Below, piece after piece: positions 1 to 64,000 of a stretch of 64,000 nt of DNA. Location of the stretch: contig NZ_MEFG01000027.1 of NCBI RefSeq assembly GCF_001724715.1, positions 2,914 to 66,913 on the forward strand, written 5' to 3'. The position numbers and the translations under genes are program-made. Positions within the stretch are counted from its first letter, which is position 1. Every line of letters begins with the position of its first letter. Source of the DNA: Sphingomonas sp. SCN 67-18. GTDB lineage: Bacteria > Pseudomonadota > Alphaproteobacteria > Sphingomonadales > Sphingomonadaceae. The notes under the pieces are model-generated. The model did no database searches and was not told the DNA's origin. It saw only the letters and a program-made list of their open reading frames with translations.

Positions 1-280
1 GGCCGAGCCGGGGCACGTCGCCATAGGTGGCAGGCGCGCCATTCAAACCGTCGCTCACGGGCCGGACATTCGGCTGCGAGAGCTCCTGCTGGTTTTCGCC
101 GTGCTGGAACAGGCGCGGCTTCAACGTCATCCACGTCACGGCGATCAGGCTGACCGAACCGATTGCTGCGATCGCGATGATCACACCGCGCTTGAACCGG
201 ATCGCGCGCGGTGGTCGGGCGCGGATCGCCAGCGTCTCGGGGTCGAGCTTCGCATTCTGCGGGAGTGCGGTCTCCGTCAC
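1..280 (-). CDS. trbI: TrbI/VirB10-like mating channel protein, N-terminal part
   Basis: This is the N-terminal 93 codons of TrbI, the VirB10-type protein that spans the inner membrane and reaches the outer-membrane core of the conjugative type IV secretion channel. A GTG start at 280 overlaps the trbG stop codon as GTGA, which fixes the start. The visible protein has a short basic cytoplasmic stretch (RARPPRAIRFKRG) followed by one hydrophobic segment (GVIIAIAAIGSVSLIAV), the usual VirB10 N-terminus. The proline-rich and C-terminal beta-barrel parts lie beyond the left edge. It is the last gene seen in the trbBCDEJLFGI order, which supports the name as much as the sequence does. Confidence 0.85.
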   Translation of the reverse strand, partial: MTETALPQNAKLDPETLAIRARPPRAIRFKRGVIIAIAAIGSVSLIAVTWMTLKPRLFQHGENQQELSQPNVRPVSDGLNGAPATYGDVPRLG

Positions 281-1221
281 GACGCCCTCCGTCGCGTGTC
301 GGACTGACCGGCCCGGCTGATCCGCACGATGTCCTGGCGTTTCAGCCCGAGGCGCAGCTCGGCGGTCTCGAACAGGCGATCGACGACGTAATACCGACCC
401 TGCACGCGATAATTGACGAGCTGAGCAGTTCCTTTCCCGTCGACGAGAAAGAGCGGCGGTGCTTTACCGGTCCCGAGATCCGACGGAAATTCGATGTAGG
501 TCTGGCGGCCATCGTCGAAGGCACGAACGGGCCGCCACTTCGGACGGTCGCCCGAGATGACATAGTCGAAGTGAAGCTGGTCGACCGAAAGTCCGATGGC
601 AACCGGCTGTGCGGCACGAACGCGATCCGCAGCGGCCTTCAGCGCAATGAGCTGGTCCTGCGGATAAGTCCAGGAAATCGCGACCATTGCCGAGCGCCCG
701 ACACTGGTCAGCGCGAGATGATAGGTCCGCCGATCGGTGGTGATGATGATGTTCGTGGCAAGCCCGGGTGCGAACGGCTTGACGAGGACATGCGTCCGCC
801 GGGACTCGCCGGTCCCGCTGGTGGTGTCGGCGATGACCCATCGCACGGTGTCGCCCGCGGCGACGGCGCCCAGCACCTCGCCGGGCTGGAGCGTGATGTC
901 GGTGACCTGTCCCGGCGCGGTGAGCACATGATAGACCGACCCGTCGCTGAACGGGTAGACCTGCACGGCATTTATGTAGCCGGCCGTCGCCGGCTCCAGG
1001 GTCGCGGCGCGATTTGCAGCCTGCACCCGCAGTTCGGCCGGCGAAGGCGGCAGGCGCCGGCGTGGGGCGGCCGGTCGCGTGACGACGGGGACCGGCACCG
1101 CGACGACCGGCGGCGCGACGGGCGGGATGGTGCCGGCCGATGACGGCGGCGGCGCTGGAACGGTCTGCGCTGCAGCGCTGCCGGCGCTGGCAAGCAGCGC
1201 GACAAGAAGGTGGAATCTCAT
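277..1221 (-). CDS. trbG: TrbG/VirB9-like conjugation protein
   Basis: This 314-residue periplasmic or outer-membrane component belongs to the type IV secretion core complex (VirB9/TrbG family). A signal peptide (MRFHLLVALLASAGSAAAQ) is followed by a proline-rich linker and then the family beta-domain, with SWTYPQ near the middle and the conserved C-terminal stretch TYIEFP, LVDGKG, YYVVDRLF and LRLG. The start at 1221 is chosen because ATG overlaps the trbF stop (ATGA) and is followed directly by the signal peptide. Earlier in-frame codons would run through trbF. The protein should assemble with TrbI and, by family, a small lipoprotein that I do not see in the window. Confidence 0.93.
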   Translation of the reverse strand: MRFHLLVALLASAGSAAAQTVPAPPPSSAGTIPPVAPPVVAVPVPVVTRPAAPRRRLPPSPAELRVQAANRAATLEPATAGYINAVQVYPFSDGSVYHVLTAPGQVTDITLQPGEVLGAVAAGDTVRWVIADTTSGTGESRRTHVLVKPFAPGLATNIIITTDRRTYHLALTSVGRSAMVAISWTYPQDQLIALKAAADRVRAAQPVAIGLSVDQLHFDYVISGDRPKWRPVRAFDDGRQTYIEFPSDLGTGKAPPLFLVDGKGTAQLVNYRVQGRYYVVDRLFETAELRLGLKRQDIVRISRAGQSDTRRRAS

Positions 1222-2024
1222 TGACGGGTCTCCGCTTGGGGTTGCTGTGGCTGGGCAAGGCTCGGATCGAGCGGCGATCCGAGCGGCAGGTTCGCTGTCG
1301 GCGCTGCTGCGGGGCGCGAGGGTGTTGGCGCCGTCGTTCCCGGCTCCAGCTCGCGGCTCCAGTCGACTGCGTCGACGTAGAGACCGAGAGGGTTGCGTCG
1401 AAGAGCATCTGCCGTTGGCGGCGACCTGAGCACGACCGTCAGGATTCCGGTCCAGTGCGTCGACCCCGCCTGGGCGCCGCGCTCGTAGGCGGTCTCGATC
1501 CATTTTACCTGAAAGGAGCGATCGGAGGCGCGGACCACACTGGTGATCTGCACCGACACAGTTCGTTCGCCCACATGGCCGAACGGGTCTGCCGAGCGCG
1601 CATAGTCTCCGAGGAATACTGCGCCTCGCTTGGTCGCGAAGTCATAGGCCGACAACCAGTCCTGACGCATGAGGACCGGATCGAGCGATACCGACCGGAC
1701 GCTCGTCACAAACCGCCCGAGGAACCATGCGATCTGCGGATCGGTCGGTTGGTAGACATCATCGGCGGCCGAGACGGCACGAGGTTCGCCGAGCTTGTCG
1801 ACCTCGACGACATAGGGAACGACCCGGCTCTGAACCGACTGCCAGAGCAGGCCGCCCGACAGGGCGGCGGTCAGGCCGAGGCATCCGAACGCCATCAGGC
1901 GCCAGTTCCGGGCCTGCACACGGGCGGAGCCGATCCGATCATCCCACAGCTGACCGGCTCGCTGGAATGGCGTTTCGGGTATGGGCGATCGCCCATAGCG
2001 TTGCACGGCACGTTTGAAGATCAT
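1218..2024 (-). CDS. trbF: TrbF/VirB8-like conjugation protein
   Basis: This is a 268-residue bitopic inner-membrane protein of the VirB8/TrbF family, an assembly factor linking the inner-membrane platform to the core complex. A cytoplasmic N-terminus contains TPFQRAGQLWDDRIGSARVQARNWR. One membrane helix follows (LMAFGCLGLTAALSGGLLW), then a periplasmic NTF2-like domain including VVEVDKLGEPRAV and FQVKWIE. The C-terminal tail is rich in Pro, Gln and Ala (PRPAAAPTANLPLG), as in other TrbF proteins. It overlaps its neighbours by a few bases on both sides, so translation is probably coupled along the operon. Confidence 0.93.
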   Translation of the reverse strand: MIFKRAVQRYGRSPIPETPFQRAGQLWDDRIGSARVQARNWRLMAFGCLGLTAALSGGLLWQSVQSRVVPYVVEVDKLGEPRAVSAADDVYQPTDPQIAWFLGRFVTSVRSVSLDPVLMRQDWLSAYDFATKRGAVFLGDYARSADPFGHVGERTVSVQITSVVRASDRSFQVKWIETAYERGAQAGSTHWTGILTVVLRSPPTADALRRNPLGLYVDAVDWSRELEPGTTAPTPSRPAAAPTANLPLGSPLDPSLAQPQQPQAETRQ

Positions 2025-3325
2025 CAGTCGTCCCTTTCCTTGATGTCGGGGGTGGCACCGGCGCCGCCGCGGTCGCCTTGACCGACGGCGTGGATGGCTG
2101 CCTGGCGGTGGTATCGGGCGGACGCCTGATCCTTCATCGCGCGCGCCCAGCCGGGCATGCTGCGGGCCTCATCGCCGACGGCACCGGCGGTCGCCTGTCG
2201 ATCGACCATGGCGTTGAAGGCACCCTGCCGACCGGCTTCGGCGGCCTCGCCGAGACCGAGGGCGGAGGACATGCGCGAGCGGGCAGCACTGGATGCGGCA
2301 GTGGTGACCCCCTTCATCCCGGCGCCGACGGACGCCGAGCTGCTCGCCTCCTGGCCCAGCTTGTAGGCTGTGCCTGCGGCAGACCCCATCGTCGTGCCGG
2401 CCCGGACAGCGCCCAGGCCGGCCGCCGCCAGTCCGCGTGCGGCACCGGCGGCGCCCGCCGCGCCCAGAACGATGACACCGCCAGCGCCCAGAGTCGTGCC
2501 GAACGCCGCGCCGGCACCGAGCTGCGGCGCGCCCGATACCAGTCCCGAGGCGATCCCGGGGCCGAAGATGCCGAGGCCGAAGAGCGCAAGGCTCGCGAGC
2601 ACGAGGCTCAGTGCCTGGCCGATATCGGGCTCCTGGCCCTGCAGAGCAGTGGTGAACTGGGAGAAATAGTTGGAGCCGATGCCGACGATCACCGCGAGCA
2701 CCATGACCTTGATGCCGGAGCTGACGACATGGCCGAGCACGCGTTCCGCCAGGAAACTCGTCCGGTTCCAGAGCGCGAACGGGACCAGGATGAACCCGGC
2801 CAGCGAGCTCAGCTTGAACTCGAGGATCGTCACGAACATCTGCACGGCCAGGATGAAGAAGGCGAGGATGACGAGCACCCAGGCGATCAGCAGGACCATG
2901 ATCGTGAGGAAATTGTCGAAGAAGCTCGTGAAGCCCATCATCTGCGAGGCCTGCTCGAGCAGGGGCCAGGCCGCGGAGAAGCCGGTTCCGGCGAGGCGAC
3001 CGGGCTTGAGCAGGTCCGCCGCCGCCATTCCGCCCCCGCCTGCGGTCAGCCCGGCCTGGGCGAACGAGCGGAAGATGATGTCGGCGAGCGTCGAGAAGCT
3101 GTTCAGGATTAACGCGAAGGCCCCGATGTAGAGGATCTTGCGGATCAGGCGTCCGAGAACATTGTCCTCGCCGCCGAGCGCCCAGAACAGGCCGGCCAGC
3201 GTGATGTCGAGCGCGATCAACGTGCGACTGAGGAAGCTGACGTCGCCGCCGAGAAGGCCGAACCCACTGTCGATGTAGGTGATGAAGGCCTGCATGAACT
3301 GGTCGATGACGTTGAGGTCGTTCAC
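2024..3325 (-). CDS. trbL: TrbL/VirB6-like inner-membrane conjugation protein
   Basis: This 433-residue polytopic membrane protein is of the TrbL/VirB6 family. It forms part of the inner-membrane platform through which DNA and proteins enter the mating channel. The first 280 residues hold about six hydrophobic helices (for example IMVLLIAWVLVILAFFILAV and FALILNSF). The C-terminal third is a Gly/Ala/Ser-rich region (GAAGAAGAARGLAAAGLGA) and then a charged tail, which is typical of TrbL. ATG at 3325 is a clear start. A 117-bp gap separates it from trbJ, where many relatives carry a small trbK entry-exclusion lipoprotein. I see no convincing trbK here. Confidence 0.93.
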   Translation of the reverse strand: MNDLNVIDQFMQAFITYIDSGFGLLGGDVSFLSRTLIALDITLAGLFWALGGEDNVLGRLIRKILYIGAFALILNSFSTLADIIFRSFAQAGLTAGGGGMAAADLLKPGRLAGTGFSAAWPLLEQASQMMGFTSFFDNFLTIMVLLIAWVLVILAFFILAVQMFVTILEFKLSSLAGFILVPFALWNRTSFLAERVLGHVVSSGIKVMVLAVIVGIGSNYFSQFTTALQGQEPDIGQALSLVLASLALFGLGIFGPGIASGLVSGAPQLGAGAAFGTTLGAGGVIVLGAAGAAGAARGLAAAGLGAVRAGTTMGSAAGTAYKLGQEASSSASVGAGMKGVTTAASSAARSRMSSALGLGEAAEAGRQGAFNAMVDRQATAGAVGDEARSMPGWARAMKDQASARYHRQAAIHAVGQGDRGGAGATPDIKERDD

Positions 3326-3442
3326 GGTGGTGATGTCCTGACGAGATGAGGAGAAATGCCGCGGGACGCGCCTGGGAGAACTGCGACGCGCCCCGCGGCG
3401 ACGTCGGCGGAGGGGCGAGGTCCGTCGACGCCGTGCCGGCGC

Positions 3443-4198
3443 CTACTGGGGGGTGTAGGCGTTGCCGGAGCCGAGGAACTTCTTCGTCGCGCCCTGCGCA
3501 TCCGACTGCGCCTGCGCGCGGGTTGCCCGCTCGATCGCATCGGCGCGGTACTGTGCGGCCATGAGCGTCTGGAGCTGGAACTGCTGTTTGGCGACGAGGG
3601 CGAGAAGCTGGTTCGTGGCCTGCTGCGCCTGCAGTGCGCCCTGCGCACCCTGGCTGCGCTGGACGATGCCGTTGAGCGTGCTTGCGTCCGCGGCGACGTT
3701 CTCGACCACCTGTGCCTGGACGGTCATGGTGTGCTTGTAAGCATCCATCGAAGCATCCAGTCGCGCGCGGGCGTCGATGACGTGCTGGTTGCCGGTGAGC
3801 GCCTGATTGAAGCTCGTCGGGAACATCGACTTGAACTGCTGGTCGAGGCCGGCGACGCGGAACCGAATGGCCTGCGCCTGTCCCATCAGCTGGTCGATCT
3901 GCTGGATCGTCTGGGTGATCGCCTGCAGCTCGGGAAACGTGATTGTGCTCAGGTTCCTGGCCTGGTTGATCAGGCTCTGCGCCTGGTTCTGCAGCATCTG
4001 GATCTGATTGTTGATCTGCTGCAGCGTTCGCGCGGCAGTGAGTATGTTCTGGCTGTAGTTGCTCGGGTCGAAGACGGTGAGCTGCGCCCGCGCCGGTGTC
4101 GCCGTCGTCAGCACGCCCATCACGAGCGAGCCGCTTGCGCCGAGCGCGAGCGCGCCGGCCATCAGATACTTCTTCAGGGAGATTCTGGTCATTGTCAT
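3443..4198 (-). CDS. trbJ: TrbJ/VirB5-like secreted conjugation protein
   Basis: This is a 251-residue periplasmic protein of the TrbJ/VirB5 family, a minor pilus or adhesion component. A signal peptide (KKYLMAGALALGASGSLVMG, cleaved near TPARAQ) is followed by the family opening TVFDPSNYSQNILTA and a long glutamine-rich helical region (LQQINNQIQMLQNQAQSLIN) expected to form coiled coil. The start is ATG 4198, with a second ATG two codons later and GGAG close upstream. The reading frame stays open far upstream but overlaps trbE there, so those earlier codons are rejected. It ends with KKFLGSGNAYTPQ. Confidence 0.92.
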   Translation of the reverse strand: MTMTRISLKKYLMAGALALGASGSLVMGVLTTATPARAQLTVFDPSNYSQNILTAARTLQQINNQIQMLQNQAQSLINQARNLSTITFPELQAITQTIQQIDQLMGQAQAIRFRVAGLDQQFKSMFPTSFNQALTGNQHVIDARARLDASMDAYKHTMTVQAQVVENVAADASTLNGIVQRSQGAQGALQAQQATNQLLALVAKQQFQLQTLMAAQYRADAIERATRAQAQSDAQGATKKFLGSGNAYTPQ

Positions 4199-4215
4199 TC
4201 TCCGGGGCTTGGGGG

Positions 4216-6642
4216 TCAGGGAGCGGTGAAATCGGCGAGAAGGTCGACAGCCCAGCCGAGATCGGCGGCCGCCAGGAAAGCGGCGGCGAACCGGTCCGGG
4301 CCGGCCTCGGCGAGGATGGTGTCGATGCGGCGCTGGCTGGCCGGGTCCGATGCACCGCACAGCGCCAGCGCAACCGGTCCGAGACCCAGCTCGAACAGGC
4401 GGTTCCCGCGTGCGGACTGCAGGTAATAATGCCGCTTCGGCGTCGCCCGGCTGACCAGCTCGACCTGGCGATCGTTGAGACCAAAGCGGGCGTAGGCCTC
4501 CCTGCTCTGGGGCTCGATCGCGCGGTCGTTGGGAAGCAGGATGCGCTGCGGGCAGCTCTCGATGATGGCCGGCGCGATGCTGCTGCCCGCGACATCGGCC
4601 AGGCTCTGCGTGGCGAACAGGACCGCCCCGTTCTTCTTGCGCAGGGTCTTCAGCCACTCGCGGATGCGCGCGGCGAAGAGCGGATGGTCGAGGAAGATCC
4701 AGGCCTCGTCGAGGATCAGCAATGTCGGGCGACCGTCGAAGCGTTCCTCGAGGCGGTGGAACAGATAGGTCAGCACCGGGGCCACGACGCTCGCCTGTCC
4801 GAGCAGAGCCTCGGTCTCGAAGCACTGGACGTCGGCGAACGCCAACCCGCTCTCGCTCGCATCCAGAAGCCGCCCGTGCGGTCCGTCGAGCGTGTAAGGC
4901 TGGATCGCGGTGCGAAGCAGGTTCGACTGGAGAAGAAGCGCCAGCCCCGTCATTGTCCGCTCGGCAGGCGGCGCGGACGCGAGGCTGCCCAAGGCCGACC
5001 AGACCGCATCCTTCACCTCGGGTGTGACGGTGACCCGCTCGGCGTCGAGCAACGCGGCGATCCACTCCGCCGCCCAGCTTCGTTCGGTCGCGTCGTCGAT
5101 CCGCTGGAGAGGCTGGAAGGCCAACGCACCGTCCGAACCGGTTTCGGCTCCAAGGGCATGATGGGCGCCGCCCATCGCCAGCACTGCGGCGCGCGCCGAG
5201 AACCCCTTGTCGAAGATGTAGACCTGCGCATCGGGATAGCGGCGGAACTGCAGCGCGATCAGTGCCAGCAGCACCGACTTGCCGGCGCCCGTCGGCCCCA
5301 CGACCATCATGTGTCCGACATCGCCGACATGGGTCGACAGGCGAAAGGGCGTCGATCCGGCCGTCTGCGCCACCAGCAGCGGGGGACCTTCGAGATGCCC
5401 GTTCGCGACAGGCCCGGCCCAGACCGCCGACAGCGGCATCAGATGCGCAAGATTGAGGGTATGGACGATAGGCTGCCGGACGTTCGCGTAGACATGGCCC
5501 GGGATCGAGGACAGCCACGCCTCGACCGCGTTCACCCCCTCGCGGATCGTCGTGAAGCCCAGGCCGCCGACGATCCGCTCGACCTGCCGGATCTTGGCCT
5601 CGACGACCGTGCGATCCTCGTCGGCGACTGTGATCGTCGTCGTGAGATAACCGAAGCTGACGTGGTCTCCGCCGAGCGCCTGAAGGGCGAGATCGGCGTC
5701 GACGACCTTGTTGTCCGCGTCGCTGTCGAGGAGCTGAGCGGGCTGATTGTACAGCACTTCGCGCAGCAGTGCGGTGATCGACTTGCGCTTGTTGAACCAT
5801 TGCCGACGCAGCTTGGTCAGGAGCTTCGTCGCGTCGGTCTTGTCCAGCGCGATGAAGCGCGTGACCCAGCGATAGGCGAAGTCCGCCTCGTTGAGCGCGT
5901 CGAGGATGCCGGGTCGGCTGACATTGGGAAAGCCGACAAGCGTGAGGGTGCGAAGATGGCGGTTGCCGAGTGTCGGTTCGAGCCCGCCGACCAGTGGCGT
6001 GTCCGCCAGAAGCGCATCGAGGTACATCGGCGTCTCGGGCACGGAGACGCGATGATGCCGATTCGAGATGGTGCCGTGCAGATAGGTCAGCGTCTCGTCG
6101 GAGGAGAGCGCGCGGACCTCCGGCATGAAGGATGCGAATAGATCGAGCGCGCGGTCCGTCTCGGCGACGAAGGTCGCCAGCGCAGCCTGCCAGTCGCGGC
6201 CCTCCGCCGTATCAGGCCGGTCGACCAGTGATCGGCCCGCCGCATCGGCGCCGTCCGCGGCAGGAAGCCAGACGAGGGTAAGATGGTAGCGGCTCTCGAA
6301 ATGGGCGCCTTCTGCCTCGAAGCGCCCGCGTCGTTCCTCGTCGACCAGCCACGAGACCGGGTCCGGAAACGCGCTGCCCGGATAGCCGAGAGCGTCCCGG
6401 CGTTCGGCCTCGAAGAACAGCGCCCAGCCGGTGCCGAACCGCTTGAGGACATTGTTTGCCCGGGCGCAGGCCGACACGAGCTCCGCCTCCGTCGCGCTTT
6501 CGAGATCGGGTCCGCGGAACGACAGCGTCCGCTGGAAGCTGCCGTCCTTGTTGAGGACCACACCCTTCGCCACCAGTGCGGCCCAAGGAAGATGGTCGGC
6601 AAGACGATCGGCGCCGTGGCGGTATTCACGCAGGCTCAGCAT
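4216..6642 (-). CDS. trbE: TrbE/VirB4-like conjugation ATPase
   Basis: This 808-residue VirB4-family ATPase powers pilus biogenesis and substrate passage from the cytoplasmic face of the mating channel. The N-terminal half is the CagE/TrbE/VirB domain, beginning MLSLREYRHGADRLADHLPW. The C-terminal half is the P-loop ATPase, with Walker A VGPTGAGKS near residues 447-455 and Walker B LLILDEAWIFLD near 640-650. The end carries the VirB4-typical FATQSLADV motif and an arginine-finger-like region. ATG 6642 overlaps the trbD stop by a few bases. Length and motifs match intact members, so the enzyme is probably functional. Confidence 0.96.
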   Translation of the reverse strand: MLSLREYRHGADRLADHLPWAALVAKGVVLNKDGSFQRTLSFRGPDLESATEAELVSACARANNVLKRFGTGWALFFEAERRDALGYPGSAFPDPVSWLVDEERRGRFEAEGAHFESRYHLTLVWLPAADGADAAGRSLVDRPDTAEGRDWQAALATFVAETDRALDLFASFMPEVRALSSDETLTYLHGTISNRHHRVSVPETPMYLDALLADTPLVGGLEPTLGNRHLRTLTLVGFPNVSRPGILDALNEADFAYRWVTRFIALDKTDATKLLTKLRRQWFNKRKSITALLREVLYNQPAQLLDSDADNKVVDADLALQALGGDHVSFGYLTTTITVADEDRTVVEAKIRQVERIVGGLGFTTIREGVNAVEAWLSSIPGHVYANVRQPIVHTLNLAHLMPLSAVWAGPVANGHLEGPPLLVAQTAGSTPFRLSTHVGDVGHMMVVGPTGAGKSVLLALIALQFRRYPDAQVYIFDKGFSARAAVLAMGGAHHALGAETGSDGALAFQPLQRIDDATERSWAAEWIAALLDAERVTVTPEVKDAVWSALGSLASAPPAERTMTGLALLLQSNLLRTAIQPYTLDGPHGRLLDASESGLAFADVQCFETEALLGQASVVAPVLTYLFHRLEERFDGRPTLLILDEAWIFLDHPLFAARIREWLKTLRKKNGAVLFATQSLADVAGSSIAPAIIESCPQRILLPNDRAIEPQSREAYARFGLNDRQVELVSRATPKRHYYLQSARGNRLFELGLGPVALALCGASDPASQRRIDTILAEAGPDRFAAAFLAAADLGWAVDLLADFTAP

Positions 6643-6899
6643 GCGAGATAGCCCTTCTGTCTGAGATGGCGGATCAGGACCGGCGCAAAGGACGGGTCGC
6701 GTCGGGTCGCGAAGACCGCGATGCTGTGCCCGACCGCCCAGACGATGATCCCTGCGATCCATTGCTGGAGGCCGAGGCCGATCGCCGCCGCGAGCGTCCC
6801 GTTGACGATCGCAAGGCCGCGCGGTGCTCCGCCAAGGAGGATCGGCGCTCCGAGGCTCCCGTGGATGGGAACCTCGAAGCCTTCGATATGCTCGCTCAC
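6636..6899 (-). CDS. trbD: TrbD/VirB3-like conjugation protein
   Basis: This is an 87-residue inner-membrane protein of the VirB3/TrbD family, which works with the VirB4 ATPase. After a short N-terminus (SEHIEGFEVPIHGSL) come two hydrophobic segments (AIVNGTLAAAIGLGL and WIAGIIVWAVGHSIAV) and a polar C-terminus ending RHLRQKGYLAC. The start is GTG at 6899, forming a GTGA overlap with the trbC stop. This is the same coupling style as elsewhere in the operon. The gene order trbC-trbD-trbE supports the assignment. Confidence 0.92.
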   Translation of the reverse strand: MSEHIEGFEVPIHGSLGAPILLGGAPRGLAIVNGTLAAAIGLGLQQWIAGIIVWAVGHSIAVFATRRDPSFAPVLIRHLRQKGYLAC

Positions 6900-7231
6900 G
6901 CGATCAGCGCTCCGCCGCCGAAGCTGAAGAAGCTCAGGAAGAAGCTCGATGCCGCGAAGGCGATCGACAGGCCGAAGACGATCTGGATCAGGCGGCGGAA
7001 GCCCCCGGCGGTCTCGCCGAAGGCAAGGGTCAGGCCGGTGACGATGATGATGATCACCGCCACGATCTTGGCGACGGGACCCTGGACGGAATCCAGAACC
7101 TGCTGCAGCGGCTGTTCCCACGGCATGCCCGTACCGGCGGCGTGCGCCTTGGTGGCGATCGCCAGTCCGAGGCCGATGACGGCGCCGGCAAGGAAGGTGG
7201 TGCGTCGGTCGGGAATCCTGATGGCAGTCAT
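6896..7231 (-). CDS. trbC: TrbC/VirB2-like pilin
   Basis: This 111-residue prepilin forms the conjugative pilus (TrbC/VirB2 family). The N-terminal signal region is RRTTFLAGAVIGLGLAIATKAHA, with a probable cleavage after AHA. Two membrane helices follow (VAKIVAVIIIIVTGLTLAFG and FGLSIAFAASSFFLSFF), separated by a short polar loop (ETAGGFRR), the standard pilin hairpin. The start at ATG 7231 is two bases from the trbB stop. It overlaps trbD by four bases. In RP4-type systems TrbC is matured by the TraF peptidase; no traF-like gene is visible in this window. Confidence 0.93.
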   Translation of the reverse strand: MTAIRIPDRRTTFLAGAVIGLGLAIATKAHAAGTGMPWEQPLQQVLDSVQGPVAKIVAVIIIIVTGLTLAFGETAGGFRRLIQIVFGLSIAFAASSFFLSFFSFGGGALIA

Positions 7232-7233
7232 GA

Positions 7234-8220
7234 TCAATCTCCTTGGTTGCGGGGGACGAGAAGCTCGGTGAGGGCGTAGGCGCCGGTGTCGGTGTCGAGC
7301 GGTCCGACCCGCGCGATGCTGGCGATCCGGCGCTGGGTGCCCCGGCCGGCGATGAAGACGACGATGTCGATGGCCTCGGCGATCAGCTGGCGGGGCACCG
7401 TGACGACGGCCTCCTGGACAAGCTGCTCGATCCGATAGAGGGCGGCGATCGCGCTGTTCGCGTGGACAGTGGCGATCCCGCCCGGATGGCCGGTGTTCCA
7501 AGCCTTGAGCATGTCGAGCGCTTCGGGGCCGCGAACCTCGCCGACGATGATGCGATCCGGCCGGAGCCGCATGGTCGAACGGACCAGGTCGGTCATCGAC
7601 ACGACACCGGGACGTGTCCGCAGCGCGACGGTATCGGGCAGCGGGCACTGCAGTTCGCGCGTGTCCTCGATGAGGATCACGCGTGCATCGACCCAGGCCA
7701 TCTCGGCCAGGAGCGCATTGGCGAGCGTGGTCTTGCCCGAGCTCGTGCCGCCGGCGACGAGGATGTTGAAGCGCTGCGTGACCGCGGCGCGCAGGGCATC
7801 CGCAGCCGCCTCCGTCATGATCCCGTCGGCAACATAGTCGTCCAGCGTATGGAGCCGCTCGGCGGGCTTGCGGATCGAGAAGCAGGGAGCGGCCGACACC
7901 GGGGGCAGCACGCCTTCGAAGCGTTCGCCGGCGCGTCCTTCGGCATGCGGCGGAAGCTCCGCCGACACGATCGGCGAGCCGTCATGGACCTCGGCCCGCG
8001 CATGGCTGGCGACGAGGCGGATGATCCGCTCGACCTGCTCCCGATCGAGACGGACGCCGGTGTCGGTCCGGCCCTCGCCGAGGCGGTCCAGCCTCAGCGC
8101 ACCGTCCGGGTTGACCATGATCTCCACGACCTGCGCGTCGGCGAGCGCCGTGGCGATGTCGGGACCCATCGCCGTGCGCAGCATCACGCGGCGGCGATCG
8201 CGAGCGACGGCGCCGCTCAT
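7234..8220 (-). CDS. trbB: TrbB/VirB11-like secretion ATPase
   Basis: This 328-residue hexameric traffic ATPase (VirB11/TrbB, GspE superfamily) acts at the cytoplasmic base of the mating channel. The N-terminal domain contains VEIMVNPDGALRLDRLGEG. The C-terminal RecA-like domain has Walker A AGGTSSGKTTLANALL near residues 153-168, an Asp box (VILIEDTRELQ), Walker B (RIIVGEVRG) and the His box region (WNTGHPGGIATVHAN). All family motifs are intact. ATG 8220 overlaps the stop of the upstream ribbon-helix-helix gene (ATGA). Confidence 0.96.
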   Translation of the reverse strand: MSGAVARDRRRVMLRTAMGPDIATALADAQVVEIMVNPDGALRLDRLGEGRTDTGVRLDREQVERIIRLVASHARAEVHDGSPIVSAELPPHAEGRAGERFEGVLPPVSAAPCFSIRKPAERLHTLDDYVADGIMTEAAADALRAAVTQRFNILVAGGTSSGKTTLANALLAEMAWVDARVILIEDTRELQCPLPDTVALRTRPGVVSMTDLVRSTMRLRPDRIIVGEVRGPEALDMLKAWNTGHPGGIATVHANSAIAALYRIEQLVQEAVVTVPRQLIAEAIDIVVFIAGRGTQRRIASIARVGPLDTDTGAYALTELLVPRNQGD

Positions 8221-8615
8221 CGATCCTGCTCCGCACCGAGCGTGCGCCGTCCGGCGGCGACTTGGCGGCCGACCTGCGCCACGAATGCCTCGAACCGCTC
8301 GCGGCCGATCGCCCGTCCTGCCTGATCGCCATCCGCGAGCGGGGCCTGGATCGAGAGTTCGAACCGGATGAAGAGCGCGACCGTCTCGAGGAGGATGTAG
8401 CCGTCTCGCTCGATCCGTGAGAGCGCGTTCGTCATCCGATCGAGCCTAAGCCCGAACCGGTCATCCAGTTCGGACGAACCGCGGCGGTCGAGCCAGGCCG
8501 TCAGAGCATCGGCAAGGATCGCCGATTTTGTCGCCCCGGGCTTTGCCGCGAGGGTTTCCAGCCGGTCGCTGAGCGGCTTCGCGAGGAACAGCTGATGGCG
8601 GACCTTCTCGACCAT
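8217..8615 (-). CDS. CopG-like ribbon-helix-helix protein of the tra operon
   Basis: This is a 132-residue protein that starts with a predicted ribbon-helix-helix DNA-binding segment: a beta strand (KVRHQLFLAK) followed by two helices (SDRLETLAAKPGATKSAILADALTAWL). A longer C-terminal helical part follows, of the sort annotated as CopG family in traG-trb operons. It sits between traG and trbB with a 2-bp gap and a 4-bp overlap, its conserved position in this family of elements. By analogy it may regulate the transfer operon or act at the relaxosome. That role is inferred from position and fold only. Confidence 0.85.
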   Translation of the reverse strand: MVEKVRHQLFLAKPLSDRLETLAAKPGATKSAILADALTAWLDRRGSSELDDRFGLRLDRMTNALSRIERDGYILLETVALFIRFELSIQAPLADGDQAGRAIGRERFEAFVAQVGRQVAAGRRTLGAEQDR

Positions 8616-8617
8616 GG

Positions 8618-10651
8618 TCAGAGGTCCAGCTGCAGGTCGTCGGGACGCGACGACGCGGAATCGATGGCGTAGACGGCACGGCTGGCGGCGAGCGACCGGG
8701 CCTGGTCCATCGCGCGCTTGTCGGTCGCAGCATCGGTGTCGTCGTCGCCGAGACCGAGGACATCGGCCGGAACCACGCACTGCTGTACGGACACCTCAAG
8801 CTCGTGTCCGGGATGCCGAACCTGTTCCAAGCCGCCGCTGCTGTCCGTCTCGTCGCTGTTGTCCCGCGCTTCGCCGAGGCGGGCGTCCGTGCCGCGTACA
8901 AGACCGTGCCAGTCGTCCGCGCGTGCCTTGGGCAGGTCGGCGTAGCCCCCGCTTCCCAGCGCCGGCGCGGGAAGGATGCGCGCCTTGAAGGTCCTGTCCT
9001 CGTAGTAGCGGAGCTTCTTCGCGCGCACGGGGGCGTGTCCGGCGACGAGGACAAGCTCGTCCACGGGCGGAAGCTGCATGACTTCGCCAGGTGTCAGCAG
9101 TGCGCGAGCTGTTTCCTGTCGGCTGACCATGACGTGTGCAAGCCAGGGGGCGAGCCGATGGCCGGCATAGTTGCGCATCGCGCGCTGCTCGGTCGCGGTG
9201 CCGAGCGCGTCGGAAATGCGCTTGGCGGTGCGTTCGTCGTTGGTGGCGAAGGCGATGCGAACATGGCAGTTGTCGAGGATGGAATTATGCTCGCCATAGG
9301 CTTTCTCGATCTGGTTGAGGCTCTGTGCGATCAGGAAGGCGCGGATGCCGTAGCCAGCCATGAAGGCGAGGCTGGTTTCGAAGAAGTCGAGACGGCCGAG
9401 CGCGGGGAACTCGTCGAGCATCATCAAGAGCTGGTGGCGACGGGCGCAGGCGCCCGGTTGGTCGAGCCGCTCTGTGAGGCGGCGGCCGATCTGGTTGAGC
9501 ACGAGCCGGACCAGCGGCTTTGTGCGGCTGATGTCCGACGGCGGAATGACGAGATAGAGCGAACAGGGCTGCTCGCCTTCGATCAGGTCGGCGATCCGCC
9601 AGTCACAGCGCGAGGTGACCTCGGCGACGGTGGGGTCGCGATAGAGGCCGAGGAAGGACATCGCGGTCGACAGCACGCCCGAGCGTTCATTCTCGCTTTT
9701 GTTGAGCAGTTCGCGCGCGGCCGAGGCGACGACGGGGTGGACCTTGGGGTTATCCTCGTCGCCGAGATGATTGGTGGTCATCATCTTACCGAGCGTGGCG
9801 ACGAAGCTGCGCTGCGGGTCGGACAATAGGCGAGCGACGCGGGCGAGGGTCTTCTCTTCCTCGGCATAGAGGACGTGGAGGATCGTCCCGACCAGCAGCG
9901 AGTGGCTGGTCTTCTCCCAATGGTTGCGGCGTTCGAGCGCGCCTTCGGGATCGACCAGGATATCGGCGATGTTCTGGACGTCGCGCACCTCGTCGACGCC
10001 GCGCCGAACCTCGAGCAGGGGATTATAGTGCGCCGACGCCGCATCGGTGGGGTTGAACAGCAGGCAATGCGAGAAGCGCGCGCGCCAGCCGGCAGTCAGC
10101 GTCCAGTTCTCGCCCTTGATGTCGTGGACGACCGCCGAACCGGTCCAGGAGAGCAGAGTCGGCACGACGAGGCCGACGCCCTTGCCCGAACGCGTGGGTG
10201 CGAACGCCATGACGTGCTCGGGGCCGTCATGGCGGAGGTAGCGGCCACCGAGCGTGCCGAGCATGACGCCCGCGTCGCGATGGAGCCCGGCGCGTTCGAT
10301 GTCCCGCCGGCTGGCCCAGCGGGCGGAGCCATAGGTCGTGACATGGGTGGATTGGCGCGCCCGCCACAGCGATCCGAAGATCGCCGCCGCGCAGCCGATG
10401 AAACCACTGGCGCCGGCGAGCAGGCCCGCCTTGTCAAAGACGGTCGGGGCATAGGCGTCGTAATGATACCACCATGCGAACAGCGCCCAGGGGCGGTAGA
10501 TCGGCACGGTGCCGACCCGAAACCACGGCATGCCGAGTTCGGGCTGATAGGCGAGCATCACGGCGGCCCACTGCGTCGCCGCCCAGACGCCGAAGATCAC
10601 GATCGCGAAGACGACGAGGATCTGACCGATGAGCAATTTTGTCGGCGTCAC
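8618..10651 (-). CDS. traG: TraG/VirD4-like type IV coupling protein
   Basis: This 677-residue coupling protein couples the relaxase-DNA complex to the mating channel. Two or three N-terminal membrane segments (LIGQILVVFAIVIFGVWAATQ, LLAGASGFIGCAAAIFG) precede the cytoplasmic ATPase. Walker A is FAPTRSGKGVGLVVPTLL near residue 145 and Walker B is LLMMLDEFPALGRLDFFE near residue 407; the end of the ATPase domain carries MQLPPVDELVLVAGH. It heads the transfer operon. A 149-bp stretch upstream separates it from the defence cargo. In related elements the relaxase gene often lies near traG; here it is 30 kb away at 40834-42819. Confidence 0.96.
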   Translation of the reverse strand: MTPTKLLIGQILVVFAIVIFGVWAATQWAAVMLAYQPELGMPWFRVGTVPIYRPWALFAWWYHYDAYAPTVFDKAGLLAGASGFIGCAAAIFGSLWRARQSTHVTTYGSARWASRRDIERAGLHRDAGVMLGTLGGRYLRHDGPEHVMAFAPTRSGKGVGLVVPTLLSWTGSAVVHDIKGENWTLTAGWRARFSHCLLFNPTDAASAHYNPLLEVRRGVDEVRDVQNIADILVDPEGALERRNHWEKTSHSLLVGTILHVLYAEEEKTLARVARLLSDPQRSFVATLGKMMTTNHLGDEDNPKVHPVVASAARELLNKSENERSGVLSTAMSFLGLYRDPTVAEVTSRCDWRIADLIEGEQPCSLYLVIPPSDISRTKPLVRLVLNQIGRRLTERLDQPGACARRHQLLMMLDEFPALGRLDFFETSLAFMAGYGIRAFLIAQSLNQIEKAYGEHNSILDNCHVRIAFATNDERTAKRISDALGTATEQRAMRNYAGHRLAPWLAHVMVSRQETARALLTPGEVMQLPPVDELVLVAGHAPVRAKKLRYYEDRTFKARILPAPALGSGGYADLPKARADDWHGLVRGTDARLGEARDNSDETDSSGGLEQVRHPGHELEVSVQQCVVPADVLGLGDDDTDAATDKRAMDQARSLAASRAVYAIDSASSRPDDLQLDL

Positions 10652-10800
10652 GACATGGCTCCCGCCGGCCGGAATCAGTTTGGCCGGGCAAGCTCAAGAT
10701 CAGTGACGGGCGGCGAAATCGGAACGGTGCTGATGGGCCGTCTTTGGCCGTGAACGGACTGGTAGGGAGGCTCTCCCCCCGCATGCCCAGTCAGTGTCGG

Positions 10801-11706
10801 TTACATGCTGGCCCGGACACGCAAGTCATCAAGGCGCTCGCGCGAAACCAGTTCAACGATGTCGCGAAGCCGGCGGACCGATTGTACGAGGGCTTCAAGA
10901 TCGTCGGCGGAGATGGTGTAACTCGCCGAATAACGAGCCTCGACGTAGGCGCGCTTCAACAGTTCGAAGCGACGACGCTCGAGCCGGGTCGCGCGCGGCC
11001 AGGCTTCGATTAGCCTCGGCTCGCTGTCCTCGGCGAGCGAGCGCAGAAATTTGATATTGTGCGAGCGCGGGAAATAGAGCGTTCGGACGAGCAGGTAGCA
11101 AATGTAGGCCCGTTCCGTCGCTTGATGGAGGAGGAAGGCAGCATCTTTTCGTTCGCCTTCTTCGAGCGCGAATGATGCCAGCTTGATGCCGCTGTCGACT
11201 TTGGCCAACCAATCGCGGAAATACGTGGACGCCATCTCGTTGGCGTCGGCCGCCGTCAGAGGCTTGGGTGCGGCAAGCGCGCTGCCGGGCAGCTCGTAGA
11301 GAACAATCCCGTCGCGTGCGATGTCGACCCAGAAATACTCGCCGCGACTGAGGGCTTGGTTCACCTCATCCAGCGTGTGCACGATGATGTTCACCGGTCG
11401 CGCGATCGCCGTGTCGCGCTGAATCTTGTCCTCGGCGATATACCAATAATCCGCTATGTCGGTGAGGTCGGGATGACTGACGACGACGAGCAGGTCGTAA
11501 TCCGACTGATAGCCATTCTCCGGTTCATCGACCCAGTCCGTCCGGGCGTAGCTGCCGAACAGGATGATCTTGAGAATGCGCCCGTTTTTCTTCCACGGCT
11601 GACTGGCGTGCGCCGTCGCTACGGCAAACTCGTCCATCAGCAATTGCGTCACTCGCTCCAGCTCACTTCGCTGGATCGAGGGCAGATGTTCTACGTCACT
11701 CCGCAT
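10801..11706 (-). CDS. Fused nucleotidyltransferase-HEPN domain protein
   Basis: This is a 301-residue two-domain protein. The N-terminal half is a minimal nucleotidyltransferase (MNT), with the signature GSYAR at residues 51-55 and the catalytic acidic pair DYD at 69-71, followed by RPVNIIVHT. The C-terminal half (about 150-290) is helical and HEPN-like, with KDAAFLLHQATERAYICYLLVRTL and then RSHNIKFLRSL. In MNT-HEPN toxin-antitoxin systems the MNT enzyme modifies and inactivates the HEPN RNase. Here both would be one chain, a known arrangement. It is the first cargo gene beside the transfer operon, and a role in defence or dormancy is inferred. The MNT motif has a long insert between GS and DYD. 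Confidence 0.8.
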   Translation of the reverse strand: MRSDVEHLPSIQRSELERVTQLLMDEFAVATAHASQPWKKNGRILKIILFGSYARTDWVDEPENGYQSDYDLLVVVSHPDLTDIADYWYIAEDKIQRDTAIARPVNIIVHTLDEVNQALSRGEYFWVDIARDGIVLYELPGSALAAPKPLTAADANEMASTYFRDWLAKVDSGIKLASFALEEGERKDAAFLLHQATERAYICYLLVRTLYFPRSHNIKFLRSLAEDSEPRLIEAWPRATRLERRRFELLKRAYVEARYSASYTISADDLEALVQSVRRLRDIVELVSRERLDDLRVRASM

Positions 11707-12017
11707 TTCGAACGATTCTCGCTGGCCAGCGGTAAAGGAGCAAGCCTTTCTTTATAAGTCGCCTTGGCGGCTTTGCGCCCGACCAGGACGTTCAGCCGGT
11801 TGTCGGCGGATCCTGAAAACCGTCATTCGTTCAAACAGCCTGCGAAGATCGCAGAGCACTTGGATGGCGTTGCGACGAACGTGATTCCCTTCTCTCGTTC
11901 AAAGAAGCATATGAATCGATCCACCGGCCAACAGCCGCAGCGTTGCCTACCGCGAAACCGTCGCGCGCCGGTTTCGCCGAGCCTGACGAACCGGCGATTG
12001 CGGGTGATTAGCCGCGG
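11707..12017. other. 311-bp stretch without a supported gene
   Basis: This lies between the nucleotidyltransferase-HEPN gene and the P-loop NTPase gene. A short plus-strand frame at 11764-12021 has no recognisable domain and a composition unlike its neighbours, so I do not call it. The stretch probably holds the promoter of the nucleotidyltransferase-HEPN gene and the 3' end of the P-loop transcript. Confidence 0.4.
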
Positions 12018-12602
12018 CTAGGTGAAATCGAAAAAGTCGGCGAGGAATAGGCCGTTTGTTGGAGCTTTGAGCGTACTTGTCTGGCGCGCGTCGATCGTTA
12101 CCACGTCGATATCAAGCCCGCGCAGGATATCGACCTCAGCATGATTAAGCATCGTTCCCGCAGTGCCATCATGGCGCGGATCGATCTGAACCACTCGGAT
12201 CCGCTCGGGGATTAGCCTCGCGCTGATTGCCTGACAGAAAGCGACCAAGTCCGGCGCGTTGTTCCGGGCGTGCGGCTGCATGGCGCAGGCATAATTGAAC
12301 CGCCAATAGAGGTGCCATGCTGCAGCGCGGGCACGGTGCAATTCATCGAAGAACGCATCGAGCGTCTCGCCCGCCTCATGGGGTGAGGTGCAGCGCACAT
12401 GCAGGCAGCGCTCGCGCGACAAAGCCACTGTTGGAATGCGCGACGAGGTGGGAATCGTGCGTCCCGTCCCAAAGCGCGGGTCGGTGAACATCGAGCGCAA
12501 GAGCGTGCTCTTGCCCGCATTGGGCATGCCGCAAACGATCAGGAGACGCTCAAGGTGGGGTAGTTCGTTCGCCATGTCCAATATCGTCCCTTTCGAATCC
12601 AT
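12018..12602 (-). CDS. P-loop NTPase of unknown function
   Basis: This 194-residue protein (from ATG 12602) has a clear Walker A motif, GMPNAGKST, at residues 25-33 after a hydrophobic strand (LLIVC). A threonine-rich region (GRTIPTSSRIPTVAL) follows the helix. I see no GTPase NKxD motif and no ABC signature, so the nucleotide and superfamily branch are open. It starts a few bases after the stop of the gene at 12606-13115, so the two form an operon. Its place among defence genes suggests a conflict role. I do not recognise the family and assign no function. Confidence 0.7.
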   Translation of the reverse strand: MDSKGTILDMANELPHLERLLIVCGMPNAGKSTLLRSMFTDPRFGTGRTIPTSSRIPTVALSRERCLHVRCTSPHEAGETLDAFFDELHRARAAAWHLYWRFNYACAMQPHARNNAPDLVAFCQAISARLIPERIRVVQIDPRHDGTAGTMLNHAEVDILRGLDIDVVTIDARQTSTLKAPTNGLFLADFFDFT

Positions 12603-12605
12603 CAC

Positions 12606-13115
12606 CTAGATTGACGCTTTGATCTTCAGACGATCGGCGGCTGGCAGGGTTTTGGCGACCGTGATGAGGAGATCGACGAGATCGCGGTCGGCGCTGCTCT
12701 TCAAGAGTCGCGGCGTCGCCTCTTCGGTGCGGAATACATTGATTCGCGTCTTGGTGCGCGGAGCCCGTCCAAACCTAGCCAGGAAGAGGGTGAGCGCGTC
12801 GGCCAGTTCGTCATGAAGGCTGCTGCCGTTCTCCACGACCGAAAACCACTTCTTCAAATGCGCCTCGGTCGCGCGGCCGTTTCGCTCAATGGATGTGCTG
12901 ACATATTCGTCGGCGTCGATACCCTCATATCCCACGAACTTGGACGGGCCGAAGAGCCAGGTGTCGCCGTCGCGAAAGGCGTACCAGGATTGATGGTAGC
13001 TCGCCCGCCGTTGCAGCTCCTCGTTTTCTTCGAGCGCGACCTTGTAGGACCGGATATTGTCGAAGACGACGCGCGGGCTGGCCGCAACAGGAAAGTCCAT
13101 TAAACTACCAATCAT
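12606..13115 (-). CDS. Conserved-looking hypothetical protein upstream of P-loop NTPase
   Basis: This is a 169-residue soluble protein that I do not recognise. The central segment SWYAFRDGDTWLFGPSKFVGYEG is rich in aromatic residues. The C-terminal half is helical and contains GRAPRTKTRINVFRTEEATPRLL, which may bind nucleic acid. It is the first gene of a two-gene minus-strand operon with the P-loop NTPase, the next start lying 4 bp from this stop. ATG 13115 is used; ATG 13100 five codons later is an alternative. The pair looks like a small two-component unit and may be worth testing as one. Confidence 0.6.
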   Translation of the reverse strand: MIGSLMDFPVAASPRVVFDNIRSYKVALEENEELQRRASYHQSWYAFRDGDTWLFGPSKFVGYEGIDADEYVSTSIERNGRATEAHLKKWFSVVENGSSLHDELADALTLFLARFGRAPRTKTRINVFRTEEATPRLLKSSADRDLVDLLITVAKTLPAADRLKIKASI

Positions 13116-13279
13116 CTAGTGTGTCCGTAAGCTCTCGGTAGATTGGGGATGTAGCCTGTCAACTAGATCGTCTGTAGATTGCCTGTACTCCGCGCATCCA
13201 GCCTATCCCGGACTGCTGATTCAGCCTCGCCGGTCCCGAGGGTCGCGATCGAAACGCCTTCGCGTATGATCGTCGGGTG

Positions 13280-14056
13280 ATGCCAGACGACCGACTCATC
13301 CCGGACCCAGGATCGCCATCCGCCGACGTGCACGAAGGCCTCTCCCCTCGAGCTTATGAGGAAGCGGTTGTCGAGCGCTTCCGAACGCTGTTCCCACGGC
13401 CGGCCTTTGACGTCCGCCATGATATCAAGATGCCGGGTCAGGCGAGCGGTGCGCGACGGCAGGTCGATGTCGCAATCTACGAGACAGGCGGATCGAAGCC
13501 GATCTTGCTCGTCGAGGTGAAGCGCCACGCGCGCGCCGTCGATCTGGTGTCGAGCGGCGCAACGATCGCCCTGGTGCGCGACATTGGCAAAGCGCCGGCC
13601 GTGATGGTATCGATCGCCGGCTTTTCGCGCGCCGCCCAGCATCACCTCCTGTGGGAGGGGATCGAGCATATGACCATCACCTCTGCTGAGGCGAAGGGAC
13701 TGCGCTGGATTCCCCTTATTGAGCAACGGTTCGGTCTTGATCGCTGGTTTCGCGAGGTGTCCGGTGATCTGTTCGAAGCGATGCGCGTCCGCAATCCCGC
13801 CCCGTTCCTCGATTGCGACATTCCCTACGAAGAGTGGGTCGCGACGATCGAAGCAGGCTTGGCCGCGTTTCCGGAGCAGGCCGCCGATCTTCTGCGGTTT
13901 CTCGCCGAACGGCATCCGGACGATGGCGTGCGGTTCAATGCCGTCCAGATGTTGATCGAGGACGGCAGGCTCGATCCGGCAGAGGCTGCCCGCCTGCTGC
14001 GCATGGAAACCGACCCTGACGTCCAGCTACTGTTGGAAGACGCGCTGGACCGTTGA
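13280..14056 (+). CDS. PD-(D/E)XK nuclease-like restriction protein
   Basis: This 258-residue protein has a PD-(D/E)XK nuclease core in its N-terminal half. An early glutamate lies in YEEAVVERFRTLF. The catalytic Asp is in RRQVDVAIYE near residue 62 and the E-x-K pair is in LLVEVKRHA near residues 78-80. This resembles Mrr or restriction_endonuclease-like enzymes. The C-terminal half (from about 150) is helical, includes FLAERHPDDGVRFNAVQML and may be a HEAT-like or partner-binding part. No methylase lies beside it, so a modification-dependent or stand-alone nuclease is likely. GTG 13277 directly precedes ATG 13280; the ATG is taken. Confidence 0.75.
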   Translation: MPDDRLIPDPGSPSADVHEGLSPRAYEEAVVERFRTLFPRPAFDVRHDIKMPGQASGARRQVDVAIYETGGSKPILLVEVKRHARAVDLVSSGATIALVRDIGKAPAVMVSIAGFSRAAQHHLLWEGIEHMTITSAEAKGLRWIPLIEQRFGLDRWFREVSGDLFEAMRVRNPAPFLDCDIPYEEWVATIEAGLAAFPEQAADLLRFLAERHPDDGVRFNAVQMLIEDGRLDPAEAARLLRMETDPDVQLLLEDALDR

Positions 14057-14077
14057 GGGCAATCGAACTCCGCGGGA

Positions 14078-14773
14078 TCAGCCTGCGGCCGCATCCCCGA
14101 AAGGATTGGGGAAGATACGGCGCGCGATGAAGATCCCGACGATGAGCGCGCCGGGGAAGCGGGCCGACAGGAGATTGTGCGCAGCGCGAAAATGCGTGCC
14201 GGCGGTCAGGACGTCATCGACGATCCCGATCGTTTTCGGCGGCGGCGCGGCGAGCGTCTCGTCGATCTGATAGAGCCCCTGGAGTGCCTCCAATGTGATC
14301 CGATCCCCTGCTCCGGCCTCATGCGATGCCGTAGTCGATTGCGATTGGACGATCAGATTGCGGACATCGAGGCCAGGCGCGATGCCGCGGCAAAGCCGCT
14401 CGATCCTGTCGTCATGATCCTCATGGTCGCGAGTCTTTGAACAGGGGATCGGGACCAGGGTAGCGAACTGCAGCCATCCGGCATTGAGCGATTGACCAAG
14501 TGCCATTGCGCACTCGGCGATGGCCCTGCCCTTATGGGCATAGCCCCGCGCTGCGCTCTGGCTCGGCTTCTTTTTCAGATTGGAGATGAGACCGTTGGTC
14601 GCGCTGAACGAGAAATCGCGACCCGAGGTATATTCGTACAGATAGAGACACTGGTCGCCGGCCGCGAGGTGATAATGGTCGCGTCGGTTGCTATCGTCGA
14701 TCTGGGAGAGCCGGATCGGTTCAGGCAAGCGCGTTCCAGATGTCGTCTGGGGTCCGCACCCTGATTGCACCAT
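14078..14773 (-). CDS. ComF-like phosphoribosyltransferase-domain protein
   Basis: This 231-residue protein carries a type I phosphoribosyltransferase PRPP-binding loop, IGIVDDVLTAGTHFRA, near residues 185-200. Upstream motifs of the ComF type are present (GRAIAECAMAL, LVPIPCSKTR). It overlaps the end of the DprA-like gene by 53 bp if ATG 14773 is used. A TTG at 14728 inside a TTGCCTGA stop/start overlap would fit the operon style better, so the start is uncertain. ComF and DprA are classically linked to DNA uptake, but this DprA-PRTase pair sits among defence genes. The substrate is unknown. Confidence 0.75.
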   Translation of the reverse strand: MVQSGCGPQTTSGTRLPEPIRLSQIDDSNRRDHYHLAAGDQCLYLYEYTSGRDFSFSATNGLISNLKKKPSQSAARGYAHKGRAIAECAMALGQSLNAGWLQFATLVPIPCSKTRDHEDHDDRIERLCRGIAPGLDVRNLIVQSQSTTASHEAGAGDRITLEALQGLYQIDETLAAPPPKTIGIVDDVLTAGTHFRAAHNLLSARFPGALIVGIFIARRIFPNPFGDAAAG

Positions 14774-15608
14774 CCTTCTCGAACCGCGCCGGCCAGGTGA
14801 TATCGGCGCGCTGGAAGCAGGAATCGAGGATGAAGAGCTTGCGGCCCTGATGAAGCGCCGCCCGTGCCTGGGTAAGCGTACCCGACGTCTCGCCCGCTTC
14901 GACGATGATCGTACCCATGGTGAGGGCGCTCATCGTCGCGTTCCGCTCCGGAAAGAAGAAGCGGTTATGTTGCGGGCTCTGGCGACCGTAGCGCAGCACC
15001 GGCACTTGCGAGATCAGCAGGTGATCGGCCGCGATGAACTTCTGCAAGTCGGCATTCTCACGGGGATAGCTTTGGCCAAGGGGCGTGCCGATAACGGCGA
15101 TCGTGCGGCCGCCGCGGCCGATCGCTGCCCTGTGCGAGGCGGAATCGATGCCCTTTGCCAGGCCCGAGACGACGGTGATCCCCCGATCCACCAGCGCGCG
15201 CGCCAGTCGCGATGCGCGCTTGACCCCGTCCTCGGACGCGTCCCGGCTTCCGACGACAGCTATGGCGGGGGTTTCCGACAACTCCCAGCTGCCCTGATAG
15301 TAGAGCATTTCGACCGGATGACGGGCGTGCCGCAGCTTGGCGGGATAGTCGCCAGCATGATTGATGCGGACACCAAACTGATGGACCCCGGCAGCCTTGA
15401 GCTTCGCAAAAACCTGATCCGCATGTTCATCAGCCACTGCGGCGGGGACAAAGTCGGATGGCAGCGCGGTCGGATCGGCAGCAAATTTCTCGGCAAGGCT
15501 TTTGAAAGTAGCGCCCTGCTCCAGCCAAAGCGCCTCATAGGCACCGAGCTCGCGGCGTGGTGAGATAGGCGAGATGGCTGGACCGCTATCGCTCAACGCC
15601 AAGCGCAT
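14721..15608 (-). CDS. DprA/Smf-like (SLOG-fold) protein paired with phosphoribosyltransferase
   Basis: This 295-residue protein has the DprA/Smf Rossmann-like fold. Visible motifs are IAVVGSRDASEDG, VVSGLAKGIDSASHRAA, GTPLGQSYPREN, FFPERNATMSALT and the C-terminal IIVEAGETSGTLTQARAA. Housekeeping DprA loads RecA onto incoming single-stranded DNA. This copy lacks the C-terminal winged-helix domain of standard DprA and has its own N-terminal region, so it may not be the housekeeping gene. SLOG-fold proteins in conflict systems can bind or process nucleotides. Transcription is divergent from the HEPN-like gene at 15805, and the shared 196-bp gap is relatively AT-rich. Confidence 0.85.
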   Translation of the reverse strand: MRLALSDSGPAISPISPRRELGAYEALWLEQGATFKSLAEKFAADPTALPSDFVPAAVADEHADQVFAKLKAAGVHQFGVRINHAGDYPAKLRHARHPVEMLYYQGSWELSETPAIAVVGSRDASEDGVKRASRLARALVDRGITVVSGLAKGIDSASHRAAIGRGGRTIAVIGTPLGQSYPRENADLQKFIAADHLLISQVPVLRYGRQSPQHNRFFFPERNATMSALTMGTIIVEAGETSGTLTQARAALHQGRKLFILDSCFQRADITWPARFEKDGAIRVRTPDDIWNALA

Positions 15609-15804
15609 GCACTCGCCTCCTTTCTCGACCCGATCAGGGATCCGTTTCGCCTACCATGACTCAATTTCATAACATAGCTGTACGGTCAATGTTCTTTCTT
15701 TGTTCCATCTTTGCGCGTTAAACAGCAGAAGAGGCCGCAGACAATTGCGCCGATCGTATGTGAGATTTTCGGATCTCACGGTATAGGGGTCGAAGGAGAA
15801 GAGC

Positions 15805-16401
15805 ATGGGGGAACAGCACGAAGGAAATTTCGACGGGGATCTGCTGTCGCCGATCAGCGAGCTGGGATTTGTCCGCTTCCTCCTCGCCGATCTGCATGAC
15901 GACCTGGACGGGAAGACAGCCAGGTTCCGGCAGTTGACCGACCTTTCAGGGGCGCTCGGTTCTTCGGGCACGATGCTCCCGGGTGCCTATACGACCTCCG
16001 CTGCGTGGCGAGAGGCGCGAACCAGTTTCGTTCAAGGCAATTTCGTCGCGACGGTGATGCTCTGCCAAGGACTGGCCGAGCATGTTCTGGCCGCCCATCT
16101 GGAGATGCTGATGGACGATGATCCGCTGCCACCCAAGATCAGCTTTGTCGAGACGCTGCGTCGGTGTCGGGAGCGGTCGGTCATCTCGGAAGAAGACGCC
16201 GCCGACATGCGGCGCCTGATGGCCCTACGCAATCCGCTGTCGCATTTCCGGACGATCGATGACCCGGCGACGCTAATGCAGCGCGTCCTCCAGACGAGCG
16301 AATCTCCGGACAGCCATTTGTTGCGCGACGCGACGTTCGCGATCAGCATGGCGATACGCCTGCTGGCGCTGCCTGCCTTTCGGCTCGACAGTACGGAATG
16401 A
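15805..16401 (+). CDS. HEPN-like protein upstream of the DISARM-like genes
   Basis: This is a 198-residue mostly helical protein. The motif RNPLSH near residues 142-147, in MALRNPLSHFRTIDDP, fits the HEPN R-x4-H active-site pattern. The surrounding helices (GLAEHVLAAHLEMLM and the C-terminal AISMAIRLLAL) suit a HEPN-type four-helix bundle. HEPN proteins are often RNases in abortive-infection systems. ATG 15805 has a usable upstream purine run (GAAGGAGAAGAGC). It lies 187 bp before the drmE-like gene on the same strand, so it may be co-expressed with it, but the gap is long enough for a separate promoter. Confidence 0.6.
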   Translation: MGEQHEGNFDGDLLSPISELGFVRFLLADLHDDLDGKTARFRQLTDLSGALGSSGTMLPGAYTTSAAWREARTSFVQGNFVATVMLCQGLAEHVLAAHLEMLMDDDPLPPKISFVETLRRCRERSVISEEDAADMRRLMALRNPLSHFRTIDDPATLMQRVLQTSESPDSHLLRDATFAISMAIRLLALPAFRLDSTE

Positions 16402-16588
16402 CATCCAGTTGTCAGAACGAGAAGCCTGCGCGTCTAAGGAAAAGGGCATTCCAAACTCGCACCATTACGGACCAAACGAGACCGAGACGGTAGTGCCCAC
16501 TGCCCGCCTCGGCTATCGTTTGAGAACATTTTGGCAACCTGTGATGGAGTGATTCGCCAAGGCGGTTTGTTATTCCGGGGGAATAAGA

Positions 16589-19393
16589 GTGCGTTGGGGG
16601 GCTGATCAATTCAGCAAAATGCAGGAGGACCGCGCAGCGCAGAAGGCGAAGCGCGGTGCGATGGCCGCTGAGATCAAGGCCCGCGCAGCTGCGGAGGCTG
16701 CTGCGGCCAAAGCGGAAGCCGAGCGGCCCGGTCGGTTCGACAGCATTGATATCGGCGCCGCGCTGGCCTTTGCGCAAACGCTTCAGTTTCGACGGCACGA
16801 CCTGGAACTCGGACCCGCGGCGAGTCTGAACCGCCCGACCCTGTCGCTTCTAAGGCACGTCCTCGAGGCCCTCGTTGCCGGGTCATCGGCGGCGGTGCTG
16901 CAATGGCCCTTGGGCCAGCGCGATATCTCGATCCTCCACCCGCTGACCATGCTCGCCATGCTTGGATCGCGGCCCGCAACCATGGTTGGGCAGCTGCGCT
17001 CATGCGACGCGGTGCCTGACTTTCGCACGCTCTATTACCCATGGCGCGGCGGGGGCACGGGTGCCGATCAACGCACATGGCTGGCTGATAGGCAGCAGAT
17101 ACTCCGGCCCAACTCGCTGCATCTGACCCGCCGCGAGACGGGACAGGCGGAGCATTCGGATGCGATGCGCGACCTCCACGAAATGCTCGGGCATTTCAAC
17201 GCGCTGCGGCGACGCGATCAGAGCCATCCCCATCTCGCCCATCCGGCACTCTCCGAACTTTACCCGCTGTTTTCGGCCGATGGGGGTGACGGGGCCGCGC
17301 CGATCTTCAGCCGGGCCGCGCACGAACTGTTCGGCCGTGTGCGCCACGGGGCCGGAATCGATCGCCTACCCGACCACCGCGCGACGCTGACCAATCCCCA
17401 GACAGCCCCATTTGGATTCTATGGAATCACGCGTCGCGCCGACCCGCGCGCTGCCCTGCGGCACGACAAATTCAACCCGAGCCGGGGTGGCCGCGCGCCC
17501 GATATTTGCATCCTCGACCTCTGCTACCCGGGCCTCAACCGCCTCGGCTATCATTGGGAGGAACTGATCGGCACGTTCCTGGAACTGTTGCTCGCCCAAG
17601 CCCCGAAGCTTCCTATTTTGGCAGTGACGCAGGATGCTTATGTGCAGCGACGGATCGCCGGAATCCTGCGACAATCCAAGGCTGCGCGCCTGGCCAACCG
17701 CACGACCATCGCCCAGTCGGTCCTGATCCGGATTACTGGCGACATTGTCGCGCCCGACCCGGCGATCGAGCGGGTCACCCCGATCGAAGTGGAGTTGCAG
17801 TCGATCGGCGGCGCCAGTGTCGCCGCGCTCGACGCCATCGGCGAAGCGGCGCGCGGCTGCTCGGATCCCGCGCTGGCGGGTGCGCTGCGCCGAAGCGCGG
17901 CCAATCTCCGGCGCGCGGCCGCGCTCCCGACCGGACTGTCCGCGGCCTACAATGCGCTGTGCGATCTTGATGGCCAGGCCGCCGCCGAAGCCTTTCTCGA
18001 ACAACGCTCCGAAGCCTCGGTTCTGTCGCCGATCCTTGACGCCCTCGCCACCGGCGTGTCGGGCGCGCCTCGCGAGCGCCTGCTGGCCGCCGAAGCCGCA
18101 GTGCGCGCCGCCTATGCCGGCCTCGACGCTGAGACGCCGATCGGCTCCGCGCTTACCCAGCTGGCGACAACGCTGGCGAGGGCATCGACCTTTGGCATCG
18201 TGGTTTTCTCGGACGAAACCGATCTGCGCTTGGCGGAGGTTCGACTGGCCGGGAATGCCACGGCTGCGGGCATCCTACGCCGACGCATGGAACGCGGGCA
18301 GACCCGAATGACCCATGCCGGCGTCCTCGAGGAGAGCCTGGCGGCGATCGAAGCCGGCCCGTCGCGCAACAGCTGGAAGAGACTGATTCTTGTCGCCCCG
18401 CGTCTCGGCTTCCTCGACAAACTCATGGCCCGCGGGTGGCTGCCTGAGCAGATGCTCATCCTGTGCGACCGGGCGTTCGCAACGCGTGTCGCCAGCAGCT
18501 ATGCAGGCCTGGCCAAACACCAGGACTTTGGCGGCCAAGGGCGAATCGGCGATCGGCTGCGCGTCATGGCTGCTGCCGCCAAGGCGGAAGCCGAAGCGCG
18601 CAACGTAGGCTCGGTCGATCTCGAGCTCAGCGCGCGTCCGCCGGTCGACGTGCCGGACACGATCATCGACATGACCGATGGCGAGGCTCTCGACCGCGAC
18701 GTCATCCTGATCACCCTGGAAAGCGGCAGGGTGCTGCGCGCCTGGCGCGGATCCTCGATGATCCGGCACAATCGTCACGCGGCGATCAATCCCTATGATC
18801 GGGCCTCCGCCAGTCAGCTCCGCGCCGGCGATGCGATCGTTGTGCCCGATCGCGCCTTTGTCGATGCCGCGCGACGGGTGCTTCCCGTCCATGTGCTCGC
18901 CCAAGGGTGGGTGAAAATCTATCACGACACCATTGTCGGTGCACTTCCGACGCTGCCGGGCGGCACGCTCAGCGCGCAGGCGCGCGCGCTCCATGCGCGC
19001 CTGCAGGCGCAGAACCTGCGCGCGACGAGCGTCGCCGCCGTCCAGGAGTGGCTCCGGGCAGAAGATCATCGCGCTGACCCGGCCGAACGGTTGCGGCCGC
19101 ATGCCCCCCAGGCCCGCAGCGATTTTGACCTCTTCACCGCTGCCCTTAACATCCCACCAGCCATCGCCGACAAGATGTGGAACGAGGGCATCGATCAGCT
19201 GCGGGTCGGGCGACGCCGCGCGGGCGCGCGGATGGCGCGGGCCTTCATCTCGGTGCTGGTCGATCCGCATGGTGCCGCTGCAGATCTCGACGCCGATGTC
19301 AGGAGTCGGATCGCGGAACTGCGTGATCGTGCCGTCGATCATCTGGATATCGTGGCGGACGTGCGGGATGCAGACGAGAGGGACGCGACATGA
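16589..19393 (+). CDS. DrmE-like large protein of DISARM-like system
   Basis: This is a 934-residue protein without a domain I can name with certainty. It starts with a charged Ala/Lys/Glu coiled coil (residues about 10-45). A middle region has ICILDLCYPGLNRLGYHWEELIG and an LPILAVTQD strand. A later part has RLILVAPRLGFLDKLMARGWLPEQMLILCD, which looks Rossmann-like. It directly precedes drmA and their ends overlap as ATGA. Class 2 DISARM has the order drmE-drmA-drmB, and this position and size are the main reasons for the DrmE-like call. The GTG start at 16589 is supported by GGGGGAATAAGA just upstream. Homology to characterised DrmE is unproven here. Confidence 0.6.
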   Translation: MRWGADQFSKMQEDRAAQKAKRGAMAAEIKARAAAEAAAAKAEAERPGRFDSIDIGAALAFAQTLQFRRHDLELGPAASLNRPTLSLLRHVLEALVAGSSAAVLQWPLGQRDISILHPLTMLAMLGSRPATMVGQLRSCDAVPDFRTLYYPWRGGGTGADQRTWLADRQQILRPNSLHLTRRETGQAEHSDAMRDLHEMLGHFNALRRRDQSHPHLAHPALSELYPLFSADGGDGAAPIFSRAAHELFGRVRHGAGIDRLPDHRATLTNPQTAPFGFYGITRRADPRAALRHDKFNPSRGGRAPDICILDLCYPGLNRLGYHWEELIGTFLELLLAQAPKLPILAVTQDAYVQRRIAGILRQSKAARLANRTTIAQSVLIRITGDIVAPDPAIERVTPIEVELQSIGGASVAALDAIGEAARGCSDPALAGALRRSAANLRRAAALPTGLSAAYNALCDLDGQAAAEAFLEQRSEASVLSPILDALATGVSGAPRERLLAAEAAVRAAYAGLDAETPIGSALTQLATTLARASTFGIVVFSDETDLRLAEVRLAGNATAAGILRRRMERGQTRMTHAGVLEESLAAIEAGPSRNSWKRLILVAPRLGFLDKLMARGWLPEQMLILCDRAFATRVASSYAGLAKHQDFGGQGRIGDRLRVMAAAAKAEAEARNVGSVDLELSARPPVDVPDTIIDMTDGEALDRDVILITLESGRVLRAWRGSSMIRHNRHAAINPYDRASASQLRAGDAIVVPDRAFVDAARRVLPVHVLAQGWVKIYHDTIVGALPTLPGGTLSAQARALHARLQAQNLRATSVAAVQEWLRAEDHRADPAERLRPHAPQARSDFDLFTAALNIPPAIADKMWNEGIDQLRVGRRRAGARMARAFISVLVDPHGAAADLDADVRSRIAELRDRAVDHLDIVADVRDADERDAT

Positions 19394-22300
19394 GCGACAG
19401 CCATCGGGGCGACGCTGCGCTCTCCATCGTCACCGCGGACCTGACGTCGACCGAACGGGACATGTGCGCACGCGGCATCGGCGACCTGACAGAGGCCAAG
19501 GAAGCGATCGTCGACGGTCTTCTCGGCCTGACGCTCGCTTATTGTTCGGGCGAAGGACCGATTGGCGAGGTGATCCTCGGCAGCAAGCCGTCCGGACGCC
19601 TGGTCAGCGGGGTTCTTCTACCACGGTTCGACCAGGCGGGGGACGACGAAACCAGCGACATTCACCTGGCCACGATGGGGCTGGATGTTCAGCTGGCGGC
19701 GGAGTCGGTCGGGACGGTTGTGGTTCAGCCGGCCTTCTCGATCTACGTACGCGAGCTGCCAAGCTGGGATGAACTCAGTGACCCGCGGCACGACATGATG
19801 CCGCAGATCCTGCTGTCCAGAGTCACACGCCAGCAGGTCGAGACATTGGCGCGCAGCTATATCGACGAAGCGCTCGCGGCGCTGCCTGCGGTGGCCGATG
19901 AAGAGCCCGACGAGCGTTCGGGCGACGCCGAGGCCGAGGCCGACCAGGCGCGTGAACGCGCCGATGTCGCCGCAGAGAATGTCGAGCCCGGCGACGCAGA
20001 AACGAGGGGGGAAGCTCAAGCAGCGGCACAGGCTGCCGACCGCGCGGAGCAGGCGGCAGCCGGTCGCGCGGCAGCAAGCATCCGGCGGCGCGAAGAGCGT
20101 CTTGAGCGCGGTCGTCAAAGGACGGCCATTCGACGCGCAGCGTTCGATCGTGCGTTTCGCGAGCTCGGTATCACGCTGAGACCCGCAGATGATCAGGACC
20201 ACGCCGCTCGGCCACTGACGGCCGACGACATGATCGAGGCGGAGGTCAGCGACACGGCGATGACCGACGTCCCCGAGCCCGAACCGGAGATGACAGATGC
20301 CGGCGATGGGGAACAAGGTCCGCCGGTTGCCAGCGGTGCCATCGGGGCGCTGCGCCCAGATGCCGGACGGCTTGAAGACAGGCACGCTGCCGCCCAGGCG
20401 ATCCCCCAGAAATGGCGGCGACACATATTACGGCTCGACCCCGTGACCCTGGCGATCGCCGATCCAGCCGCGCGCCTCTCGGCCTGCGCCGGTTTTGCGG
20501 CCCAGGTGACAGCCGAGGTCGATCGCGTATTGGTCGCGTGGCTCGCAACGCCCGAGGGCCAGCGCGATGCTTATCGGCGCGACGAGCATATCCTGCCCAG
20601 CCAGTTTGCCGACCGCGCGGCGTGGGACGCTTATCTCGACAGCCTGCGTCAGCGGAAGCCGGCAACACTCGACGATGTTCGACCGCGCCTGGCTGGCGTC
20701 AATCTCGTAGCAGAGGTCGACCCGGATTTCGTGGATCAGAGTCGCGTCAACATGCGCGTCGCGATCGAGAACGGTGCGCTCCAACCCGCCACCCGGCATC
20801 TCAGCGGCTTCGAGCACGGCATTTTTCAGGTCAAGCTGACCGCGACCATAGCGGCGTTGGATCATCGACCGTTGCGCCTCGACCGGGTCAAGCCCTCCTA
20901 CCGATTCCGTGACTGGCTCGAATATCCCGCGATGGGCCTAAATTGCGGCGTCGAAGATATCAGCGCGAATGCTGCTGCGGTCGTCCTCGAAACGACATGG
21001 GCGCCGCGCTATTGCCAGCCCCGGATCGACCCCCGCGATATACCGGGCGTGCCGACCGGATACGCAGCGTTGAGCGACCCGGCGACACCGTTGGAGCAGC
21101 TCTTTGCGCTGCCCGATGCCTATGACGTCTGGATCGGCGCCCAGGTCGGACTCGACGTCGAACATGATCTCGAACCGGCCCAGGCGACCCAGGAACGGGC
21201 CGCCCATAGCCGAGACCTCGAGGCCTACCGGCGCGAGAGCGGCTATATTCGCGCTGGCGTTCGCCTCCTCATCGCATCACGCGAAGCCGATGCCGCTCAG
21301 GCAACAGAGCGCGATCCGGCCCGGCGCGCGGCGCTGGCGCGGCAAGCGGCGCCCTGGCGCGCCTGGCTGCACACCAACGAGACTTTCGCCCAATATGGCG
21401 GTGCCCGCTACACGGATTGGCGGCTGTTCCAGCTCGCCTTCATTCTCGCCCATATTCCGACCTTGGCGTCTCGCATGCCGGATTTTGCGGACCATTTCGA
21501 TGCGTTCCGGGATGAACTGTCGGCGAGCCTGCTCTACTTCCCGACGGGCGGCGGCAAGTCGGAGGCCTTTTTCGGGCTCCTGATCTTCAACTTGTTCCTT
21601 GATCGCCTGCGCGGCAAGACGCGCGGCGTAACGGCGCTGGTCCGCTATCCGCTCCGCCTCCTCACCCTGCAGCAGGCGCGACGACTGCTGAAAGTGCTGG
21701 TACGGGCCGAACTGGTCCGGCTTGCCCAACGCATCGGCGGCTGGCCGTTCGAAATCGGGTTCTGGGTGGGGTCCGGTAATACGCCCAATCGCGCCGCCCA
21801 AGGCTTTGGCGGCGTCCCCACCATCACGATGGCGGCCTACCCCGACGACCAGGCGCTGCTCAATCCGCCCGAAGGGACAAGCCCTGCGGCTGCCGTCGCT
21901 CGGCGACGATCGAACCGATATCGAGAGGCACTGGAGGCTTTCGATAAGCTGCGGGTTTGTCCCATTTGCCAATCGCCGACCGGCATGCGCAAATATCCTG
22001 CGCAATTTGGCCGGATCGGCATCGTCTGTTTCAACGATACAACCTGCGCCTGGAACCTTGCTCATCCGGCAGCGCCGACCCGGACCCCATTGCCCTTCCT
22101 GCTCACCGACGACACCATCTACCAGCGCGCGCCCTCGGTAATCCTGGGAACGATCGATAAGCTGGCGCTGATTGGCCAGCACGACCGCACCATCAACGCG
22201 ATCGTCGGCATGTTCGGCGCTGCGCGGTATCGCGACCCGACAAGCGGTCATCTTTTCATGCCGCGGACGGGGCCGCAACTCGAGCGCGCCGAAGATGATG

Positions 22301-24048
22301 GGTGGGAACGGGTGTGGCCGGCCTTTGCAGCGGGCGTTACGCTATTCCACGATCCCTTTCCCAGTCTCGTGATACAGGATGAGGGGCATCTACTCGACGA
22401 GAGCCTGGGCACCTTTTCGGGATTGTTTGAGACCGTTTTCGAACGGATCCAGCTGCGGCTCGGGGCGGGCGTCCTAGGCGCCCAATGCGCGCATTGGCGC
22501 GAAAACGGCGATGCCGCACCGCGCCCACGGCTCGCCAAGGTTATCGCGGCAACCGCGACGATCTCCGATCCTGATCGCCAGCTGCGCGTGCTGTATCAGC
22601 GCGAATCGCTGCGCTTTCCGTGTCCGGGGCCGGGTCTGTACGATTCGTTCTTCTCGGCGTCGCGCGAACCGTTGCGGCCCGAACGCCGCGCCTATGCACA
22701 ATCGTTGCCCGAACTCTTGCGCCCTGAGCGGTCCGCACCGCGCATGCGCACTTACGTGTCCGTGATGACCAACGGTCGGTCGCACACGATGACGACCTCC
22801 GCCGTCGTCTCGGCCTATCATCTGGCCTTCACGCAACTGTGGCAGGCGGCGGAAGCCGGTGACGCGCCGGCGCTGGTCGCCGATCTTGTCGCCGGTTTGC
22901 CCGCGCATGACCCCCTGACCCCCTTGCGGGCGGCGGCACTGCAGGATTTGGTGGCGTCGCCCGATGTGCTGGCCACGCTGCTCGATCTCCAGAGGATCTC
23001 GCTGACCTATGTCACCAACAAGAAGGGCGGTGACCAGATCATCGAGACCCTGGCATCGCAGGTCGATCGTGACCAGCGTGCTGCCGGGATCGGCGATCTT
23101 CCGTTCGCTACCGAGCTCATCTCAGGCGGCGTGACGATCGCCGAGATTCAGGATGTGATGGAGCAGGCCGAGGGACAGGGCCGGGCAGGCGCCCCTTTTC
23201 TTCCGCTGTCCGAGGCGCTCCGTAACATCGTCGCGACATCGGCGATCAGCCACGGCGTCGATGTCGACAAGTTTAATGCGATGTTCTTCGCGGGGCTGCC
23301 GGCCGATATCGCCGAATATATCCAGGCGTCGAGCCGGGTGGGCCGCAACCATGTCGGCTTCAGCATGCTGGTGCCGACACCGCACAGTCGGCGAGATCGC
23401 TATGTGGTGGAGACCCATGATCAGTTTCATCGCTTCCTGGAACGGATGATCCCGGCCCCGGCGGTGCAGCGCTGGGCGGAGCGAGCGATCCGTCGGATCA
23501 TCCCGAGCATTCTCCAGGCCTATCTGTGCGGTGTTGTGGAACAGGAAGCGTTCGAACGCGCCCCCGAAAACGCCAAGGACAGCGCCCGCAGCTTCCGAAC
23601 CGCGGCGGCGATCAAATCCTGGTCGGATCGACATGTCGGGAGTGGCGCCGGCGCCATTGCGGCGCTCACCGAATTTGCACTCGAGGGCATTGGGGTGGAC
23701 GGCCGGTCCGCCACCCGCATCGGCGCGGCGCCGCATGACGCCTATTACCGGCAGTTCGTGCAGGATCGCGTGCGCATGCTCCTCGACGTGTTCACCCAGC
23801 GATCGGACGCCAGCCTTCTTGCGAACTTCTGGCAATCGCGCGAATCGCCGACGGTGCGGCGGCCGATGACGTCGCTCCGCGACGTTGATTCAGGCGGCAT
23901 TATCCTCGCGGCTACGCGCGATCCCTATCGCAACCGATCGGTGAACCTCGAGACCGTCCGACAGGTGATGAAGATCATCCGAGGCCAGCGCTTGGCGGTC
24001 CGCACCGATGTCGATGCCGATCCTGCCCCCATCGATACGGAGGACTGA
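19390..24048 (+). CDS. drmA: DrmA-like DISARM helicase
   Basis: This 1552-residue superfamily 2 helicase resembles DrmA, the core ATPase of DISARM anti-phage systems. Walker A is YFPTGGGKSEAF near residues 717-728, followed by the characteristic ALVRYPLRLLTLQQARRLL. The DExH box is LVIQDEGHLLDE near 995. A Cys pair (CPICQSPTG) with a later cysteine suggests a zinc site near 856. Motifs V and VI are ATSAISHGVDVDKFNAMFF and IQASSRVGRN near 1285-1315. The first 400 residues are a long acidic, alanine-rich, probably coiled extension, making it longer than I expect for DrmA. DrmA uses ATP and recognises or moves on foreign DNA with DrmB. Confidence 0.87.
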   Translation: MSDSHRGDAALSIVTADLTSTERDMCARGIGDLTEAKEAIVDGLLGLTLAYCSGEGPIGEVILGSKPSGRLVSGVLLPRFDQAGDDETSDIHLATMGLDVQLAAESVGTVVVQPAFSIYVRELPSWDELSDPRHDMMPQILLSRVTRQQVETLARSYIDEALAALPAVADEEPDERSGDAEAEADQARERADVAAENVEPGDAETRGEAQAAAQAADRAEQAAAGRAAASIRRREERLERGRQRTAIRRAAFDRAFRELGITLRPADDQDHAARPLTADDMIEAEVSDTAMTDVPEPEPEMTDAGDGEQGPPVASGAIGALRPDAGRLEDRHAAAQAIPQKWRRHILRLDPVTLAIADPAARLSACAGFAAQVTAEVDRVLVAWLATPEGQRDAYRRDEHILPSQFADRAAWDAYLDSLRQRKPATLDDVRPRLAGVNLVAEVDPDFVDQSRVNMRVAIENGALQPATRHLSGFEHGIFQVKLTATIAALDHRPLRLDRVKPSYRFRDWLEYPAMGLNCGVEDISANAAAVVLETTWAPRYCQPRIDPRDIPGVPTGYAALSDPATPLEQLFALPDAYDVWIGAQVGLDVEHDLEPAQATQERAAHSRDLEAYRRESGYIRAGVRLLIASREADAAQATERDPARRAALARQAAPWRAWLHTNETFAQYGGARYTDWRLFQLAFILAHIPTLASRMPDFADHFDAFRDELSASLLYFPTGGGKSEAFFGLLIFNLFLDRLRGKTRGVTALVRYPLRLLTLQQARRLLKVLVRAELVRLAQRIGGWPFEIGFWVGSGNTPNRAAQGFGGVPTITMAAYPDDQALLNPPEGTSPAAAVARRRSNRYREALEAFDKLRVCPICQSPTGMRKYPAQFGRIGIVCFNDTTCAWNLAHPAAPTRTPLPFLLTDDTIYQRAPSVILGTIDKLALIGQHDRTINAIVGMFGAARYRDPTSGHLFMPRTGPQLERAEDDGWERVWPAFAAGVTLFHDPFPSLVIQDEGHLLDESLGTFSGLFETVFERIQLRLGAGVLGAQCAHWRENGDAAPRPRLAKVIAATATISDPDRQLRVLYQRESLRFPCPGPGLYDSFFSASREPLRPERRAYAQSLPELLRPERSAPRMRTYVSVMTNGRSHTMTTSAVVSAYHLAFTQLWQAAEAGDAPALVADLVAGLPAHDPLTPLRAAALQDLVASPDVLATLLDLQRISLTYVTNKKGGDQIIETLASQVDRDQRAAGIGDLPFATELISGGVTIAEIQDVMEQAEGQGRAGAPFLPLSEALRNIVATSAISHGVDVDKFNAMFFAGLPADIAEYIQASSRVGRNHVGFSMLVPTPHSRRDRYVVETHDQFHRFLERMIPAPAVQRWAERAIRRIIPSILQAYLCGVVEQEAFERAPENAKDSARSFRTAAAIKSWSDRHVGSGAGAIAALTEFALEGIGVDGRSATRIGAAPHDAYYRQFVQDRVRMLLDVFTQRSDASLLANFWQSRESPTVRRPMTSLRDVDSGGIILAATRDPYRNRSVNLETVRQVMKIIRGQRLAVRTDVDADPAPIDTED

Positions 24049-24049
24049 A

Positions 24050-26239
24050 ATGACCGATCGCCGATCCGGTCGGGGTGCGACACCGCCGCCGATGCCGCCG
24101 CGCATGAGCAGGTCGCAGCCCCAGCTGGCGACGGCCTATGCGCCGGGGGCCATGTTCACATGGGAAGGCGGCAAAGGCGCGTGCATTGCCGCGCCCGTTG
24201 ATGGCGCGACTATCGACTTGTCGGCACGATCGACGCGCCGGGATCAGATCTTCGACAGCATGACCGAGTTTTGTCAGAGTTGGCTGGCCCGCGGCATGAA
24301 CATCAGCCGCACCGCGCCGGTCTATGAGGTGCAACTCCTCGACGGCTGCTTCTACAACCAGACACGGCAAGGTGTCGCAGGCGTCGATATCGCCAGCGAC
24401 CAGTTCGAATTCCTGCGCCCGGAGCGCATCGGCTATGTGCCCGGGCCGCTCGTCTATCGGTGCGACAACTGCGAGATCGTGCGCGAATATCTGTCCCCCG
24501 GACATCAGGTTGCCGATCCGTTGCCGACACCTTGTCGCGCCTTCAACGGCGAACGGGAGTGCCGCTGGCGTCAGCTCGATGTCGTCTATGTGCATTGGTC
24601 TGGAGGCCTTGAGGGTCTGTCCCCTTATCGCAACATGCTCGATGGTCAGGGCGAGCTTCGCAAGATTCCCCGCTGCCAGTGCGGCACCGAGGATTTCCGT
24701 CTGATCAAGCAGGGCAATCAGTTTTCGCGCTGGCGCTTTCGGTGCACTGGCTGCGCCGCCGAGCGCGAAGTCTATCAGACCGACCCTTTTACCCTGTCGC
24801 TGTTGAAGCCGCGGATGGATGGTGGCGTTCCGCACGAATGGAGCGAGATCAACATGATCCCGATTTCCTATCGGGCATCGCCAGTCTTCTATGTCCAGAC
24901 CGCCAGGTTCATCGTCTATGACGCGGATCCCGACATTGTCACGATCATGGCGCCCACGCGCCATGTCGACCTCACCAACCGCGTTGCGGCGTTGCATGGC
25001 TTTGGCGGTTCGGATCCGTCTCCGCAGCGCATTCGCGAGCAGCTTGAAGCACGCAACAATGCCGGGATGTTCGGCCTGTACGAGAGCATGCTTCGGCAGG
25101 CGGACGAAGCTCGGCTGAGTGGCGGCGATGCGGCGACCTACGAGACGATGGCGCGGTCGATGCTGGACGCCTGGTATGCCGATGGCAATGTCGTGCGCGA
25201 GACCCAGGCATCACCGCGCCTCCAGCAGCAGATCCTCGATCGGGCACTGTACGCGCGACGGTTTGACCCGATCAGAAGCACGGTCGAACATGATGCCCTG
25301 CGACGGCGGAAGCTCATCCCATCCGGTCAATCGGCCGATCTCGCCGAGGCCCAGACGGACCTCTGCGCGGAGCATGGCGACCCAGTCGGCGAACAGGCCT
25401 ATGCGCAGCGTGTTTCGGGCGAACTGGCCCGCGCCGGCATCGCCGAAGCACGGCTTATTCGCGATCTCGATATGGTCGAATTCTCGTTCGGCTATACGCG
25501 CGTGTCCGCGGCGCCCGAGACGGTTCAGAAGAACAAATCCATGCCCGTGCGCCTGATGGGTTTCCCGCGCCTGCCGAACGATCGGCGGCCGGTCTATGTG
25601 ATCGAGCAGCAAAATGAAGCGATCTACATCCGGCTCGATCCCCAGGCGGTGGCGGAATATCTGCGACTGAACGGCGTGATGCCGGGGCCACCACCCGCGC
25701 CACGAACGATCGGCGGTGAGCTGATCGAGACTTATGAGGATTTCGGCATGTTCCTGCGCGACTTTGGTGTCCGCGACCAAGCGAGCCAGGTGCGGTCCCG
25801 GGACATCGCGTCGACGGTCTTCCTGCTGCTGCACAGTCTTTCACACCATGTGATGCACGGAATTTCGCGCTTTTCGGGCCTCGATCTCGGCTCGATGAGC
25901 GAAGCGATCTTCCCGGCCGATCTCGCCTTCCTCGTTCATCGCCGCGGCATGACGGAGGATCTCGGCAACATCTCGTCGATGTGGCGCGATCACAATGCGG
26001 CGTTTCTCGATTATCTGGTTTCGCGGCGCGAGCTGCGGTGCGGCTCGGGGACGCTCTGCGATCATCGCGGCGGGGCCTGTCCGGCGTGCATCATGATCCC
26101 GGAAACCTCGTGCATCGCGGGCAACCAGTTGCTATCGCGCGCATCGCTTGTCGGGGGACGCGCGCCCCTGTGGGACGGCAATGCCTCTCCACTGCATGGC
26201 TATTTCGAGGTCGTGCACGCACTGAGCGGGGCGCCTTAG
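24050..26239 (+). CDS. drmB: DrmB-like DUF1998 protein of DISARM-like system
   Basis: This 729-residue protein is built as DrmB, the partner of the DrmA helicase. It has several zinc-binding pairs: CDNCEIV near residue 137, CQCG and CTGC between about 208 and 240, and the C-terminal DUF1998 cluster with CGSGTLCDHRGGACPAC near 665. HSLSHHVMHGISRFSGLDLGS is a typical DUF1998 run. ATG 24050 is preceded by GGAGG and lies one base after the drmA stop. Earlier in-frame codons would sit inside drmA. Its stop overlaps tail-to-tail by 3 bp with the methylase on the other strand. Confidence 0.85.
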   Translation: MTDRRSGRGATPPPMPPRMSRSQPQLATAYAPGAMFTWEGGKGACIAAPVDGATIDLSARSTRRDQIFDSMTEFCQSWLARGMNISRTAPVYEVQLLDGCFYNQTRQGVAGVDIASDQFEFLRPERIGYVPGPLVYRCDNCEIVREYLSPGHQVADPLPTPCRAFNGERECRWRQLDVVYVHWSGGLEGLSPYRNMLDGQGELRKIPRCQCGTEDFRLIKQGNQFSRWRFRCTGCAAEREVYQTDPFTLSLLKPRMDGGVPHEWSEINMIPISYRASPVFYVQTARFIVYDADPDIVTIMAPTRHVDLTNRVAALHGFGGSDPSPQRIREQLEARNNAGMFGLYESMLRQADEARLSGGDAATYETMARSMLDAWYADGNVVRETQASPRLQQQILDRALYARRFDPIRSTVEHDALRRRKLIPSGQSADLAEAQTDLCAEHGDPVGEQAYAQRVSGELARAGIAEARLIRDLDMVEFSFGYTRVSAAPETVQKNKSMPVRLMGFPRLPNDRRPVYVIEQQNEAIYIRLDPQAVAEYLRLNGVMPGPPPAPRTIGGELIETYEDFGMFLRDFGVRDQASQVRSRDIASTVFLLLHSLSHHVMHGISRFSGLDLGSMSEAIFPADLAFLVHRRGMTEDLGNISSMWRDHNAAFLDYLVSRRELRCGSGTLCDHRGGACPACIMIPETSCIAGNQLLSRASLVGGRAPLWDGNASPLHGYFEVVHALSGAP

Positions 26240-28035
26240 GCTTTGTCTTTCGATGGCCCCTTCGTTTCAGACGCCACGAGGACGCCGTCGATCGGGGCGA
26301 AGGCCGTCGCGAGCGCAGCGTCGAACTGATCGCCCAGCTCTGGCAATGTGCTGGGGTCGGGCAGTGCCAATCGCGCCAGCAGCCGGGCCGATACGCTAAA
26401 GCTGCCCGACACGGCAGAGAAGCGAGCGTTGACCACTTCAGAATTGAGCAGGCGCGCCAGCACTTCCTGCGACACCATAGGCGTTGTGGAAAGCGGCTCG
26501 AGTACGATGACATGGTTTTCGGCGACATAGCCATCGCGCTTGTGTTGGGTGGCAAAAGATTTCGTCACCGGGGCAGCATTCAGCCGTCGACGCTGGTCGC
26601 GGTTGCTGGTGCGCTGGACCAGCACGGCGCGTCCCCGGCACACATAGGCCGCCGACTCGGGATTGATCGGCGCGTACCAGGCGAATTTGCCGGTGCGCGT
26701 TCCGCTTTGAAAGCGGAAACTGCCATTCACACGAATGTCCGACGCCCATAATACAGGAACGCGGCCCTCCGCATGTTCGGCATGCAGCAGAGCGCGCTCA
26801 CGAGTCGGGACGACCTTTCCGACCCGGATGCGATAGCCATAGGTTTCGAGGGTCGACGCGGCGTTGACCGCGATGAGCTGGTGATGATGGGCGGTCGCCG
26901 TGCCCGCGAGAGCGACCGGCAGATGCCAGGGCTCACCGTCGGCCGGCGCTGACGCGGTTCCGAGCGCGGTCCGCTGGCCGGCGGCGTCAATCCAGCCGAG
27001 CCGATAGTGATAATCATCGGCAACGCCAGGTCCGTGCCGCTGGAGCACGAGCAGGCAGACATCCTGGGTTGCGTCAATGAACAGATCCTCGCGCTGCTGG
27101 TGCATGGCGAGCTCGACAACCCGGGCGCGCTTGCGAATTTCATGGCGCAGGCCCGCAAAATAGGGGCCGGCGACGAAACTGGTGGGCAGGACAAAGGCAA
27201 GGCCGCCACCGGGCTTCAGCCAATCGAGCGCCTTGATCACGAACAGGGCATAGAGGTTGGTATGTCCGCCGAGATCGGCGCGGCCGGCGGCTTCGGTGAG
27301 CTGGTCCAACCCACTGCGGAACAGCTTGCTGTAGGGAGGGTTGCCGATAATCAGGTCGAACCCGTGGTCGAGCGACGTCGCCAGCGTGTTGGCGCAGCGG
27401 ACGATGCCGCTCGTATCTTGCTGGATGCCATATTCCCGCCGGATCATCCGGCCGAGCAGGTTCCCGGACAGCGCGGCCAGTCCAGGATCGACCTCAATGC
27501 CCTGAAGTTGTCCAGTCGCCTGGGCGCAAGCTTGGGTGATATCGAGACCCGCTGCGACATGCGCGTCGATGAGGCGGCGGGCCGTCGGTACGAGGAAGGA
27601 ACCGCCGCCACAGGCCGGGTCGAGGATGGTGGGCGCACGGCCTGCCTCGAGAAAGGGACGGATCGCATCGAGGGTCGCCGTCGCAAGAACAGGCGGCGTG
27701 AAATAGGCCGACAGCGCCTTTCGACGATCGTCACCGATCAGGAGCGCATAGGCGCTGGACACGGCATAGTCGCGCATGTCGGCATCGAGGCCGTCCAGTT
27801 GCGCGCGGGCGGCAACAGCCTTGGCTTCGGCGTGGTCCGGGTCAATCACGGCGAGGCAGAAATCGAGCGGCGTGGCATAGGCGCTTAGGATCGGCGCACG
27901 ATCTCGCCGAAGCATCGACAGGAATTTGAGCACATTTGCCCGCGGATCGGTCGCCTCGAGAGCATGATCGGGTGCGGCGGGCACCGCGTGATCTATTGCC
28001 TGTGGGGCATGCGTTCGGGTGGCGTACTCCGTCAT
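26236..28035 (-). CDS. N6-adenine DNA methyltransferase next to DISARM-like genes
   Basis: This 599-residue amino-methyltransferase has SAM motif ILDPACGGGSFLVPTA near residue 136 and catalytic NPPY in LIIGNPPYSKLF near residue 229, the signature of N6-adenine (or N4-cytosine) methylases of the Eco57I type. YFTPPVLA precedes the SAM motif as usual. The C-terminal half, with LWASDIRVNGSF, probably recognises the target sequence. I see no nuclease motif. ATG 28035 overlaps the Fic stop as ATGA, so it belongs to the XRE-Fic operon and faces drmB. By position it could be the self-protecting methylase of the DISARM-like system. Confidence 0.85.
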   Translation of the reverse strand: MTEYATRTHAPQAIDHAVPAAPDHALEATDPRANVLKFLSMLRRDRAPILSAYATPLDFCLAVIDPDHAEAKAVAARAQLDGLDADMRDYAVSSAYALLIGDDRRKALSAYFTPPVLATATLDAIRPFLEAGRAPTILDPACGGGSFLVPTARRLIDAHVAAGLDITQACAQATGQLQGIEVDPGLAALSGNLLGRMIRREYGIQQDTSGIVRCANTLATSLDHGFDLIIGNPPYSKLFRSGLDQLTEAAGRADLGGHTNLYALFVIKALDWLKPGGGLAFVLPTSFVAGPYFAGLRHEIRKRARVVELAMHQQREDLFIDATQDVCLLVLQRHGPGVADDYHYRLGWIDAAGQRTALGTASAPADGEPWHLPVALAGTATAHHHQLIAVNAASTLETYGYRIRVGKVVPTRERALLHAEHAEGRVPVLWASDIRVNGSFRFQSGTRTGKFAWYAPINPESAAYVCRGRAVLVQRTSNRDQRRRLNAAPVTKSFATQHKRDGYVAENHVIVLEPLSTTPMVSQEVLARLLNSEVVNARFSAVSGSFSVSARLLARLALPDPSTLPELGDQFDAALATAFAPIDGVLVASETKGPSKDKA

Positions 28036-28616
28036 GACCGGGCGAAGGCGAGCAAGGGGGCAATGTCGTGCGCGTCTGCGGCTCTGAGCGCGTCGACATA
28101 GGCACGGCGCATCGCGCCGATGTCGCCAAGGTTGCCGCCGGCCCAGGTGAACGGCTGGCCCTCGAGCCGCTCGATCAACAGGTCGGCCATCAGACGTGCA
28201 TGACGTCCATTGCCGTTGGGAAAGGGATGGATAGCGACTAGGCAATGGTGGAAGCGGATCGCGATTTCGTCGGCGGGATAGGTCTTATTCTGAACCCAGT
28301 AATTGACGTCGGCGAGCAGGGCGTGGAGTTCAGTCTGGATCCGGTAGGCATCGATGCCGATATTGCGTTCGGTACGCCTGAACGCGCCGGCCCAGCTCCA
28401 GACGTCCCCCAGCATCCGCTTGTGCAGTTCCCGCACAAAGCGCTCGGTCAGGATATCGGCTCGCCGGCCGAACGCCCAACCCACGCCGGCATCGATATTG
28501 GCCTGTTCGGCCTCATTGAGATCGGCGCGGGTTGTGATCCAGCTTTGCAGCAGGCCTTCGCGTTCTCCTGGCTCAAGGGGCGTAGCGTCATCGGGTTCCA
28601 CGAACAGATCCGTCAT
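28032..28616 (-). CDS. Fic/DOC protein, mobile mystery protein B
   Basis: This 194-residue Fic-domain enzyme has the complete active-site motif HPFPNGNGRHAR near residue 130 and the upstream flap region (RIQTELHALLADVNYWVQ). Fic enzymes transfer AMP or another nucleotide moiety to proteins. The start of the sequence and the pairing with the preceding XRE gene match the family called mobile mystery protein B, which is found on mobile elements. It overlaps the XRE gene and the methylase gene by 4 bp each, giving one three-gene operon. No obvious inhibitory (S/T)xxxE(G/N) helix is seen inside it. Confidence 0.88.
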   Translation of the reverse strand: MTDLFVEPDDATPLEPGEREGLLQSWITTRADLNEAEQANIDAGVGWAFGRRADILTERFVRELHKRMLGDVWSWAGAFRRTERNIGIDAYRIQTELHALLADVNYWVQNKTYPADEIAIRFHHCLVAIHPFPNGNGRHARLMADLLIERLEGQPFTWAGGNLGDIGAMRRAYVDALRAADAHDIAPLLAFARS

Positions 28617-29074
28617 GGCTTGTCCCAGATGTCGCGCTGACGGAGATTGTTGGCGATATAGTGCTGGATGCGGGCTTCGGTGTCCGTGTCCACGACACCT
28701 TGATCCTCGAGCGCCATGGAGTGCGACACGCGGCGCAAGGCATCGCTCGCGATCGCCCGCTCGCGCTCTTGCACGGTCGCCTCAAGGCTCGTCTTCGGAA
28801 TCAGGGCGTAGACGAGCACGCAGTTCATCGCCTCTGCCGCTTTTCGCAGCGTATTGAGCTGCACGGTGCCATTGGCCTCCGAAGCCTCGAGGTTCTGGAC
28901 GCTTTGGGCAGTGATGCCGATGCGCTGGCCGAGTTGGGAGCCGCTCATGCCCAAGGCGTCACGGATGGCCCTGATCCAGCCGCGCGGCGGCACAGCGAAG
29001 CGCGACGCGGGTTCGAGCGCTGTCAGGCGTTCGTCGAGGCGCTTGCGCGCCCGTCCTCTGATCTCCTTTTTCAT
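28613..29074 (-). CDS. XRE-family regulator, mobile mystery protein A
   Basis: This 153-residue DNA-binding protein has a helix-turn-helix of the XRE type at about residues 40-75 (MSGSQLGQRIGITAQSVQNLE). The pairing with a downstream Fic gene is the hallmark of mobile mystery proteins A and B. The helix-turn-helix is followed by a family-specific C-terminus (NCVLVYALIPKTSLEATVQERER). It probably represses its own operon (XRE-Fic-methylase) through the palindromes at 29073-29187, the first of which covers its start codon. It may act as the antitoxin-like partner of the Fic protein, but that is inferred. Confidence 0.88.
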   Translation of the reverse strand: MKKEIRGRARKRLDERLTALEPASRFAVPPRGWIRAIRDALGMSGSQLGQRIGITAQSVQNLEASEANGTVQLNTLRKAAEAMNCVLVYALIPKTSLEATVQERERAIASDALRRVSHSMALEDQGVVDTDTEARIQHYIANNLRQRDIWDKP

Positions 29075-29187
29075 CAGGTCATGGCCTTACGGTGAAAGCA
29101 TTATTATCAGGCTATATTCTGAAAATTCAAATAAGCAATCAGGCTTTGGCCTGATAGATTAGGACCACAATCAGGTTGTGGCCTGTT
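29073..29187. promoter_or_regulatory. Array of four phased palindromic operators
   Basis: Four related sites begin at 29073, 29106, 29138 and 29170, spaced 33, 32 and 32 bp, about three helical turns. The best copy (29138-29155) is ATCAGGC-TTTG-GCCTGAT, a perfect 7-bp inverted repeat. The copy at 29170 is ATCAGGTTGTGGCCTGTT, and the two nearest the gene are more diverged. The first overlaps the start codon of the XRE gene. They are the likely binding sites of that regulator, and the even spacing implies cooperative binding on one DNA face. Confidence 0.75.
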
Positions 29188-29380
29188 TTCACTCCTATGG
29201 GATACCAAGTTCCATATTGGCAACGCCGCACAAAGCGCGGACTTAGCGATGCAGCTTGAAAAGATATCCAGTGGCCGAAAAGCCATTTCCGCCAAGGCCG
29301 ACTTAATGGGCATCACGTGGTCCGCTGCCGCGCTTCATCACTTGTGGATGCCTCTTCCAAGGCTCAGCGATGCAGCGAGC

Positions 29381-29485
29381 TCAATCACTCTTCCCGGACC
29401 GCAGATATTTTATCAGCGCGGCGATCAGGAGCAGCAACGTGATAATCACGAGCACCCAGACCAGCCCCACTCCCATCATCATCAT
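29381..29485 (-). CDS. 34-residue single-pass membrane protein
   Basis: This short gene begins with four ATG codons (29485-29474) after a GGGAGG ribosome-binding site and encodes a 34-residue peptide. Nearly the whole length is one hydrophobic helix (VGLVWVLVIITLLLLIAALI) followed by a positive tail (KYLRSGKSD). Similar small membrane peptides are common beside copper-resistance genes. It is divergent from the periplasmic protein gene at 29554, with a 68-bp shared promoter gap. The function is unknown; a role as a small partner of the neighbouring metal efflux genes is a guess from position. Confidence 0.6.
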   Translation of the reverse strand: MMMMGVGLVWVLVIITLLLLIAALIKYLRSGKSD

Positions 29486-29553
29486 GATGCCGCCGCCTCC
29501 CAGCGATCGTCTTGATTGTAGCACTGCAAAGGATCGGCTAAAGCGACACAGTC

Positions 29554-29913
29554 GTGAAACGTGCTCTTCACATCATGCTCCTCCTCGGAGCCTTGCTTGG
29601 CCTCTTCGGCCAGCAAGCGGCCTATGCGGCGGGAGCAAGGGCGGCCATCGCTCCGGCGTCGGTCTCGCAGATGGACGCCGATTGCATGGAGATGATGCAG
29701 AAGCAGTCCCAGCCCGCCGAGAAGCCCTGCAAGGGGCTGACGCTGGACTGCATCGCCGCCATGGGATGCGTCATTCCGGCCCTGCTCGGCAACGGTGGCG
29801 TCCCGCTTGCGGCGCCGCAACCCTTGCCGGTTCCCGCCTTCTCGTCCGAGACATCGGTTCTCGTCGGAAGCGATCTCCCTCCCGAGCAACATCCACCCGC
29901 AATCCTCGGCTGA
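29554..29913 (+). CDS. Small periplasmic protein of the copper-efflux cluster
   Basis: This 119-residue exported protein has a signal peptide (MLLLGALLGLFGQQAAYAAG) at its N-terminus. The mature part has four cysteines (DADCMEMMQ, KPCKGLTLDCIAAMGC) with nearby methionines, consistent with copper or silver binding. The end is proline-rich (PPEQHPPAILG). Genes like this often precede the cusCBA block in alphaproteobacteria. The start codon is GTG with only a weak upstream ribosome-binding site. The family is not one I can name. Confidence 0.65.
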   Translation: MKRALHIMLLLGALLGLFGQQAAYAAGARAAIAPASVSQMDADCMEMMQKQSQPAEKPCKGLTLDCIAAMGCVIPALLGNGGVPLAAPQPLPVPAFSSETSVLVGSDLPPEQHPPAILG

Positions 29914-30007
29914 TTCGTCTGGCCATCACGGCGGCGGGTTCGCGCACTCGAAGTGCGCGTACGCCTGCCGCCCGGCCGCCTCGATGAATTACCGAAGGAT
30001 ATTCGTG

Positions 30008-30289
30008 ATGAAGATTTCTGTTCTTCTAGCAGCGCTCGGCGTGGCGCTTGCCGCACCGATTCCCGCTCTTGCAGCAGAAGGTGCACAGCATACTGGCGCC
30101 GGCCATTATGAATGGCGCTCCGTCCCGCAACATGGGCCTCGCGCCACCGGCCAATCCCAAAAACGGGTTTGGGTGCCGGACAATGCGCAGGCGGCCAGCT
30201 GCGAGTGCACCATGATGAAGACGAACGCCACCGAGTGCATGAAGGACATGCCCGGTACGAGTTCATCCTCGATCAAGTCGTCCAGCTAG
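30008..30289 (+). CDS. Small periplasmic protein, probably metal-related
   Basis: This is a 93-residue exported protein. The signal peptide MKISVLLAALGVALAAPIPALA is cleaved before AEGAQHTGAG. The mature region contains EWRSVPQHGPRATGQ and a Cys/Met segment (CECTMMKTNATECMKDMPG) that could bind a soft metal. The start at ATG 30008 has GAAGGAT about eight bases upstream; upstream in-frame codons belong to noncoding sequence. It lies between the other periplasmic gene and cusC, so it is probably expressed with the copper efflux operon. Confidence 0.7.
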   Translation: MKISVLLAALGVALAAPIPALAAEGAQHTGAGHYEWRSVPQHGPRATGQSQKRVWVPDNAQAASCECTMMKTNATECMKDMPGTSSSSIKSSS

Positions 30290-30428
30290 GCTCAGATCCT
30301 GGCTGGCGCGGACTTCCACGGCGGATAGGCCTGGACCGACGACGGAGCCGTTAGCGTTCCGCCGTCGCTCTGTGCCTTGTTCGCTTCGGACCGTACCGGC
30401 CTGATCGTCGCCCGATCAGGAGCGTTCC

Positions 30429-31619
30429 ATGCGATCGCTATTCTTTGCCCCGCTGCTCGCGGTGGTTCCGTGCTCGGCCCTCGCCGCGCCATTAAATTTC
30501 GACGACGCGCTCGCAAGGGCGGTCGCGGAGGCGCCTGCCCTGCGCGCCCGCGCGCTGGAGGTAGGCGCACGCCAATCAGCGGCGATTTCGGCCGGCCAGC
30601 TACCTGACCCAAAGCTCGGTGTCGGCCTCGACAATTTTCCGGTCTCCGGCCCGCCCGCCTTCACCTATTCGGGCGACAGCATGACGATGACGCGTGTCGG
30701 CATCAGCCAGGACGTCCCGAACCTCGCCAAGCGCCACGCTCGCACAGGTCGAGCCCAGGCCGACATCACCGAGGCCGAAGCTGCCCGCGTCGCCGACGAG
30801 CGCCGGGTGAGGGTTGCCACCGCCCTCGCCTGGATTGATCTCGCCTATGCGCAGCGCCGCCTGGCGGCGATTGAAACTGCTATCGGCAAGCTCGCCCGGT
30901 TGACCTCGGCTTCGGTATCGAGCGTCGCCTCGGGCTCGGCGCGTCCGGCGCAGTCCCTCGACATCAAACAAGGGGTCGCGGCGCTCGAGGACAGACGTAG
31001 CGAGGTCGCTGCGGAAATGGCCCGCGCCCGGGCGATTCTCTCACGATGGACGGGCGATCCTGCTCCCGACGCCATCGGAACAGTTCCAAATTTCACGATC
31101 GACCCGTCAGATCTGCGCGCCGCGATCGACGGACATCCCGACATTGCCGTAGCGGCGGCCCGCACCCGTCAGGCCGATGCGGACGTCCGACTTGCCCGCG
31201 CCGAGAAGCGGCCGGACTGGGCATTCGATGTCGCCTATCAGCGGCGCGCGGAGCGCTATGGCGACATGATCTCGGCGGGCGTCACGATCAGCCTGCCGCT
31301 CTTTTCCCGCCGCCGCCAGGATCCGATGATCGCCGCCAGCGCGGCTGTCGCCGGAGCGGCGCTCGCCCGGCAGGAGGATATGCGTCGCGCACTCGCCGCC
31401 GACCTCGAGGCAGCACTTGCCGACCATGTCGCGCACCATGAGCAGTGGATGCGCTCTCGCGACACGCTGTTGTCGCTCGCGCGCCAGAAGGCCGACCTCG
31501 AAACCGCCAGCTATTCGGCCGGGCGGGCAGGGCTCCTCGACGTCATCCAGGCACAATCCATGCTCGTCGACAGCGAGCTTCAGACACTCGACCGCGAAGC
31601 GATGGTGGCGCGCGACGCC
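30429..31619 (+). pseudogene. cusC: cusC-type outer-membrane efflux gene, 3' end removed by inversion
   Basis: This is a TolC-family outer-membrane channel of a CusCBA/CzcCBA metal efflux pump. The signal peptide (MRSLFFAPLLAVVPCSALA) and the outer-membrane efflux domains run for 397 codons to MVARDA at 31619. After that point the frame reads antisense into an inverted cusA segment and goes on to 32081, which is not native protein. The missing tail ([14 protein letters not shown] and stop) is found on the minus strand at about 34033-34077. Joined together it would be about 411 residues, normal for the family. As read, the channel carries a foreign C-terminus of about 150 residues. Confidence 0.85.
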
Positions 31620-32570
31620 CGACGGCAGGCCGGCCTTCAGTTCGTCGAGCTTCGACTGGACGGCTTCAATCGTGCTTCGTGCGTCCGCTCCGGAGCGCAG
31701 GATCACGACGCCGCCCGCGACCTCGCCCTCGCCATCGAGCTCGGTGATGCCGCGTCGCATTTCGGGGCCGATCTGAAGGGTCGCGACATCACCCAGCGTA
31801 ACGGGCACCCCGCCTCCAGTCGTTCTCAGGGGTACCGCGCGGAAATCGTCGAGCGTCTTCAGATAGCCCGAGGCGCGGACCATATATTCGGCCTCGCCGA
31901 GCTCGAGCACGGAACCGCCGGCTTCCTGGTTGGCGCGCCGGATGGCCTCGACCGCCTCGCTATGGGTCACGCCGTAGGCCGCGAGCCGGACCGGATCGAG
32001 CACGACCTGATATTGCTTCACCATGCCGCCGATGCTGGCGACCTCGGCGACGCCGGGAAGGCTCTTCAGCTCATAACGTAGAAACCAGTCCTGCAGGCCG
32101 CGCAACTGGGCCAGGTCGCGATGCCCGGTGCGATCGACCAGCGCATATTCATAGACCCAGCCGACCCCCGTCGCATCGGGGCCGATCGCGCTGCGCGCCG
32201 TCTCGGGCAAGCGGCCCTGAACCTGGTTCAGATATTCGAGGACGCGGGAGCGGGCCCAGTAAAGGTCGGTGCCATCCTCGAAAATCACATAGACGAAGCT
32301 GTCGCCGAAGAAGGAGTAGGCTCTGACGGTCTTCGCTCCCGGCACCGACAGCATGGTGGAGGCGAGAGGGTAGGTGACCTGGTTCTCGACAATTTGGGGC
32401 GCCTGTCCGGGATAGCTGGTCCGGATGATGACTTGCGTGTCCGAGAGATCGGGAAGCGCGTCGATTGGGGTCGAACGCACCGCCAATAGCCCCGCCGCGA
32501 CCAGCGCCAGAGCGCCCAGCAGGACGAAGAATCGATTCTGGACTGACCAGTGGATGAGCCGCCGGATCAC
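31612..32570 (-). pseudogene. cusA: cusA 5' fragment (RND pump, first third)
   Basis: These are the first ~318 codons of a heavy-metal RND pump (CusA/HME family). The N-terminal membrane helix ([18 protein letters not shown]) is followed by the porter domain: [16 protein letters not shown], the [17 protein letters not shown] motif and [16 protein letters not shown]. The last native residues are LKAGLPSGV at about 31612. The frame then continues antisense through cusC to 31107, giving a meaningless tail. The GTG start overlaps the cusB stop (GTGA). The rest of the pump is on the plus strand from 34074. The protein made from this piece cannot form a pump. Confidence 0.87.
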
Positions 32571-34039
32571 TGGCGGGCCTCGCGCGTCATCGCCCTGAGC
32601 GTTGGTCCTTCGGGCCGCTGGTCAAACGAGAAGTGAACACGGTCGCCCACCTTGAACCCGCGCGCGAGGCGAGGATCGGTGAGGCGGAAGGTCATGGTCA
32701 TGGCGGGCCAGCCGAGCGCCGGTACCGGCGTATGGCTGAACGTGATGGTCGTGGCCCCGATCGTCTCGATCCTGCCGGTCGCATCGTAAAAGGCGGTCCT
32801 GGTCGATGCAGGCGTTCCCGCACGGCCCGCGATCGGTCGTGCCTCGACGCCGGACAGGCTCGCCTCGGAATCGATCAGGAATTGGCCCGAGGCCACGACC
32901 TTCTCGCCTTCGGACAACCCGGCGAGGATTTCGGTCTGGCCGCCGGCCTCGGCGCCGGCCTGGACTTCGGCCGGCTGGTAACGCCCGCCCGCCAGCGCGA
33001 GCATGACCAGCGTGCGCTTTCCTGTTCGGATCAGCGCTTCCGAGGGCACCAGGAGAGCGGAACGGCTGCCGCCGCCGAAGGAGACGGTCGAGAACATGCC
33101 CGGTCGCAGCCGGCCGCCGCGATTGGGGAGTTCGATTCTGACGGTAACGGTCCGGCTGTCGGCCTGTACGGCGGGTAGAATGGCGGCCACCCGACCGGAG
33201 AAGCGCTCGCCTGGAAAAGCGGCCAGCGTGGCGCTCGAACTCTGGCCGGGACGAAGCTGCCCGGCCATTGCTTCGGGGACGGCGGCGTTGAGCCAGACCG
33301 TCCCCAGTCCATTGACCTCCGCGAGGGTCTGACCGGCCGCGACGTTCATGCCCGCGCGGACGCCCAGCGTCTTGATGACGCCCCCCGTCGGCGCCGAGAC
33401 CGTGATGATGTTGCGGGGCCGTCCGCTGCGCTCGACTGCGGCGATGGTGCCGGCTGGCATGCCGAGCAGCGCCAACCGCTGCCGCGCGGCGCGGGTCAGC
33501 GCCGCGTCTCCTGTACGCCGCACGGCGAGGAATTCGGCCTGGGCTCCGGCCCATTCGGGGATCAGCAGATCGGCGAGCGGTGCGCCGGATCCGATGACGT
33601 CGCCCGGCGCCCGACCATAGACGCGCTGGACGAAGCCGGAGGCGCGCGCCTGGACGACCGCGACATCGCGTTCGTTGAAATCGATCGTGCCCGTTGCTGT
33701 GAGACCGCTGCCAAGCGTCCCCCGCCGGGCCTCCACTGTGCGCAGGCCCAGATTTTGCGTTCGCGCCGGGTTGATGCGGATGCCGGCTTCGGCCGCCGCC
33801 TCGTCGGCATATTTGGGGACGAGCTGCATATCCATGAAAGGCGATTTGCCAGGCTTGTCGAAATGCTGACCCGGCACCATCGGGTCGTACCAGTAGAGGA
33901 TCTTGCGAGGCTCGCCCGAAGCCTCGGTCGTCTGCTCGGCGGTGCTGAGCAATGCGATTCCATAGCCGGTCGCGCCGGCGACGAGCGCGATGGCGACGGC
34001 CACGCACAGGCGACGGCGCGATGTCAGTTCAATGTTCAT
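32567..34039 (-). CDS. cusB: CusB-like periplasmic adaptor with CusF-like C-terminus
   Basis: This 490-residue membrane fusion protein links the RND pump to its outer-membrane channel. One N-terminal membrane anchor ([21 protein letters not shown]) is followed by a heavy-metal-binding region, [19 protein letters not shown] and [12 protein letters not shown]. Barrel-sandwich and beta-barrel parts follow ([41 protein letters not shown]). The C-terminal 80 residues are a CusF-like metallochaperone domain with [15 protein letters not shown] 34039 also overlaps the displaced cusC stop in the inverted segment, proof of the former cusC-cusB coupling. It is intact but now points away from its original promoter. 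Confidence 0.9.
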
Positions 34040-34073
34040 GGTCTTCGCCCCCATAGGTCAGCACGATATTGGC

Positions 34074-36275
34074 GGCGTTGCGATCGTGCCTGTCTATGAT
34101 CGCTCGCAGCTTATCGATCACGCCATCGACAATCTGACAGGCAAGCTCCTCGAGGAGTTCATCGTCGTCGCAATCGTGTGTGCACTGTTCCTCTGGCATG
34201 CCCGCTCAGCTCTGGTCGCGATCGTGACCCTGCCGCTCGGCGTGCTCGCGGCGTTCATCGTCATGCGATTCCAGGGGGTCAGCGCCAACATCATGTCGCT
34301 GGGCGGCATAGCGATCGCCGTCGGCGCTATGGTCGATGCGTCAATCGTGATGGTCGAGAACGCCCACAAGAAGATCGAGCATTGGGAGCATGACCATCCC
34401 CACCAGTCGCTCGAGGACCGGGAACGATGGAGCATCATCACCGAGGCGGCCGCGGAGGTCGGCCCAGCGCTGTTCTTCAGCCTGCTCATCATCACCCTTT
34501 CCTTCGTGCCGGTGTTCACGCTTCAGGCACAGGAGGGGCGGCTGTTCGCGCCGCTGGCCTTCACCAAGACTTACACCATGGCGGCTGCCGCATTCCTTTC
34601 GGTGACGCTGGTTCCCGTGCTGATGGGCTGGCTGATCCGAGGCCGGATTCCGTCCGAACAGGCCAACCCCATCAACCGCGTGCTCACAGCGGCCTATCGC
34701 CCAGCGATCGACTGGGTGCTCAGGCGGCCGAAGACGACGCTGATGCTGGCGGCACTCATTTTCGCGACCACCGCCTGGCCGCTCTCCCGGCTCGGAGGCG
34801 AGTTCCTGCCCGCGATGGACGAGGGTGATCTCCTCTACATGCCCTCGGCGCTGCCGGGACTGTCCCCAGCGAAGGCATCCGAGTTGCTCCAGCAGACCGA
34901 CCGGATGATCAAGACTGTCCCTGAGGTCGCGAGCGTGTTCGGCAAGGCCGGCCGCGCCGAAACCGCGACGGACCCGGCGCCGCTCGAGATGTTCGAGACA
35001 ACGATCCGGTTCAAGCCCCGGGACCAATGGCGGCCCGGCATGACCCCCGAAAAGCTGGTGGCGACGCTCGACGGGGCTGTCCAGGTTCCGGGTCTCGCCA
35101 ATATCTGGGTGCCGCCGATCCGCAATCGGATCGATATGCTTGCAACCGGGATCAAAAGCCCGATCGGGGTCAAGGTGTCGGGCGCCGACCTTGCCGCGCT
35201 CGACCGCATCGCACGCGAGATCGAAGAGGTGGCGAAGGCGGTCCCCGGCGTCAGTTCGGCGCTCGCCGAGCGGCTCACGGGCGGACGCTACGTCGATGTG
35301 GATATCGATCGCGCCGCCGCCGCACGCTACGGTCTCAACATCGCCGACGTGCAGGAGATCGTCGCTGGCGCCATCGGCGGCGAGAATGTGGGGCAGACGG
35401 TCGAAGGACTGGCGCGCTACCCGATCAACGTCCGCTATCCGCGCGAGCTTCGCGACAGCCTCGAAGGGCTGCGCACGCTGCCGGTTCTGACGCCCGCCGG
35501 CCAACAGATCACGCTGGGAACCGTGGCCCGCATCTCCATCGCCGACGGACCGCCGATGCTCAAGACCGAGAACGGCCGCCCCTCCACCTGGGTCTATGTC
35601 GATGTCCGAGGCCGCGACCTTGCCTCGGTCGTCGGCGATCTTCGCCAGGCGGTCGCCACGCGGGTGAAACTCTCGCCGGGCGTCAGCATCGCCTATTCGG
35701 GGCAGTTCGAATATCTCCAGCGTGCGATCGACCGGCTGGCGATCGTCATCCCGGCAACGCTGGCGATCATCTTCGTGCTGCTGTTCCTGATCTTCCGGCG
35801 CATCGACGAGGCCGCGCTCATCATGGGCACCCTCCCCTTCGCGCTGACCGGCGGGTTCTGGATCCTCTATTTGTTCGGCTTCCACCAGTCGGTGGCGACC
35901 GGGGTCGGATTCATCGCCCTCGCGGGCGTCGCCGCCGAGTTCGGCGTGGTGATGCTGATCTATCTCAAGCACTCGCTCGAAGAACGCGGCGCCGAACCGT
36001 CGACCGAGGATATCGCGACGGCGGTCCGCGACGGCGCGCTCCTGCGCGTGCGGCCCAAGGCAATGACGGTAGCGGTCATCATCGCCGGCCTCCTGCCGAT
36101 CCTGATCGGCACCGGCGCCGGTTCGGAGGTGATGAGCCGCATCGCCGCGCCCATGGTCGGCGGCATGCTGACCGCACCTTTGCTTTCCATGTTCGTTATC
36201 CCCGCCGCCTATCTCCTGATGCGACGACGGGGCACGAAGCCCGCCTACCAACCCGATCCACTCGAAAGGAAATGA
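34074..36275 (+). pseudogene. cusA: cusA 3' fragment (RND pump, last two thirds)
   Basis: These are the remaining ~730 codons of the HME-family RND pump, starting at [17 protein letters not shown] in mid-protein without a start codon of its own. Helices 2-12 and the second porter domain are present. [20 protein letters not shown] is the conserved helix-4 region expected to contain the proton-relay acids, and [27 protein letters not shown] and [21 protein letters not shown] follow. Together with the minus-strand piece it would make about 1050 residues, the normal length. The open frame extends back to 33990 through the antisense of the cusC tail and cusB start, which is not native. Confidence 0.87.
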
Positions 36276-36277
36276 CG

Positions 36278-36673
36278 ATGAAACCCCTTTATCTAGCGAT
36301 GATGCTTGGCCTTACGACGCTGGTCGCCGCCTGCGGCGAAAAAGCCGAAACCAATATGATGGCCGCCGACGATATGGCCGGCAGCATGGGCAATATGGCC
36401 GGCGACATGAGCGACATGGGCAACATGGCGATGCCCATGGGAAGCGACACCACCATGGCGAAGGGAACCGGCACGGTGACCGCCCTCGACAAAGCGACGG
36501 GTTCGATCACGATCGACCACGGTCCGATACCCGAGGCCAAATGGCCCGCCATGAAGATGGCATTCAAAGCCAAGCCGGAACTGCTGGACCGTGTGGCAGT
36601 GGGCGACAAGGTCGCTTTCGATCTCGTGCTCAAGGAAGGCACCGCCGAGCTGACCGCGATCAGCAAGCAGTAA
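36278..36673 (+). CDS. cusF: CusF-like copper-binding lipoprotein
   Basis: This 131-residue periplasmic metallochaperone has a lipobox signal (MLGLTTLVAAC) that predicts a lipoprotein. A Met/Asp-rich repeat region follows (DDMAGSMGNMAGDMSDMGNM), then the CusF fold with GTGTVTALDKATGSITIDHGPI, W and M ligands in KWPAMKMAFKAKP, and VGDKVAFDL. It would hand Cu(I) or Ag(I) to the CusCBA pump. ATG 36278 is preferred over ATG 36272 because it has GAAAGGA at seven bases. The gene overlaps or abuts the end of cusA, and a strong hairpin follows it. Confidence 0.88.
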   Translation: MKPLYLAMMLGLTTLVAACGEKAETNMMAADDMAGSMGNMAGDMSDMGNMAMPMGSDTTMAKGTGTVTALDKATGSITIDHGPIPEAKWPAMKMAFKAKPELLDRVAVGDKVAFDLVLKEGTAELTAISKQ

Positions 36674-36679
36674 GTCTGA

Positions 36680-36709
36680 GCCTGCGTCGCCGGCCTCGGC
36701 GACGCAGGC
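36680..36709 (+). terminator. Hairpin after the cus operon
   Basis: A perfect 12-bp stem (GCCTGCGTCGCC at 36680-36691, complement at 36698-36709) with a six-base loop lies seven bases after the cusF-like stop. No U-rich tail follows, so it may act as a transcript 3'-end stabiliser or partial terminator between the cus and ars operons. Confidence 0.6.
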
Positions 36710-36742
36710 ATCCATTAGCTGCCAATGAGCCCTCCCCTCTTA

Positions 36743-36811
36743 ATTTCGATAATCGTAGAAATATGGATTGACGAACGAGTTCGGCTCAAATATTTCCATA
36801 TCCATCGAAAT
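36743..36811. promoter_or_regulatory. Inverted-repeat operator upstream of arsR
   Basis: Two 22-base blocks face each other: ATTTCGAT-N7-GAAATAT at 36743-36764 and ATATTTC-N7-ATCGAAAT at 36790-36811. The outer and inner sub-blocks match exactly as inverted repeats, and the seven-base spacers do not. This AT-rich 69-bp palindrome lies 43 bp before the arsR start in otherwise GC-rich DNA. It is the likely ArsR operator and promoter of the arsR-arsI-arsC-acr3 operon. Confidence 0.6.
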
Positions 36812-36853
36812 GATGGAGGCAAAAATGTCCGAGCGCTGGGGAAGGCTTCGCTG

Positions 36854-37204
36854 ATGGATTCCGCTGCCGCAGTCGGCGCCTTGGGCGCGCTCGCACAGGA
36901 ACATCGGCTGGCACTGTTCCGCCTTTTGGTACAGGCGGGCGACGAGGGAATGGCTGCAGGTGCCATAGCCGAGGCCTTGGGCGTTCCGAATTCGTCGCTC
37001 TCGTTTCACCTCGCCCAGCTGACGCGTGCCGGGTTGATCAAGCAAGAGCGGCGGAGCCGCTCTCTCATCTACACCGCCGACTACGCCGCGATGAACGCGC
37101 TGCTCGGCTATCTCACGGAAAATTGCTGCGCCGGTGCCGCATGTGCGCCGGAGGCGGCTTGCGGTTCCGTAGTCGCACCGAGCAAGGAAAGGAAATCAGC
37201 ATGA
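36854..37204 (+). CDS. arsR: ArsR-family arsenic-responsive repressor
   Basis: This 116-residue winged-helix repressor of the ArsR family has AQEHRLALFRLLVQAG, the recognition helix NSSLSFHLAQLTRAGLI and the wing RRSRSLIYTADY. The C-terminal end has a vicinal cysteine pair and later cysteines (ENCCAGAACAPEAAC), a suitable As(III) site for the ArsR types that sense with C-terminal cysteines. The start at ATG 36854 is preceded by GGAAGG; the frame is open further upstream but through the operator. It overlaps arsI by 4 bp (ATGA). Confidence 0.92.
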   Translation: MDSAAAVGALGALAQEHRLALFRLLVQAGDEGMAAGAIAEALGVPNSSLSFHLAQLTRAGLIKQERRSRSLIYTADYAAMNALLGYLTENCCAGAACAPEAACGSVVAPSKERKSA

Positions 37205-37671
37205 AGCGTCTCCATGTCCATGTCGGTGTCAATGATATCGATCAGTCGATCGGCTTCTATTCGACCCTGTTCGGTGCGGAGCCGACCGTGGTGAAGTCAG
37301 ACTATGCGAAATGGATGCTGGACGACCCGAGGGTCAACTTCGCGATTTCGGCAGGAAACCATGCCGCCAAGGGCATCGAGCATCTTGGCATTCAGGTCGA
37401 AAGCCAGGACGAGTTGGCCGAGGTTTACGGCCGCCTCAAAGCCGCCAACCGGCCCGTGCTCGAGGAAGGCGCCACCACCTGCTGCTACGCCAAATCTGAA
37501 AAAAGCTGGATCGCAGATCCCCAAGGCGTGGTCTGGGAAGCGTTTTTCACCAATGGCGCAGCGACGGTCTACGGCGACAGCCCCGCATTGTCCGCTCTCT
37601 CCCCCAATGCGGCGGAAGCGAACTGCTGCGCACCAGCATTGCCGACCAAGCAGGCTTCCTGCTGCGGCTGA
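37201..37671 (+). CDS. arsI: ArsI/CadI-family glyoxalase-fold dioxygenase
   Basis: This 156-residue glyoxalase/bleomycin-resistance fold protein resembles ArsI, the Fe(II)-dependent C-As lyase that demethylates trivalent organoarsenicals. Metal ligands fit His5 or His7 (HVHVGVND), His61 (EHLGIQ) and Glu113 (VWEAFF). The paired cysteines for the arsenical are Cys94-Cys95 (TTCCYAKSEKSW). The extra C-terminal cysteines (NCCAPALP, ASCCG) are common in this family. It sits in the ars operon directly after arsR. The close relative CadI is cadmium-induced, so substrate choice rests on context. Confidence 0.85.
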   Translation: MKRLHVHVGVNDIDQSIGFYSTLFGAEPTVVKSDYAKWMLDDPRVNFAISAGNHAAKGIEHLGIQVESQDELAEVYGRLKAANRPVLEEGATTCCYAKSEKSWIADPQGVVWEAFFTNGAATVYGDSPALSALSPNAAEANCCAPALPTKQASCCG

Positions 37672-37725
37672 AGCTGCTCAAAGCGGTGTCAGCCCAATGA
37701 AACCGGAGCTCGCTGGGGAGCACAT

Positions 37726-38160
37726 ATGACCGTCACAATCTATCACAACCCCGCTTGCGGGACATCCCGCAACACTTTGGGGCTCATCCGCAACGCCGGC
37801 ATCGAGCCGACCATCATCGAATATCTAAAGGATCCGCCGACCCGCGCCGAGCTGGCGTCCCTTCTGGAGCGGATGGGCATCGCGCCTCGCGAGTTGCTGA
37901 GGCAAAAAGGCACACCCTATGCCGACCTGGGTTTGGACGATGCAGGCCTGACGGACGACCAACTCATCGACGCGATGATAGACCATCCGATCCTGATCAA
38001 CAGGCCGGTCGTCGTGACGCCGCTTGGCGTGAAGCTGTGCCGCCCCTCCGAAGTAGTGCTCGATATCCTCCCCCAGCCCCAACGCGGAGCGTTCCGGAAA
38101 GAGGACGGCGAACTGGTGGTGGATGATGAAGGCCGCCGCGTCGGCGAGGGCAGGGCCTAG
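37726..38160 (+). CDS. arsC: Glutaredoxin-dependent arsenate reductase
   Basis: This 144-residue ArsC of the thioredoxin-fold, glutaredoxin-linked class reduces As(V) to As(III) for export. The catalytic Cys11 is in YHNPACGTSRNTL, and the arginines of the substrate site are in PILINRPVVVTPLG and KLCRPSEVV. Length and motifs match E. coli-type ArsC. It lies 54 bp after arsI, and acr3 starts 2 bp after its stop, so the three form one transcript with arsR. Confidence 0.95.
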   Translation: MTVTIYHNPACGTSRNTLGLIRNAGIEPTIIEYLKDPPTRAELASLLERMGIAPRELLRQKGTPYADLGLDDAGLTDDQLIDAMIDHPILINRPVVVTPLGVKLCRPSEVVLDILPQPQRGAFRKEDGELVVDDEGRRVGEGRA

Positions 38161-38162
38161 GC

Positions 38163-39230
38163 ATGGCAACGCAATCCGTGGTGGCCGCTCGACCTGCCAT
38201 CTCGCCCTTTGAACGTTACCTGTCGGTATGGGTCGCGCTCTGCATTGTCGGCGGCATCGCGCTCGGTCATGCCGCTCCGCGCCTCTTCGCCCTCATAGCC
38301 GCGGCCGAGGTCGCCCGCGTAAACCTGCCCGTTGCAGTCCTCATCTGGCTGATGATCATCCCGATGCTGCTCAAGATCGACTTCGGCGCGATCGGATCGG
38401 TAAAGCAGCATTGGAAAGGGGTCGGCGTCACGCTCTTCATCAACTGGGCGGTGAAACCTTTCTCGATGGCGGCACTCGGCACCGTCTTCATCGGCTGGCT
38501 GTTCGCGCCGCTGCTCCCATCGGCGGAAATCCCTTCTTACATTGCCGGACTCATCATCCTGGCGGCCGCGCCCTGTACGGCGATGGTCTTCGTCTGGTCG
38601 AACCTGTGCGAGGGAGAGCCGAACTATACGCTGAGCCAGGTCGCGCTCAACGATCTCATCATGGTGTTCGCCTTCGCACCGATCGTCGGCCTGCTGCTTG
38701 GCGTCGCCGCCATCACCGTTCCCTGGGATACGTTGCTCCTTTCCGTGGTGCTCTACATCCTTGTCCCCGTGATCATCGCCCAGCTTCTTCGCCGGGCGAC
38801 GCTCGCGCGCGGCGGACAGTCGGCGCTCGACAGCCTTCTCAAGGTCCTCGGCCCGATCTCGCTCGTTTCACTGCTGACGACGCTTGTCCTGCTCTTCGGC
38901 TTCCAGGGTGAGCAGATCCTGGCGCAGCCGCTGGTGATCGCGCTCCTCGCGGTTCCGATTCTCATCCAGGTCTATTTCAATGCGGGCCTTGCTTATTGGC
39001 TGAGCCGACGCTTCGGCGTCGCCTGGTGCGTCGCGGCTCCGGCGGCGCTGATCGGCGCTTCCAACTTCTTTGAGCTGGCGGTCGCGGCCGCGATCTCGCT
39101 CTTCGGCATCAATTCGGGCGCGGCGCTTGCGACGGTCGTTGGCGTGCTCGTCGAGGTACCCGTGATGCTGTCCGTGGTCAGCATCGTGAAGAAGTCGCGC
39201 GGATGGTATGAGCAGGGGGCAGCAGCATAA
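38163..39230 (+). CDS. acr3: Acr3-family arsenite efflux permease
   Basis: This 355-residue membrane protein of the ACR3 family exports As(III) driven by the proton gradient. About ten membrane helices are visible. The conserved cysteine is in ILAAAPCTAMVFVWSNLCEGEPNYTL, and the conserved Glu is in GASNFFELAVAAAISLFG. The end is VSIVKKSRGWYEQG. It completes a full arsenic pathway: sensing (ArsR), organoarsenical cleavage (ArsI), reduction (ArsC) and export (Acr3). Confidence 0.95.
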   Translation: MATQSVVAARPAISPFERYLSVWVALCIVGGIALGHAAPRLFALIAAAEVARVNLPVAVLIWLMIIPMLLKIDFGAIGSVKQHWKGVGVTLFINWAVKPFSMAALGTVFIGWLFAPLLPSAEIPSYIAGLIILAAAPCTAMVFVWSNLCEGEPNYTLSQVALNDLIMVFAFAPIVGLLLGVAAITVPWDTLLLSVVLYILVPVIIAQLLRRATLARGGQSALDSLLKVLGPISLVSLLTTLVLLFGFQGEQILAQPLVIALLAVPILIQVYFNAGLAYWLSRRFGVAWCVAAPAALIGASNFFELAVAAAISLFGINSGAALATVVGVLVEVPVMLSVVSIVKKSRGWYEQGAAA

Positions 39231-39269
39231 GGGCGACTGTTCGCTTGGTATCAGGCTGTATCGCCTCAC

Positions 39270-39535
39270 TCACTTGATCTCAGCAAGCGCCTCAATGATC
39301 CGGCAGTCAGCGATGCTCCCGTGACCGCACTGCCCAATGAGGCGGTCGAGCTCGTCGCCCAGCGCCTTGAGCTCGACCATCTCCGCTCGACCGTCGCTCG
39401 ACGGGCACGCGCCCCTCGTCATCGGCGAGACTGAGGAGCTCGCACACCTGATCGAGCGGGAAACCATGATCCCGGGCCCGGCGAATAAAGGCAGGCGCTG
39501 TAGATGCTCAGGTCCGAGAGGACTCAAGCGGCTGA
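39270..39535 (-). pseudogene. MerR-family regulator remnant
   Basis: This is a broken MerR-type gene. The 3' end encodes an intact family tail (ELKALGDELDRLIGQCGHGSIADCRIIEALAE), including the two cysteines of the metal loop. The region before it encodes the middle of the same family (FIRRARDHGFPLDQVCELLSLADDEG) in another frame. The N-terminal DNA-binding part is absent; the sequence before 39535 belongs to the GDCCVxC gene. The remnant resembles the intact MerR protein at 44283-44687 and is probably debris from an earlier metal-resistance insertion. Confidence 0.7.
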
Positions 39536-39790
39536 TTAGCCCGCGCGATCTCCGTCGGGCGAGGTGGCGCAGCAAGCAGCGTCAGCCCCGCCGAGCTGGA
39601 TGGGCGGGCATGGCATCGTGCCATAGGAACAGAAAACGCAGCAGTCGCCTGGCGTTGGGCGCAAAACAGCGCCGCAGCCCGCGCAATCGTAGAAATATTG
39701 GCACGCATCGGTCGGCATGACCTCGGTCTTTGCAAAGCCGCAGACCGGACAGGTGATCGTCGATTCAAGTTGAGGCGCGCGCTCAGGCAT
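39536..39790 (-). CDS. GDCCVxC-domain metal-associated protein
   Basis: This 84-residue cysteine-rich protein contains the exact family signature GDCCVFCSYGTMPCPP and an N-terminal zinc-ribbon-like pair (CPVCGFAK, YDCAGCGAVL). Such proteins recur with mercury and arsenic genes, and some relatives carry selenocysteine. The start at ATG 39790 overlaps the merT stop (ATGCCTGA). The C-terminal tail (GGADAACCATSPDGDRAG) may be partly altered by fusion to the MerR remnant DNA just downstream. The biochemical role is not known; a role in mercury handling is inferred from the merT partner. Confidence 0.8.
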   Translation of the reverse strand: MPERAPQLESTITCPVCGFAKTEVMPTDACQYFYDCAGCGAVLRPTPGDCCVFCSYGTMPCPPIQLGGADAACCATSPDGDRAG

Positions 39791-40151
39791 AGGAATAACC
39801 CATCCACAACATGCTAACGCCGGTGACGAGACCAATGAAGAGGGACATAGTCAGCCACCGAGGCGCACAGATACGATCATCACAGGCGGACGCAGTGCGC
39901 CGCATCCTCCACAGCATGAACGCACCCCCGGCAAGGCTGAGCGCGCTCAGCAACATCAAGGGGTCGCGATAGGGGCCCGTGACCGCCGCGATGCCGCCGA
40001 GCCAGGCCGCGCCGATCCCGAGACCGGTCAGCACAATTGGGAGACCGCAGCACGCTGCGACACCGAAGGCGGTGGCGATCCCGCCGAGCGTGAGCAGCGC
40101 GGCACCGCGCGCTCGCTTGGCGCCCCCAGCCTTGGGGCTCAACTGGGACAT
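39783..40151 (-). CDS. merT: MerT-like mercuric ion transporter
   Basis: This 122-residue inner-membrane protein of the MerT type brings Hg(II) into the cytoplasm for detoxification. Three hydrophobic helices are visible. The paired cysteines in helix 1 are in FGVAACCGLPIVLTGLGIGAAW, and a second pair separated by four residues (ACDDRIC) lies in the loop after helix 2. It is divergent from merR across a MerR-type operator. Neither merP nor the reductase gene merA is visible in the window, so this is a partial mer set. Confidence 0.85.
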   Translation of the reverse strand: MSQLSPKAGGAKRARGAALLTLGGIATAFGVAACCGLPIVLTGLGIGAAWLGGIAAVTGPYRDPLMLLSALSLAGGAFMLWRMRRTASACDDRICAPRWLTMSLFIGLVTGVSMLWMGYSYA

Positions 40152-40170
40152 GCAGGACTCCTTGAGCTTG

Positions 40171-40215
40171 AGTTGCCGGCAGCCTACCGTCTGTAGCAGC
40201 TACAGACTCAAGCCC
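40171..40215. promoter_or_regulatory. MerR-type divergent promoter and operator
   Basis: A palindrome with perfect 8-bp arms, GTCTGTAG-CAG-CTACAGAC, lies at 40189-40207. Read on the minus strand towards merT, a -35 (TTGAGT) and a -10 (TAGGCT) flank it with a 19-bp spacer, the over-long spacing that MerR proteins correct by untwisting. The site sits between merT and the divergent merR gene. Confidence 0.8.
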
Positions 40216-40239
40216 TAATTTCCCCGGAGCGAGCACACG

Positions 40240-40644
40240 GTGACCGAAACAGCGATAGCCATTGGCGAGTTGTCGCGGCGAACCGGCTGCAACATCGAGA
40301 CGATCCGTTATTATGAGCGGATCGGGCTGATCCCACGCGCGGCCCGACGCGGCCGTTACCGGAGCTACGGTGGGGCCGATATCGCTCGGCTGAGTTTCGT
40401 GCGCCGCGCCCGGGTGTTGGGCTTCACGCTCGAGGAAATAGGCGCGCTGCTCGCGATCGCGACTGCCGGACAGGTCGACTGCGCCGAGGCGCGCTCGATC
40501 GCGAGTTCGCATCTGGCGGGAGTCCGCAAGCGGCTCGCTGATCTGCAGCGCATGGAGCGAGTTTTGGCGGAGACCGTGCAGGCCTGTGATCGCGGCGACC
40601 ATGCCGGTTGCCCGTTGATCGATACGTTGTCCGCAGAGCGCTGA
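40240..40644 (+). CDS. merR: MerR mercury-responsive regulator
   Basis: This 134-residue MerR-family activator/repressor has a winged helix (IGELSRRTGCNIETIRYYERIGLIP, GRYRSYGGADIARL) and a dimerisation helix. The three cysteines Cys81, Cys116 and Cys124 match the spacing of the Hg(II) ligands of classical MerR (82, 117, 126), which supports mercury as inducer. The GTG start at 40240 has GGAGCGAG upstream. It controls the divergent merT-GDCCVxC operon through the 19-bp dyad. Confidence 0.92.
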   Translation: MTETAIAIGELSRRTGCNIETIRYYERIGLIPRAARRGRYRSYGGADIARLSFVRRARVLGFTLEEIGALLAIATAGQVDCAEARSIASSHLAGVRKRLADLQRMERVLAETVQACDRGDHAGCPLIDTLSAER

Positions 40645-40833
40645 TCGAAGCCGAAGCTACTCAGTCGATCTGCGAGCGCGGGGCTTTCGCGACCTCTGCC
40701 TCGCATGCGCCACAGAGCCTGCTCATCACCATTTCGATCTCAGCGCGCTTGGACGCGGGAGTTGGTCGAGGTCGGTTCGCACGCGGCCAAATCTTCGGCA
40801 CTGGAAGGTCGGCCATTCCGCTCCATGTGCAGG

Positions 40834-42819
40834 TCAGGAAATCGACGGCCCGTTTCGCTGCCGCCCGAGGGTCCAGCTAACGGTCTCGCCGCGCAGGATG
40901 CCGGACACTGGTTTTCCCCGATGCCGTTCGAGTGCGGCGCGCCACGGCACGAGCGTAAATTCCTTCGACTTCTCGATGAGCGCGAACCGGCCGCTGGCGA
41001 GGTCGACGGAGCGGCGATAGATGCCGCTGACGCGATCGCCCGCCGCGGCCTTGGCGAAAGGGAGCCCCAGCTCGCGCTCCATCTCAGCGGCGACGCGGCG
41101 CAGCTCGCGCCGTTCAAGGTCCTCGAGCATCCCCGGACGATAGGCGATCCGCCCATCCGATTCCTGGGCCAGTCCTTGCGCGATCAGCCATTGCCTTCGG
41201 CGATCCTGTGCCACCCGCACCTCATGCCCGAACCCCGCATCGCGCAGCGGCTCGGGTTGGGCTGCGACCAATGCCCGGTCGAGCCAGGTCGCTGCCTCGG
41301 CCTCGATCAGGGTTTCGAGCGGCCGCGCCGACAGTGCCGTCACCGATACCGGCCGGTCCTTCGCGCGGAGGGCCTCATAGGCGGCGGCCTTGTCGAGGTG
41401 ATCGGGGGCGATGACCCAGCTCCCGTCGGGCTCGCGTGCGACCGCGCCGGTCAGACGCCTCATGGCTTCGAGGCGACGGACATGGGTCTCCGCGAACGTC
41501 AGGCTAGCGGCGGGATCGTACCGGAGATGGGCATCGACATGGTAGCGCCCGCCATTGGCCCCGGCGACCGCGACGACGGTGCGATCGACCTCGCGAATAT
41601 CGGTTGAAGCAGGCTCAATCCGCACGATTGCGCCATCGGCAAACGCATCGACGGCCTCACCCTTCCCGATGTCGACATAATGGGTGCGGCCGTCGGTCGC
41701 CTCGACAAGAAGGTAATGACGATCGTTGAACTCGTCAGAAAGACCGCGTTCCAGCACCCTTCCCGTGATCGGCAGAGCATCGCGCGCGGCCGGATCGTAG
41801 ATGGCCAGGTCGGTGAGCGCCAAGGCGCTTCCCCGCACCGCAAAAGCGCGCTGCATAGTACGGATGATGTCACCGCGTTCCCCCATGCGCCGCAGTGTCC
41901 GGTCAAGGTCGGGAGCGAGCCGGAAGCGGCTGGCGCCGATCGGTTCGGCCAAACCCAGGCGCGACAGCTTGGCAAGCCGCCGCGTGCGCAGCGCCTGGTC
42001 AAAGGCGTTGCGACCATCAATCGCCACCACCCGATCGGCGTCGGCGCCCTTGAGCAAGGCTCGGTCGATCGAGGTCAACCGCTCCTGCTCCACTTCGGCG
42101 CGCAGGGTCTGTTCGATTTCGCGATGCGTGCGCGGGCCGAGGTCGAGGTCCACCAATTCGGCGGCACGCTCGCGAAGGCCGGTGGTCATATAGTCGCGGG
42201 CGATGACGAGGTCGGCGCCACGATCGTCCCTCCCGCGCACGATGATATGGGTGTGCGGATTGCCCGTGTTGAAATGGTCGACCGCCACCCAGTCGAGCCT
42301 CGTCCCGAGATCCTCTTCGAGTCGGCCCATCAGCCGCCGGGTGAGGGGTTTGAGGTCCTCATATTGGTCGCCATCCTCGGGCGAGACGATGAAGCGGAAC
42401 TGATGGCGATCGCCTGTCCCGCGCGCGCCAAACGCCTTGCCGTCGACGGCATCGGCCTCGCGGCCGTAGAGCGTGCCGCGTTCGCCCTCGCGTGTGGTGC
42501 CGTCACGTTGGAGATAGCGCAGGTGCGCCGCGGCGGCCGACGCGCCCTTGCCGGCGAGCTTGACGATGCTGGCCTTGACGATGACCCGACGCCGGCTCGA
42601 AGCCATATGGCCGCCACGGCTGGCGAGCACGCGCCCGACGCCCGCCCCGCGCCCGATCCGGCTGCCGGTGAAGCCGGCCTTGGCAGGTCCCTGCCGTGCC
42701 TTGCCGCCGCGCGCGAGATTGGCGGCAGCGAGCACGCGGCTCAGGTAGCGCCGGGCGCGCTTGCCGCCCTGCTGGCGCTGGCGCCCGAGGCGCGGTTCGA
42801 AGCGGTCGTCGTCGGCCAT
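40834..42819 (-). CDS. VirD2/TraI-type conjugative relaxase (DUF3363 family)
   Basis: This 661-residue relaxase nicks the transfer origin and pilots the DNA strand to the coupling protein. The N-terminal basic arm (RLGRQRQQGGKRARRYL) precedes the relaxase domain. The histidine triad motif HFNTGNPHTHIIVRG lies near residues 180-194, and a later region has AIDGRNAFDQALRTRR. The C-terminal half corresponds to the DUF3363 extension (VSGILRGETVSWTLGRQRNG at the end). ATG 42819 is chosen because the basic arm starts there; an open extension to 42927 has a different character. It belongs with traG/trb of the left part and is split from them by the cargo. Confidence 0.92.
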   Translation of the reverse strand: MADDDRFEPRLGRQRQQGGKRARRYLSRVLAAANLARGGKARQGPAKAGFTGSRIGRGAGVGRVLASRGGHMASSRRRVIVKASIVKLAGKGASAAAAHLRYLQRDGTTREGERGTLYGREADAVDGKAFGARGTGDRHQFRFIVSPEDGDQYEDLKPLTRRLMGRLEEDLGTRLDWVAVDHFNTGNPHTHIIVRGRDDRGADLVIARDYMTTGLRERAAELVDLDLGPRTHREIEQTLRAEVEQERLTSIDRALLKGADADRVVAIDGRNAFDQALRTRRLAKLSRLGLAEPIGASRFRLAPDLDRTLRRMGERGDIIRTMQRAFAVRGSALALTDLAIYDPAARDALPITGRVLERGLSDEFNDRHYLLVEATDGRTHYVDIGKGEAVDAFADGAIVRIEPASTDIREVDRTVVAVAGANGGRYHVDAHLRYDPAASLTFAETHVRRLEAMRRLTGAVAREPDGSWVIAPDHLDKAAAYEALRAKDRPVSVTALSARPLETLIEAEAATWLDRALVAAQPEPLRDAGFGHEVRVAQDRRRQWLIAQGLAQESDGRIAYRPGMLEDLERRELRRVAAEMERELGLPFAKAAAGDRVSGIYRRSVDLASGRFALIEKSKEFTLVPWRAALERHRGKPVSGILRGETVSWTLGRQRNGPSIS

Positions 42820-43185
42820 GATCCTGTTTCCGGGGCTTGTACGGGCGAGCATGACGCGCTCCGGGAGACATGAAAACCGGTGCCGCGGGAAGCGGTGGAA
42901 TTCCGTCGATATCGAGCGCAACGGCACTGGCCCGAAGAGGACAGTGCTGGGAAAGAATCGGAAAAACGATGTGCAGACAATCGCTTATGACACCATCAGT
43001 GCCATAGCTTTTATCTTGCCTTCCGCCCCTTTTCCGCCTGTCCCCTTCCCTGCCCTCGATCGCCTTGTCCGCCTCAAGCCTTGCGCGACCCGGCGCGCTG
43101 ACGCCTATGCCGAGCCGTCGAGGCAAAAAGAAAGGGAGCGACGCCTGCCCGGCGCCGCCCCCCGATCACACCATGTGGTCCGCGA
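42820..43185. other. 366-bp gap upstream of the relaxase, possible transfer origin region
   Basis: No gene is supported here. Bases 42940-43020 are noticeably richer in A+T than the surroundings and hold short imperfect inverted repeats (GCTTATG ... CATAGC at about 42985-43010). A promoter for the relaxase gene and perhaps the oriT are expected in this position in such elements, but I cannot identify a nick site. Confidence 0.35.
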
Positions 43186-43545
43186 TCATGCTGCCATCAC
43201 GAACGCCGCTTCAGCCCGGCTTTCGCATTCGAACGCGCGCAGTCCCGTCATGTCATGGACCGCGCCCTCGCCATCGACCAGGGCAATTCCTGAGAACCAG
43301 CGTCCTGCGAGAAAGCCCTTGATCGCGACCCGATCGAGCGCCCCCTCGTCGTCATCGAGGCTCTCATGGCTTCCGAGATACCGCTCCCTGACACGCGCCT
43401 CCCAGTGGAAATCGGCGCGCTCGCTGGCCAGGAAATGCGCCGCCAAATCCTCGATTCCGGCGTTCCCAAACGCTTCCTCGAGGCCCGCAACCAGAGCCCG
43501 ATAAGGATCATGCCGAGCGTGCCCGACGGCCGAATATCCAGTCAT
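43186..43545 (-). CDS. Accessory protein of unknown function next to relaxase
   Basis: This 119-residue soluble acidic protein starts MTGYSAVGHARHDPYRALVAGLEEAF and continues with FHWEARVRERYLGSHES and RWFSGIALVDGEGAVHDMTGL. I do not recognise a domain. It is upstream of the relaxase on the same strand with a GGAGG site about eight bases before the start. Its length, clean composition and place suggest a conserved accessory gene of the mobile element. No function is assigned. Confidence 0.6.
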   Translation of the reverse strand: MTGYSAVGHARHDPYRALVAGLEEAFGNAGIEDLAAHFLASERADFHWEARVRERYLGSHESLDDDEGALDRVAIKGFLAGRWFSGIALVDGEGAVHDMTGLRAFECESRAEAAFVMAA

Positions 43546-43984
43546 ATAAGCCTCCTTCGCTTGCGTCCCCGATCCTGGGAACAGAAGTCCGAAGGACGGG
43601 CGGCGGGACGGCTGTCAGGGCCGCGCCGGCGCAGCGGGCGCGCCGCGTCAGCGGCGGCGGAGGAGCCGATTTGCGCAGCAAATTGGAGGGGCCGCCGGCC
43701 TTGCACAGGCGGCCCGGCGGCCGTCATGCTGGGCCTTGCCGAGACGAGCCCCTCCCACCGCCGGTGGACATAGGGCGGCCTGCGATTACCACCCGGTTCA
43801 GCGCATTCAGCGGTCGCTGAGCGGCACGAACAGCATCGATCGATCGGGTTTGGGTGGGCTGGGCGTCGCCCGGGCAACTCCTGTCCCCGGCGCCGCTCCG
43901 GCACCGGCGGGCGTGGACCGTCGAACCACGAACAGCGCGGGCGACGACGCCTCTGGGGGTCCGCTCGACGCGGCGCTCGCGGCA
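43546..43984. other. 439-bp GC-rich stretch without a supported gene
   Basis: Several overlapping frames are open because of the high GC content, none with a recognisable motif or plausible amino-acid composition (Arg/Pro/Ala-rich on both strands). It is best seen as noncoding or decayed DNA between the accessory gene and a LysR remnant. Confidence 0.4.
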
Positions 43985-44147
43985 TCAGCGATCTTCAGCA
44001 GATAGGCGCGGGTCAAGGGCGGGCAGCACGGGGCGGAGACGCGGATCGGCTAGGCCGACCGGACGCTGAACGACGACAATGCCGAGGCCGGCGCGGGCAA
44101 GGGCAAGCTGCGCCGGGTGACTGTCTGGCTGGATTGATGTCTGCCAG
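43985..44147 (-). pseudogene. LysR-family regulator, C-terminal remnant
   Basis: This minus-strand frame encodes about 50 residues typical of the end of a LysR substrate-binding domain: PDSHPAQLALARAGLGIVVVQ, then RPVGLADPRLRPVLPAL and a stop at 43985. There is no upstream DNA-binding part. LysR genes are often near the relaxase or traG in related elements, so this looks like a backbone gene cut when the MerR/transporter module at 44283-47403 was acquired. It is called from family pattern by eye only. Confidence 0.5.
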
Positions 44148-44282
44148 TGATGCACCGGCATTGCTGAGCTGCTTCCGATCTACGCCCACACGGACACTCC
44201 CGCCGCTGTGTGGGCATCGGCATGCCAACCGGATACATCTTTTCACGATCGCGCGCGCCATCATGTGAGCCGGCGGTGGCCG

Positions 44283-44687
44283 CTATCGGTCGTCGCTCGG
44301 TCCCAGCGCACCGAGGATACGACAGTCTGCGATCGTGCCGCGGCTGCATTGTTCGAGGAGGCCGGACAATTCACGTCGCAGCGCCAGTAGGTCAGCGATT
44401 TTGCGTTCCACTTCGGCGAGGTGCGTGCGGGCAAGGGCATCGACTGTGGCACAGGGCTGGTCGCGCCGGTCCGCAAGCTCAAGCAGAGCGCGAACCTGAT
44501 CGAGCGGGAATCCGAGATCGCGCGAGCGGCGGATGAAGGAAAGCCGCTCAAGATCCGCCTGCGTGTAAGCGCGATAATTTCCCGTCGTCCTCCCCGGCTT
44601 GGGAAGCAGCCCGATCCGCTCGTAATAGCGCACCGTCTCCACCTTCGTCGCGGTGGCTCTGCCAAGCTCGCCGATCGTCAGTACCAT
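44283..44687 (-). CDS. MerR-family metal-responsive regulator
   Basis: This is a 134-residue MerR-type regulator with the winged helix IGELGRATATKVETVRYYERIGLLP. Cys79, Cys114 and Cys122 (QPCATVD, EQCSRGTIADC) form a three-cysteine metal site as in CadR, PbrR or MerR subfamilies. The tail GTIADCRILGAL is typical of the Cd/Pb/Zn branch. It is divergent from the transporter gene at 44756 across a promoter with a 19-bp spacer. The same box is found before the TonB receptor, so it probably controls both. The metal is not certain. Confidence 0.88.
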   Translation of the reverse strand: MVLTIGELGRATATKVETVRYYERIGLLPKPGRTTGNYRAYTQADLERLSFIRRSRDLGFPLDQVRALLELADRRDQPCATVDALARTHLAEVERKIADLLALRRELSGLLEQCSRGTIADCRILGALGPSDDR

Positions 44688-44691
44688 TCGC

Positions 44692-44722
44692 TTGACCCTA
44701 TAGTTGCTACAGGCCCTATATG
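44692..44722 (+). promoter_or_regulatory. MerR-type promoter of the cation transporter gene
   Basis: The -35 TTGACC (44692-44697) and -10 TATATG (44717-44722) are separated by 19 bp, and the spacer holds the dyad CCTATAGTTGCTACAGG (44697-44713). This is the standard MerR-family architecture. Confidence 0.82.
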
Positions 44723-44755
44723 GGCTGCCGGATCATCCAATGTCGAGGTGACGGC

Positions 44756-45418
44756 ATGGCAGGCGGATGCTGCGGCGGGCAGGAAATAGCCCTGGGACAG
44801 CCAGATGAGCTCATGGACAAAGCGTGGCGGCGCGTGCTGTGGATCGCGCTCGCGATCAACGCAGCGATGTTCTTGGTCGAGATGGCCGCCGGCATCGCAG
44901 CCCACTCGGCGTCGCTGCGCGCCGATGCGCTCGACTTCCTGGGCGATGTGGCCAACTACGCGATCAGCCTGGGCGTGGCGGGCATGGCATTGGTCTGGCG
45001 TGCGCGCGCCGCGTTGGCGAAGGGAGCAACGCTGCTGCTGCTCGGCCTCTGGGTGATCGGCAGCACGGTTTCACTGGCGATCGCTGGAATCCTGCCCGCG
45101 GCGGAGACGATGGGCGCGATCGGCGTACTGGCGCTCGTTGCTAATCTCGCCTGCGCCCTGATGCTCTGGCGGCATCGCAACGGCGACGCCAACCGGCGTT
45201 CAGTCTGGATCTGCTCGCGTAACGACGCGATCGGCAATATCGCCGTGGTGCTGGCGGCGCTGGGCGTGTTCGGCACCGGTACGCTGTGGCCGGACATACT
45301 GGTCGCGGCGATCCTTGCCGGCCTGGCGGTGAGCGGCGGCGTTCAGATCATCGGCCATGCGCGCGCCGAGCTGCTCAGTGTCCGCCGAACCGAACCCGCA
45401 TGCCCCCATTCAGCGTGA
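44756..45418 (+). CDS. Short cation-diffusion-facilitator-like transporter
   Basis: This 220-residue membrane protein has six hydrophobic segments (for example WIALAINAAMFLVEMAAGIA, ATLLLLGLWVIGSTVSLAIAG). The CDF metal site pattern is seen in SASLRADALDFLGDVANYAI, and a second acidic helix is NDAIGNIAVVLAALGVF. The N-terminus has a vicinal cysteine pair (AGGCCGGQ). The cytoplasmic C-terminal domain of full-length CDF proteins is missing; the protein ends soon after the last helix. It probably exports a divalent metal. ATG 44756 is used because the upstream ATG at 44720 lies inside the -10 box. Its 3' end overlaps the TonB receptor gene. Confidence 0.85.
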   Translation: MAGGCCGGQEIALGQPDELMDKAWRRVLWIALAINAAMFLVEMAAGIAAHSASLRADALDFLGDVANYAISLGVAGMALVWRARAALAKGATLLLLGLWVIGSTVSLAIAGILPAAETMGAIGVLALVANLACALMLWRHRNGDANRRSVWICSRNDAIGNIAVVLAALGVFGTGTLWPDILVAAILAGLAVSGGVQIIGHARAELLSVRRTEPACPHSA

Positions 45419-47327
45419 ACCCGTCCAGCGGCGCCCAGGCGTCCACCGTCCATCGGCCATCGGCGGCACGTTCGCGGCGCAGGATCGGATCGTAGCGGGT
45501 CTGGCGCACGTTCAGCAGATTCTCGGCGTTGAGGAACAGGCTGACTTTGCCGAAGCTGATCTCGCCCAGCATGCCCAATTCGACATAGGGCCGGCTCCGC
45601 GTGCGATACGGGTTGTCGTCGAGCGACTGCGGGCCGGTGTAATAGGCCTCGATGCCGATCCGCCCGCGCCCGTGCTTCTCCCACATCGCGACCAGCCCCG
45701 CCGTGTGGCGCGGGGTCAGCGGCACGATCCTGTGCCCAGCACCGGTCGGACGCGGCTCGGTCGCGTCGACATGAACATAGCTTCCGGTGACGGTAACCGG
45801 CCCGCGACGATAGCGAAGCAATAGCTCGGCGCCCTGCGTGCGCGTAATCCCGTCGGCGTTGATCAGGCGCACGCCGGTGCCGCCGCCCGTCTCCTCGAGC
45901 CGCACCGCATCGTGGAGCCGCGACGCGAACAGCGCGATATTGGTCTCGAACGGGCCGAACACATAACCGACGTCGAACGACGCCGTATCGGCAGTCTCCG
46001 CGCGCAACCCCGCCAGCGGCGCCAGCCGCGACAGCCCGGCGGCTTCGATTTCCTCGACGAACGGCGTGGGCGCGTAGAAACCGCGGCCGAGCGAGGCGCG
46101 GATCGTGAGTGCCCCCGGCTTGTAGAGCGCGGAAATGCGCGGGCTGAGCCGCGTGCCATATTCGCTGTGGAAGTCGAGCCGGGCGCTCGTCGCGAGCGTC
46201 AGTTCGTCAAGCGCTTGATGCTCGATCTGCGCGAGAACGCCCGGCACGTCATAGCTGTAGTCGAAGCCGGGAAACGTCTCCGAGCGATAGGTATCGCGCT
46301 GATAGGCAAAACCCGCGAGCCATGTTGTCCCCGCCGAGCCCCCTGCCAGCGACGCCTCGGAGAAGATCGTGCCGTGGCGGTCGTTTTCGAGCACCTCGCC
46401 ATAGCGATGCTTGTGCTTCTGCGTCACGGCCGACGCGCGCAGATGCAGCGTGCCGAGCCCCGCCACCGGCGCTTCAGCGACGATGCCGCCGTCCAGGCGG
46501 CGCGTATTCTGGGTTTCGGGGAAAGGCTGGCCGTCGGGTGCGACGCGCCCCGGCAAGGTGCCCCCTCGCCGATTCTCGTGCATCGTTCCCAACGTTGCGT
46601 ACAGCTTGGCGCCACCAGCACCGCTCCAGAACAGCCGGGGGCGAACGGTCCAGCGGTCATAACCCGACAGGTCGGCCCAGCCGTCTTCGTCGATATCCCG
46701 CCGGCTCTGGCGGTGGACGCCACCGACGATCGACGCGCCCCAATCGCCACCGATCGGCGTCGCCGCATAGGCAGTCAGGTCCTGCCCGTCGCGGCTCGTG
46801 ATATTTGCCAGCAATTCCGCTTCGGGTTCGTCGCCGGGGCGCCGCGAGACCAAGTTGATGACGCCGCCGAGCGCCGAGGGCCCATAGAGCGCGGAGGCCG
46901 CTCCCTTGATGATCTCAACCTGGCCCAGATCGGTCGGCGCGATCTGCAGGAGACCGATCGACGACGCCTGACCGCCATAAAGCGGCAGCCCGTCGGCGAG
47001 CAGCGAGGTATAGCGCCCCTTCATGCCCTGCATACGGATGCTCGACGCTCCCAGCGACGGCGAGGTCACCTGCACGCGCACGCCCCCCGTCTCGGCAACC
47101 AGCATCGAGATGTTGCCGGGGGTCATCATCAGCTTTTCTTCGATCTCCTCGCGGCCGATCACCTCGACCCGGATCGGCTCGTCCTGGACACGGCGGCCCG
47201 TCCGCGTCGCCTGCACGACGATCTCTTCTGCTTCTTCATCCTCCGCTTCCTCGGCGTGAACATCCGGGGCGTACCAGAACGATGTGCACGCCGCGGCCAT
47301 GGCGACGGCATGGAAGCGATGGGACAT
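45375..47327 (-). CDS. TonB-dependent outer-membrane receptor
   Basis: This 650-residue TonB-dependent receptor has a signal peptide (MSHRFHAVAMAAACTSFWYA, cleaved near VHAEEA). A TonB box-like stretch is EEIVVQATRTGRRV. The plug domain contains SIRMQGMKGRYTSLLADGLP and VEIIKGAASALYGPSALGGVINLVS. The 22-strand barrel ends with the expected final strand (GGMRVRFGGH). ATG 47327 is preferred to ATG 47366 because the latter would sit at the promoter start and because the signal peptide begins here. A MerR-type box upstream matches that of the transporter at 44756. The substrate is unknown, probably a metal chelate. Confidence 0.9.
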   Translation of the reverse strand: MSHRFHAVAMAAACTSFWYAPDVHAEEAEDEEAEEIVVQATRTGRRVQDEPIRVEVIGREEIEEKLMMTPGNISMLVAETGGVRVQVTSPSLGASSIRMQGMKGRYTSLLADGLPLYGGQASSIGLLQIAPTDLGQVEIIKGAASALYGPSALGGVINLVSRRPGDEPEAELLANITSRDGQDLTAYAATPIGGDWGASIVGGVHRQSRRDIDEDGWADLSGYDRWTVRPRLFWSGAGGAKLYATLGTMHENRRGGTLPGRVAPDGQPFPETQNTRRLDGGIVAEAPVAGLGTLHLRASAVTQKHKHRYGEVLENDRHGTIFSEASLAGGSAGTTWLAGFAYQRDTYRSETFPGFDYSYDVPGVLAQIEHQALDELTLATSARLDFHSEYGTRLSPRISALYKPGALTIRASLGRGFYAPTPFVEEIEAAGLSRLAPLAGLRAETADTASFDVGYVFGPFETNIALFASRLHDAVRLEETGGGTGVRLINADGITRTQGAELLLRYRRGPVTVTGSYVHVDATEPRPTGAGHRIVPLTPRHTAGLVAMWEKHGRGRIGIEAYYTGPQSLDDNPYRTRSRPYVELGMLGEISFGKVSLFLNAENLLNVRQTRYDPILRRERAADGRWTVDAWAPLDGFTLNGGMRVRFGGH

Positions 47328-47372
47328 ATTTTTGCGGGCGGGGTGAGCGTTGGAGGACGTGATCATCGACGC

Positions 47373-47403
47373 CCCATGCAGCCTATAGCAGGTACAGGGT
47401 CAA
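47373..47403 (-). promoter_or_regulatory. MerR-type box upstream of the TonB receptor
   Basis: Read on the minus strand, TTGACC (47403-47398) is followed by the dyad CCTGTACCTGCTATAGG (47398-47382). The outer arms CCTATAG and TACAGG are the same as in the box at 44697-44713. The -10 at a 19-bp spacing (CATGGG) is weak. The match suggests common control by the MerR protein encoded at 44283-44687. Confidence 0.7.
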
Positions 47404-47629
47404 GCGCATTGATGCGGCACGTTTTCGCGATGACTGCTTATGGGCTTGGCCGGTCGGAAGCAGAACGACCGCTAGCGGCAGCCATCACCCGTGTCCTTAG
47501 CCGGCAACAGCCCATCAGTCAGCGGAATCGGGAATTTTGGTCCGCCTGCATCCAAGGGCGTACGAGGGCGGATATTTGACGGATATTTGATGAATCGGGG
47601 TCGCATGACAGCTAACCCCTTGATATTAT

Positions 47630-47673
47630 TGGTGACCCCTACGGGAATCGAACCCGTGTTTCAGCCGTGAAAG
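47630..47673 (-). repeat. 3' fragment of tRNA-Glu, probable attachment site
   Basis: On the minus strand these 44 bases read as the anticodon loop with anticodon TTC (CTTTCAC), variable loop, T arm (CGGGTTCGATTCCCG), the 3' acceptor strand and CCA of a tRNA-Glu. The 5' half is absent: bases above 47673 cannot pair as D arm or acceptor. Such 3' ends are left by tyrosine recombinases at element boundaries. Because the missing half should be at higher coordinates, DNA to the right of 47673 would be element-derived at this junction. Confidence 0.7.
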
Positions 47674-48212
47674 CGCGGATCGCACTGTCTCGACGGTCGC
47701 CGGCGAGCAAGACGGCTTTTTATGACCAACTTTATGACGAAGCCAGAATATCTGAAAACTTTCGTTTGATTTCAACGGTCCGGGGCGGACTCCGTCTCCG
47801 CCAAATACCATTGATTTCATTGGATTTTTTCCGAAATCCGACCTCCCGGCCAACATCACTGCCATCATAAAGACCGGCGATTGAAGCCCATGCGGCTGAC
47901 CCCGCGACCGTGACCGGGTAAGCCCCGGGGCTCGGGCATCTTCATACCTTCAATCACGATACAGGACGGGGTCAACGGTGGTTTGGGCGGTTTCGGGGTG
48001 CGCCGGAGCGCGAGATAGCCAATGACCAACGCGGCCACGGCATGGGAAGCCCGGCGAGGGTGACAAGGAAAGAGGCGAGTTCCAACACGGTAATCTCCAT
48101 TGTGGATGACCTCACCGGGTTGGCTCATTGCTGGTGAATTGCACCGGCTTTAGGTTGCCCCACAGAGAGCCGCACCCGAATCGCGCCGGGTGGCGGCTGG
48201 GCACGGGGGCAC
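47674..48212. other. Junction region with little coding support
   Basis: This 539-bp stretch follows the tRNA fragment. It is lower in GC near 47690-47860, where no gene is supported, and then holds a possible frameshifted small membrane protein (47865-48100, listed separately). No integrase gene is visible in it. Confidence 0.4.
47865..48100 (-). pseudogene. Possible frameshifted small membrane protein
   Basis: From ATG 48100 (after CACAATGG-type context) the minus strand encodes MEITVLELASFLVTLAGLPM. A one-base shift near 48040 continues it as AVAALVIGYLALRRTPKPPKP to a stop at 47865. Together these would form one membrane helix with a basic, proline-rich tail, a pattern seen in small phage or plasmid proteins. 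Without the shift each piece is meaningless. It could be a real frameshift, programmed or decayed. Confidence 0.3.
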
Positions 48213-49178
48213 ATGACAGAAGCACAAGCAATTTCCGCGTTTGCGGATTTAGCCTTCCCTTACTCGGAAGAGCGGTTTGCCGAGGTTAAGAAACAGGGGC
48301 TCAAGATGGCCCACTACACTACGGCCGAAAACGCCGCGCTCATCCTTAAGAACCAATCACTATGGTTGCGAAGTGCGGCCATGATGAACGACTTTTCCGA
48401 AGTCGCTCACGGGTCATTTTGCCTAGTTCAATCGCTGCAAGCCGGGCTTGGGCAAAGATTGGCAACCGCGCTGGACACGGTGCATCCCGGTTTATGGAAG
48501 GCCGTAGCCGAATGGATTGCGGGGTTGGAGACACATACCCGCCATCATACCTATCTTATCTCGCTGTCCGCCCATCATCCCGAGAACATGCTTGGAAGGC
48601 TCTCAATGTGGCGGGCTTATGGGGGAGCGACCTCGGGCGTTGCCATCATCCTCAACAACGAACCGTTCTGGCATGGCAGCGACCAGCTTGGAGCATATTC
48701 AAGCCCCGTCTTATACGGTGGGGTTGAAGAGTTTTCGCGGGAGTTGGACCGCGTTATCCAGAATATAGAACAGAATCAAGAGTTACTTAAGCGGGTTCCA
48801 TTCGAAAATGCCAAATCAACTATCTTCAACTCATTGCAATATTCCATTTTATCAACAAAACACCCGGCCTTTGAGGAAGAACAAGAGTGGCGAGTTATCC
48901 ACTCACCTCTAACGGATGCCTCCGCTTTCATTCCCACAAAGGTCCAGACGATAAGAGGGATTCCGCAAATGATTTGCGAGATACCTTTGAGGGATCGGCC
49001 CGGATTGAACATGCCTTGGCTAAATCTTGACAAGCTTCTGGACCGGGTAATCATCGGGCCGTGCGTATATCCCCAACAGGTCGCGTGGGGCTTCCGCGAG
49101 ATTTTACGGGAGATTGGCATATCCAACCCGGATGAGCGGATTACCGTCGCGCCAATTCCGTTGCGTCAACAAGGCTGA
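48213..49178 (+). CDS. DUF2971 family protein
   Basis: This 321-residue soluble protein has the DUF2971 pattern: an N-terminal HYTTAENAALILKNQSLWLRSAAMMNDFSE motif, then LISLSAHHPENMLGRLSMWRAYG, and EEQEWRVIH in the C-terminal part. The sequence is lower in GC than its neighbours, in line with recent transfer. Proteins of this family are common on mobile elements and in defence neighbourhoods, but their activity is not established. The ATG at 48213 has a weak ribosome-binding site. It lies just inside the probable tRNA-Glu attachment scar. Confidence 0.85.
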   Translation: MTEAQAISAFADLAFPYSEERFAEVKKQGLKMAHYTTAENAALILKNQSLWLRSAAMMNDFSEVAHGSFCLVQSLQAGLGQRLATALDTVHPGLWKAVAEWIAGLETHTRHHTYLISLSAHHPENMLGRLSMWRAYGGATSGVAIILNNEPFWHGSDQLGAYSSPVLYGGVEEFSRELDRVIQNIEQNQELLKRVPFENAKSTIFNSLQYSILSTKHPAFEEEQEWRVIHSPLTDASAFIPTKVQTIRGIPQMICEIPLRDRPGLNMPWLNLDKLLDRVIIGPCVYPQQVAWGFREILREIGISNPDERITVAPIPLRQQG

Positions 49179-49414
49179 GAACCGGCCGGTATACGGGCTT
49201 TCAGCTTGGGATATATCCGCTTGTATGCGTCATCCGGCTCAAGCTCGGGGGACGGGTCAATGGCGCCGATGGCATCCAATATCGCGGCCCGGCGCGTCAT
49301 GCCCTTGGCAACCCGCCTTTCGGCATGGGCAATGACGGCCTCATCCAGCGGATACTTGGGAGCCCGAGGCCAACTCGGAACCGGGACGCCAATGTCATAT
49401 TCAAACCCGGCCAT
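49166..49414 (-). CDS. Small hypothetical protein
   Basis: This is an 82-residue protein, MAGFEYDIGVPVPSWPRAPKYPLDEAVI then ERRVAKGMTRRAAILDAIGAI, with GGGGAG before its ATG. It has no recognised domain. It converges with and overlaps the 3' end of the DUF2971 gene by 13 bp. The AHAERRVAKGMTRRAAILDAI helix could belong to a small DNA-binding or cargo protein, but the evidence is thin. Confidence 0.45.
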   Translation of the reverse strand: MAGFEYDIGVPVPSWPRAPKYPLDEAVIAHAERRVAKGMTRRAAILDAIGAIDPSPELEPDDAYKRIYPKLKARIPAGSQPC

Positions 49415-49604
49415 GCCGATGCACTCCCCACATTCATCAAAAAGAACCCCGGCCGGAAAAGGAACGGGAATCGACCGGGGCTAATGTCTACGACGTGCAG
49501 AGACGCGATCGAGCCCCGGTGCGGCTGATGCGGCCGCGTTTTCCGCGATCAGTTGCTCACGGCCCGCCTGAATTGCGGACACGTCGTTCCCGCCCCTCTT
49601 CTCC

Positions 49605-50171
49605 TCAATGTTCCGGCATGGTCCCGGGGCGAAGATAGGCGAACATGTGGGCGACATAGTCGGCCTTGCCCAGTTCCACGCCTTCGGCGCGCAGGATCGC
49701 ATAGGCCGTCATCACGTGAAAATAGAATTGGGGGAGCGCCCAGTCGCGCACATATTGCCCGGCGGTGAAATCGAAGATCATGCCGGCGGGAAGTGCATGG
49801 GCGATCGGCGCATCCGGATCTACCGCCAGCTCCTGCGAAGCGGCGGCGTCGACCAGCGCCAGGGTCTCCTCGATCCGCGCCTTCGCCTCGGCCATCGATC
49901 CGGGGCGGTCGGCTGCGTTTCGGCCCTCGTTCAGCAGGGTTTCGACGGAGGGAGGAAAGGCTTTGCCCTGAAGCCGGAACACGCCTTCCTGCGCCTGCAC
50001 GCACGCGAACCGGACCTGCGTGGAGAGCGGAAACATATCGGCGGCAAGGCGCGCGGACAGCAATGCCTCCGCCCCGCCGTCCGGCCGCTGCGCCTCGGCC
50101 TTGACCAGCCAGGCGGACAGTGCCCGCAACATCTGCACATAGGTGGGGAAAAGCACGTCCGGCAGTTTCAC
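49605..50171 (-). CDS. DUF1993 family protein
   Basis: This is a 188-residue DUF1993 protein, a family with a DinB-like helical bundle fold. Visible family pieces are FPTYVQMLRALSAWLVKAEAQ, LAADMFPLSTQVRFACVQA and DFTAGQYVRDWALPQFYFHVMTAYAILR near the end. GTG 50171 is chosen because AAGGAATTATC precedes it and the protein then begins at the family start (KLPDVLFPTYVQ). The gene downstream of an Rrf2-type regulator on the same strand is probably controlled by it. Confidence 0.88.
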   Translation of the reverse strand: MKLPDVLFPTYVQMLRALSAWLVKAEAQRPDGGAEALLSARLAADMFPLSTQVRFACVQAQEGVFRLQGKAFPPSVETLLNEGRNAADRPGSMAEAKARIEETLALVDAAASQELAVDPDAPIAHALPAGMIFDFTAGQYVRDWALPQFYFHVMTAYAILRAEGVELGKADYVAHMFAYLRPGTMPEH

Positions 50172-50238
50172 GATAATTCCTTTCTTCGATCGGGCAAAGC
50201 GGCGCCCCCGCGGGGCGCGGGGACCGGACAAGTTCGCG

Positions 50239-50670
50239 TCACGGCGCTTGCCGGCACAGGGCGCCGAAGCCGCGCGCCAGTTCGGCAAGGCTGACCGCGC
50301 CGAGGCGCGCCAGCAACAGCGCCTCGGCCTTGGCCAGCGCGTCCGCCACCGCTTCGTTGACGACCTTTTCCACCGCGCAGTCCGGGTTGGCGTGTTCAGT
50401 GCCTATCGCGAAGATGCGCGGCCCGCCCACCGCGCGATGGACGTCGAGCAGCGACACGCTTTCAAGGTCGGCCGCCAACACCCATCCGCCGCCATGCCCT
50501 TTTTCCGAGCGGACATAGCCGGCATCGCGCAGGCCCGCCATCGTGCGGCGGACCACCACCGCGTTGGTGCCCAGCATCCGTGCAATCGCATCCGATGTCA
50601 TTGGCCCGTCCTGCCTCGCCATGTGAAGCAGCACGTGGAGCATCCGGGAAAGACGACTGTCGTTGCGCAC
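50239..50670 (-). CDS. Rrf2-family transcriptional regulator
   Basis: This 143-residue winged-helix regulator of the Rrf2 family has the DNA-binding part RLSRMLHVLLHMARQDGPMTSDAIARML and NAVVVRRTMAGLRDAGYVRSEKGHGGGW. Only one cysteine is in the sensor region (NPDCAVEKVV), so an iron-sulfur cluster of the IscR type is unlikely. GTG 50670 has AAGGGTGG upstream; ATG 50709 is an alternative. It is divergent from the methyltransferase at 50737 and lies just before the DUF1993 gene, the probable target. Confidence 0.88.
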   Translation of the reverse strand: MRNDSRLSRMLHVLLHMARQDGPMTSDAIARMLGTNAVVVRRTMAGLRDAGYVRSEKGHGGGWVLAADLESVSLLDVHRAVGGPRIFAIGTEHANPDCAVEKVVNEAVADALAKAEALLLARLGAVSLAELARGFGALCRQAP

Positions 50671-50736
50671 GAAACCACCCTTCCCGCGCCGGTGGGGATT
50701 GGCAAGCATCCCTTATCACGATACTCATAATGTTAC

Positions 50737-51537
50737 ATGAGTCGCGGAGCAAGACGGATGCCCGAATATGAAGAACCGGCCCATTGGGACAAGGCCGCCG
50801 AACATTATGAGAAGACCGCCCACCCCTTCACCGCGCGCTATGCGGAGGCGGCGCTGGCGCGCGTCGCACTGACGCCGGCAAGCCAAGTGCTCGACGTCGC
50901 GGCCGGCACCGGGGCGCTGGCAATCGCGGCCGCGCGAACAGGTGCGCAGGTGCTCGCCACCGACTTTTCGCCCGCCATGGTCGCCCGCATCGCCGCCGCG
51001 GGCCTGCCCAATATCGAGACGCGGGTCATGGATGGGCAGGCTCTTGCCCTTGCAGCGGGCAGCTTCGACGCGGTCTTTTCGATATTCGGGGTCATCATGT
51101 TCCCCGACTGGCGCCGGGGCCTTGCCAAAATGGCGCGGGTCACCCGCCCCGGCGGGCAGGGCGTCGTCGCGACGTGGCGAGAGGGCGGCGCAGCAACATT
51201 CCTTCTGCTCGGCCAGGTCCGCCGCAAGCTGTTTCCCGAACGCGCGGGCATGACGATGCCGGCGGCGGTGCAGGCGTTGAGCGAACCGGAGGATTTTGCA
51301 CGCGAACTCATCGCCGCGGGATATCGCGATCCGCAGATCGAGCCCGTCACGTTCGATTTCGCACTCGACATCGCGGCGCTCGACAAGCCTGATACGCTCT
51401 TCGGCATGTCGCCCGACTGGACCAGCCTAGACGACGCCGGGAAGGCGGCGGTGGTGGCGGAGGTGCGCCGGATGGCCGGGGATCGGCCAGCCCTTCCCGT
51501 CCCGTCGACCGCGCTGATCGCGGTTGCCCGGCGTTGA
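50737..51537 (+). CDS. Class I SAM-dependent methyltransferase
   Basis: This 266-residue methyltransferase has the SAM-binding motif VLDVAAGTGALAIAAARTG and the following acidic loop (VLATDFSPAMV). The order of motifs is that of the UbiE/COQ5-like methyltransferase_11 group. The N-terminal WDKAAEHYEKTAHPFTARYAEAAL is usual for small-molecule methyltransferases. ATG 50737 or ATG 50758 may be the start. The substrate cannot be told. It is divergent from the Rrf2 regulator, with only 66 bp between. Confidence 0.85.
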   Translation: MSRGARRMPEYEEPAHWDKAAEHYEKTAHPFTARYAEAALARVALTPASQVLDVAAGTGALAIAAARTGAQVLATDFSPAMVARIAAAGLPNIETRVMDGQALALAAGSFDAVFSIFGVIMFPDWRRGLAKMARVTRPGGQGVVATWREGGAATFLLLGQVRRKLFPERAGMTMPAAVQALSEPEDFARELIAAGYRDPQIEPVTFDFALDIAALDKPDTLFGMSPDWTSLDDAGKAAVVAEVRRMAGDRPALPVPSTALIAVARR

Positions 51538-51553
51538 CCTGCCGGGCGCCAGT

Positions 51554-52492
51554 TCAGCCTGATGGCGCGCCTTGCGATCCGCCGGCGGCATCGGGCTGAA
51601 GAAAGCCGGGTTTGCGATAGGCGGGGTCCGGGTAGGTGTAAAAACCCTCGCCGGACTGCACGCCCAATTTTCCGTCCGCGACCATCTGGACCAGGATTTG
51701 CGGGGGCCTGTCCGCCTCGTCGCCGCTATCCCGGAAATAGCTTTCTTCCACGCCCAGGATGGTGCTGAGGCCAACCGCATCCATGATGCCGCAAGGCCCG
51801 ATGTCGCTCTCGAACGAGAGCATCCAGCCGCGATCGATATCCTCCGGCGTGGCGATGGACTGATCGATCTGCCGGAGCACTTCCTTCTTGATGACCCGCC
51901 AGAGGCGATTGTGCGAATAGCCCTTCTGGTCCTTGCGCACATGAAGGACGACCATGCCGAGATGGCGGCCCCAGGCCTTGGCGAACCGGATGGTCTGCGG
52001 CGCCGTTTCCGCGCACTGCATCAGTTCGGTGAGGCTGGACGCGCGCGGATCGCAGAAGTTCATGTTGAAGAAGCGTTCCGGACGGCCGCTGGCGCGGGCC
52101 AGCGCGGCGCATCGCAATGAGGACGTGTTGCTGCCGATATAGGTTTCGGGACCGGCAACGGCGTGGATCCGGCCCAGCACATCCGATTTCAACGCAAGGT
52201 TCTCAGGCACATTCTCGAACACCAGCTGGGCGCCGCTGACCGCCGCCCGCAGGCCGTTGCAGATCTCCAGTTTTTCGGCGGGACATCCCAGCCATTGCTC
52301 GATCTGCCGGCGCGCAAGCGCGGCCCTGCCCGCGTCTATTTCATAAAGTCGGGTCCAAAGCCCGGCATTGGCGCAGGCCCAGGCCACCATCGTCCCCATG
52401 ACGCCCGCTCCCACCACGGTGACCGGGCGGGCGGGGGTAAAGGCCGGCCACGGCGTCCCGGCATCGCTGTCCGAATTCTGGTTCATCATCAA
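51554..52492 (-). CDS. 3-hydroxyacyl-CoA dehydrogenase-like protein with altered active site
   Basis: This 312-residue NAD-dependent dehydrogenase has the 3HCDH two-domain fold: Rossmann motif VVGAGVMGTMVAWACANAG, then LVFENVPENLALK and IGSNTSSLRCAALA. The C-terminal domain is well kept (RGWMLSFESDIGPCGIMDAVGL, GKLGVQSGEGFYTYP). The usual catalytic His segment (HFFNP) reads MNFCDPR, so the His is replaced by Asn. The partner Glu is also not clearly in place. Related enzymes include L-carnitine dehydrogenase, and a beta-keto acid cleavage enzyme is encoded nearby. It is probably cotranscribed with the M20 peptidase gene at 52523. Confidence 0.8.
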   Translation of the reverse strand: MMMNQNSDSDAGTPWPAFTPARPVTVVGAGVMGTMVAWACANAGLWTRLYEIDAGRAALARRQIEQWLGCPAEKLEICNGLRAAVSGAQLVFENVPENLALKSDVLGRIHAVAGPETYIGSNTSSLRCAALARASGRPERFFNMNFCDPRASSLTELMQCAETAPQTIRFAKAWGRHLGMVVLHVRKDQKGYSHNRLWRVIKKEVLRQIDQSIATPEDIDRGWMLSFESDIGPCGIMDAVGLSTILGVEESYFRDSGDEADRPPQILVQMVADGKLGVQSGEGFYTYPDPAYRKPGFLQPDAAGGSQGAPSG

Positions 52493-52522
52493 ACCTGCTG
52501 AGAGGGTGGGTCGCCGGGCGTG

Positions 52523-53896
52523 CTATTTCGACAGGTCCCTGAGCAGCCCGTCCCAATGCGCCAGCGCGGGCGGAATCGCGTCGACCGGAACGCGCTCATC
52601 AAGGCCATGGGCGTAGCTGTCGCTCGCCTTGATGAACAGGCTGGAGACACCGTAGCTGGGCACGCCGGCGACACGGAAATGCACGCTGTCGGTGGCGGCG
52701 GCGCTCATCAGCGGGATGATCGGCAGGTTCGGCGCGCGCGCATGCACCGCCCGGGTCACTGCCGCCATCACGTCGGGACGAAGCGGCGATGCATCGCTTG
52801 CCGTCGGGTCGCCGACAACCGTGATGCTGACGGCGGGATCGGCAACGACATTTTCCAGTTCGGCCTTTACCGCGGCGACGCTGACGCCCGGGAATATGCG
52901 GCAATTGACGTTCGCCGTGGCGCGCTGCGGCAAGGCGTTTTCGGCATGGCCGCCGGCCACCATGGTCGGCACGCAAGTCGTGCCGATCTGCCCGACATAT
53001 TCCGGATCGGCAGCGATCTTCGCCGCCGCGTCCTTGTCCGCGGGATTTGCGGCGAAGGCGCGGAGCGCGGCGCCAATCTCTCCGCCCACCTGATCGGCGA
53101 CAATGGACATGCCGGCGCGGGTCAACGCATTCTGCTGCGGCGCGAAGCGATAGGCGCCCACTCTGGCGAGCGCGGCCGACAACTGGGCGATCGCGTTGAG
53201 CGGGCCGGGGCGGGAACTGTGCCCGCCGGCATTGGTGACCTCCAGCCTGTAATCGGCATAAGTCTTCTCGCCGGCCTGCAGATTATAATATTGCGCCTTG
53301 CCGTCCTCGCCGATCAGCCCGACGCCGTCATCGCCGTTGAGGGCGAATTCGGCATCGCCATATCTGGCGGCAAGCGCGCGCGTCGTCGCCATGGACGTTT
53401 CCTCGTCGCCGGAAAGCAGCAGGATGATCGAACGCCGGGGTTTGAAGCCGTCCTGTTTCAACTGCGCCAGGGTCGCGATCATCATCGCCACGTCGAACTT
53501 GTTGTCCTCCGCGCCGCGCCCGAAAATATAGCCATTTTCCTCGACGGGAACGAAGGGATCGCGCACCCAGTCCTTAGGGTCCGCCGCCACCACGTCCATA
53601 TGGCCGAGCAGCAGGATCGGCTTTGCCTTGCCGGTCCCGGAAAGCGTTGCCGCGAAGGTGGCTGTTTCGCCCATCGGGGTGATGACGATATCACCCTCCG
53701 CAAAGCCCGCCGCCTTGAGGACGCCGGCATAATAGGCCGCAAGCGCGGGCACCTTGCCGCGCCCAGCAACGGTGGGGATGGCGATGCTGTCGATCAGGAT
53801 CCGCTTCGCCGTTGCGCTGTCGGCGGGTCTGGCGAAAGCGGGTGCTGCGGCCAGCATGGTTGCGGCGGCGACAAGGGGGGAGATGGAACGGTGCAT
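52523..53896 (-). CDS. M20-family secreted metallopeptidase
   Basis: This 457-residue zinc peptidase or deacylase of the M20/ArgE/DapE family carries a signal peptide (ISPLVAAATMLAAAPAFA). Metal ligands and catalytic residues are visible in LLGHMDVVAADP, GRGAEDNKFDVAMM, LSGDEETSM and, near the end, SYAHGLDERVP. The dimerisation domain contains GGHSSRPGPLNAI. Being exported, it probably trims peptides or acylated amino acids in the periplasm. It is divergent from the GntR gene across an AT-rich region with a clear inverted repeat. Confidence 0.92.
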   Translation of the reverse strand: MHRSISPLVAAATMLAAAPAFARPADSATAKRILIDSIAIPTVAGRGKVPALAAYYAGVLKAAGFAEGDIVITPMGETATFAATLSGTGKAKPILLLGHMDVVAADPKDWVRDPFVPVEENGYIFGRGAEDNKFDVAMMIATLAQLKQDGFKPRRSIILLLSGDEETSMATTRALAARYGDAEFALNGDDGVGLIGEDGKAQYYNLQAGEKTYADYRLEVTNAGGHSSRPGPLNAIAQLSAALARVGAYRFAPQQNALTRAGMSIVADQVGGEIGAALRAFAANPADKDAAAKIAADPEYVGQIGTTCVPTMVAGGHAENALPQRATANVNCRIFPGVSVAAVKAELENVVADPAVSITVVGDPTASDASPLRPDVMAAVTRAVHARAPNLPIIPLMSAAATDSVHFRVAGVPSYGVSSLFIKASDSYAHGLDERVPVDAIPPALAHWDGLLRDLSK

Positions 53897-54074
53897 AGGC
53901 GGAATGCTATGCGCCGGTCCGGGCCATCCGCAAGGTCGCTTTCTTATCCTGCCGGGCCGCCCGTGGAGCCGGGATGGCGCATGATGAAATGCACAACATT
54001 CTGTAATTATGTGAATTTATTTCCATAAGCCTGCTGGAAACTCTCCCCCGGAAAGCCTTCCCGCGCTCCGTAAA

Positions 54075-54104
54075 TTTTATAAAATCTTTCCAGATTCTAT
54101 AAAA
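54075..54104. promoter_or_regulatory. Inverted repeat, probable GntR operator
   Basis: TTTTATAAAATC (54075-54086) and GATTCTATAAAA (54093-54104) form an inverted repeat with 11 of 12 matches and a six-base centre. It lies 44 bp before the GntR-type gene, in the AT-rich gap shared with the divergent M20 gene. Confidence 0.65.
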
Positions 54105-54148
54105 AATATTACTTCTCCTACATCAGGGAGCGGCCGGCCGGGGTGACG

Positions 54149-54847
54149 ATGATCGACAGGGGATTTCCGAAGGCAGCGAATGAAACCCTGCGCCAGAATG
54201 CCTATCGGGAGCTGAAGCGCATGCTGATCGGCGGACGATTCTTGCCGGGTGAAGGCATGACCATCCGCGCACTCTCTACAACCCTGCAACTCGGCGCCAT
54301 GCCCGTCCGGGAGGCGGTTCAGCAGCTCGCGGCCGAAGACGCGCTGGAATTCGCCGCCAACCGCACCGTTCGCGTGCCAAAACTGTCCATCGACGAATTT
54401 CGGGACATATCGGAAATCCGCGCGCTGCTTGAAGGCGAGGCGGCGGCCAGGGCGGCAGCGCATATCAGCCCGGCCGAACTGGCGAAGATCAGCCATGCCC
54501 TCGACCGGATCATCGTGGCGCTCGACAATGGCGCGCCGCATGAGGGCCTGGCCGCGAACCTCGCCTTTCATTTCGGCATCTACCGCGCGTCCCGATCAAC
54601 CTGCCTCGTCCGCACGATCGAGAAGCTGTGGCTGCGCATCGGGCCGCTGCTGATCGTGCCGTTCCGTCAGGACGGTCCTTCGGCGAGCGCCTTTTTCGGT
54701 TCGACGCTGCCCACGCATTTCCAGCTTATCGCGGCGCTGCGCGAACGGAAGGCCGAAGAGGCGCGGCAATTGGTGCGGGAGATCCTGGTCGACGATCCGG
54801 ACGATGTCGGTCTTGCCGACGCACAGGAACAGGCCCTGCGGATATGA
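54149..54847 (+). CDS. GntR-family regulator (FCD domain)
   Basis: This is a 232-residue transcription factor with a winged helix of the GntR type (YRELKRMLIGGRFLPGEGMTIRALSTTL, MPVREAVQQLAAEDALEF) and a helical FCD ligand domain (ISEIRALLEGEAAARAAAHIS, HFQLIAALRERKAEEARQLVREI). GTG 54143 and ATG 54149 are both possible starts. It precedes the beta-keto acid cleavage enzyme and permease genes and probably regulates them through the inverted repeat at 54075-54104. FCD proteins usually sense organic acids, which suits the cluster. Confidence 0.9.
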   Translation: MIDRGFPKAANETLRQNAYRELKRMLIGGRFLPGEGMTIRALSTTLQLGAMPVREAVQQLAAEDALEFAANRTVRVPKLSIDEFRDISEIRALLEGEAAARAAAHISPAELAKISHALDRIIVALDNGAPHEGLAANLAFHFGIYRASRSTCLVRTIEKLWLRIGPLLIVPFRQDGPSASAFFGSTLPTHFQLIAALRERKAEEARQLVREILVDDPDDVGLADAQEQALRI

Positions 54848-55061
54848 TCCCGGGGCGCAAACCCCGCTCGGCATCGGCACGCGCGCGATCGACCGATAAT
54901 GGCGCGCCCTGCACCCCGCATCGCTGCGGGATCATGCGGGCGCTGGAGCCGGCGGCGGTGACCCCGCCGGCCGATGGCCAATTCCGGCGTGGCCGCCAGA
55001 TGCTCCCGGCCCGCAAGGCCGCCGGCCTTTCCATTCACTCCTGCATGGAAGAGACACATTC

Positions 55062-55964
55062 ATGAAACGCAAAGTCGTCATCACCTGCGCGATCAACGGC
55101 GACACCCCGGTGCATCCCCATTACCCGGCGGAACTGGCATTCCCGATCACCCCGGCGCAGATCGCCGCCACCGCCGTGGAAGCCGCGCGCGCCGGCGCGG
55201 CCGTCATCCACATCCATGCCAGAGACCCGCACACCGGGCTGAGTTCCAGGGACCCTGCGCTCTACCGGGAGATCGTCGACCGCATCCGATCCAGCGGCAC
55301 CGATCTCATCATAAACCTGACCTGCGGCCATGGCGCGCTGTTCTTCGCGGATCCCGAACGGGAAGGCCATATGCTGCCGGACAGCGATGTCGTCGGCGTC
55401 GACGAACGCGTGCTGCACATCGAGCAATGCCTACCCGAAATCTGCTCGCTCGACGTCACGACCGCCAATCAGGTCGATGGCGACCGGGATTATATCTATT
55501 TCAATCCGGCACAGACGCTGCGCCGGATGGCCCGTCGCTTTCTGGACATAGGCGTGAAGCCCGAGCTGGAGACCTTTCAGGCCGGGGATATCCTGTTCGG
55601 CAATCAGCTTGTCGCGGACGGTTTGATTGCGGGCACGCCGCTCTATCAGTTCGTGCTGGGCGTCAAATGGGGCGCGCCGGCCACGCCTTCCACCATGATG
55701 TACATGCACGATCTCCTCCCGCCCGGCGCCAGCTGGACGGCATTCGGCATCTCACGGATGCAGATGCCCATGGCGGCGCAGGCCATCCTGCTCGGCGGCA
55801 ATATAAGGGTCGGCCTGGAGGATAATCTCTACCTCGATCGTGGCCGGTTCGCGAGCAACGCGCAACTGGTCGAGCGCGCCGCAGGGCTGGTCACGGCACT
55901 GGGCCATCAGGTCGCCACGCCGCGGGAGGCGCGCGCGCTGCTTGGCCTGCGGACACCCGCCTGA
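55062..55964 (+). CDS. Beta-keto acid cleavage enzyme (BKACE, DUF849)
   Basis: This 300-residue TIM-barrel enzyme of the BKACE family (DUF849) condenses a beta-keto acid with acetyl-CoA and splits it into acetoacetate and a new acyl-CoA. The N-terminal KVVITCAINGDTPVHPHYP, the zinc ligands HIHARDP and the conserved region ITPAQIAATAVEAARAGAAVI fit the family. VKPELETFQAGDILF and NIRVGLEDNLYLDRG are also typical. The substrate subclass depends on a few pocket residues that I cannot assign by eye. With the nearby dehydrogenase and permease it could degrade a carnitine-like or amino acid-derived hydroxy acid. Confidence 0.9.
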   Translation: MKRKVVITCAINGDTPVHPHYPAELAFPITPAQIAATAVEAARAGAAVIHIHARDPHTGLSSRDPALYREIVDRIRSSGTDLIINLTCGHGALFFADPEREGHMLPDSDVVGVDERVLHIEQCLPEICSLDVTTANQVDGDRDYIYFNPAQTLRRMARRFLDIGVKPELETFQAGDILFGNQLVADGLIAGTPLYQFVLGVKWGAPATPSTMMYMHDLLPPGASWTAFGISRMQMPMAAQAILLGGNIRVGLEDNLYLDRGRFASNAQLVERAAGLVTALGHQVATPREARALLGLRTPA

Positions 55965-55995
55965 CAGCAAATCCAACGCCCGGAAAGGCCCCCGC

Positions 55996-57465
55996 ATGAA
56001 CGCCGCCGATACGCCCTCACGATGCGCGCATTCCGCCGCGCCCGGCCCCGCGCTGGACCCGAAACGCACGCTCCGCGCGCATCACCTGTTCACCATGCTG
56101 GTCGGCACGATCATCGGCGTCGGGTGGATCATCGCGCTTGGCAGCTGGATCGGCACGGCCGGCCCGGTGGGGGCGATGCTCGCATTTTTTGGGGGGGCGG
56201 CGGTGATGACGCTGATCGGTCTCTGCTTTGCGGAACTGATGACGATGTTCCCCGATTCCGGCGGCACGATCGCTTATGCCTATGAGGCGTTCGGTCCATT
56301 GATGGCCTTTGCGGCGGGGTGGCTGCTGCTGATCAGCTATATCGCCACCAACGCCTATTTCATGATCACCCTGCCCTGGCTTCTCGACGCGTTCAGCCCG
56401 GATATCGGCGGCCCCGCGCTGTACAGCATATTCGGGGTCGAGGTGCGGGCCGGTCATGCCGCCATCGGCGTCGCCATGGCCGTGCTGCTTGCCTATATCA
56501 ACCATCGCGGCGCGGCGATGGCGGCCCGGCTGCAGGACCTGCTGGTCGGTTTCAAAATGCTGATGGCGGCGGCGCTCGTCGCCGGGGGCATATGGGGCGG
56601 AACGTCGGTCAACCTGTCGCCGATGTTCGCGTCGGCGGATTTCAGCGGGGCGATGGCCGGGATCGGCATCGTTCTGGTCACCACGCCCTTCTGGTTCGCC
56701 GGGTTCGACGTCCTGCCGCAGGCGCTGCGCGAGCGCGCGCCGGGCCTGCAGCTGAGGCATATCGGCACGATCATCATCCTCGCCACCTGCACGGCGTTCA
56801 TCTTCTATGCGGCCATCATCCTTGCCGCCACGATGCTGGTGCCGCGCGGCGAACTGCTGTCGTTCGCGCTCACCACCTACACCGCGTTCAAGGCCGGTTT
56901 CGGCTCCGGCATCCTCGCGCAACTGGTGCTCCTCGCCGGTCTGTTCGGCATCGCGACCGCGTGGAATGCCTTCATCTTTTCAAGCGCCAGGCTGCTTCAG
57001 GTCCTGAGCGAAGGCCATCTCATCCCGCCGCTGTTCGCGCCCAGGCATGTGCAGTTCCGCACGCCGACCCGCGCGATCGCGCTGGTGACCGCGCTTGGGA
57101 TCGGCCTCGGCCTGCTGGGGCGCAACGCGGTCGACCCACTGATCGCGGCGGCGAGCATCACGCTGGTGCTGGTCTTCGTCATCGTCTGTCTGGGGCTGAT
57201 CCGGCTGCGCGCGACACGGCCCGATCATCCACGCCCCTACCGCGTACCCGGCGGACTGGCATTGCCGGCCGGCGCGGTTCTGCTGTCGGTCGCGCTCGTC
57301 GTGCTTGCCGGCATCGAACCCTTCTCAAACCCGGCCCGCCTGCCCGTCGAGTGGATATTGGTGCTGGGCTGGACCGTGCTGGGCGGCGGCGTGTGGTGGT
57401 TCACCCGCCATGTGCGCGGGCGGGTGACGGAAGCTGCGCGGCGCGATCTGCTGACCCAGGCATAG
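55996..57465 (+). CDS. APC-family amino acid/amine permease
   Basis: This 489-residue transporter of the amino acid-polyamine-organocation superfamily has about twelve membrane helices. Helix 1 contains the substrate-backbone loop TMLVGTIIGVGWIIALGSW, and helix 6 has TTPFWFAGFDVLPQAL. The late loop RATRPDHPRPYRVPGG is a family landmark. It follows the BKACE gene by 31 bp and is probably cotranscribed, importing the substrate for that pathway. A run of six T and seven G occurs inside the gene near 56185, a possible slippage point, but the frame is intact. Confidence 0.9.
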   Translation: MNAADTPSRCAHSAAPGPALDPKRTLRAHHLFTMLVGTIIGVGWIIALGSWIGTAGPVGAMLAFFGGAAVMTLIGLCFAELMTMFPDSGGTIAYAYEAFGPLMAFAAGWLLLISYIATNAYFMITLPWLLDAFSPDIGGPALYSIFGVEVRAGHAAIGVAMAVLLAYINHRGAAMAARLQDLLVGFKMLMAAALVAGGIWGGTSVNLSPMFASADFSGAMAGIGIVLVTTPFWFAGFDVLPQALRERAPGLQLRHIGTIIILATCTAFIFYAAIILAATMLVPRGELLSFALTTYTAFKAGFGSGILAQLVLLAGLFGIATAWNAFIFSSARLLQVLSEGHLIPPLFAPRHVQFRTPTRAIALVTALGIGLGLLGRNAVDPLIAAASITLVLVFVIVCLGLIRLRATRPDHPRPYRVPGGLALPAGAVLLSVALVVLAGIEPFSNPARLPVEWILVLGWTVLGGGVWWFTRHVRGRVTEAARRDLLTQA

Positions 57466-57605
57466 GCTGCGCATCCCGCCGCCCTGCCGGTCGGGGGGGG
57501 GGGCCGTCCCCCGCGCCGCGCGCTCGTCTATGATCGCGCGCTCGTCACCGGGCGGTGCCGGCATGTGCCTGCGCCCATGGTTCGCCATTCAGCAGGGCAG
57601 CGATC

Positions 57606-58556
57606 ATGGCTTATCGGGATTCCCCGGAAATTCCCGGAATGCGCCGCATCGACGGCGGGGCGTTCCGCATGGGATCGTCGCATTTCTACCCGGAGGAAGC
57701 GCCGGAGCGCACGGTGAGGGTGGACAGCTTCCGGATCGACGAAAGCCCCGTCACCAACCGCGCCTTCGCCGCTTTCGTGGCGGCAACCGGTTATCGCACG
57801 CTGGCGGAGATTCCGCCCGATCCGAAACAATATCCCGGCCTTGCGCCGGAGCTTGCCCTTGCCGGTTCGCTGGTCTTCAGCCCGCCCGCCGGGCCGGTGG
57901 ATTTCGCCGATCCGCTCGGCTGGTGGGAATTCCGCCCCGGCGCGGACTGGCGGCACCCGGCCGGGCCGGACAGCGACATTGCCGGGCTGGAGGACCACCC
58001 GGTCGTCCATGTCGCCTATGCCGACGCGGAAGCCTATGCCCGCTGGGCGCGCAAGGCGCTGCCCACCGAGGCGGAATGGGAATATGCCGCGCGCGGCGGG
58101 CTGGACGGGGCGGATTATAGCTGGGGCGACACGCTGGCCCCCAACGGCGCGATCCTCGCCAATTACTGGGTCGGCGAATTCCCGGTGCGGCATGACGGCG
58201 AGGGCGGGTTCAGCCGCACCACCCCGGTCGGCCGCTATCCCGCCAACGGCCATGGGCTGTTCGACATGATCGGCAATGTCTGGGAATGGACGCGCGACTG
58301 GTGGGCGCTGCCGACGCCGCACCGCAAGGCGGACGGCAGCTGCTGCGTGCCGCGCAACCCGCGCGGCGGGCAGGCCCGCGACAGCCACGACCCCGCCACC
58401 CCCGACGTCCGCATCCCCCGCCGGGTGCTGAAGGGCGGATCCCAGCTTTGCGCCGCCAATTACTGCCAGCGTTACCGCCCGGCCGCGCGCCACCCCCAGC
58501 CGGTCGACAGCGCGACCTCCCATATCGGCTTTCGCTGCGTGAAGCGGGATCGCTGA
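57606..58556 (+). CDS. Formylglycine-generating enzyme family protein
   Basis: This 316-residue protein of the FGE-sulfatase family converts a cysteine of sulfatases to formylglycine. GMRRIDGGAFRMGSSHFYPEE and RIDESPVTNRAFAAFVAATGY open the domain, followed by ALPTEAEWEYAARGG and GLFDMIGNVWEWTRDW. The two catalytic copper-binding cysteines fit Cys282 and Cys287 (SQLCAANYCQRYRPAAR). The start at ATG 57606 follows from the family N-terminus. It faces the arylsulfatase gene, whose CSPTR motif is the expected substrate. An 11-base G run lies about 100 bp upstream. Confidence 0.93.
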   Translation: MAYRDSPEIPGMRRIDGGAFRMGSSHFYPEEAPERTVRVDSFRIDESPVTNRAFAAFVAATGYRTLAEIPPDPKQYPGLAPELALAGSLVFSPPAGPVDFADPLGWWEFRPGADWRHPAGPDSDIAGLEDHPVVHVAYADAEAYARWARKALPTEAEWEYAARGGLDGADYSWGDTLAPNGAILANYWVGEFPVRHDGEGGFSRTTPVGRYPANGHGLFDMIGNVWEWTRDWWALPTPHRKADGSCCVPRNPRGGQARDSHDPATPDVRIPRRVLKGGSQLCAANYCQRYRPAARHPQPVDSATSHIGFRCVKRDR

Positions 58557-58565
58557 CCGGCGGGA

Positions 58566-60845
58566 TCACCGCCGCGTCAGGGACACCTCCACCTTGTCGA
58601 CCTGCGCGCCGCCGCTTGCCGCCAGCGGATAGAGCGGAATGCCGCCCTGCCGCCCGATATAGGTCTCTGTGCCCGAAAAGGTGAGCCGGGCAAGGTCGCG
58701 CGACGCCACCTCAGCGCCGTCCACCGCCAGCGCCAGGCGATGGCCGCTCGTGCCCCGCCGCACGCTCACCGTGACGGCGTGCGCCCCCGTCCCCAGCGGG
58801 CCGGATTCGAGCATCGCCATGTCCCGGTCGAGATGCGACATGCGATAGACCAGCCGCGCCTTGCCGCCATCGACGAACAGGCCCCAGCCGGCAAAGCGGT
58901 CCCCCCGCACGATCACCGGGACGCTGGCTCCCGCGTCCGTGACGGACAGGGACGCCGTAACGCTCCAGTTACTGTTGAGCGACGGGAAGGCCGCCACCGG
59001 GAAGGCGTGGGCGCTGGGGTAGAAGGTGAAGCTGTCGCCGCCGTCGAACAGCCCGGGGCGCAGCCCGGCGCCGAAGCGGGGCAGGAAGCTGTCGTCCACC
59101 GGCAGGACATGCGCGGCCCCCGCCACAGTGTCGAATTCGCGCTTCAGCGCCTCCAGCCGCGCCGGCTCCCTGCCCGCCAGGTTCACCGCCTCGGAATAGT
59201 CGTTGGCGACGTTGTAAAGCTCCCACTGATAATCCTGCGACAGGTAATCCGCGCTCCACGGCATCCGCCGCGGCGTCGTGGCCGCCACCCAGCCGTCGCT
59301 GTAGATCGCGCGGTTGCCCAGCATCTCGAAATATTGGGTGCGGCGGCGCGAGGGCGCGTCCTTGGCATCGAAGGCATAGACCATGCTCACCCCGTCAATG
59401 GGCTGCTGGGCCACGCCATCGACCACCGGATCGGGCGTGATGCCGACCGCCTCGTAGATGGTCGGCGCGATGTCGATGACATGGTGGAACTGGGTGCGGA
59501 CCTCGCCGGTCTGCGGAATGCGGCGCGGCCAGGCCATGACGATGCCGTTGCGCGTGCCGCCGAAATGGGATGCCACCTGCTTGCCCCACTGGAACGGCGC
59601 ATTCAGCGCCCAGGCCCAGCCGGCGGATATCACCGCCATCGAGTCCTTGCCGCCGATCAGCGCGGTCTGGCGCAGGTCGTCATCCCTGGTGTCGGTCTGC
59701 ACGAACATGGCGAGCTGGTTGATCGCCCCGTCCAGGCTTTCCGTCGCCGCGCCATTATCGCCTTCGATGAAGATGACCAGCGTGTTTTCCAGCCGCCCGC
59801 TGCGTTCCAGTTCGTCGAGGATGCGGCCGAACTGATGGTCTGAATAGGCCAGCATCCCGGCATAGGCTTCCATCAGCCGCGCATTGAAGCGCTGGCGTTC
59901 GGGCGACAGCGAGGACCAGGCCGGGATCTGCGCCGGGCGCGGCGTCAGCCGGGCATTGGCGGGAATGATCCCCATCTTGCGCTGGTCGTCATAGGTGGTC
60001 CGGCGCGCGGCGTCCCAGCCCTTGTCGAACCTGCCCTTGAACCGGTCGATCCATTCGCCCGGCGCCTGAATGGGCGCGTGCGCGGTGCCCGGCGCATAAT
60101 AGAGCAGGAACGGCCGGCCGCCGCCAAGGCTCTCCTGCTGACGCAGCCAGGCGATCGAACGGTCGGTCAGGTCGCGGTCGAGGATATAGTCCGCATCGGC
60201 GGGCGCCTCCACCGGGTTGCGGTTCTCCACCAGCGTCGGGCTGAACTGGTTCGCATAGGAACGGTTGAAGCCGTAGAAATAATCGAAGCCCAACCCGTTC
60301 GGCCAGCGATCGAACGGCCCCATGGCGGTGGTTTCCCAATCCGGCGTATTGTGGTTCTTGCCGATCCACGCGGTATTGTAACCGTGCCGTTTCAGCATCG
60401 TGCCGATGGTCGCGGCGGAAGGCGGGATGACGGAGGTATAGCCCTCGCGGTCAAGGCTGAGATCGGCAATGGCGCCGCTGTTGACGGCATGATGGTTGCG
60501 CCCGGTGAGCAGCGCGGCGCGGGTGGGCGAGCACATGGCGGTGGTGTGGAACTGGGTGAAGCGCAGGCCCATGCGCGCCAGCCTGTCGAGATTGGGCGTG
60601 GGAATCGGCCCGCCAAAGGTGCTGGCGGCGCCAAAGCCGACATCGTCGGTCAGCACGAGCAGAATGTTGGGCGCGTTTTCAGGGGCGGTCGGCTGGGCCG
60701 GATAATGCTGCCAGCGCGGCGCGGCGGGCGCCTGAAGCGGCGCCTGCGCATCCGCCGCCAGCGCGGGTTGAAGCCCCAATGATCCGGTCAGCGCGGCGAG
60801 CAACGCCCACCGTCGACCGCGCATGCCTTGCCTGCCTGCCCGCAT
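58566..60845 (-). CDS. Secreted arylsulfatase
   Basis: This 759-residue type I sulfatase hydrolyses sulfate esters. A signal peptide (WALLAALTGSLGLQPALAA) shows export. The catalytic domain has the metal ligands TDDVGFG, the formylglycine motif CSPTRAALLTGRNHHAVN with Cys105, and the later GDNGAATESL and GKNHNTPDW regions. The C-terminal 150 residues look like a beta-sandwich, in keeping with large arylsulfatases. ATG 60824 is an alternative start. The convergent FGE gene encodes its probable activating enzyme, a natural pair for using sulfated aromatics or glycans. Confidence 0.92.
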   Translation of the reverse strand: MRAGRQGMRGRRWALLAALTGSLGLQPALAADAQAPLQAPAAPRWQHYPAQPTAPENAPNILLVLTDDVGFGAASTFGGPIPTPNLDRLARMGLRFTQFHTTAMCSPTRAALLTGRNHHAVNSGAIADLSLDREGYTSVIPPSAATIGTMLKRHGYNTAWIGKNHNTPDWETTAMGPFDRWPNGLGFDYFYGFNRSYANQFSPTLVENRNPVEAPADADYILDRDLTDRSIAWLRQQESLGGGRPFLLYYAPGTAHAPIQAPGEWIDRFKGRFDKGWDAARRTTYDDQRKMGIIPANARLTPRPAQIPAWSSLSPERQRFNARLMEAYAGMLAYSDHQFGRILDELERSGRLENTLVIFIEGDNGAATESLDGAINQLAMFVQTDTRDDDLRQTALIGGKDSMAVISAGWAWALNAPFQWGKQVASHFGGTRNGIVMAWPRRIPQTGEVRTQFHHVIDIAPTIYEAVGITPDPVVDGVAQQPIDGVSMVYAFDAKDAPSRRRTQYFEMLGNRAIYSDGWVAATTPRRMPWSADYLSQDYQWELYNVANDYSEAVNLAGREPARLEALKREFDTVAGAAHVLPVDDSFLPRFGAGLRPGLFDGGDSFTFYPSAHAFPVAAFPSLNSNWSVTASLSVTDAGASVPVIVRGDRFAGWGLFVDGGKARLVYRMSHLDRDMAMLESGPLGTGAHAVTVSVRRGTSGHRLALAVDGAEVASRDLARLTFSGTETYIGRQGGIPLYPLAASGGAQVDKVEVSLTRR

Positions 60846-60960
60846 ATCCGCTCCCTCTCATGCCGCCCTCGCGCCCGCGATCCGGGTCACAAGGCTTTTG
60901 CGGGAGATTAAGGGCGGCGGGAAAGGGGGTCTTGTTCGAGCGCGCGGCGTCTTTTGATTA

Positions 60961-61185
60961 TCAGGCGCGGGCGTCGCGCAGCAGCATCACCGCCTGGCGC
61001 GCGATATCGCCCAGCCCGGCGTCCGGCTGGTCGAGCGCATCGATGATGTTGCCGCGCATCCGCGGATCCCAGAATTTGGTGATGTGGCCGGCGGTTGCGG
61101 CAACGGCCTTGGCGCTGTCGATGGTCTCCAGATTCCGGGCGATCTGGTTGGCCATGTAGATCAGCCGTTCCTGATTGCTCATCAT
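60961..61185 (-). CDS. fdsD: Formate dehydrogenase delta subunit
   Basis: This 74-residue FdsD protein is a small subunit or assembly factor of the cytoplasmic molybdenum-dependent NAD-linked formate dehydrogenase. QERLIYMANQIARNLETI and HITKFWDPRMRGNIIDAL are the family core. ATG 61185 and ATG 61182 are adjacent; either may start. It follows fdsA by six bases and ends the operon visible here. The region between it and the sulfatase gene is short and holds no other gene. Confidence 0.92.
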   Translation of the reverse strand: MMSNQERLIYMANQIARNLETIDSAKAVAATAGHITKFWDPRMRGNIIDALDQPDAGLGDIARQAVMLLRDARA

Positions 61186-61190
61186 GGCGA

Positions 61191-64000
61191 TTATTCCGCC
61201 GCTTCCACGGTTTCGATCCGCCGGCTCATCCGCGCCTGCTCGGCATAGCGTTGCTGCCATTCGGACGAGCCGTTGGACAGCGCCACCTGCACCGCCGTGA
61301 CCTTGAATTCAGGGCAGTTGGTCGCCCAGTCCGAAAAATCGGTGGTGATGACGTTGGCCTGCGTGTCCGGGTGGTGGAAGGTGGTATAGACCACGCCCGG
61401 CGCCACCCGGTCCGTCACCTTGGCCCGCAGGGTCGTCTCGCCCGCGCGGCTGCGCAGCGACACCCAGTGCCCGTCCGCGATGCCGCGGTTTTCCGCGTCC
61501 GTCGGGTGGATTTCCAGAACATCCTCGGCATGCCAGGCGACATTGCCGGTGCGCCGCGTCTGAGCACCGACATTATACTGGCTGAGAATCCGCCCTGTCG
61601 TCAGCAGCAGCGGGAAGTGCGGGCCGGTCTTTTCGTCGGTCGGCACATAATCTGTGACGACGAACTTGCCCTTGCCGCGCACGAACTGGTCGACATGCAT
61701 GGTCGGCGTGCCGTCCGGCGCGGCGTCGTTGGCCGGCCATTGCAGCGACCCCTTTTCATCCAGCTTGTCGAAGCTCACGCCGGCGAAGGTTGGGGTCAGC
61801 GCCGCGATCTCGTCCATGATCTCGGACGGGTGGGTATAGCTCCAGTCCAGCCCCATCGCGTTGGCGACCAGCTGCACCACTTCCCAGTCGGCATAGCCGT
61901 TGAGCGGCGTCATCACCTGGCGGACCAGCTGGATGCGCCGTTCCGCATTGGTGAAGGTGCCGTCCTTTTCGAGGAAGGTCGATCCGGGCAGGAAGATATG
62001 CGCGTAATTGGCGGTTTCGTTCAGGAACAGGTCCTGCACCACCACGCATTCCATGGCGGCAAGGCCGGCCGCGACATGATGGGTATTGGGATCGGACTGG
62101 AGAATATCCTCGCCCTGCACGAACAGGCCCTTGAACACCCCGTCCGTCGCGGCATCCAGCATGTTGTTGATGCGCAGGCCGGGCTCTGGATCAAGCGTGA
62201 CGCCCCACGCCTTCTCGAAAGACTGGCGGACGGCATCGATCGACACATGGCGATAGCCGGGGAATTCGTGGGGGAAGCTGCCCATGTCGCAGCTGCCCTG
62301 CACGTTGTTCTGGCCCCGCAGCGGGTTCACGCCCACGCCCTCGCGGCCCATATTGCCGGTCGCCATCGCCAGATTGGCGATCGCGATGACCGCGGACGAG
62401 CCCTGGCTGTGCTCGGTGACGCCGAGGCCGTAATAGATCGCGGCATTGCCGCCGGTGGCGTAGAGGCGGGCGGCGGCGCGGACCTCGTCCGCCTTCACGC
62501 CGGTCAGCGCCTCGGTCGCCTCGGGCGAGCGCTCGCGCTGGGACACGAATTCGGCCCAGTGCTGATATTCGTCCCAGTCGCACCGCGCGCGGATGAACGC
62601 CTCGTTCGCCAGCCCTTCGGTGACGATGACATGGGCGAGCGCGGTCAGGATCACCACATTGGTGCCCGGGCGCAGCGCCAGATGGTGGTCCGCCTTCACA
62701 TGCGCGCTGCGGACCAGATCGATCCGGCGCGGATCGACGACGATCAGCCGTGCGCCCTCACGCAGGCGCTGCTTCATCCGGCTGCCGAACACGGGGTGGG
62801 CGTCCGTCGGGTTCGCGCCGATCACCAGGATCACATCCGCCTGCGTCACGCTGTCGAAATCCTGCGTGCCGGCCGAGGTGCCGAGCGTGGTGTTCAGCCC
62901 GTAACCGGTGGGCGAGTGGCAGACCCGCGCGCAGGTATCGACATTATTGTTGCCGAAACCCTGGCGGATCAGCTTCTGGACCAGATAGGTCTCTTCATTG
63001 GTGCAGCGGCTGGACGTGATGCCGCCGATGCTGCGGACGCCATATTTGGCCTGGATGCGCTGGAACTCGCTGGCGGTGTGGGCGATCGCTTCTTCCCAGC
63101 TCACCTCGCGCCACGGCTCTTCGACGCTGGCGCGGATCATCGGGTTGAGAATGCGGTCGCGGTGCTGGGCATAGCCCCAGGCGAAGCGGCCCTTGACGCA
63201 GCTATGCCCGTGATTGGCCTTGCCGTCCTTCCACGGCACCATCCGCACCAGTTCTTCGCCGCGCATTTCCGCGCGGAAGGTGCAGCCGACGCCGCAATAG
63301 GCGCAGGTGGTGACGACGGCGCGGTCGGGCGTGCCGATTTCCACCACCTTCTTCTCGATCAGGCTGGCCGTGGGGCAGGCCTGCACGCAGGCGCCGCAGG
63401 ACACGCATTCGGAATCGAGGAAGCTGTCGCCCTGTGAAGGCGACACCTTGGATTTGAACCCCATATTCTCGATGGTGAGCGCGAACGTGCCCTGCACCTC
63501 GTCACAGGCGCGCACGCAGCGCGAGCAGACGATGCACTTGCTGGGATCGAAATCGAAATAGGGGTTGGAGACGTCTTTCTCCTGACCCATGTTGGTCGCG
63601 CCGTCATAGCCGTAGCGCACATCGCGCAGGCCGACCGCGCCGGCCTGGTCCTGCAGTTCGCAATCGCCATTGGCCGCGCAGGTCAGGCAATCCAGCGGAT
63701 GATCGGAGATATAAAGCTCCATCACGCCGCGCCGCAGCTTCTTCAGCCGCTCGGTCTGGGTGTGGACCACCATGCCCTCGCCCACCGGCGTGGTGCAGGA
63801 TGCGGGATAGCCGTTGCGCCCTTCCACCTCGACCAGGCAGAGCCGGCACGAACCGAAGCTCTCGACATTGTCGGTGGCGCATAATTTGGGGATCGCCCCG
63901 CCCATCAGCGATGTCGCGCGCATGATCGACGTGCCTTCCGGCACGGTGACGGGCTGGCCGTCCACCGTCAGCGTGACGGTCTTGCCGGTGACGATGGCCG
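61191..64000 (-). CDS. fdsA: NAD-dependent formate dehydrogenase alpha subunit (N-terminus beyond edge)
   Basis: This is the catalytic subunit that oxidises formate to CO2 at a bis-MGD molybdenum centre and passes electrons to the FdsB/FdsG side. Cluster-binding motifs run in order: a [2Fe-2S] domain (SCRLCLVEVEG), HPLDCLTCAANGDC, CIVCSRCVRACDE, CVSCGACVQACP, then CAYCGVGCTF of the Mo domain. The molybdenum ligand is cysteine in ARVCHSPTGYGL (selenocysteine in some relatives). The reading frame is still open at 64000 through TGKTVTLTVDGQPVTV, so a few N-terminal residues and the start are outside the window. Visible length is about 935 residues, near the full size. Confidence 0.95.
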   Translation of the reverse strand, partial: AIVTGKTVTLTVDGQPVTVPEGTSIMRATSLMGGAIPKLCATDNVESFGSCRLCLVEVEGRNGYPASCTTPVGEGMVVHTQTERLKKLRRGVMELYISDHPLDCLTCAANGDCELQDQAGAVGLRDVRYGYDGATNMGQEKDVSNPYFDFDPSKCIVCSRCVRACDEVQGTFALTIENMGFKSKVSPSQGDSFLDSECVSCGACVQACPTASLIEKKVVEIGTPDRAVVTTCAYCGVGCTFRAEMRGEELVRMVPWKDGKANHGHSCVKGRFAWGYAQHRDRILNPMIRASVEEPWREVSWEEAIAHTASEFQRIQAKYGVRSIGGITSSRCTNEETYLVQKLIRQGFGNNNVDTCARVCHSPTGYGLNTTLGTSAGTQDFDSVTQADVILVIGANPTDAHPVFGSRMKQRLREGARLIVVDPRRIDLVRSAHVKADHHLALRPGTNVVILTALAHVIVTEGLANEAFIRARCDWDEYQHWAEFVSQRERSPEATEALTGVKADEVRAAARLYATGGNAAIYYGLGVTEHSQGSSAVIAIANLAMATGNMGREGVGVNPLRGQNNVQGSCDMGSFPHEFPGYRHVSIDAVRQSFEKAWGVTLDPEPGLRINNMLDAATDGVFKGLFVQGEDILQSDPNTHHVAAGLAAMECVVVQDLFLNETANYAHIFLPGSTFLEKDGTFTNAERRIQLVRQVMTPLNGYADWEVVQLVANAMGLDWSYTHPSEIMDEIAALTPTFAGVSFDKLDEKGSLQWPANDAAPDGTPTMHVDQFVRGKGKFVVTDYVPTDEKTGPHFPLLLTTGRILSQYNVGAQTRRTGNVAWHAEDVLEIHPTDAENRGIADGHWVSLRSRAGETTLRAKVTDRVAPGVVYTTFHHPDTQANVITTDFSDWATNCPEFKVTAVQVALSNGSSEWQQRYAEQARMSRRIETVEAAE

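Follow-up and report, generated by a model that had tools for sequence, protein, structure and literature searches.

Two classes of DISARM defence loci have been described, class 1 marked by drmD and class 2 by drmE together with a cytosine methylase (PMC9252829). Class 1 comprises drmA, drmB, drmC, drmD and drmMI, class 2 comprises drmE, drmMII, drmA, drmB and drmC, and the PADLOC models require drmC, the gene for a PLD nuclease. The DrmAB complex of Serratia is reported to prefer 5′-overhang DNA, to be repressed by methylation and to work without DrmC, a protein described as dispensable and often missing (PMC9142583).

We analysed a stretch of 64,000 nucleotides (the window) on contig 27 of the 3.2-Mb genome of Sphingomonas sp. 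SCN 67-18, where an earlier note had proposed a non-canonical DISARM locus. All seven genes that it listed are indeed open reading frames, and all are intact. On the forward strand a HEPN gene (15805–16401; 198 aa) is followed by a large gene in the drmE position, here called X (16589–19393; 934 aa, GTG start), by drmA (19390–24048; 1552 aa), which encodes an SF2 helicase of the YprA type, and by drmB (24008–26239; 743 aa), which encodes its DUF1998-type partner. Facing these on the reverse strand are the genes for an N6-adenine DNA methylase of a DISARM-associated family (26236–28035; 599 aa), a Fic protein (mobile mystery protein B, motif HPFPNGNGRHAR; 28032–28616) and an XRE regulator or antitoxin (mobile mystery protein A; 28613–29074). 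At this locus, then, the DrmA helicase and DrmB are encoded by two neighbouring genes, a DNA methylase is present and drmC is not. That it is of DISARM type, with an adenine methylase, and lies outside both described classes has held up.

With class 1 the locus shares the split DrmA/DrmB helicase pair and an adenine methylase, but it has X and lacks both drmC and the SNF2-type DrmD, and its methylase best fits a general type II model (PADLOC PDLC03338, E=2e-98), DrmMI not being among the best 25 PADLOC models listed for it. With class 2 it shares a large non-motor gene directly before drmA and the drmA-drmB order, and most of its relatives also have drmC after drmB; it differs in that the methylase is an adenine and not a cytosine methylase and in that X is at best remote kin of DrmE. 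The YprA-helicase systems ARMADA, Druantia and Dpd (PMC12458937) likewise join a YprA-family helicase with a DUF1998-type module, whereas in the window the two are encoded by separate genes that score best with PADLOC DrmA and DrmB; compared with ARMADA, the locus has no BrxHII match, no BrxHII/PglX pair and no fused nuclease.

The locus and its setting

Both drmA and drmB had been called recognisable DISARM genes, and PADLOC profiles match both. DrmA matches PADLOC DrmA (E=1e-83) and NCBIfam DrmAS (E=3e-105, yet under that model's cut-off), and its helicase motifs PTGGGKSEA, QDEGHLL and SRVGRN are intact; DrmB matches PADLOC DrmB (E=1e-23), has a C-terminal cysteine cluster and is also below the NCBIfam cut-offs. 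Any transfer of mechanism from the Serratia DrmAB is therefore by distant homology. A search of the genome with PF09369 (MZB) gave no match, and so this family does not detect the DrmB of the window.

The absence of drmC is plain from the gene coordinates: drmB and the methylase gene abut tail to tail with a 4-bp overlap (26236–26239), which leaves no room for drmC. The corresponding overlap is 49 bp in Croceicoccus estronivorus (L033) and 25 bp in Erythrobacter sp. UBA2510 (L030). A profile of the relatives' drmC genes found no drmC at the locus; elsewhere in the genome it matched just two HKD motifs, weak and generic, on other contigs. An intact drmC of the same locus outside the window, which the earlier note had named as counting against its reading, was thus not found, nor any clear one in the genome. 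This profile also matched window 25981–26751, but out of frame, and the match was rejected as an artefact arising from drmC ORFs that had not been trimmed. Nor is there drmD, as had also been claimed: no DrmD match was found among the locus proteins or among 53 X proteins.

The adenine (NPPY) type of the methylase, read in the earlier note from its motif, is borne out by the Pfam families Eco57I (PF07669) and N6_Mtase (PF02384), both above their cut-offs, and by the motifs DPACGGG and NPPY. The type II model that fits it best is also the best PADLOC model for the methylases of two related loci (L005 and L009), and its likeness to PglX is weak. No cytosine methylase (drmMII) was seen, the N6 methylase being the sole methylase in the locus. 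A TTG at 28245 was rejected as its start in favour of the ATG at 28035, because the ATGA there overlaps the fic stop by 4 bp.

The same seven-gene arrangement is found in Croceicoccus estronivorus at 57–81% identity, and six of the seven genes, all but HEPN, are in the same arrangement in the Erythrobacter MAG; given this recurrence, the arrangement is more than chance. The window and Croceicoccus loci lie in similar conjugative surroundings, with TraG, DprA and relaxase genes in common. In the window, conjugation genes flank the cluster (277–10651, 40834–42927 and 30429–36673), encoding TrbE/VirB4-type and CagX-type proteins, a TraG coupling protein and a DUF3363 relaxase. Between its cluster and its relaxase gene the window has copper/heavy-metal efflux genes, which Croceicoccus lacks at that place. 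A DprA-like gene and a gene of 214–231 aa (family unassigned) adjoin HEPN on the opposite strand in both (window 14078–15608; Croceicoccus, L010 13308–14832), with 72–75% identity between them.

The existence of a HEPN-like gene upstream of X is confirmed by its motif, a weak match to Pfam HepT-like (E=0.047) and fold matches: the AlphaFold2 model, of modest confidence (pLDDT 58), has as its best PDB matches the HEPN structures 1o3u, HepT and Csm6. The product is a putative RNase whose RNPLSH motif (residues 142–147) is invariant in three homologues, two of these comparisons giving 64% and 61% identity. The HEPN fold and RxxxxH motif are those of HepT/HEPN RNase toxins; unlike these, the gene has no adjacent nucleotidyltransferase antitoxin and stands first, before X. 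It is present in the window, Croceicoccus and Sinorhizobium americanum loci, missing from Erythrobacter, and stands without DISARM in Ensifer adhaerens. The gene is thus real but optional, and we rejected it as a fixed part of DISARM. An inverted repeat, GTGAGAT-TTTCGG-ATCTCAC (window 15760–15779), lies just before it, a possible operator on the X-drmAB side. The element has a second HEPN gene, a nucleotidyltransferase-HEPN fusion (Polbeta + HEPN; window 10801–11706).

A clade of related loci and the large subunit X

Scanning genome contigs with X as a single-protein query gave nothing; X is present in 7 of 398 genomes of the family. We then took a drmB alignment as seed and scanned 84,980 species genomes, obtaining 75 loci; 62 non-redundant loci have at least 8.5 kb before drmB. 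By profile survey, X is found in 61 of these 62 and an N6 methylase in 59, counts that measure co-occurrence inside the window's clade and not the clade's share of all DISARM, since the scan patterns were drmB from that clade. The earlier note had held that its reading would fail if X and the methylase never accompanied drmAB elsewhere; they do so almost everywhere. The mix of class features that it pointed out is no local hybrid; a widespread form, separate from the two classes, normally has this composition. The loci span alpha-, beta- and gammaproteobacteria, Thermodesulfobacteriota (Desulfuromonadales/Geobacterales), Acidobacteriota and Ignavibacteriota.

Gene order was scored in the 60 loci, window included, that were complete enough, X being required. 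In 45 of them the methylase gene precedes X; in 10 it lies downstream on the same strand, in three it is convergent, and in two no methylase was seen. drmC follows drmB in 46 of the 60 and is not recognised in the other 14; those drmC genes of relatives that were tested match PADLOC DrmC models. Judged by predicted gene content, the five-gene set of N6 methylase, X, drmA, drmB and drmC is neither class 1 nor class 2. It is not described in the portion of the YprA-family survey used here (PMC12458937); the founding DISARM paper lies outside this comparison, and a prior mention is possible. One locus (L013 2500–3075, genome G098) has in the drmC place a different gene of ~190 aa, PIN-like by eye and with no Pfam or NCBIfam match, and a relative of this gene sits after drmC in another (L052).

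X of the window has no match in Pfam, NCBIfam or PADLOC. Its AlphaFold2 model (53 homologues; pLDDT 84.8) matches the SF2 helicases RIG-I, LGP2, FANCM and Hef in the PDB (E to 8e-7; TM ~0.2). The Walker A consensus is missing throughout 57 of 58 X proteins, the sole match being off-site (residue 542 in L055), and in the alignment the first core strand is not followed by any conserved GK[ST]. We infer that X is a degenerate SF2 helicase, predicted to keep the fold without motor activity.

A deep DrmE alignment for comparison with X was not buildable because the searches were nearly empty: among 299 genomes of one phylum there was one chimeric DrmE, a DrmE_C search of 297 genomes of that protein's order gave none, and tblastn of DrmE candidates on plasmids gave self matches or none. 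A DISARM-like locus observed in genome G1031 (L106 6613–19901) encodes a 1792-aa fusion of an NTPase-like N-terminus with a DrmE C-terminus; after it come a 580-aa gene, drmA, drmB and a gene that by eye looks like a Vsr-type endonuclease.

The XRE-Fic-methylase operon and its history

The Fic protein matches TIGR02613 (285 bits, cut-off 124) and the XRE protein TIGR02612 (188 bits, cut-off 123). The XRE gene directly precedes fic with a 4-bp overlap, as in mobile mystery A/B pairs, and fic overlaps the methylase gene, also by 4 bp; Croceicoccus and Erythrobacter retain short start/stop overlaps through these three genes, which place the methylase behind the XRE promoter. This third gene sets the operon apart from the plasmid pairs that we inspected, which are free-standing. 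In the Fic motif HPFPNGNGR the Asn is invariant in four aligned copies. Active AMPylating Fic proteins usually carry Asp or Glu at that place, and the Asn therefore leaves the toxicity of this protein uncertain; its chemistry may differ from that of the usual AMPylases.

Four 18-bp operator-like palindromes (ATCAGG-N6-CCTGAT), spaced 32–33 bp, lie at window 29073–29187 and surround the sigma70-like −35 and −10-like boxes of the XRE promoter (29103–29130, reverse strand); among 2000 shuffles, 7 scored as high as this palindrome array. An identical period, though with other letters, occurs before XRE in Erythrobacter (7/500 shuffles) and Croceicoccus (106/500), individually weaker, and before free-standing mobile mystery pairs of rhizobial plasmids (0–2/500). 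From the place of this array at its promoter, XRE probably autoregulates the operon that makes the methylase. XRE control of the X-drmAB operon is not supported, since no operator-like site was found before HEPN or X. As a side observation, the 18-bp palindrome array with its period of 32–33 bp (three helical turns) is common to mobile mystery A/B of the window and of four further loci (L120–L123), the letters being lineage-specific; it appears to be a general regulatory signature of these pairs, of which we found no published description.

The window, Croceicoccus and Erythrobacter loci form a sublineage in which drmB faces methylase-Fic-XRE and drmC is missing. In the X, drmA and drmB trees these three group, with 99–100% support, with two loci from Enhydrobacter (L031) and an alphaproteobacterial MAG (L032), both ordered methylase-X-drmA-drmB-drmC. 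In the methylase tree the three stand apart from these two, near a branch whose methylase follows drmC, and forcing the five together costs 130 units of lnL (p-AU 2e-62). This conflict means that the methylase was replaced, alongside gain of XRE-Fic and loss of drmC. By sequence, the ancestral methylase and drmC are shown to have been lost, a methylase from another DISARM branch taking over. Since all three Fic-linked loci belong to one clade, the coupling arose perhaps once. Between Erythrobacter and Croceicoccus, dN/dS for all six shared genes is about 0.02–0.13 (0.05–0.07 for Fic and XRE), figures that are rough because dS is near or above 1, close to saturation.

Proposed working and competing readings

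We think it likely that the locus defends against phages, and probably also against plasmids, as a DISARM-type system belonging to neither class 1 nor class 2, and we propose that it works in five steps, the fourth partly shown by its sequence and the first three and the fifth drawn from homology. DrmA and DrmB, joined in a helicase complex, would load onto incoming DNA whose single-stranded ends are exposed (step 1), and X, without the ATP-binding lysine, would be a DNA-binding or scaffolding subunit of DrmAB (step 2). By marking the host's own DNA, the N6-adenine methylase would keep self from setting off DrmAB, and DrmAB without DrmC would either block replication by translocation or borrow a host PLD nuclease (step 3). 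XRE autorepression would limit the methylase dose, and Fic would make the whole self-mark operon addictive, so that losing it is costly and loss of the self-mark might itself be punished (step 4). HEPN would add an optional RNase layer (step 5).

It could be objected that X is a genuine remote DrmE, and the locus a class 2 DISARM that has diverged and acquired an adenine methylase in place of its cytosine methylase, which we consider quite possible, if not quite probable. As the term "drmE-like" in the earlier note implied, X sits in the drmE position, and its size is similar (934 aa against 838 for the DrmE model); the X profile aligns collinearly with a DrmE-family protein over the C-terminal part (hhalign E=0.011) and with four DrmE-like or drmE-position proteins at E=0.05, and Pfam DrmE_C matches one of 53 X proteins (E=0.0046). 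In actual likeness the term fared less well: the hhalign probabilities are very low (1–4%), none of the 53 X proteins matches DrmE in PADLOC or NCBIfam (DrmE_fam included) at E<1, and nearly all of the related loci counted above carry an adenine methylase. Remote homology of X to DrmE is plausible, not established.

The XRE-Fic pair might also be an unrelated mobile addiction module that in one conjugative element came by chance to precede the methylase gene and plays no part in defence; we lean against this, though it is well within the possible. Mobile mystery A/B pairs are on 250 plasmid records, the four contexts inspected had no adjacent DISARM gene or DNA methylase, and the conjugative surroundings that the window and Croceicoccus have in common agree with a passenger. 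Against it stand the overlaps kept in Croceicoccus and Erythrobacter, with the methylase behind the XRE promoter, the arrival of a methylase from a different branch together with the XRE-Fic arrangement, and the strong constraint on Fic and XRE. The extra XRE-Fic layer that the earlier note suggested is accordingly kept across genera under purifying selection, but it is confined to three loci and the pair occurs also without DISARM. Improbable, in our judgement, is a degraded remnant that without drmC restricts no phage and is mere cargo of the element: drmC is missing, and drmA or X is frame-broken in some relatives (L041, L056), but the window genes are all intact, dN/dS between Erythrobacter and Croceicoccus is low in X, drmA, drmB and methylase, and a dispensable DrmC (PMC9142583) is likewise unrecognised in 14 of the 60 scored loci.

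Returning to a working DISARM-type system outside the two classes, we can go further only tentatively, to a reading that is on balance unlikely: a third DISARM class (N6 methylase, pseudo-helicase X, DrmA, DrmB and DrmC) with a sublineage that guards its self-mark by making the methylase solely from an XRE-controlled operon with the Fic toxin. Were this true, silencing of the operon, by a phage or otherwise, would unleash the Fic toxin, and an addiction or abortive arm would replace the DrmC arm.

The role of DrmE/X-type subunits was left open in the DrmAB structure paper (PMC9142583), and an apparently motorless subunit of helicase fold makes that role in DISARM testable. Because present detection models take drmD or drmE as defining DISARM, they would overlook X, which none of the libraries used recognises, and a form of defence that scores of genomes carry may be left without a name. 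The exchange of the methylase for one inside a toxin-antitoxin-like operon illustrates clearly how the enzyme that protects the host from a dangerous self/non-self system might be made secure.
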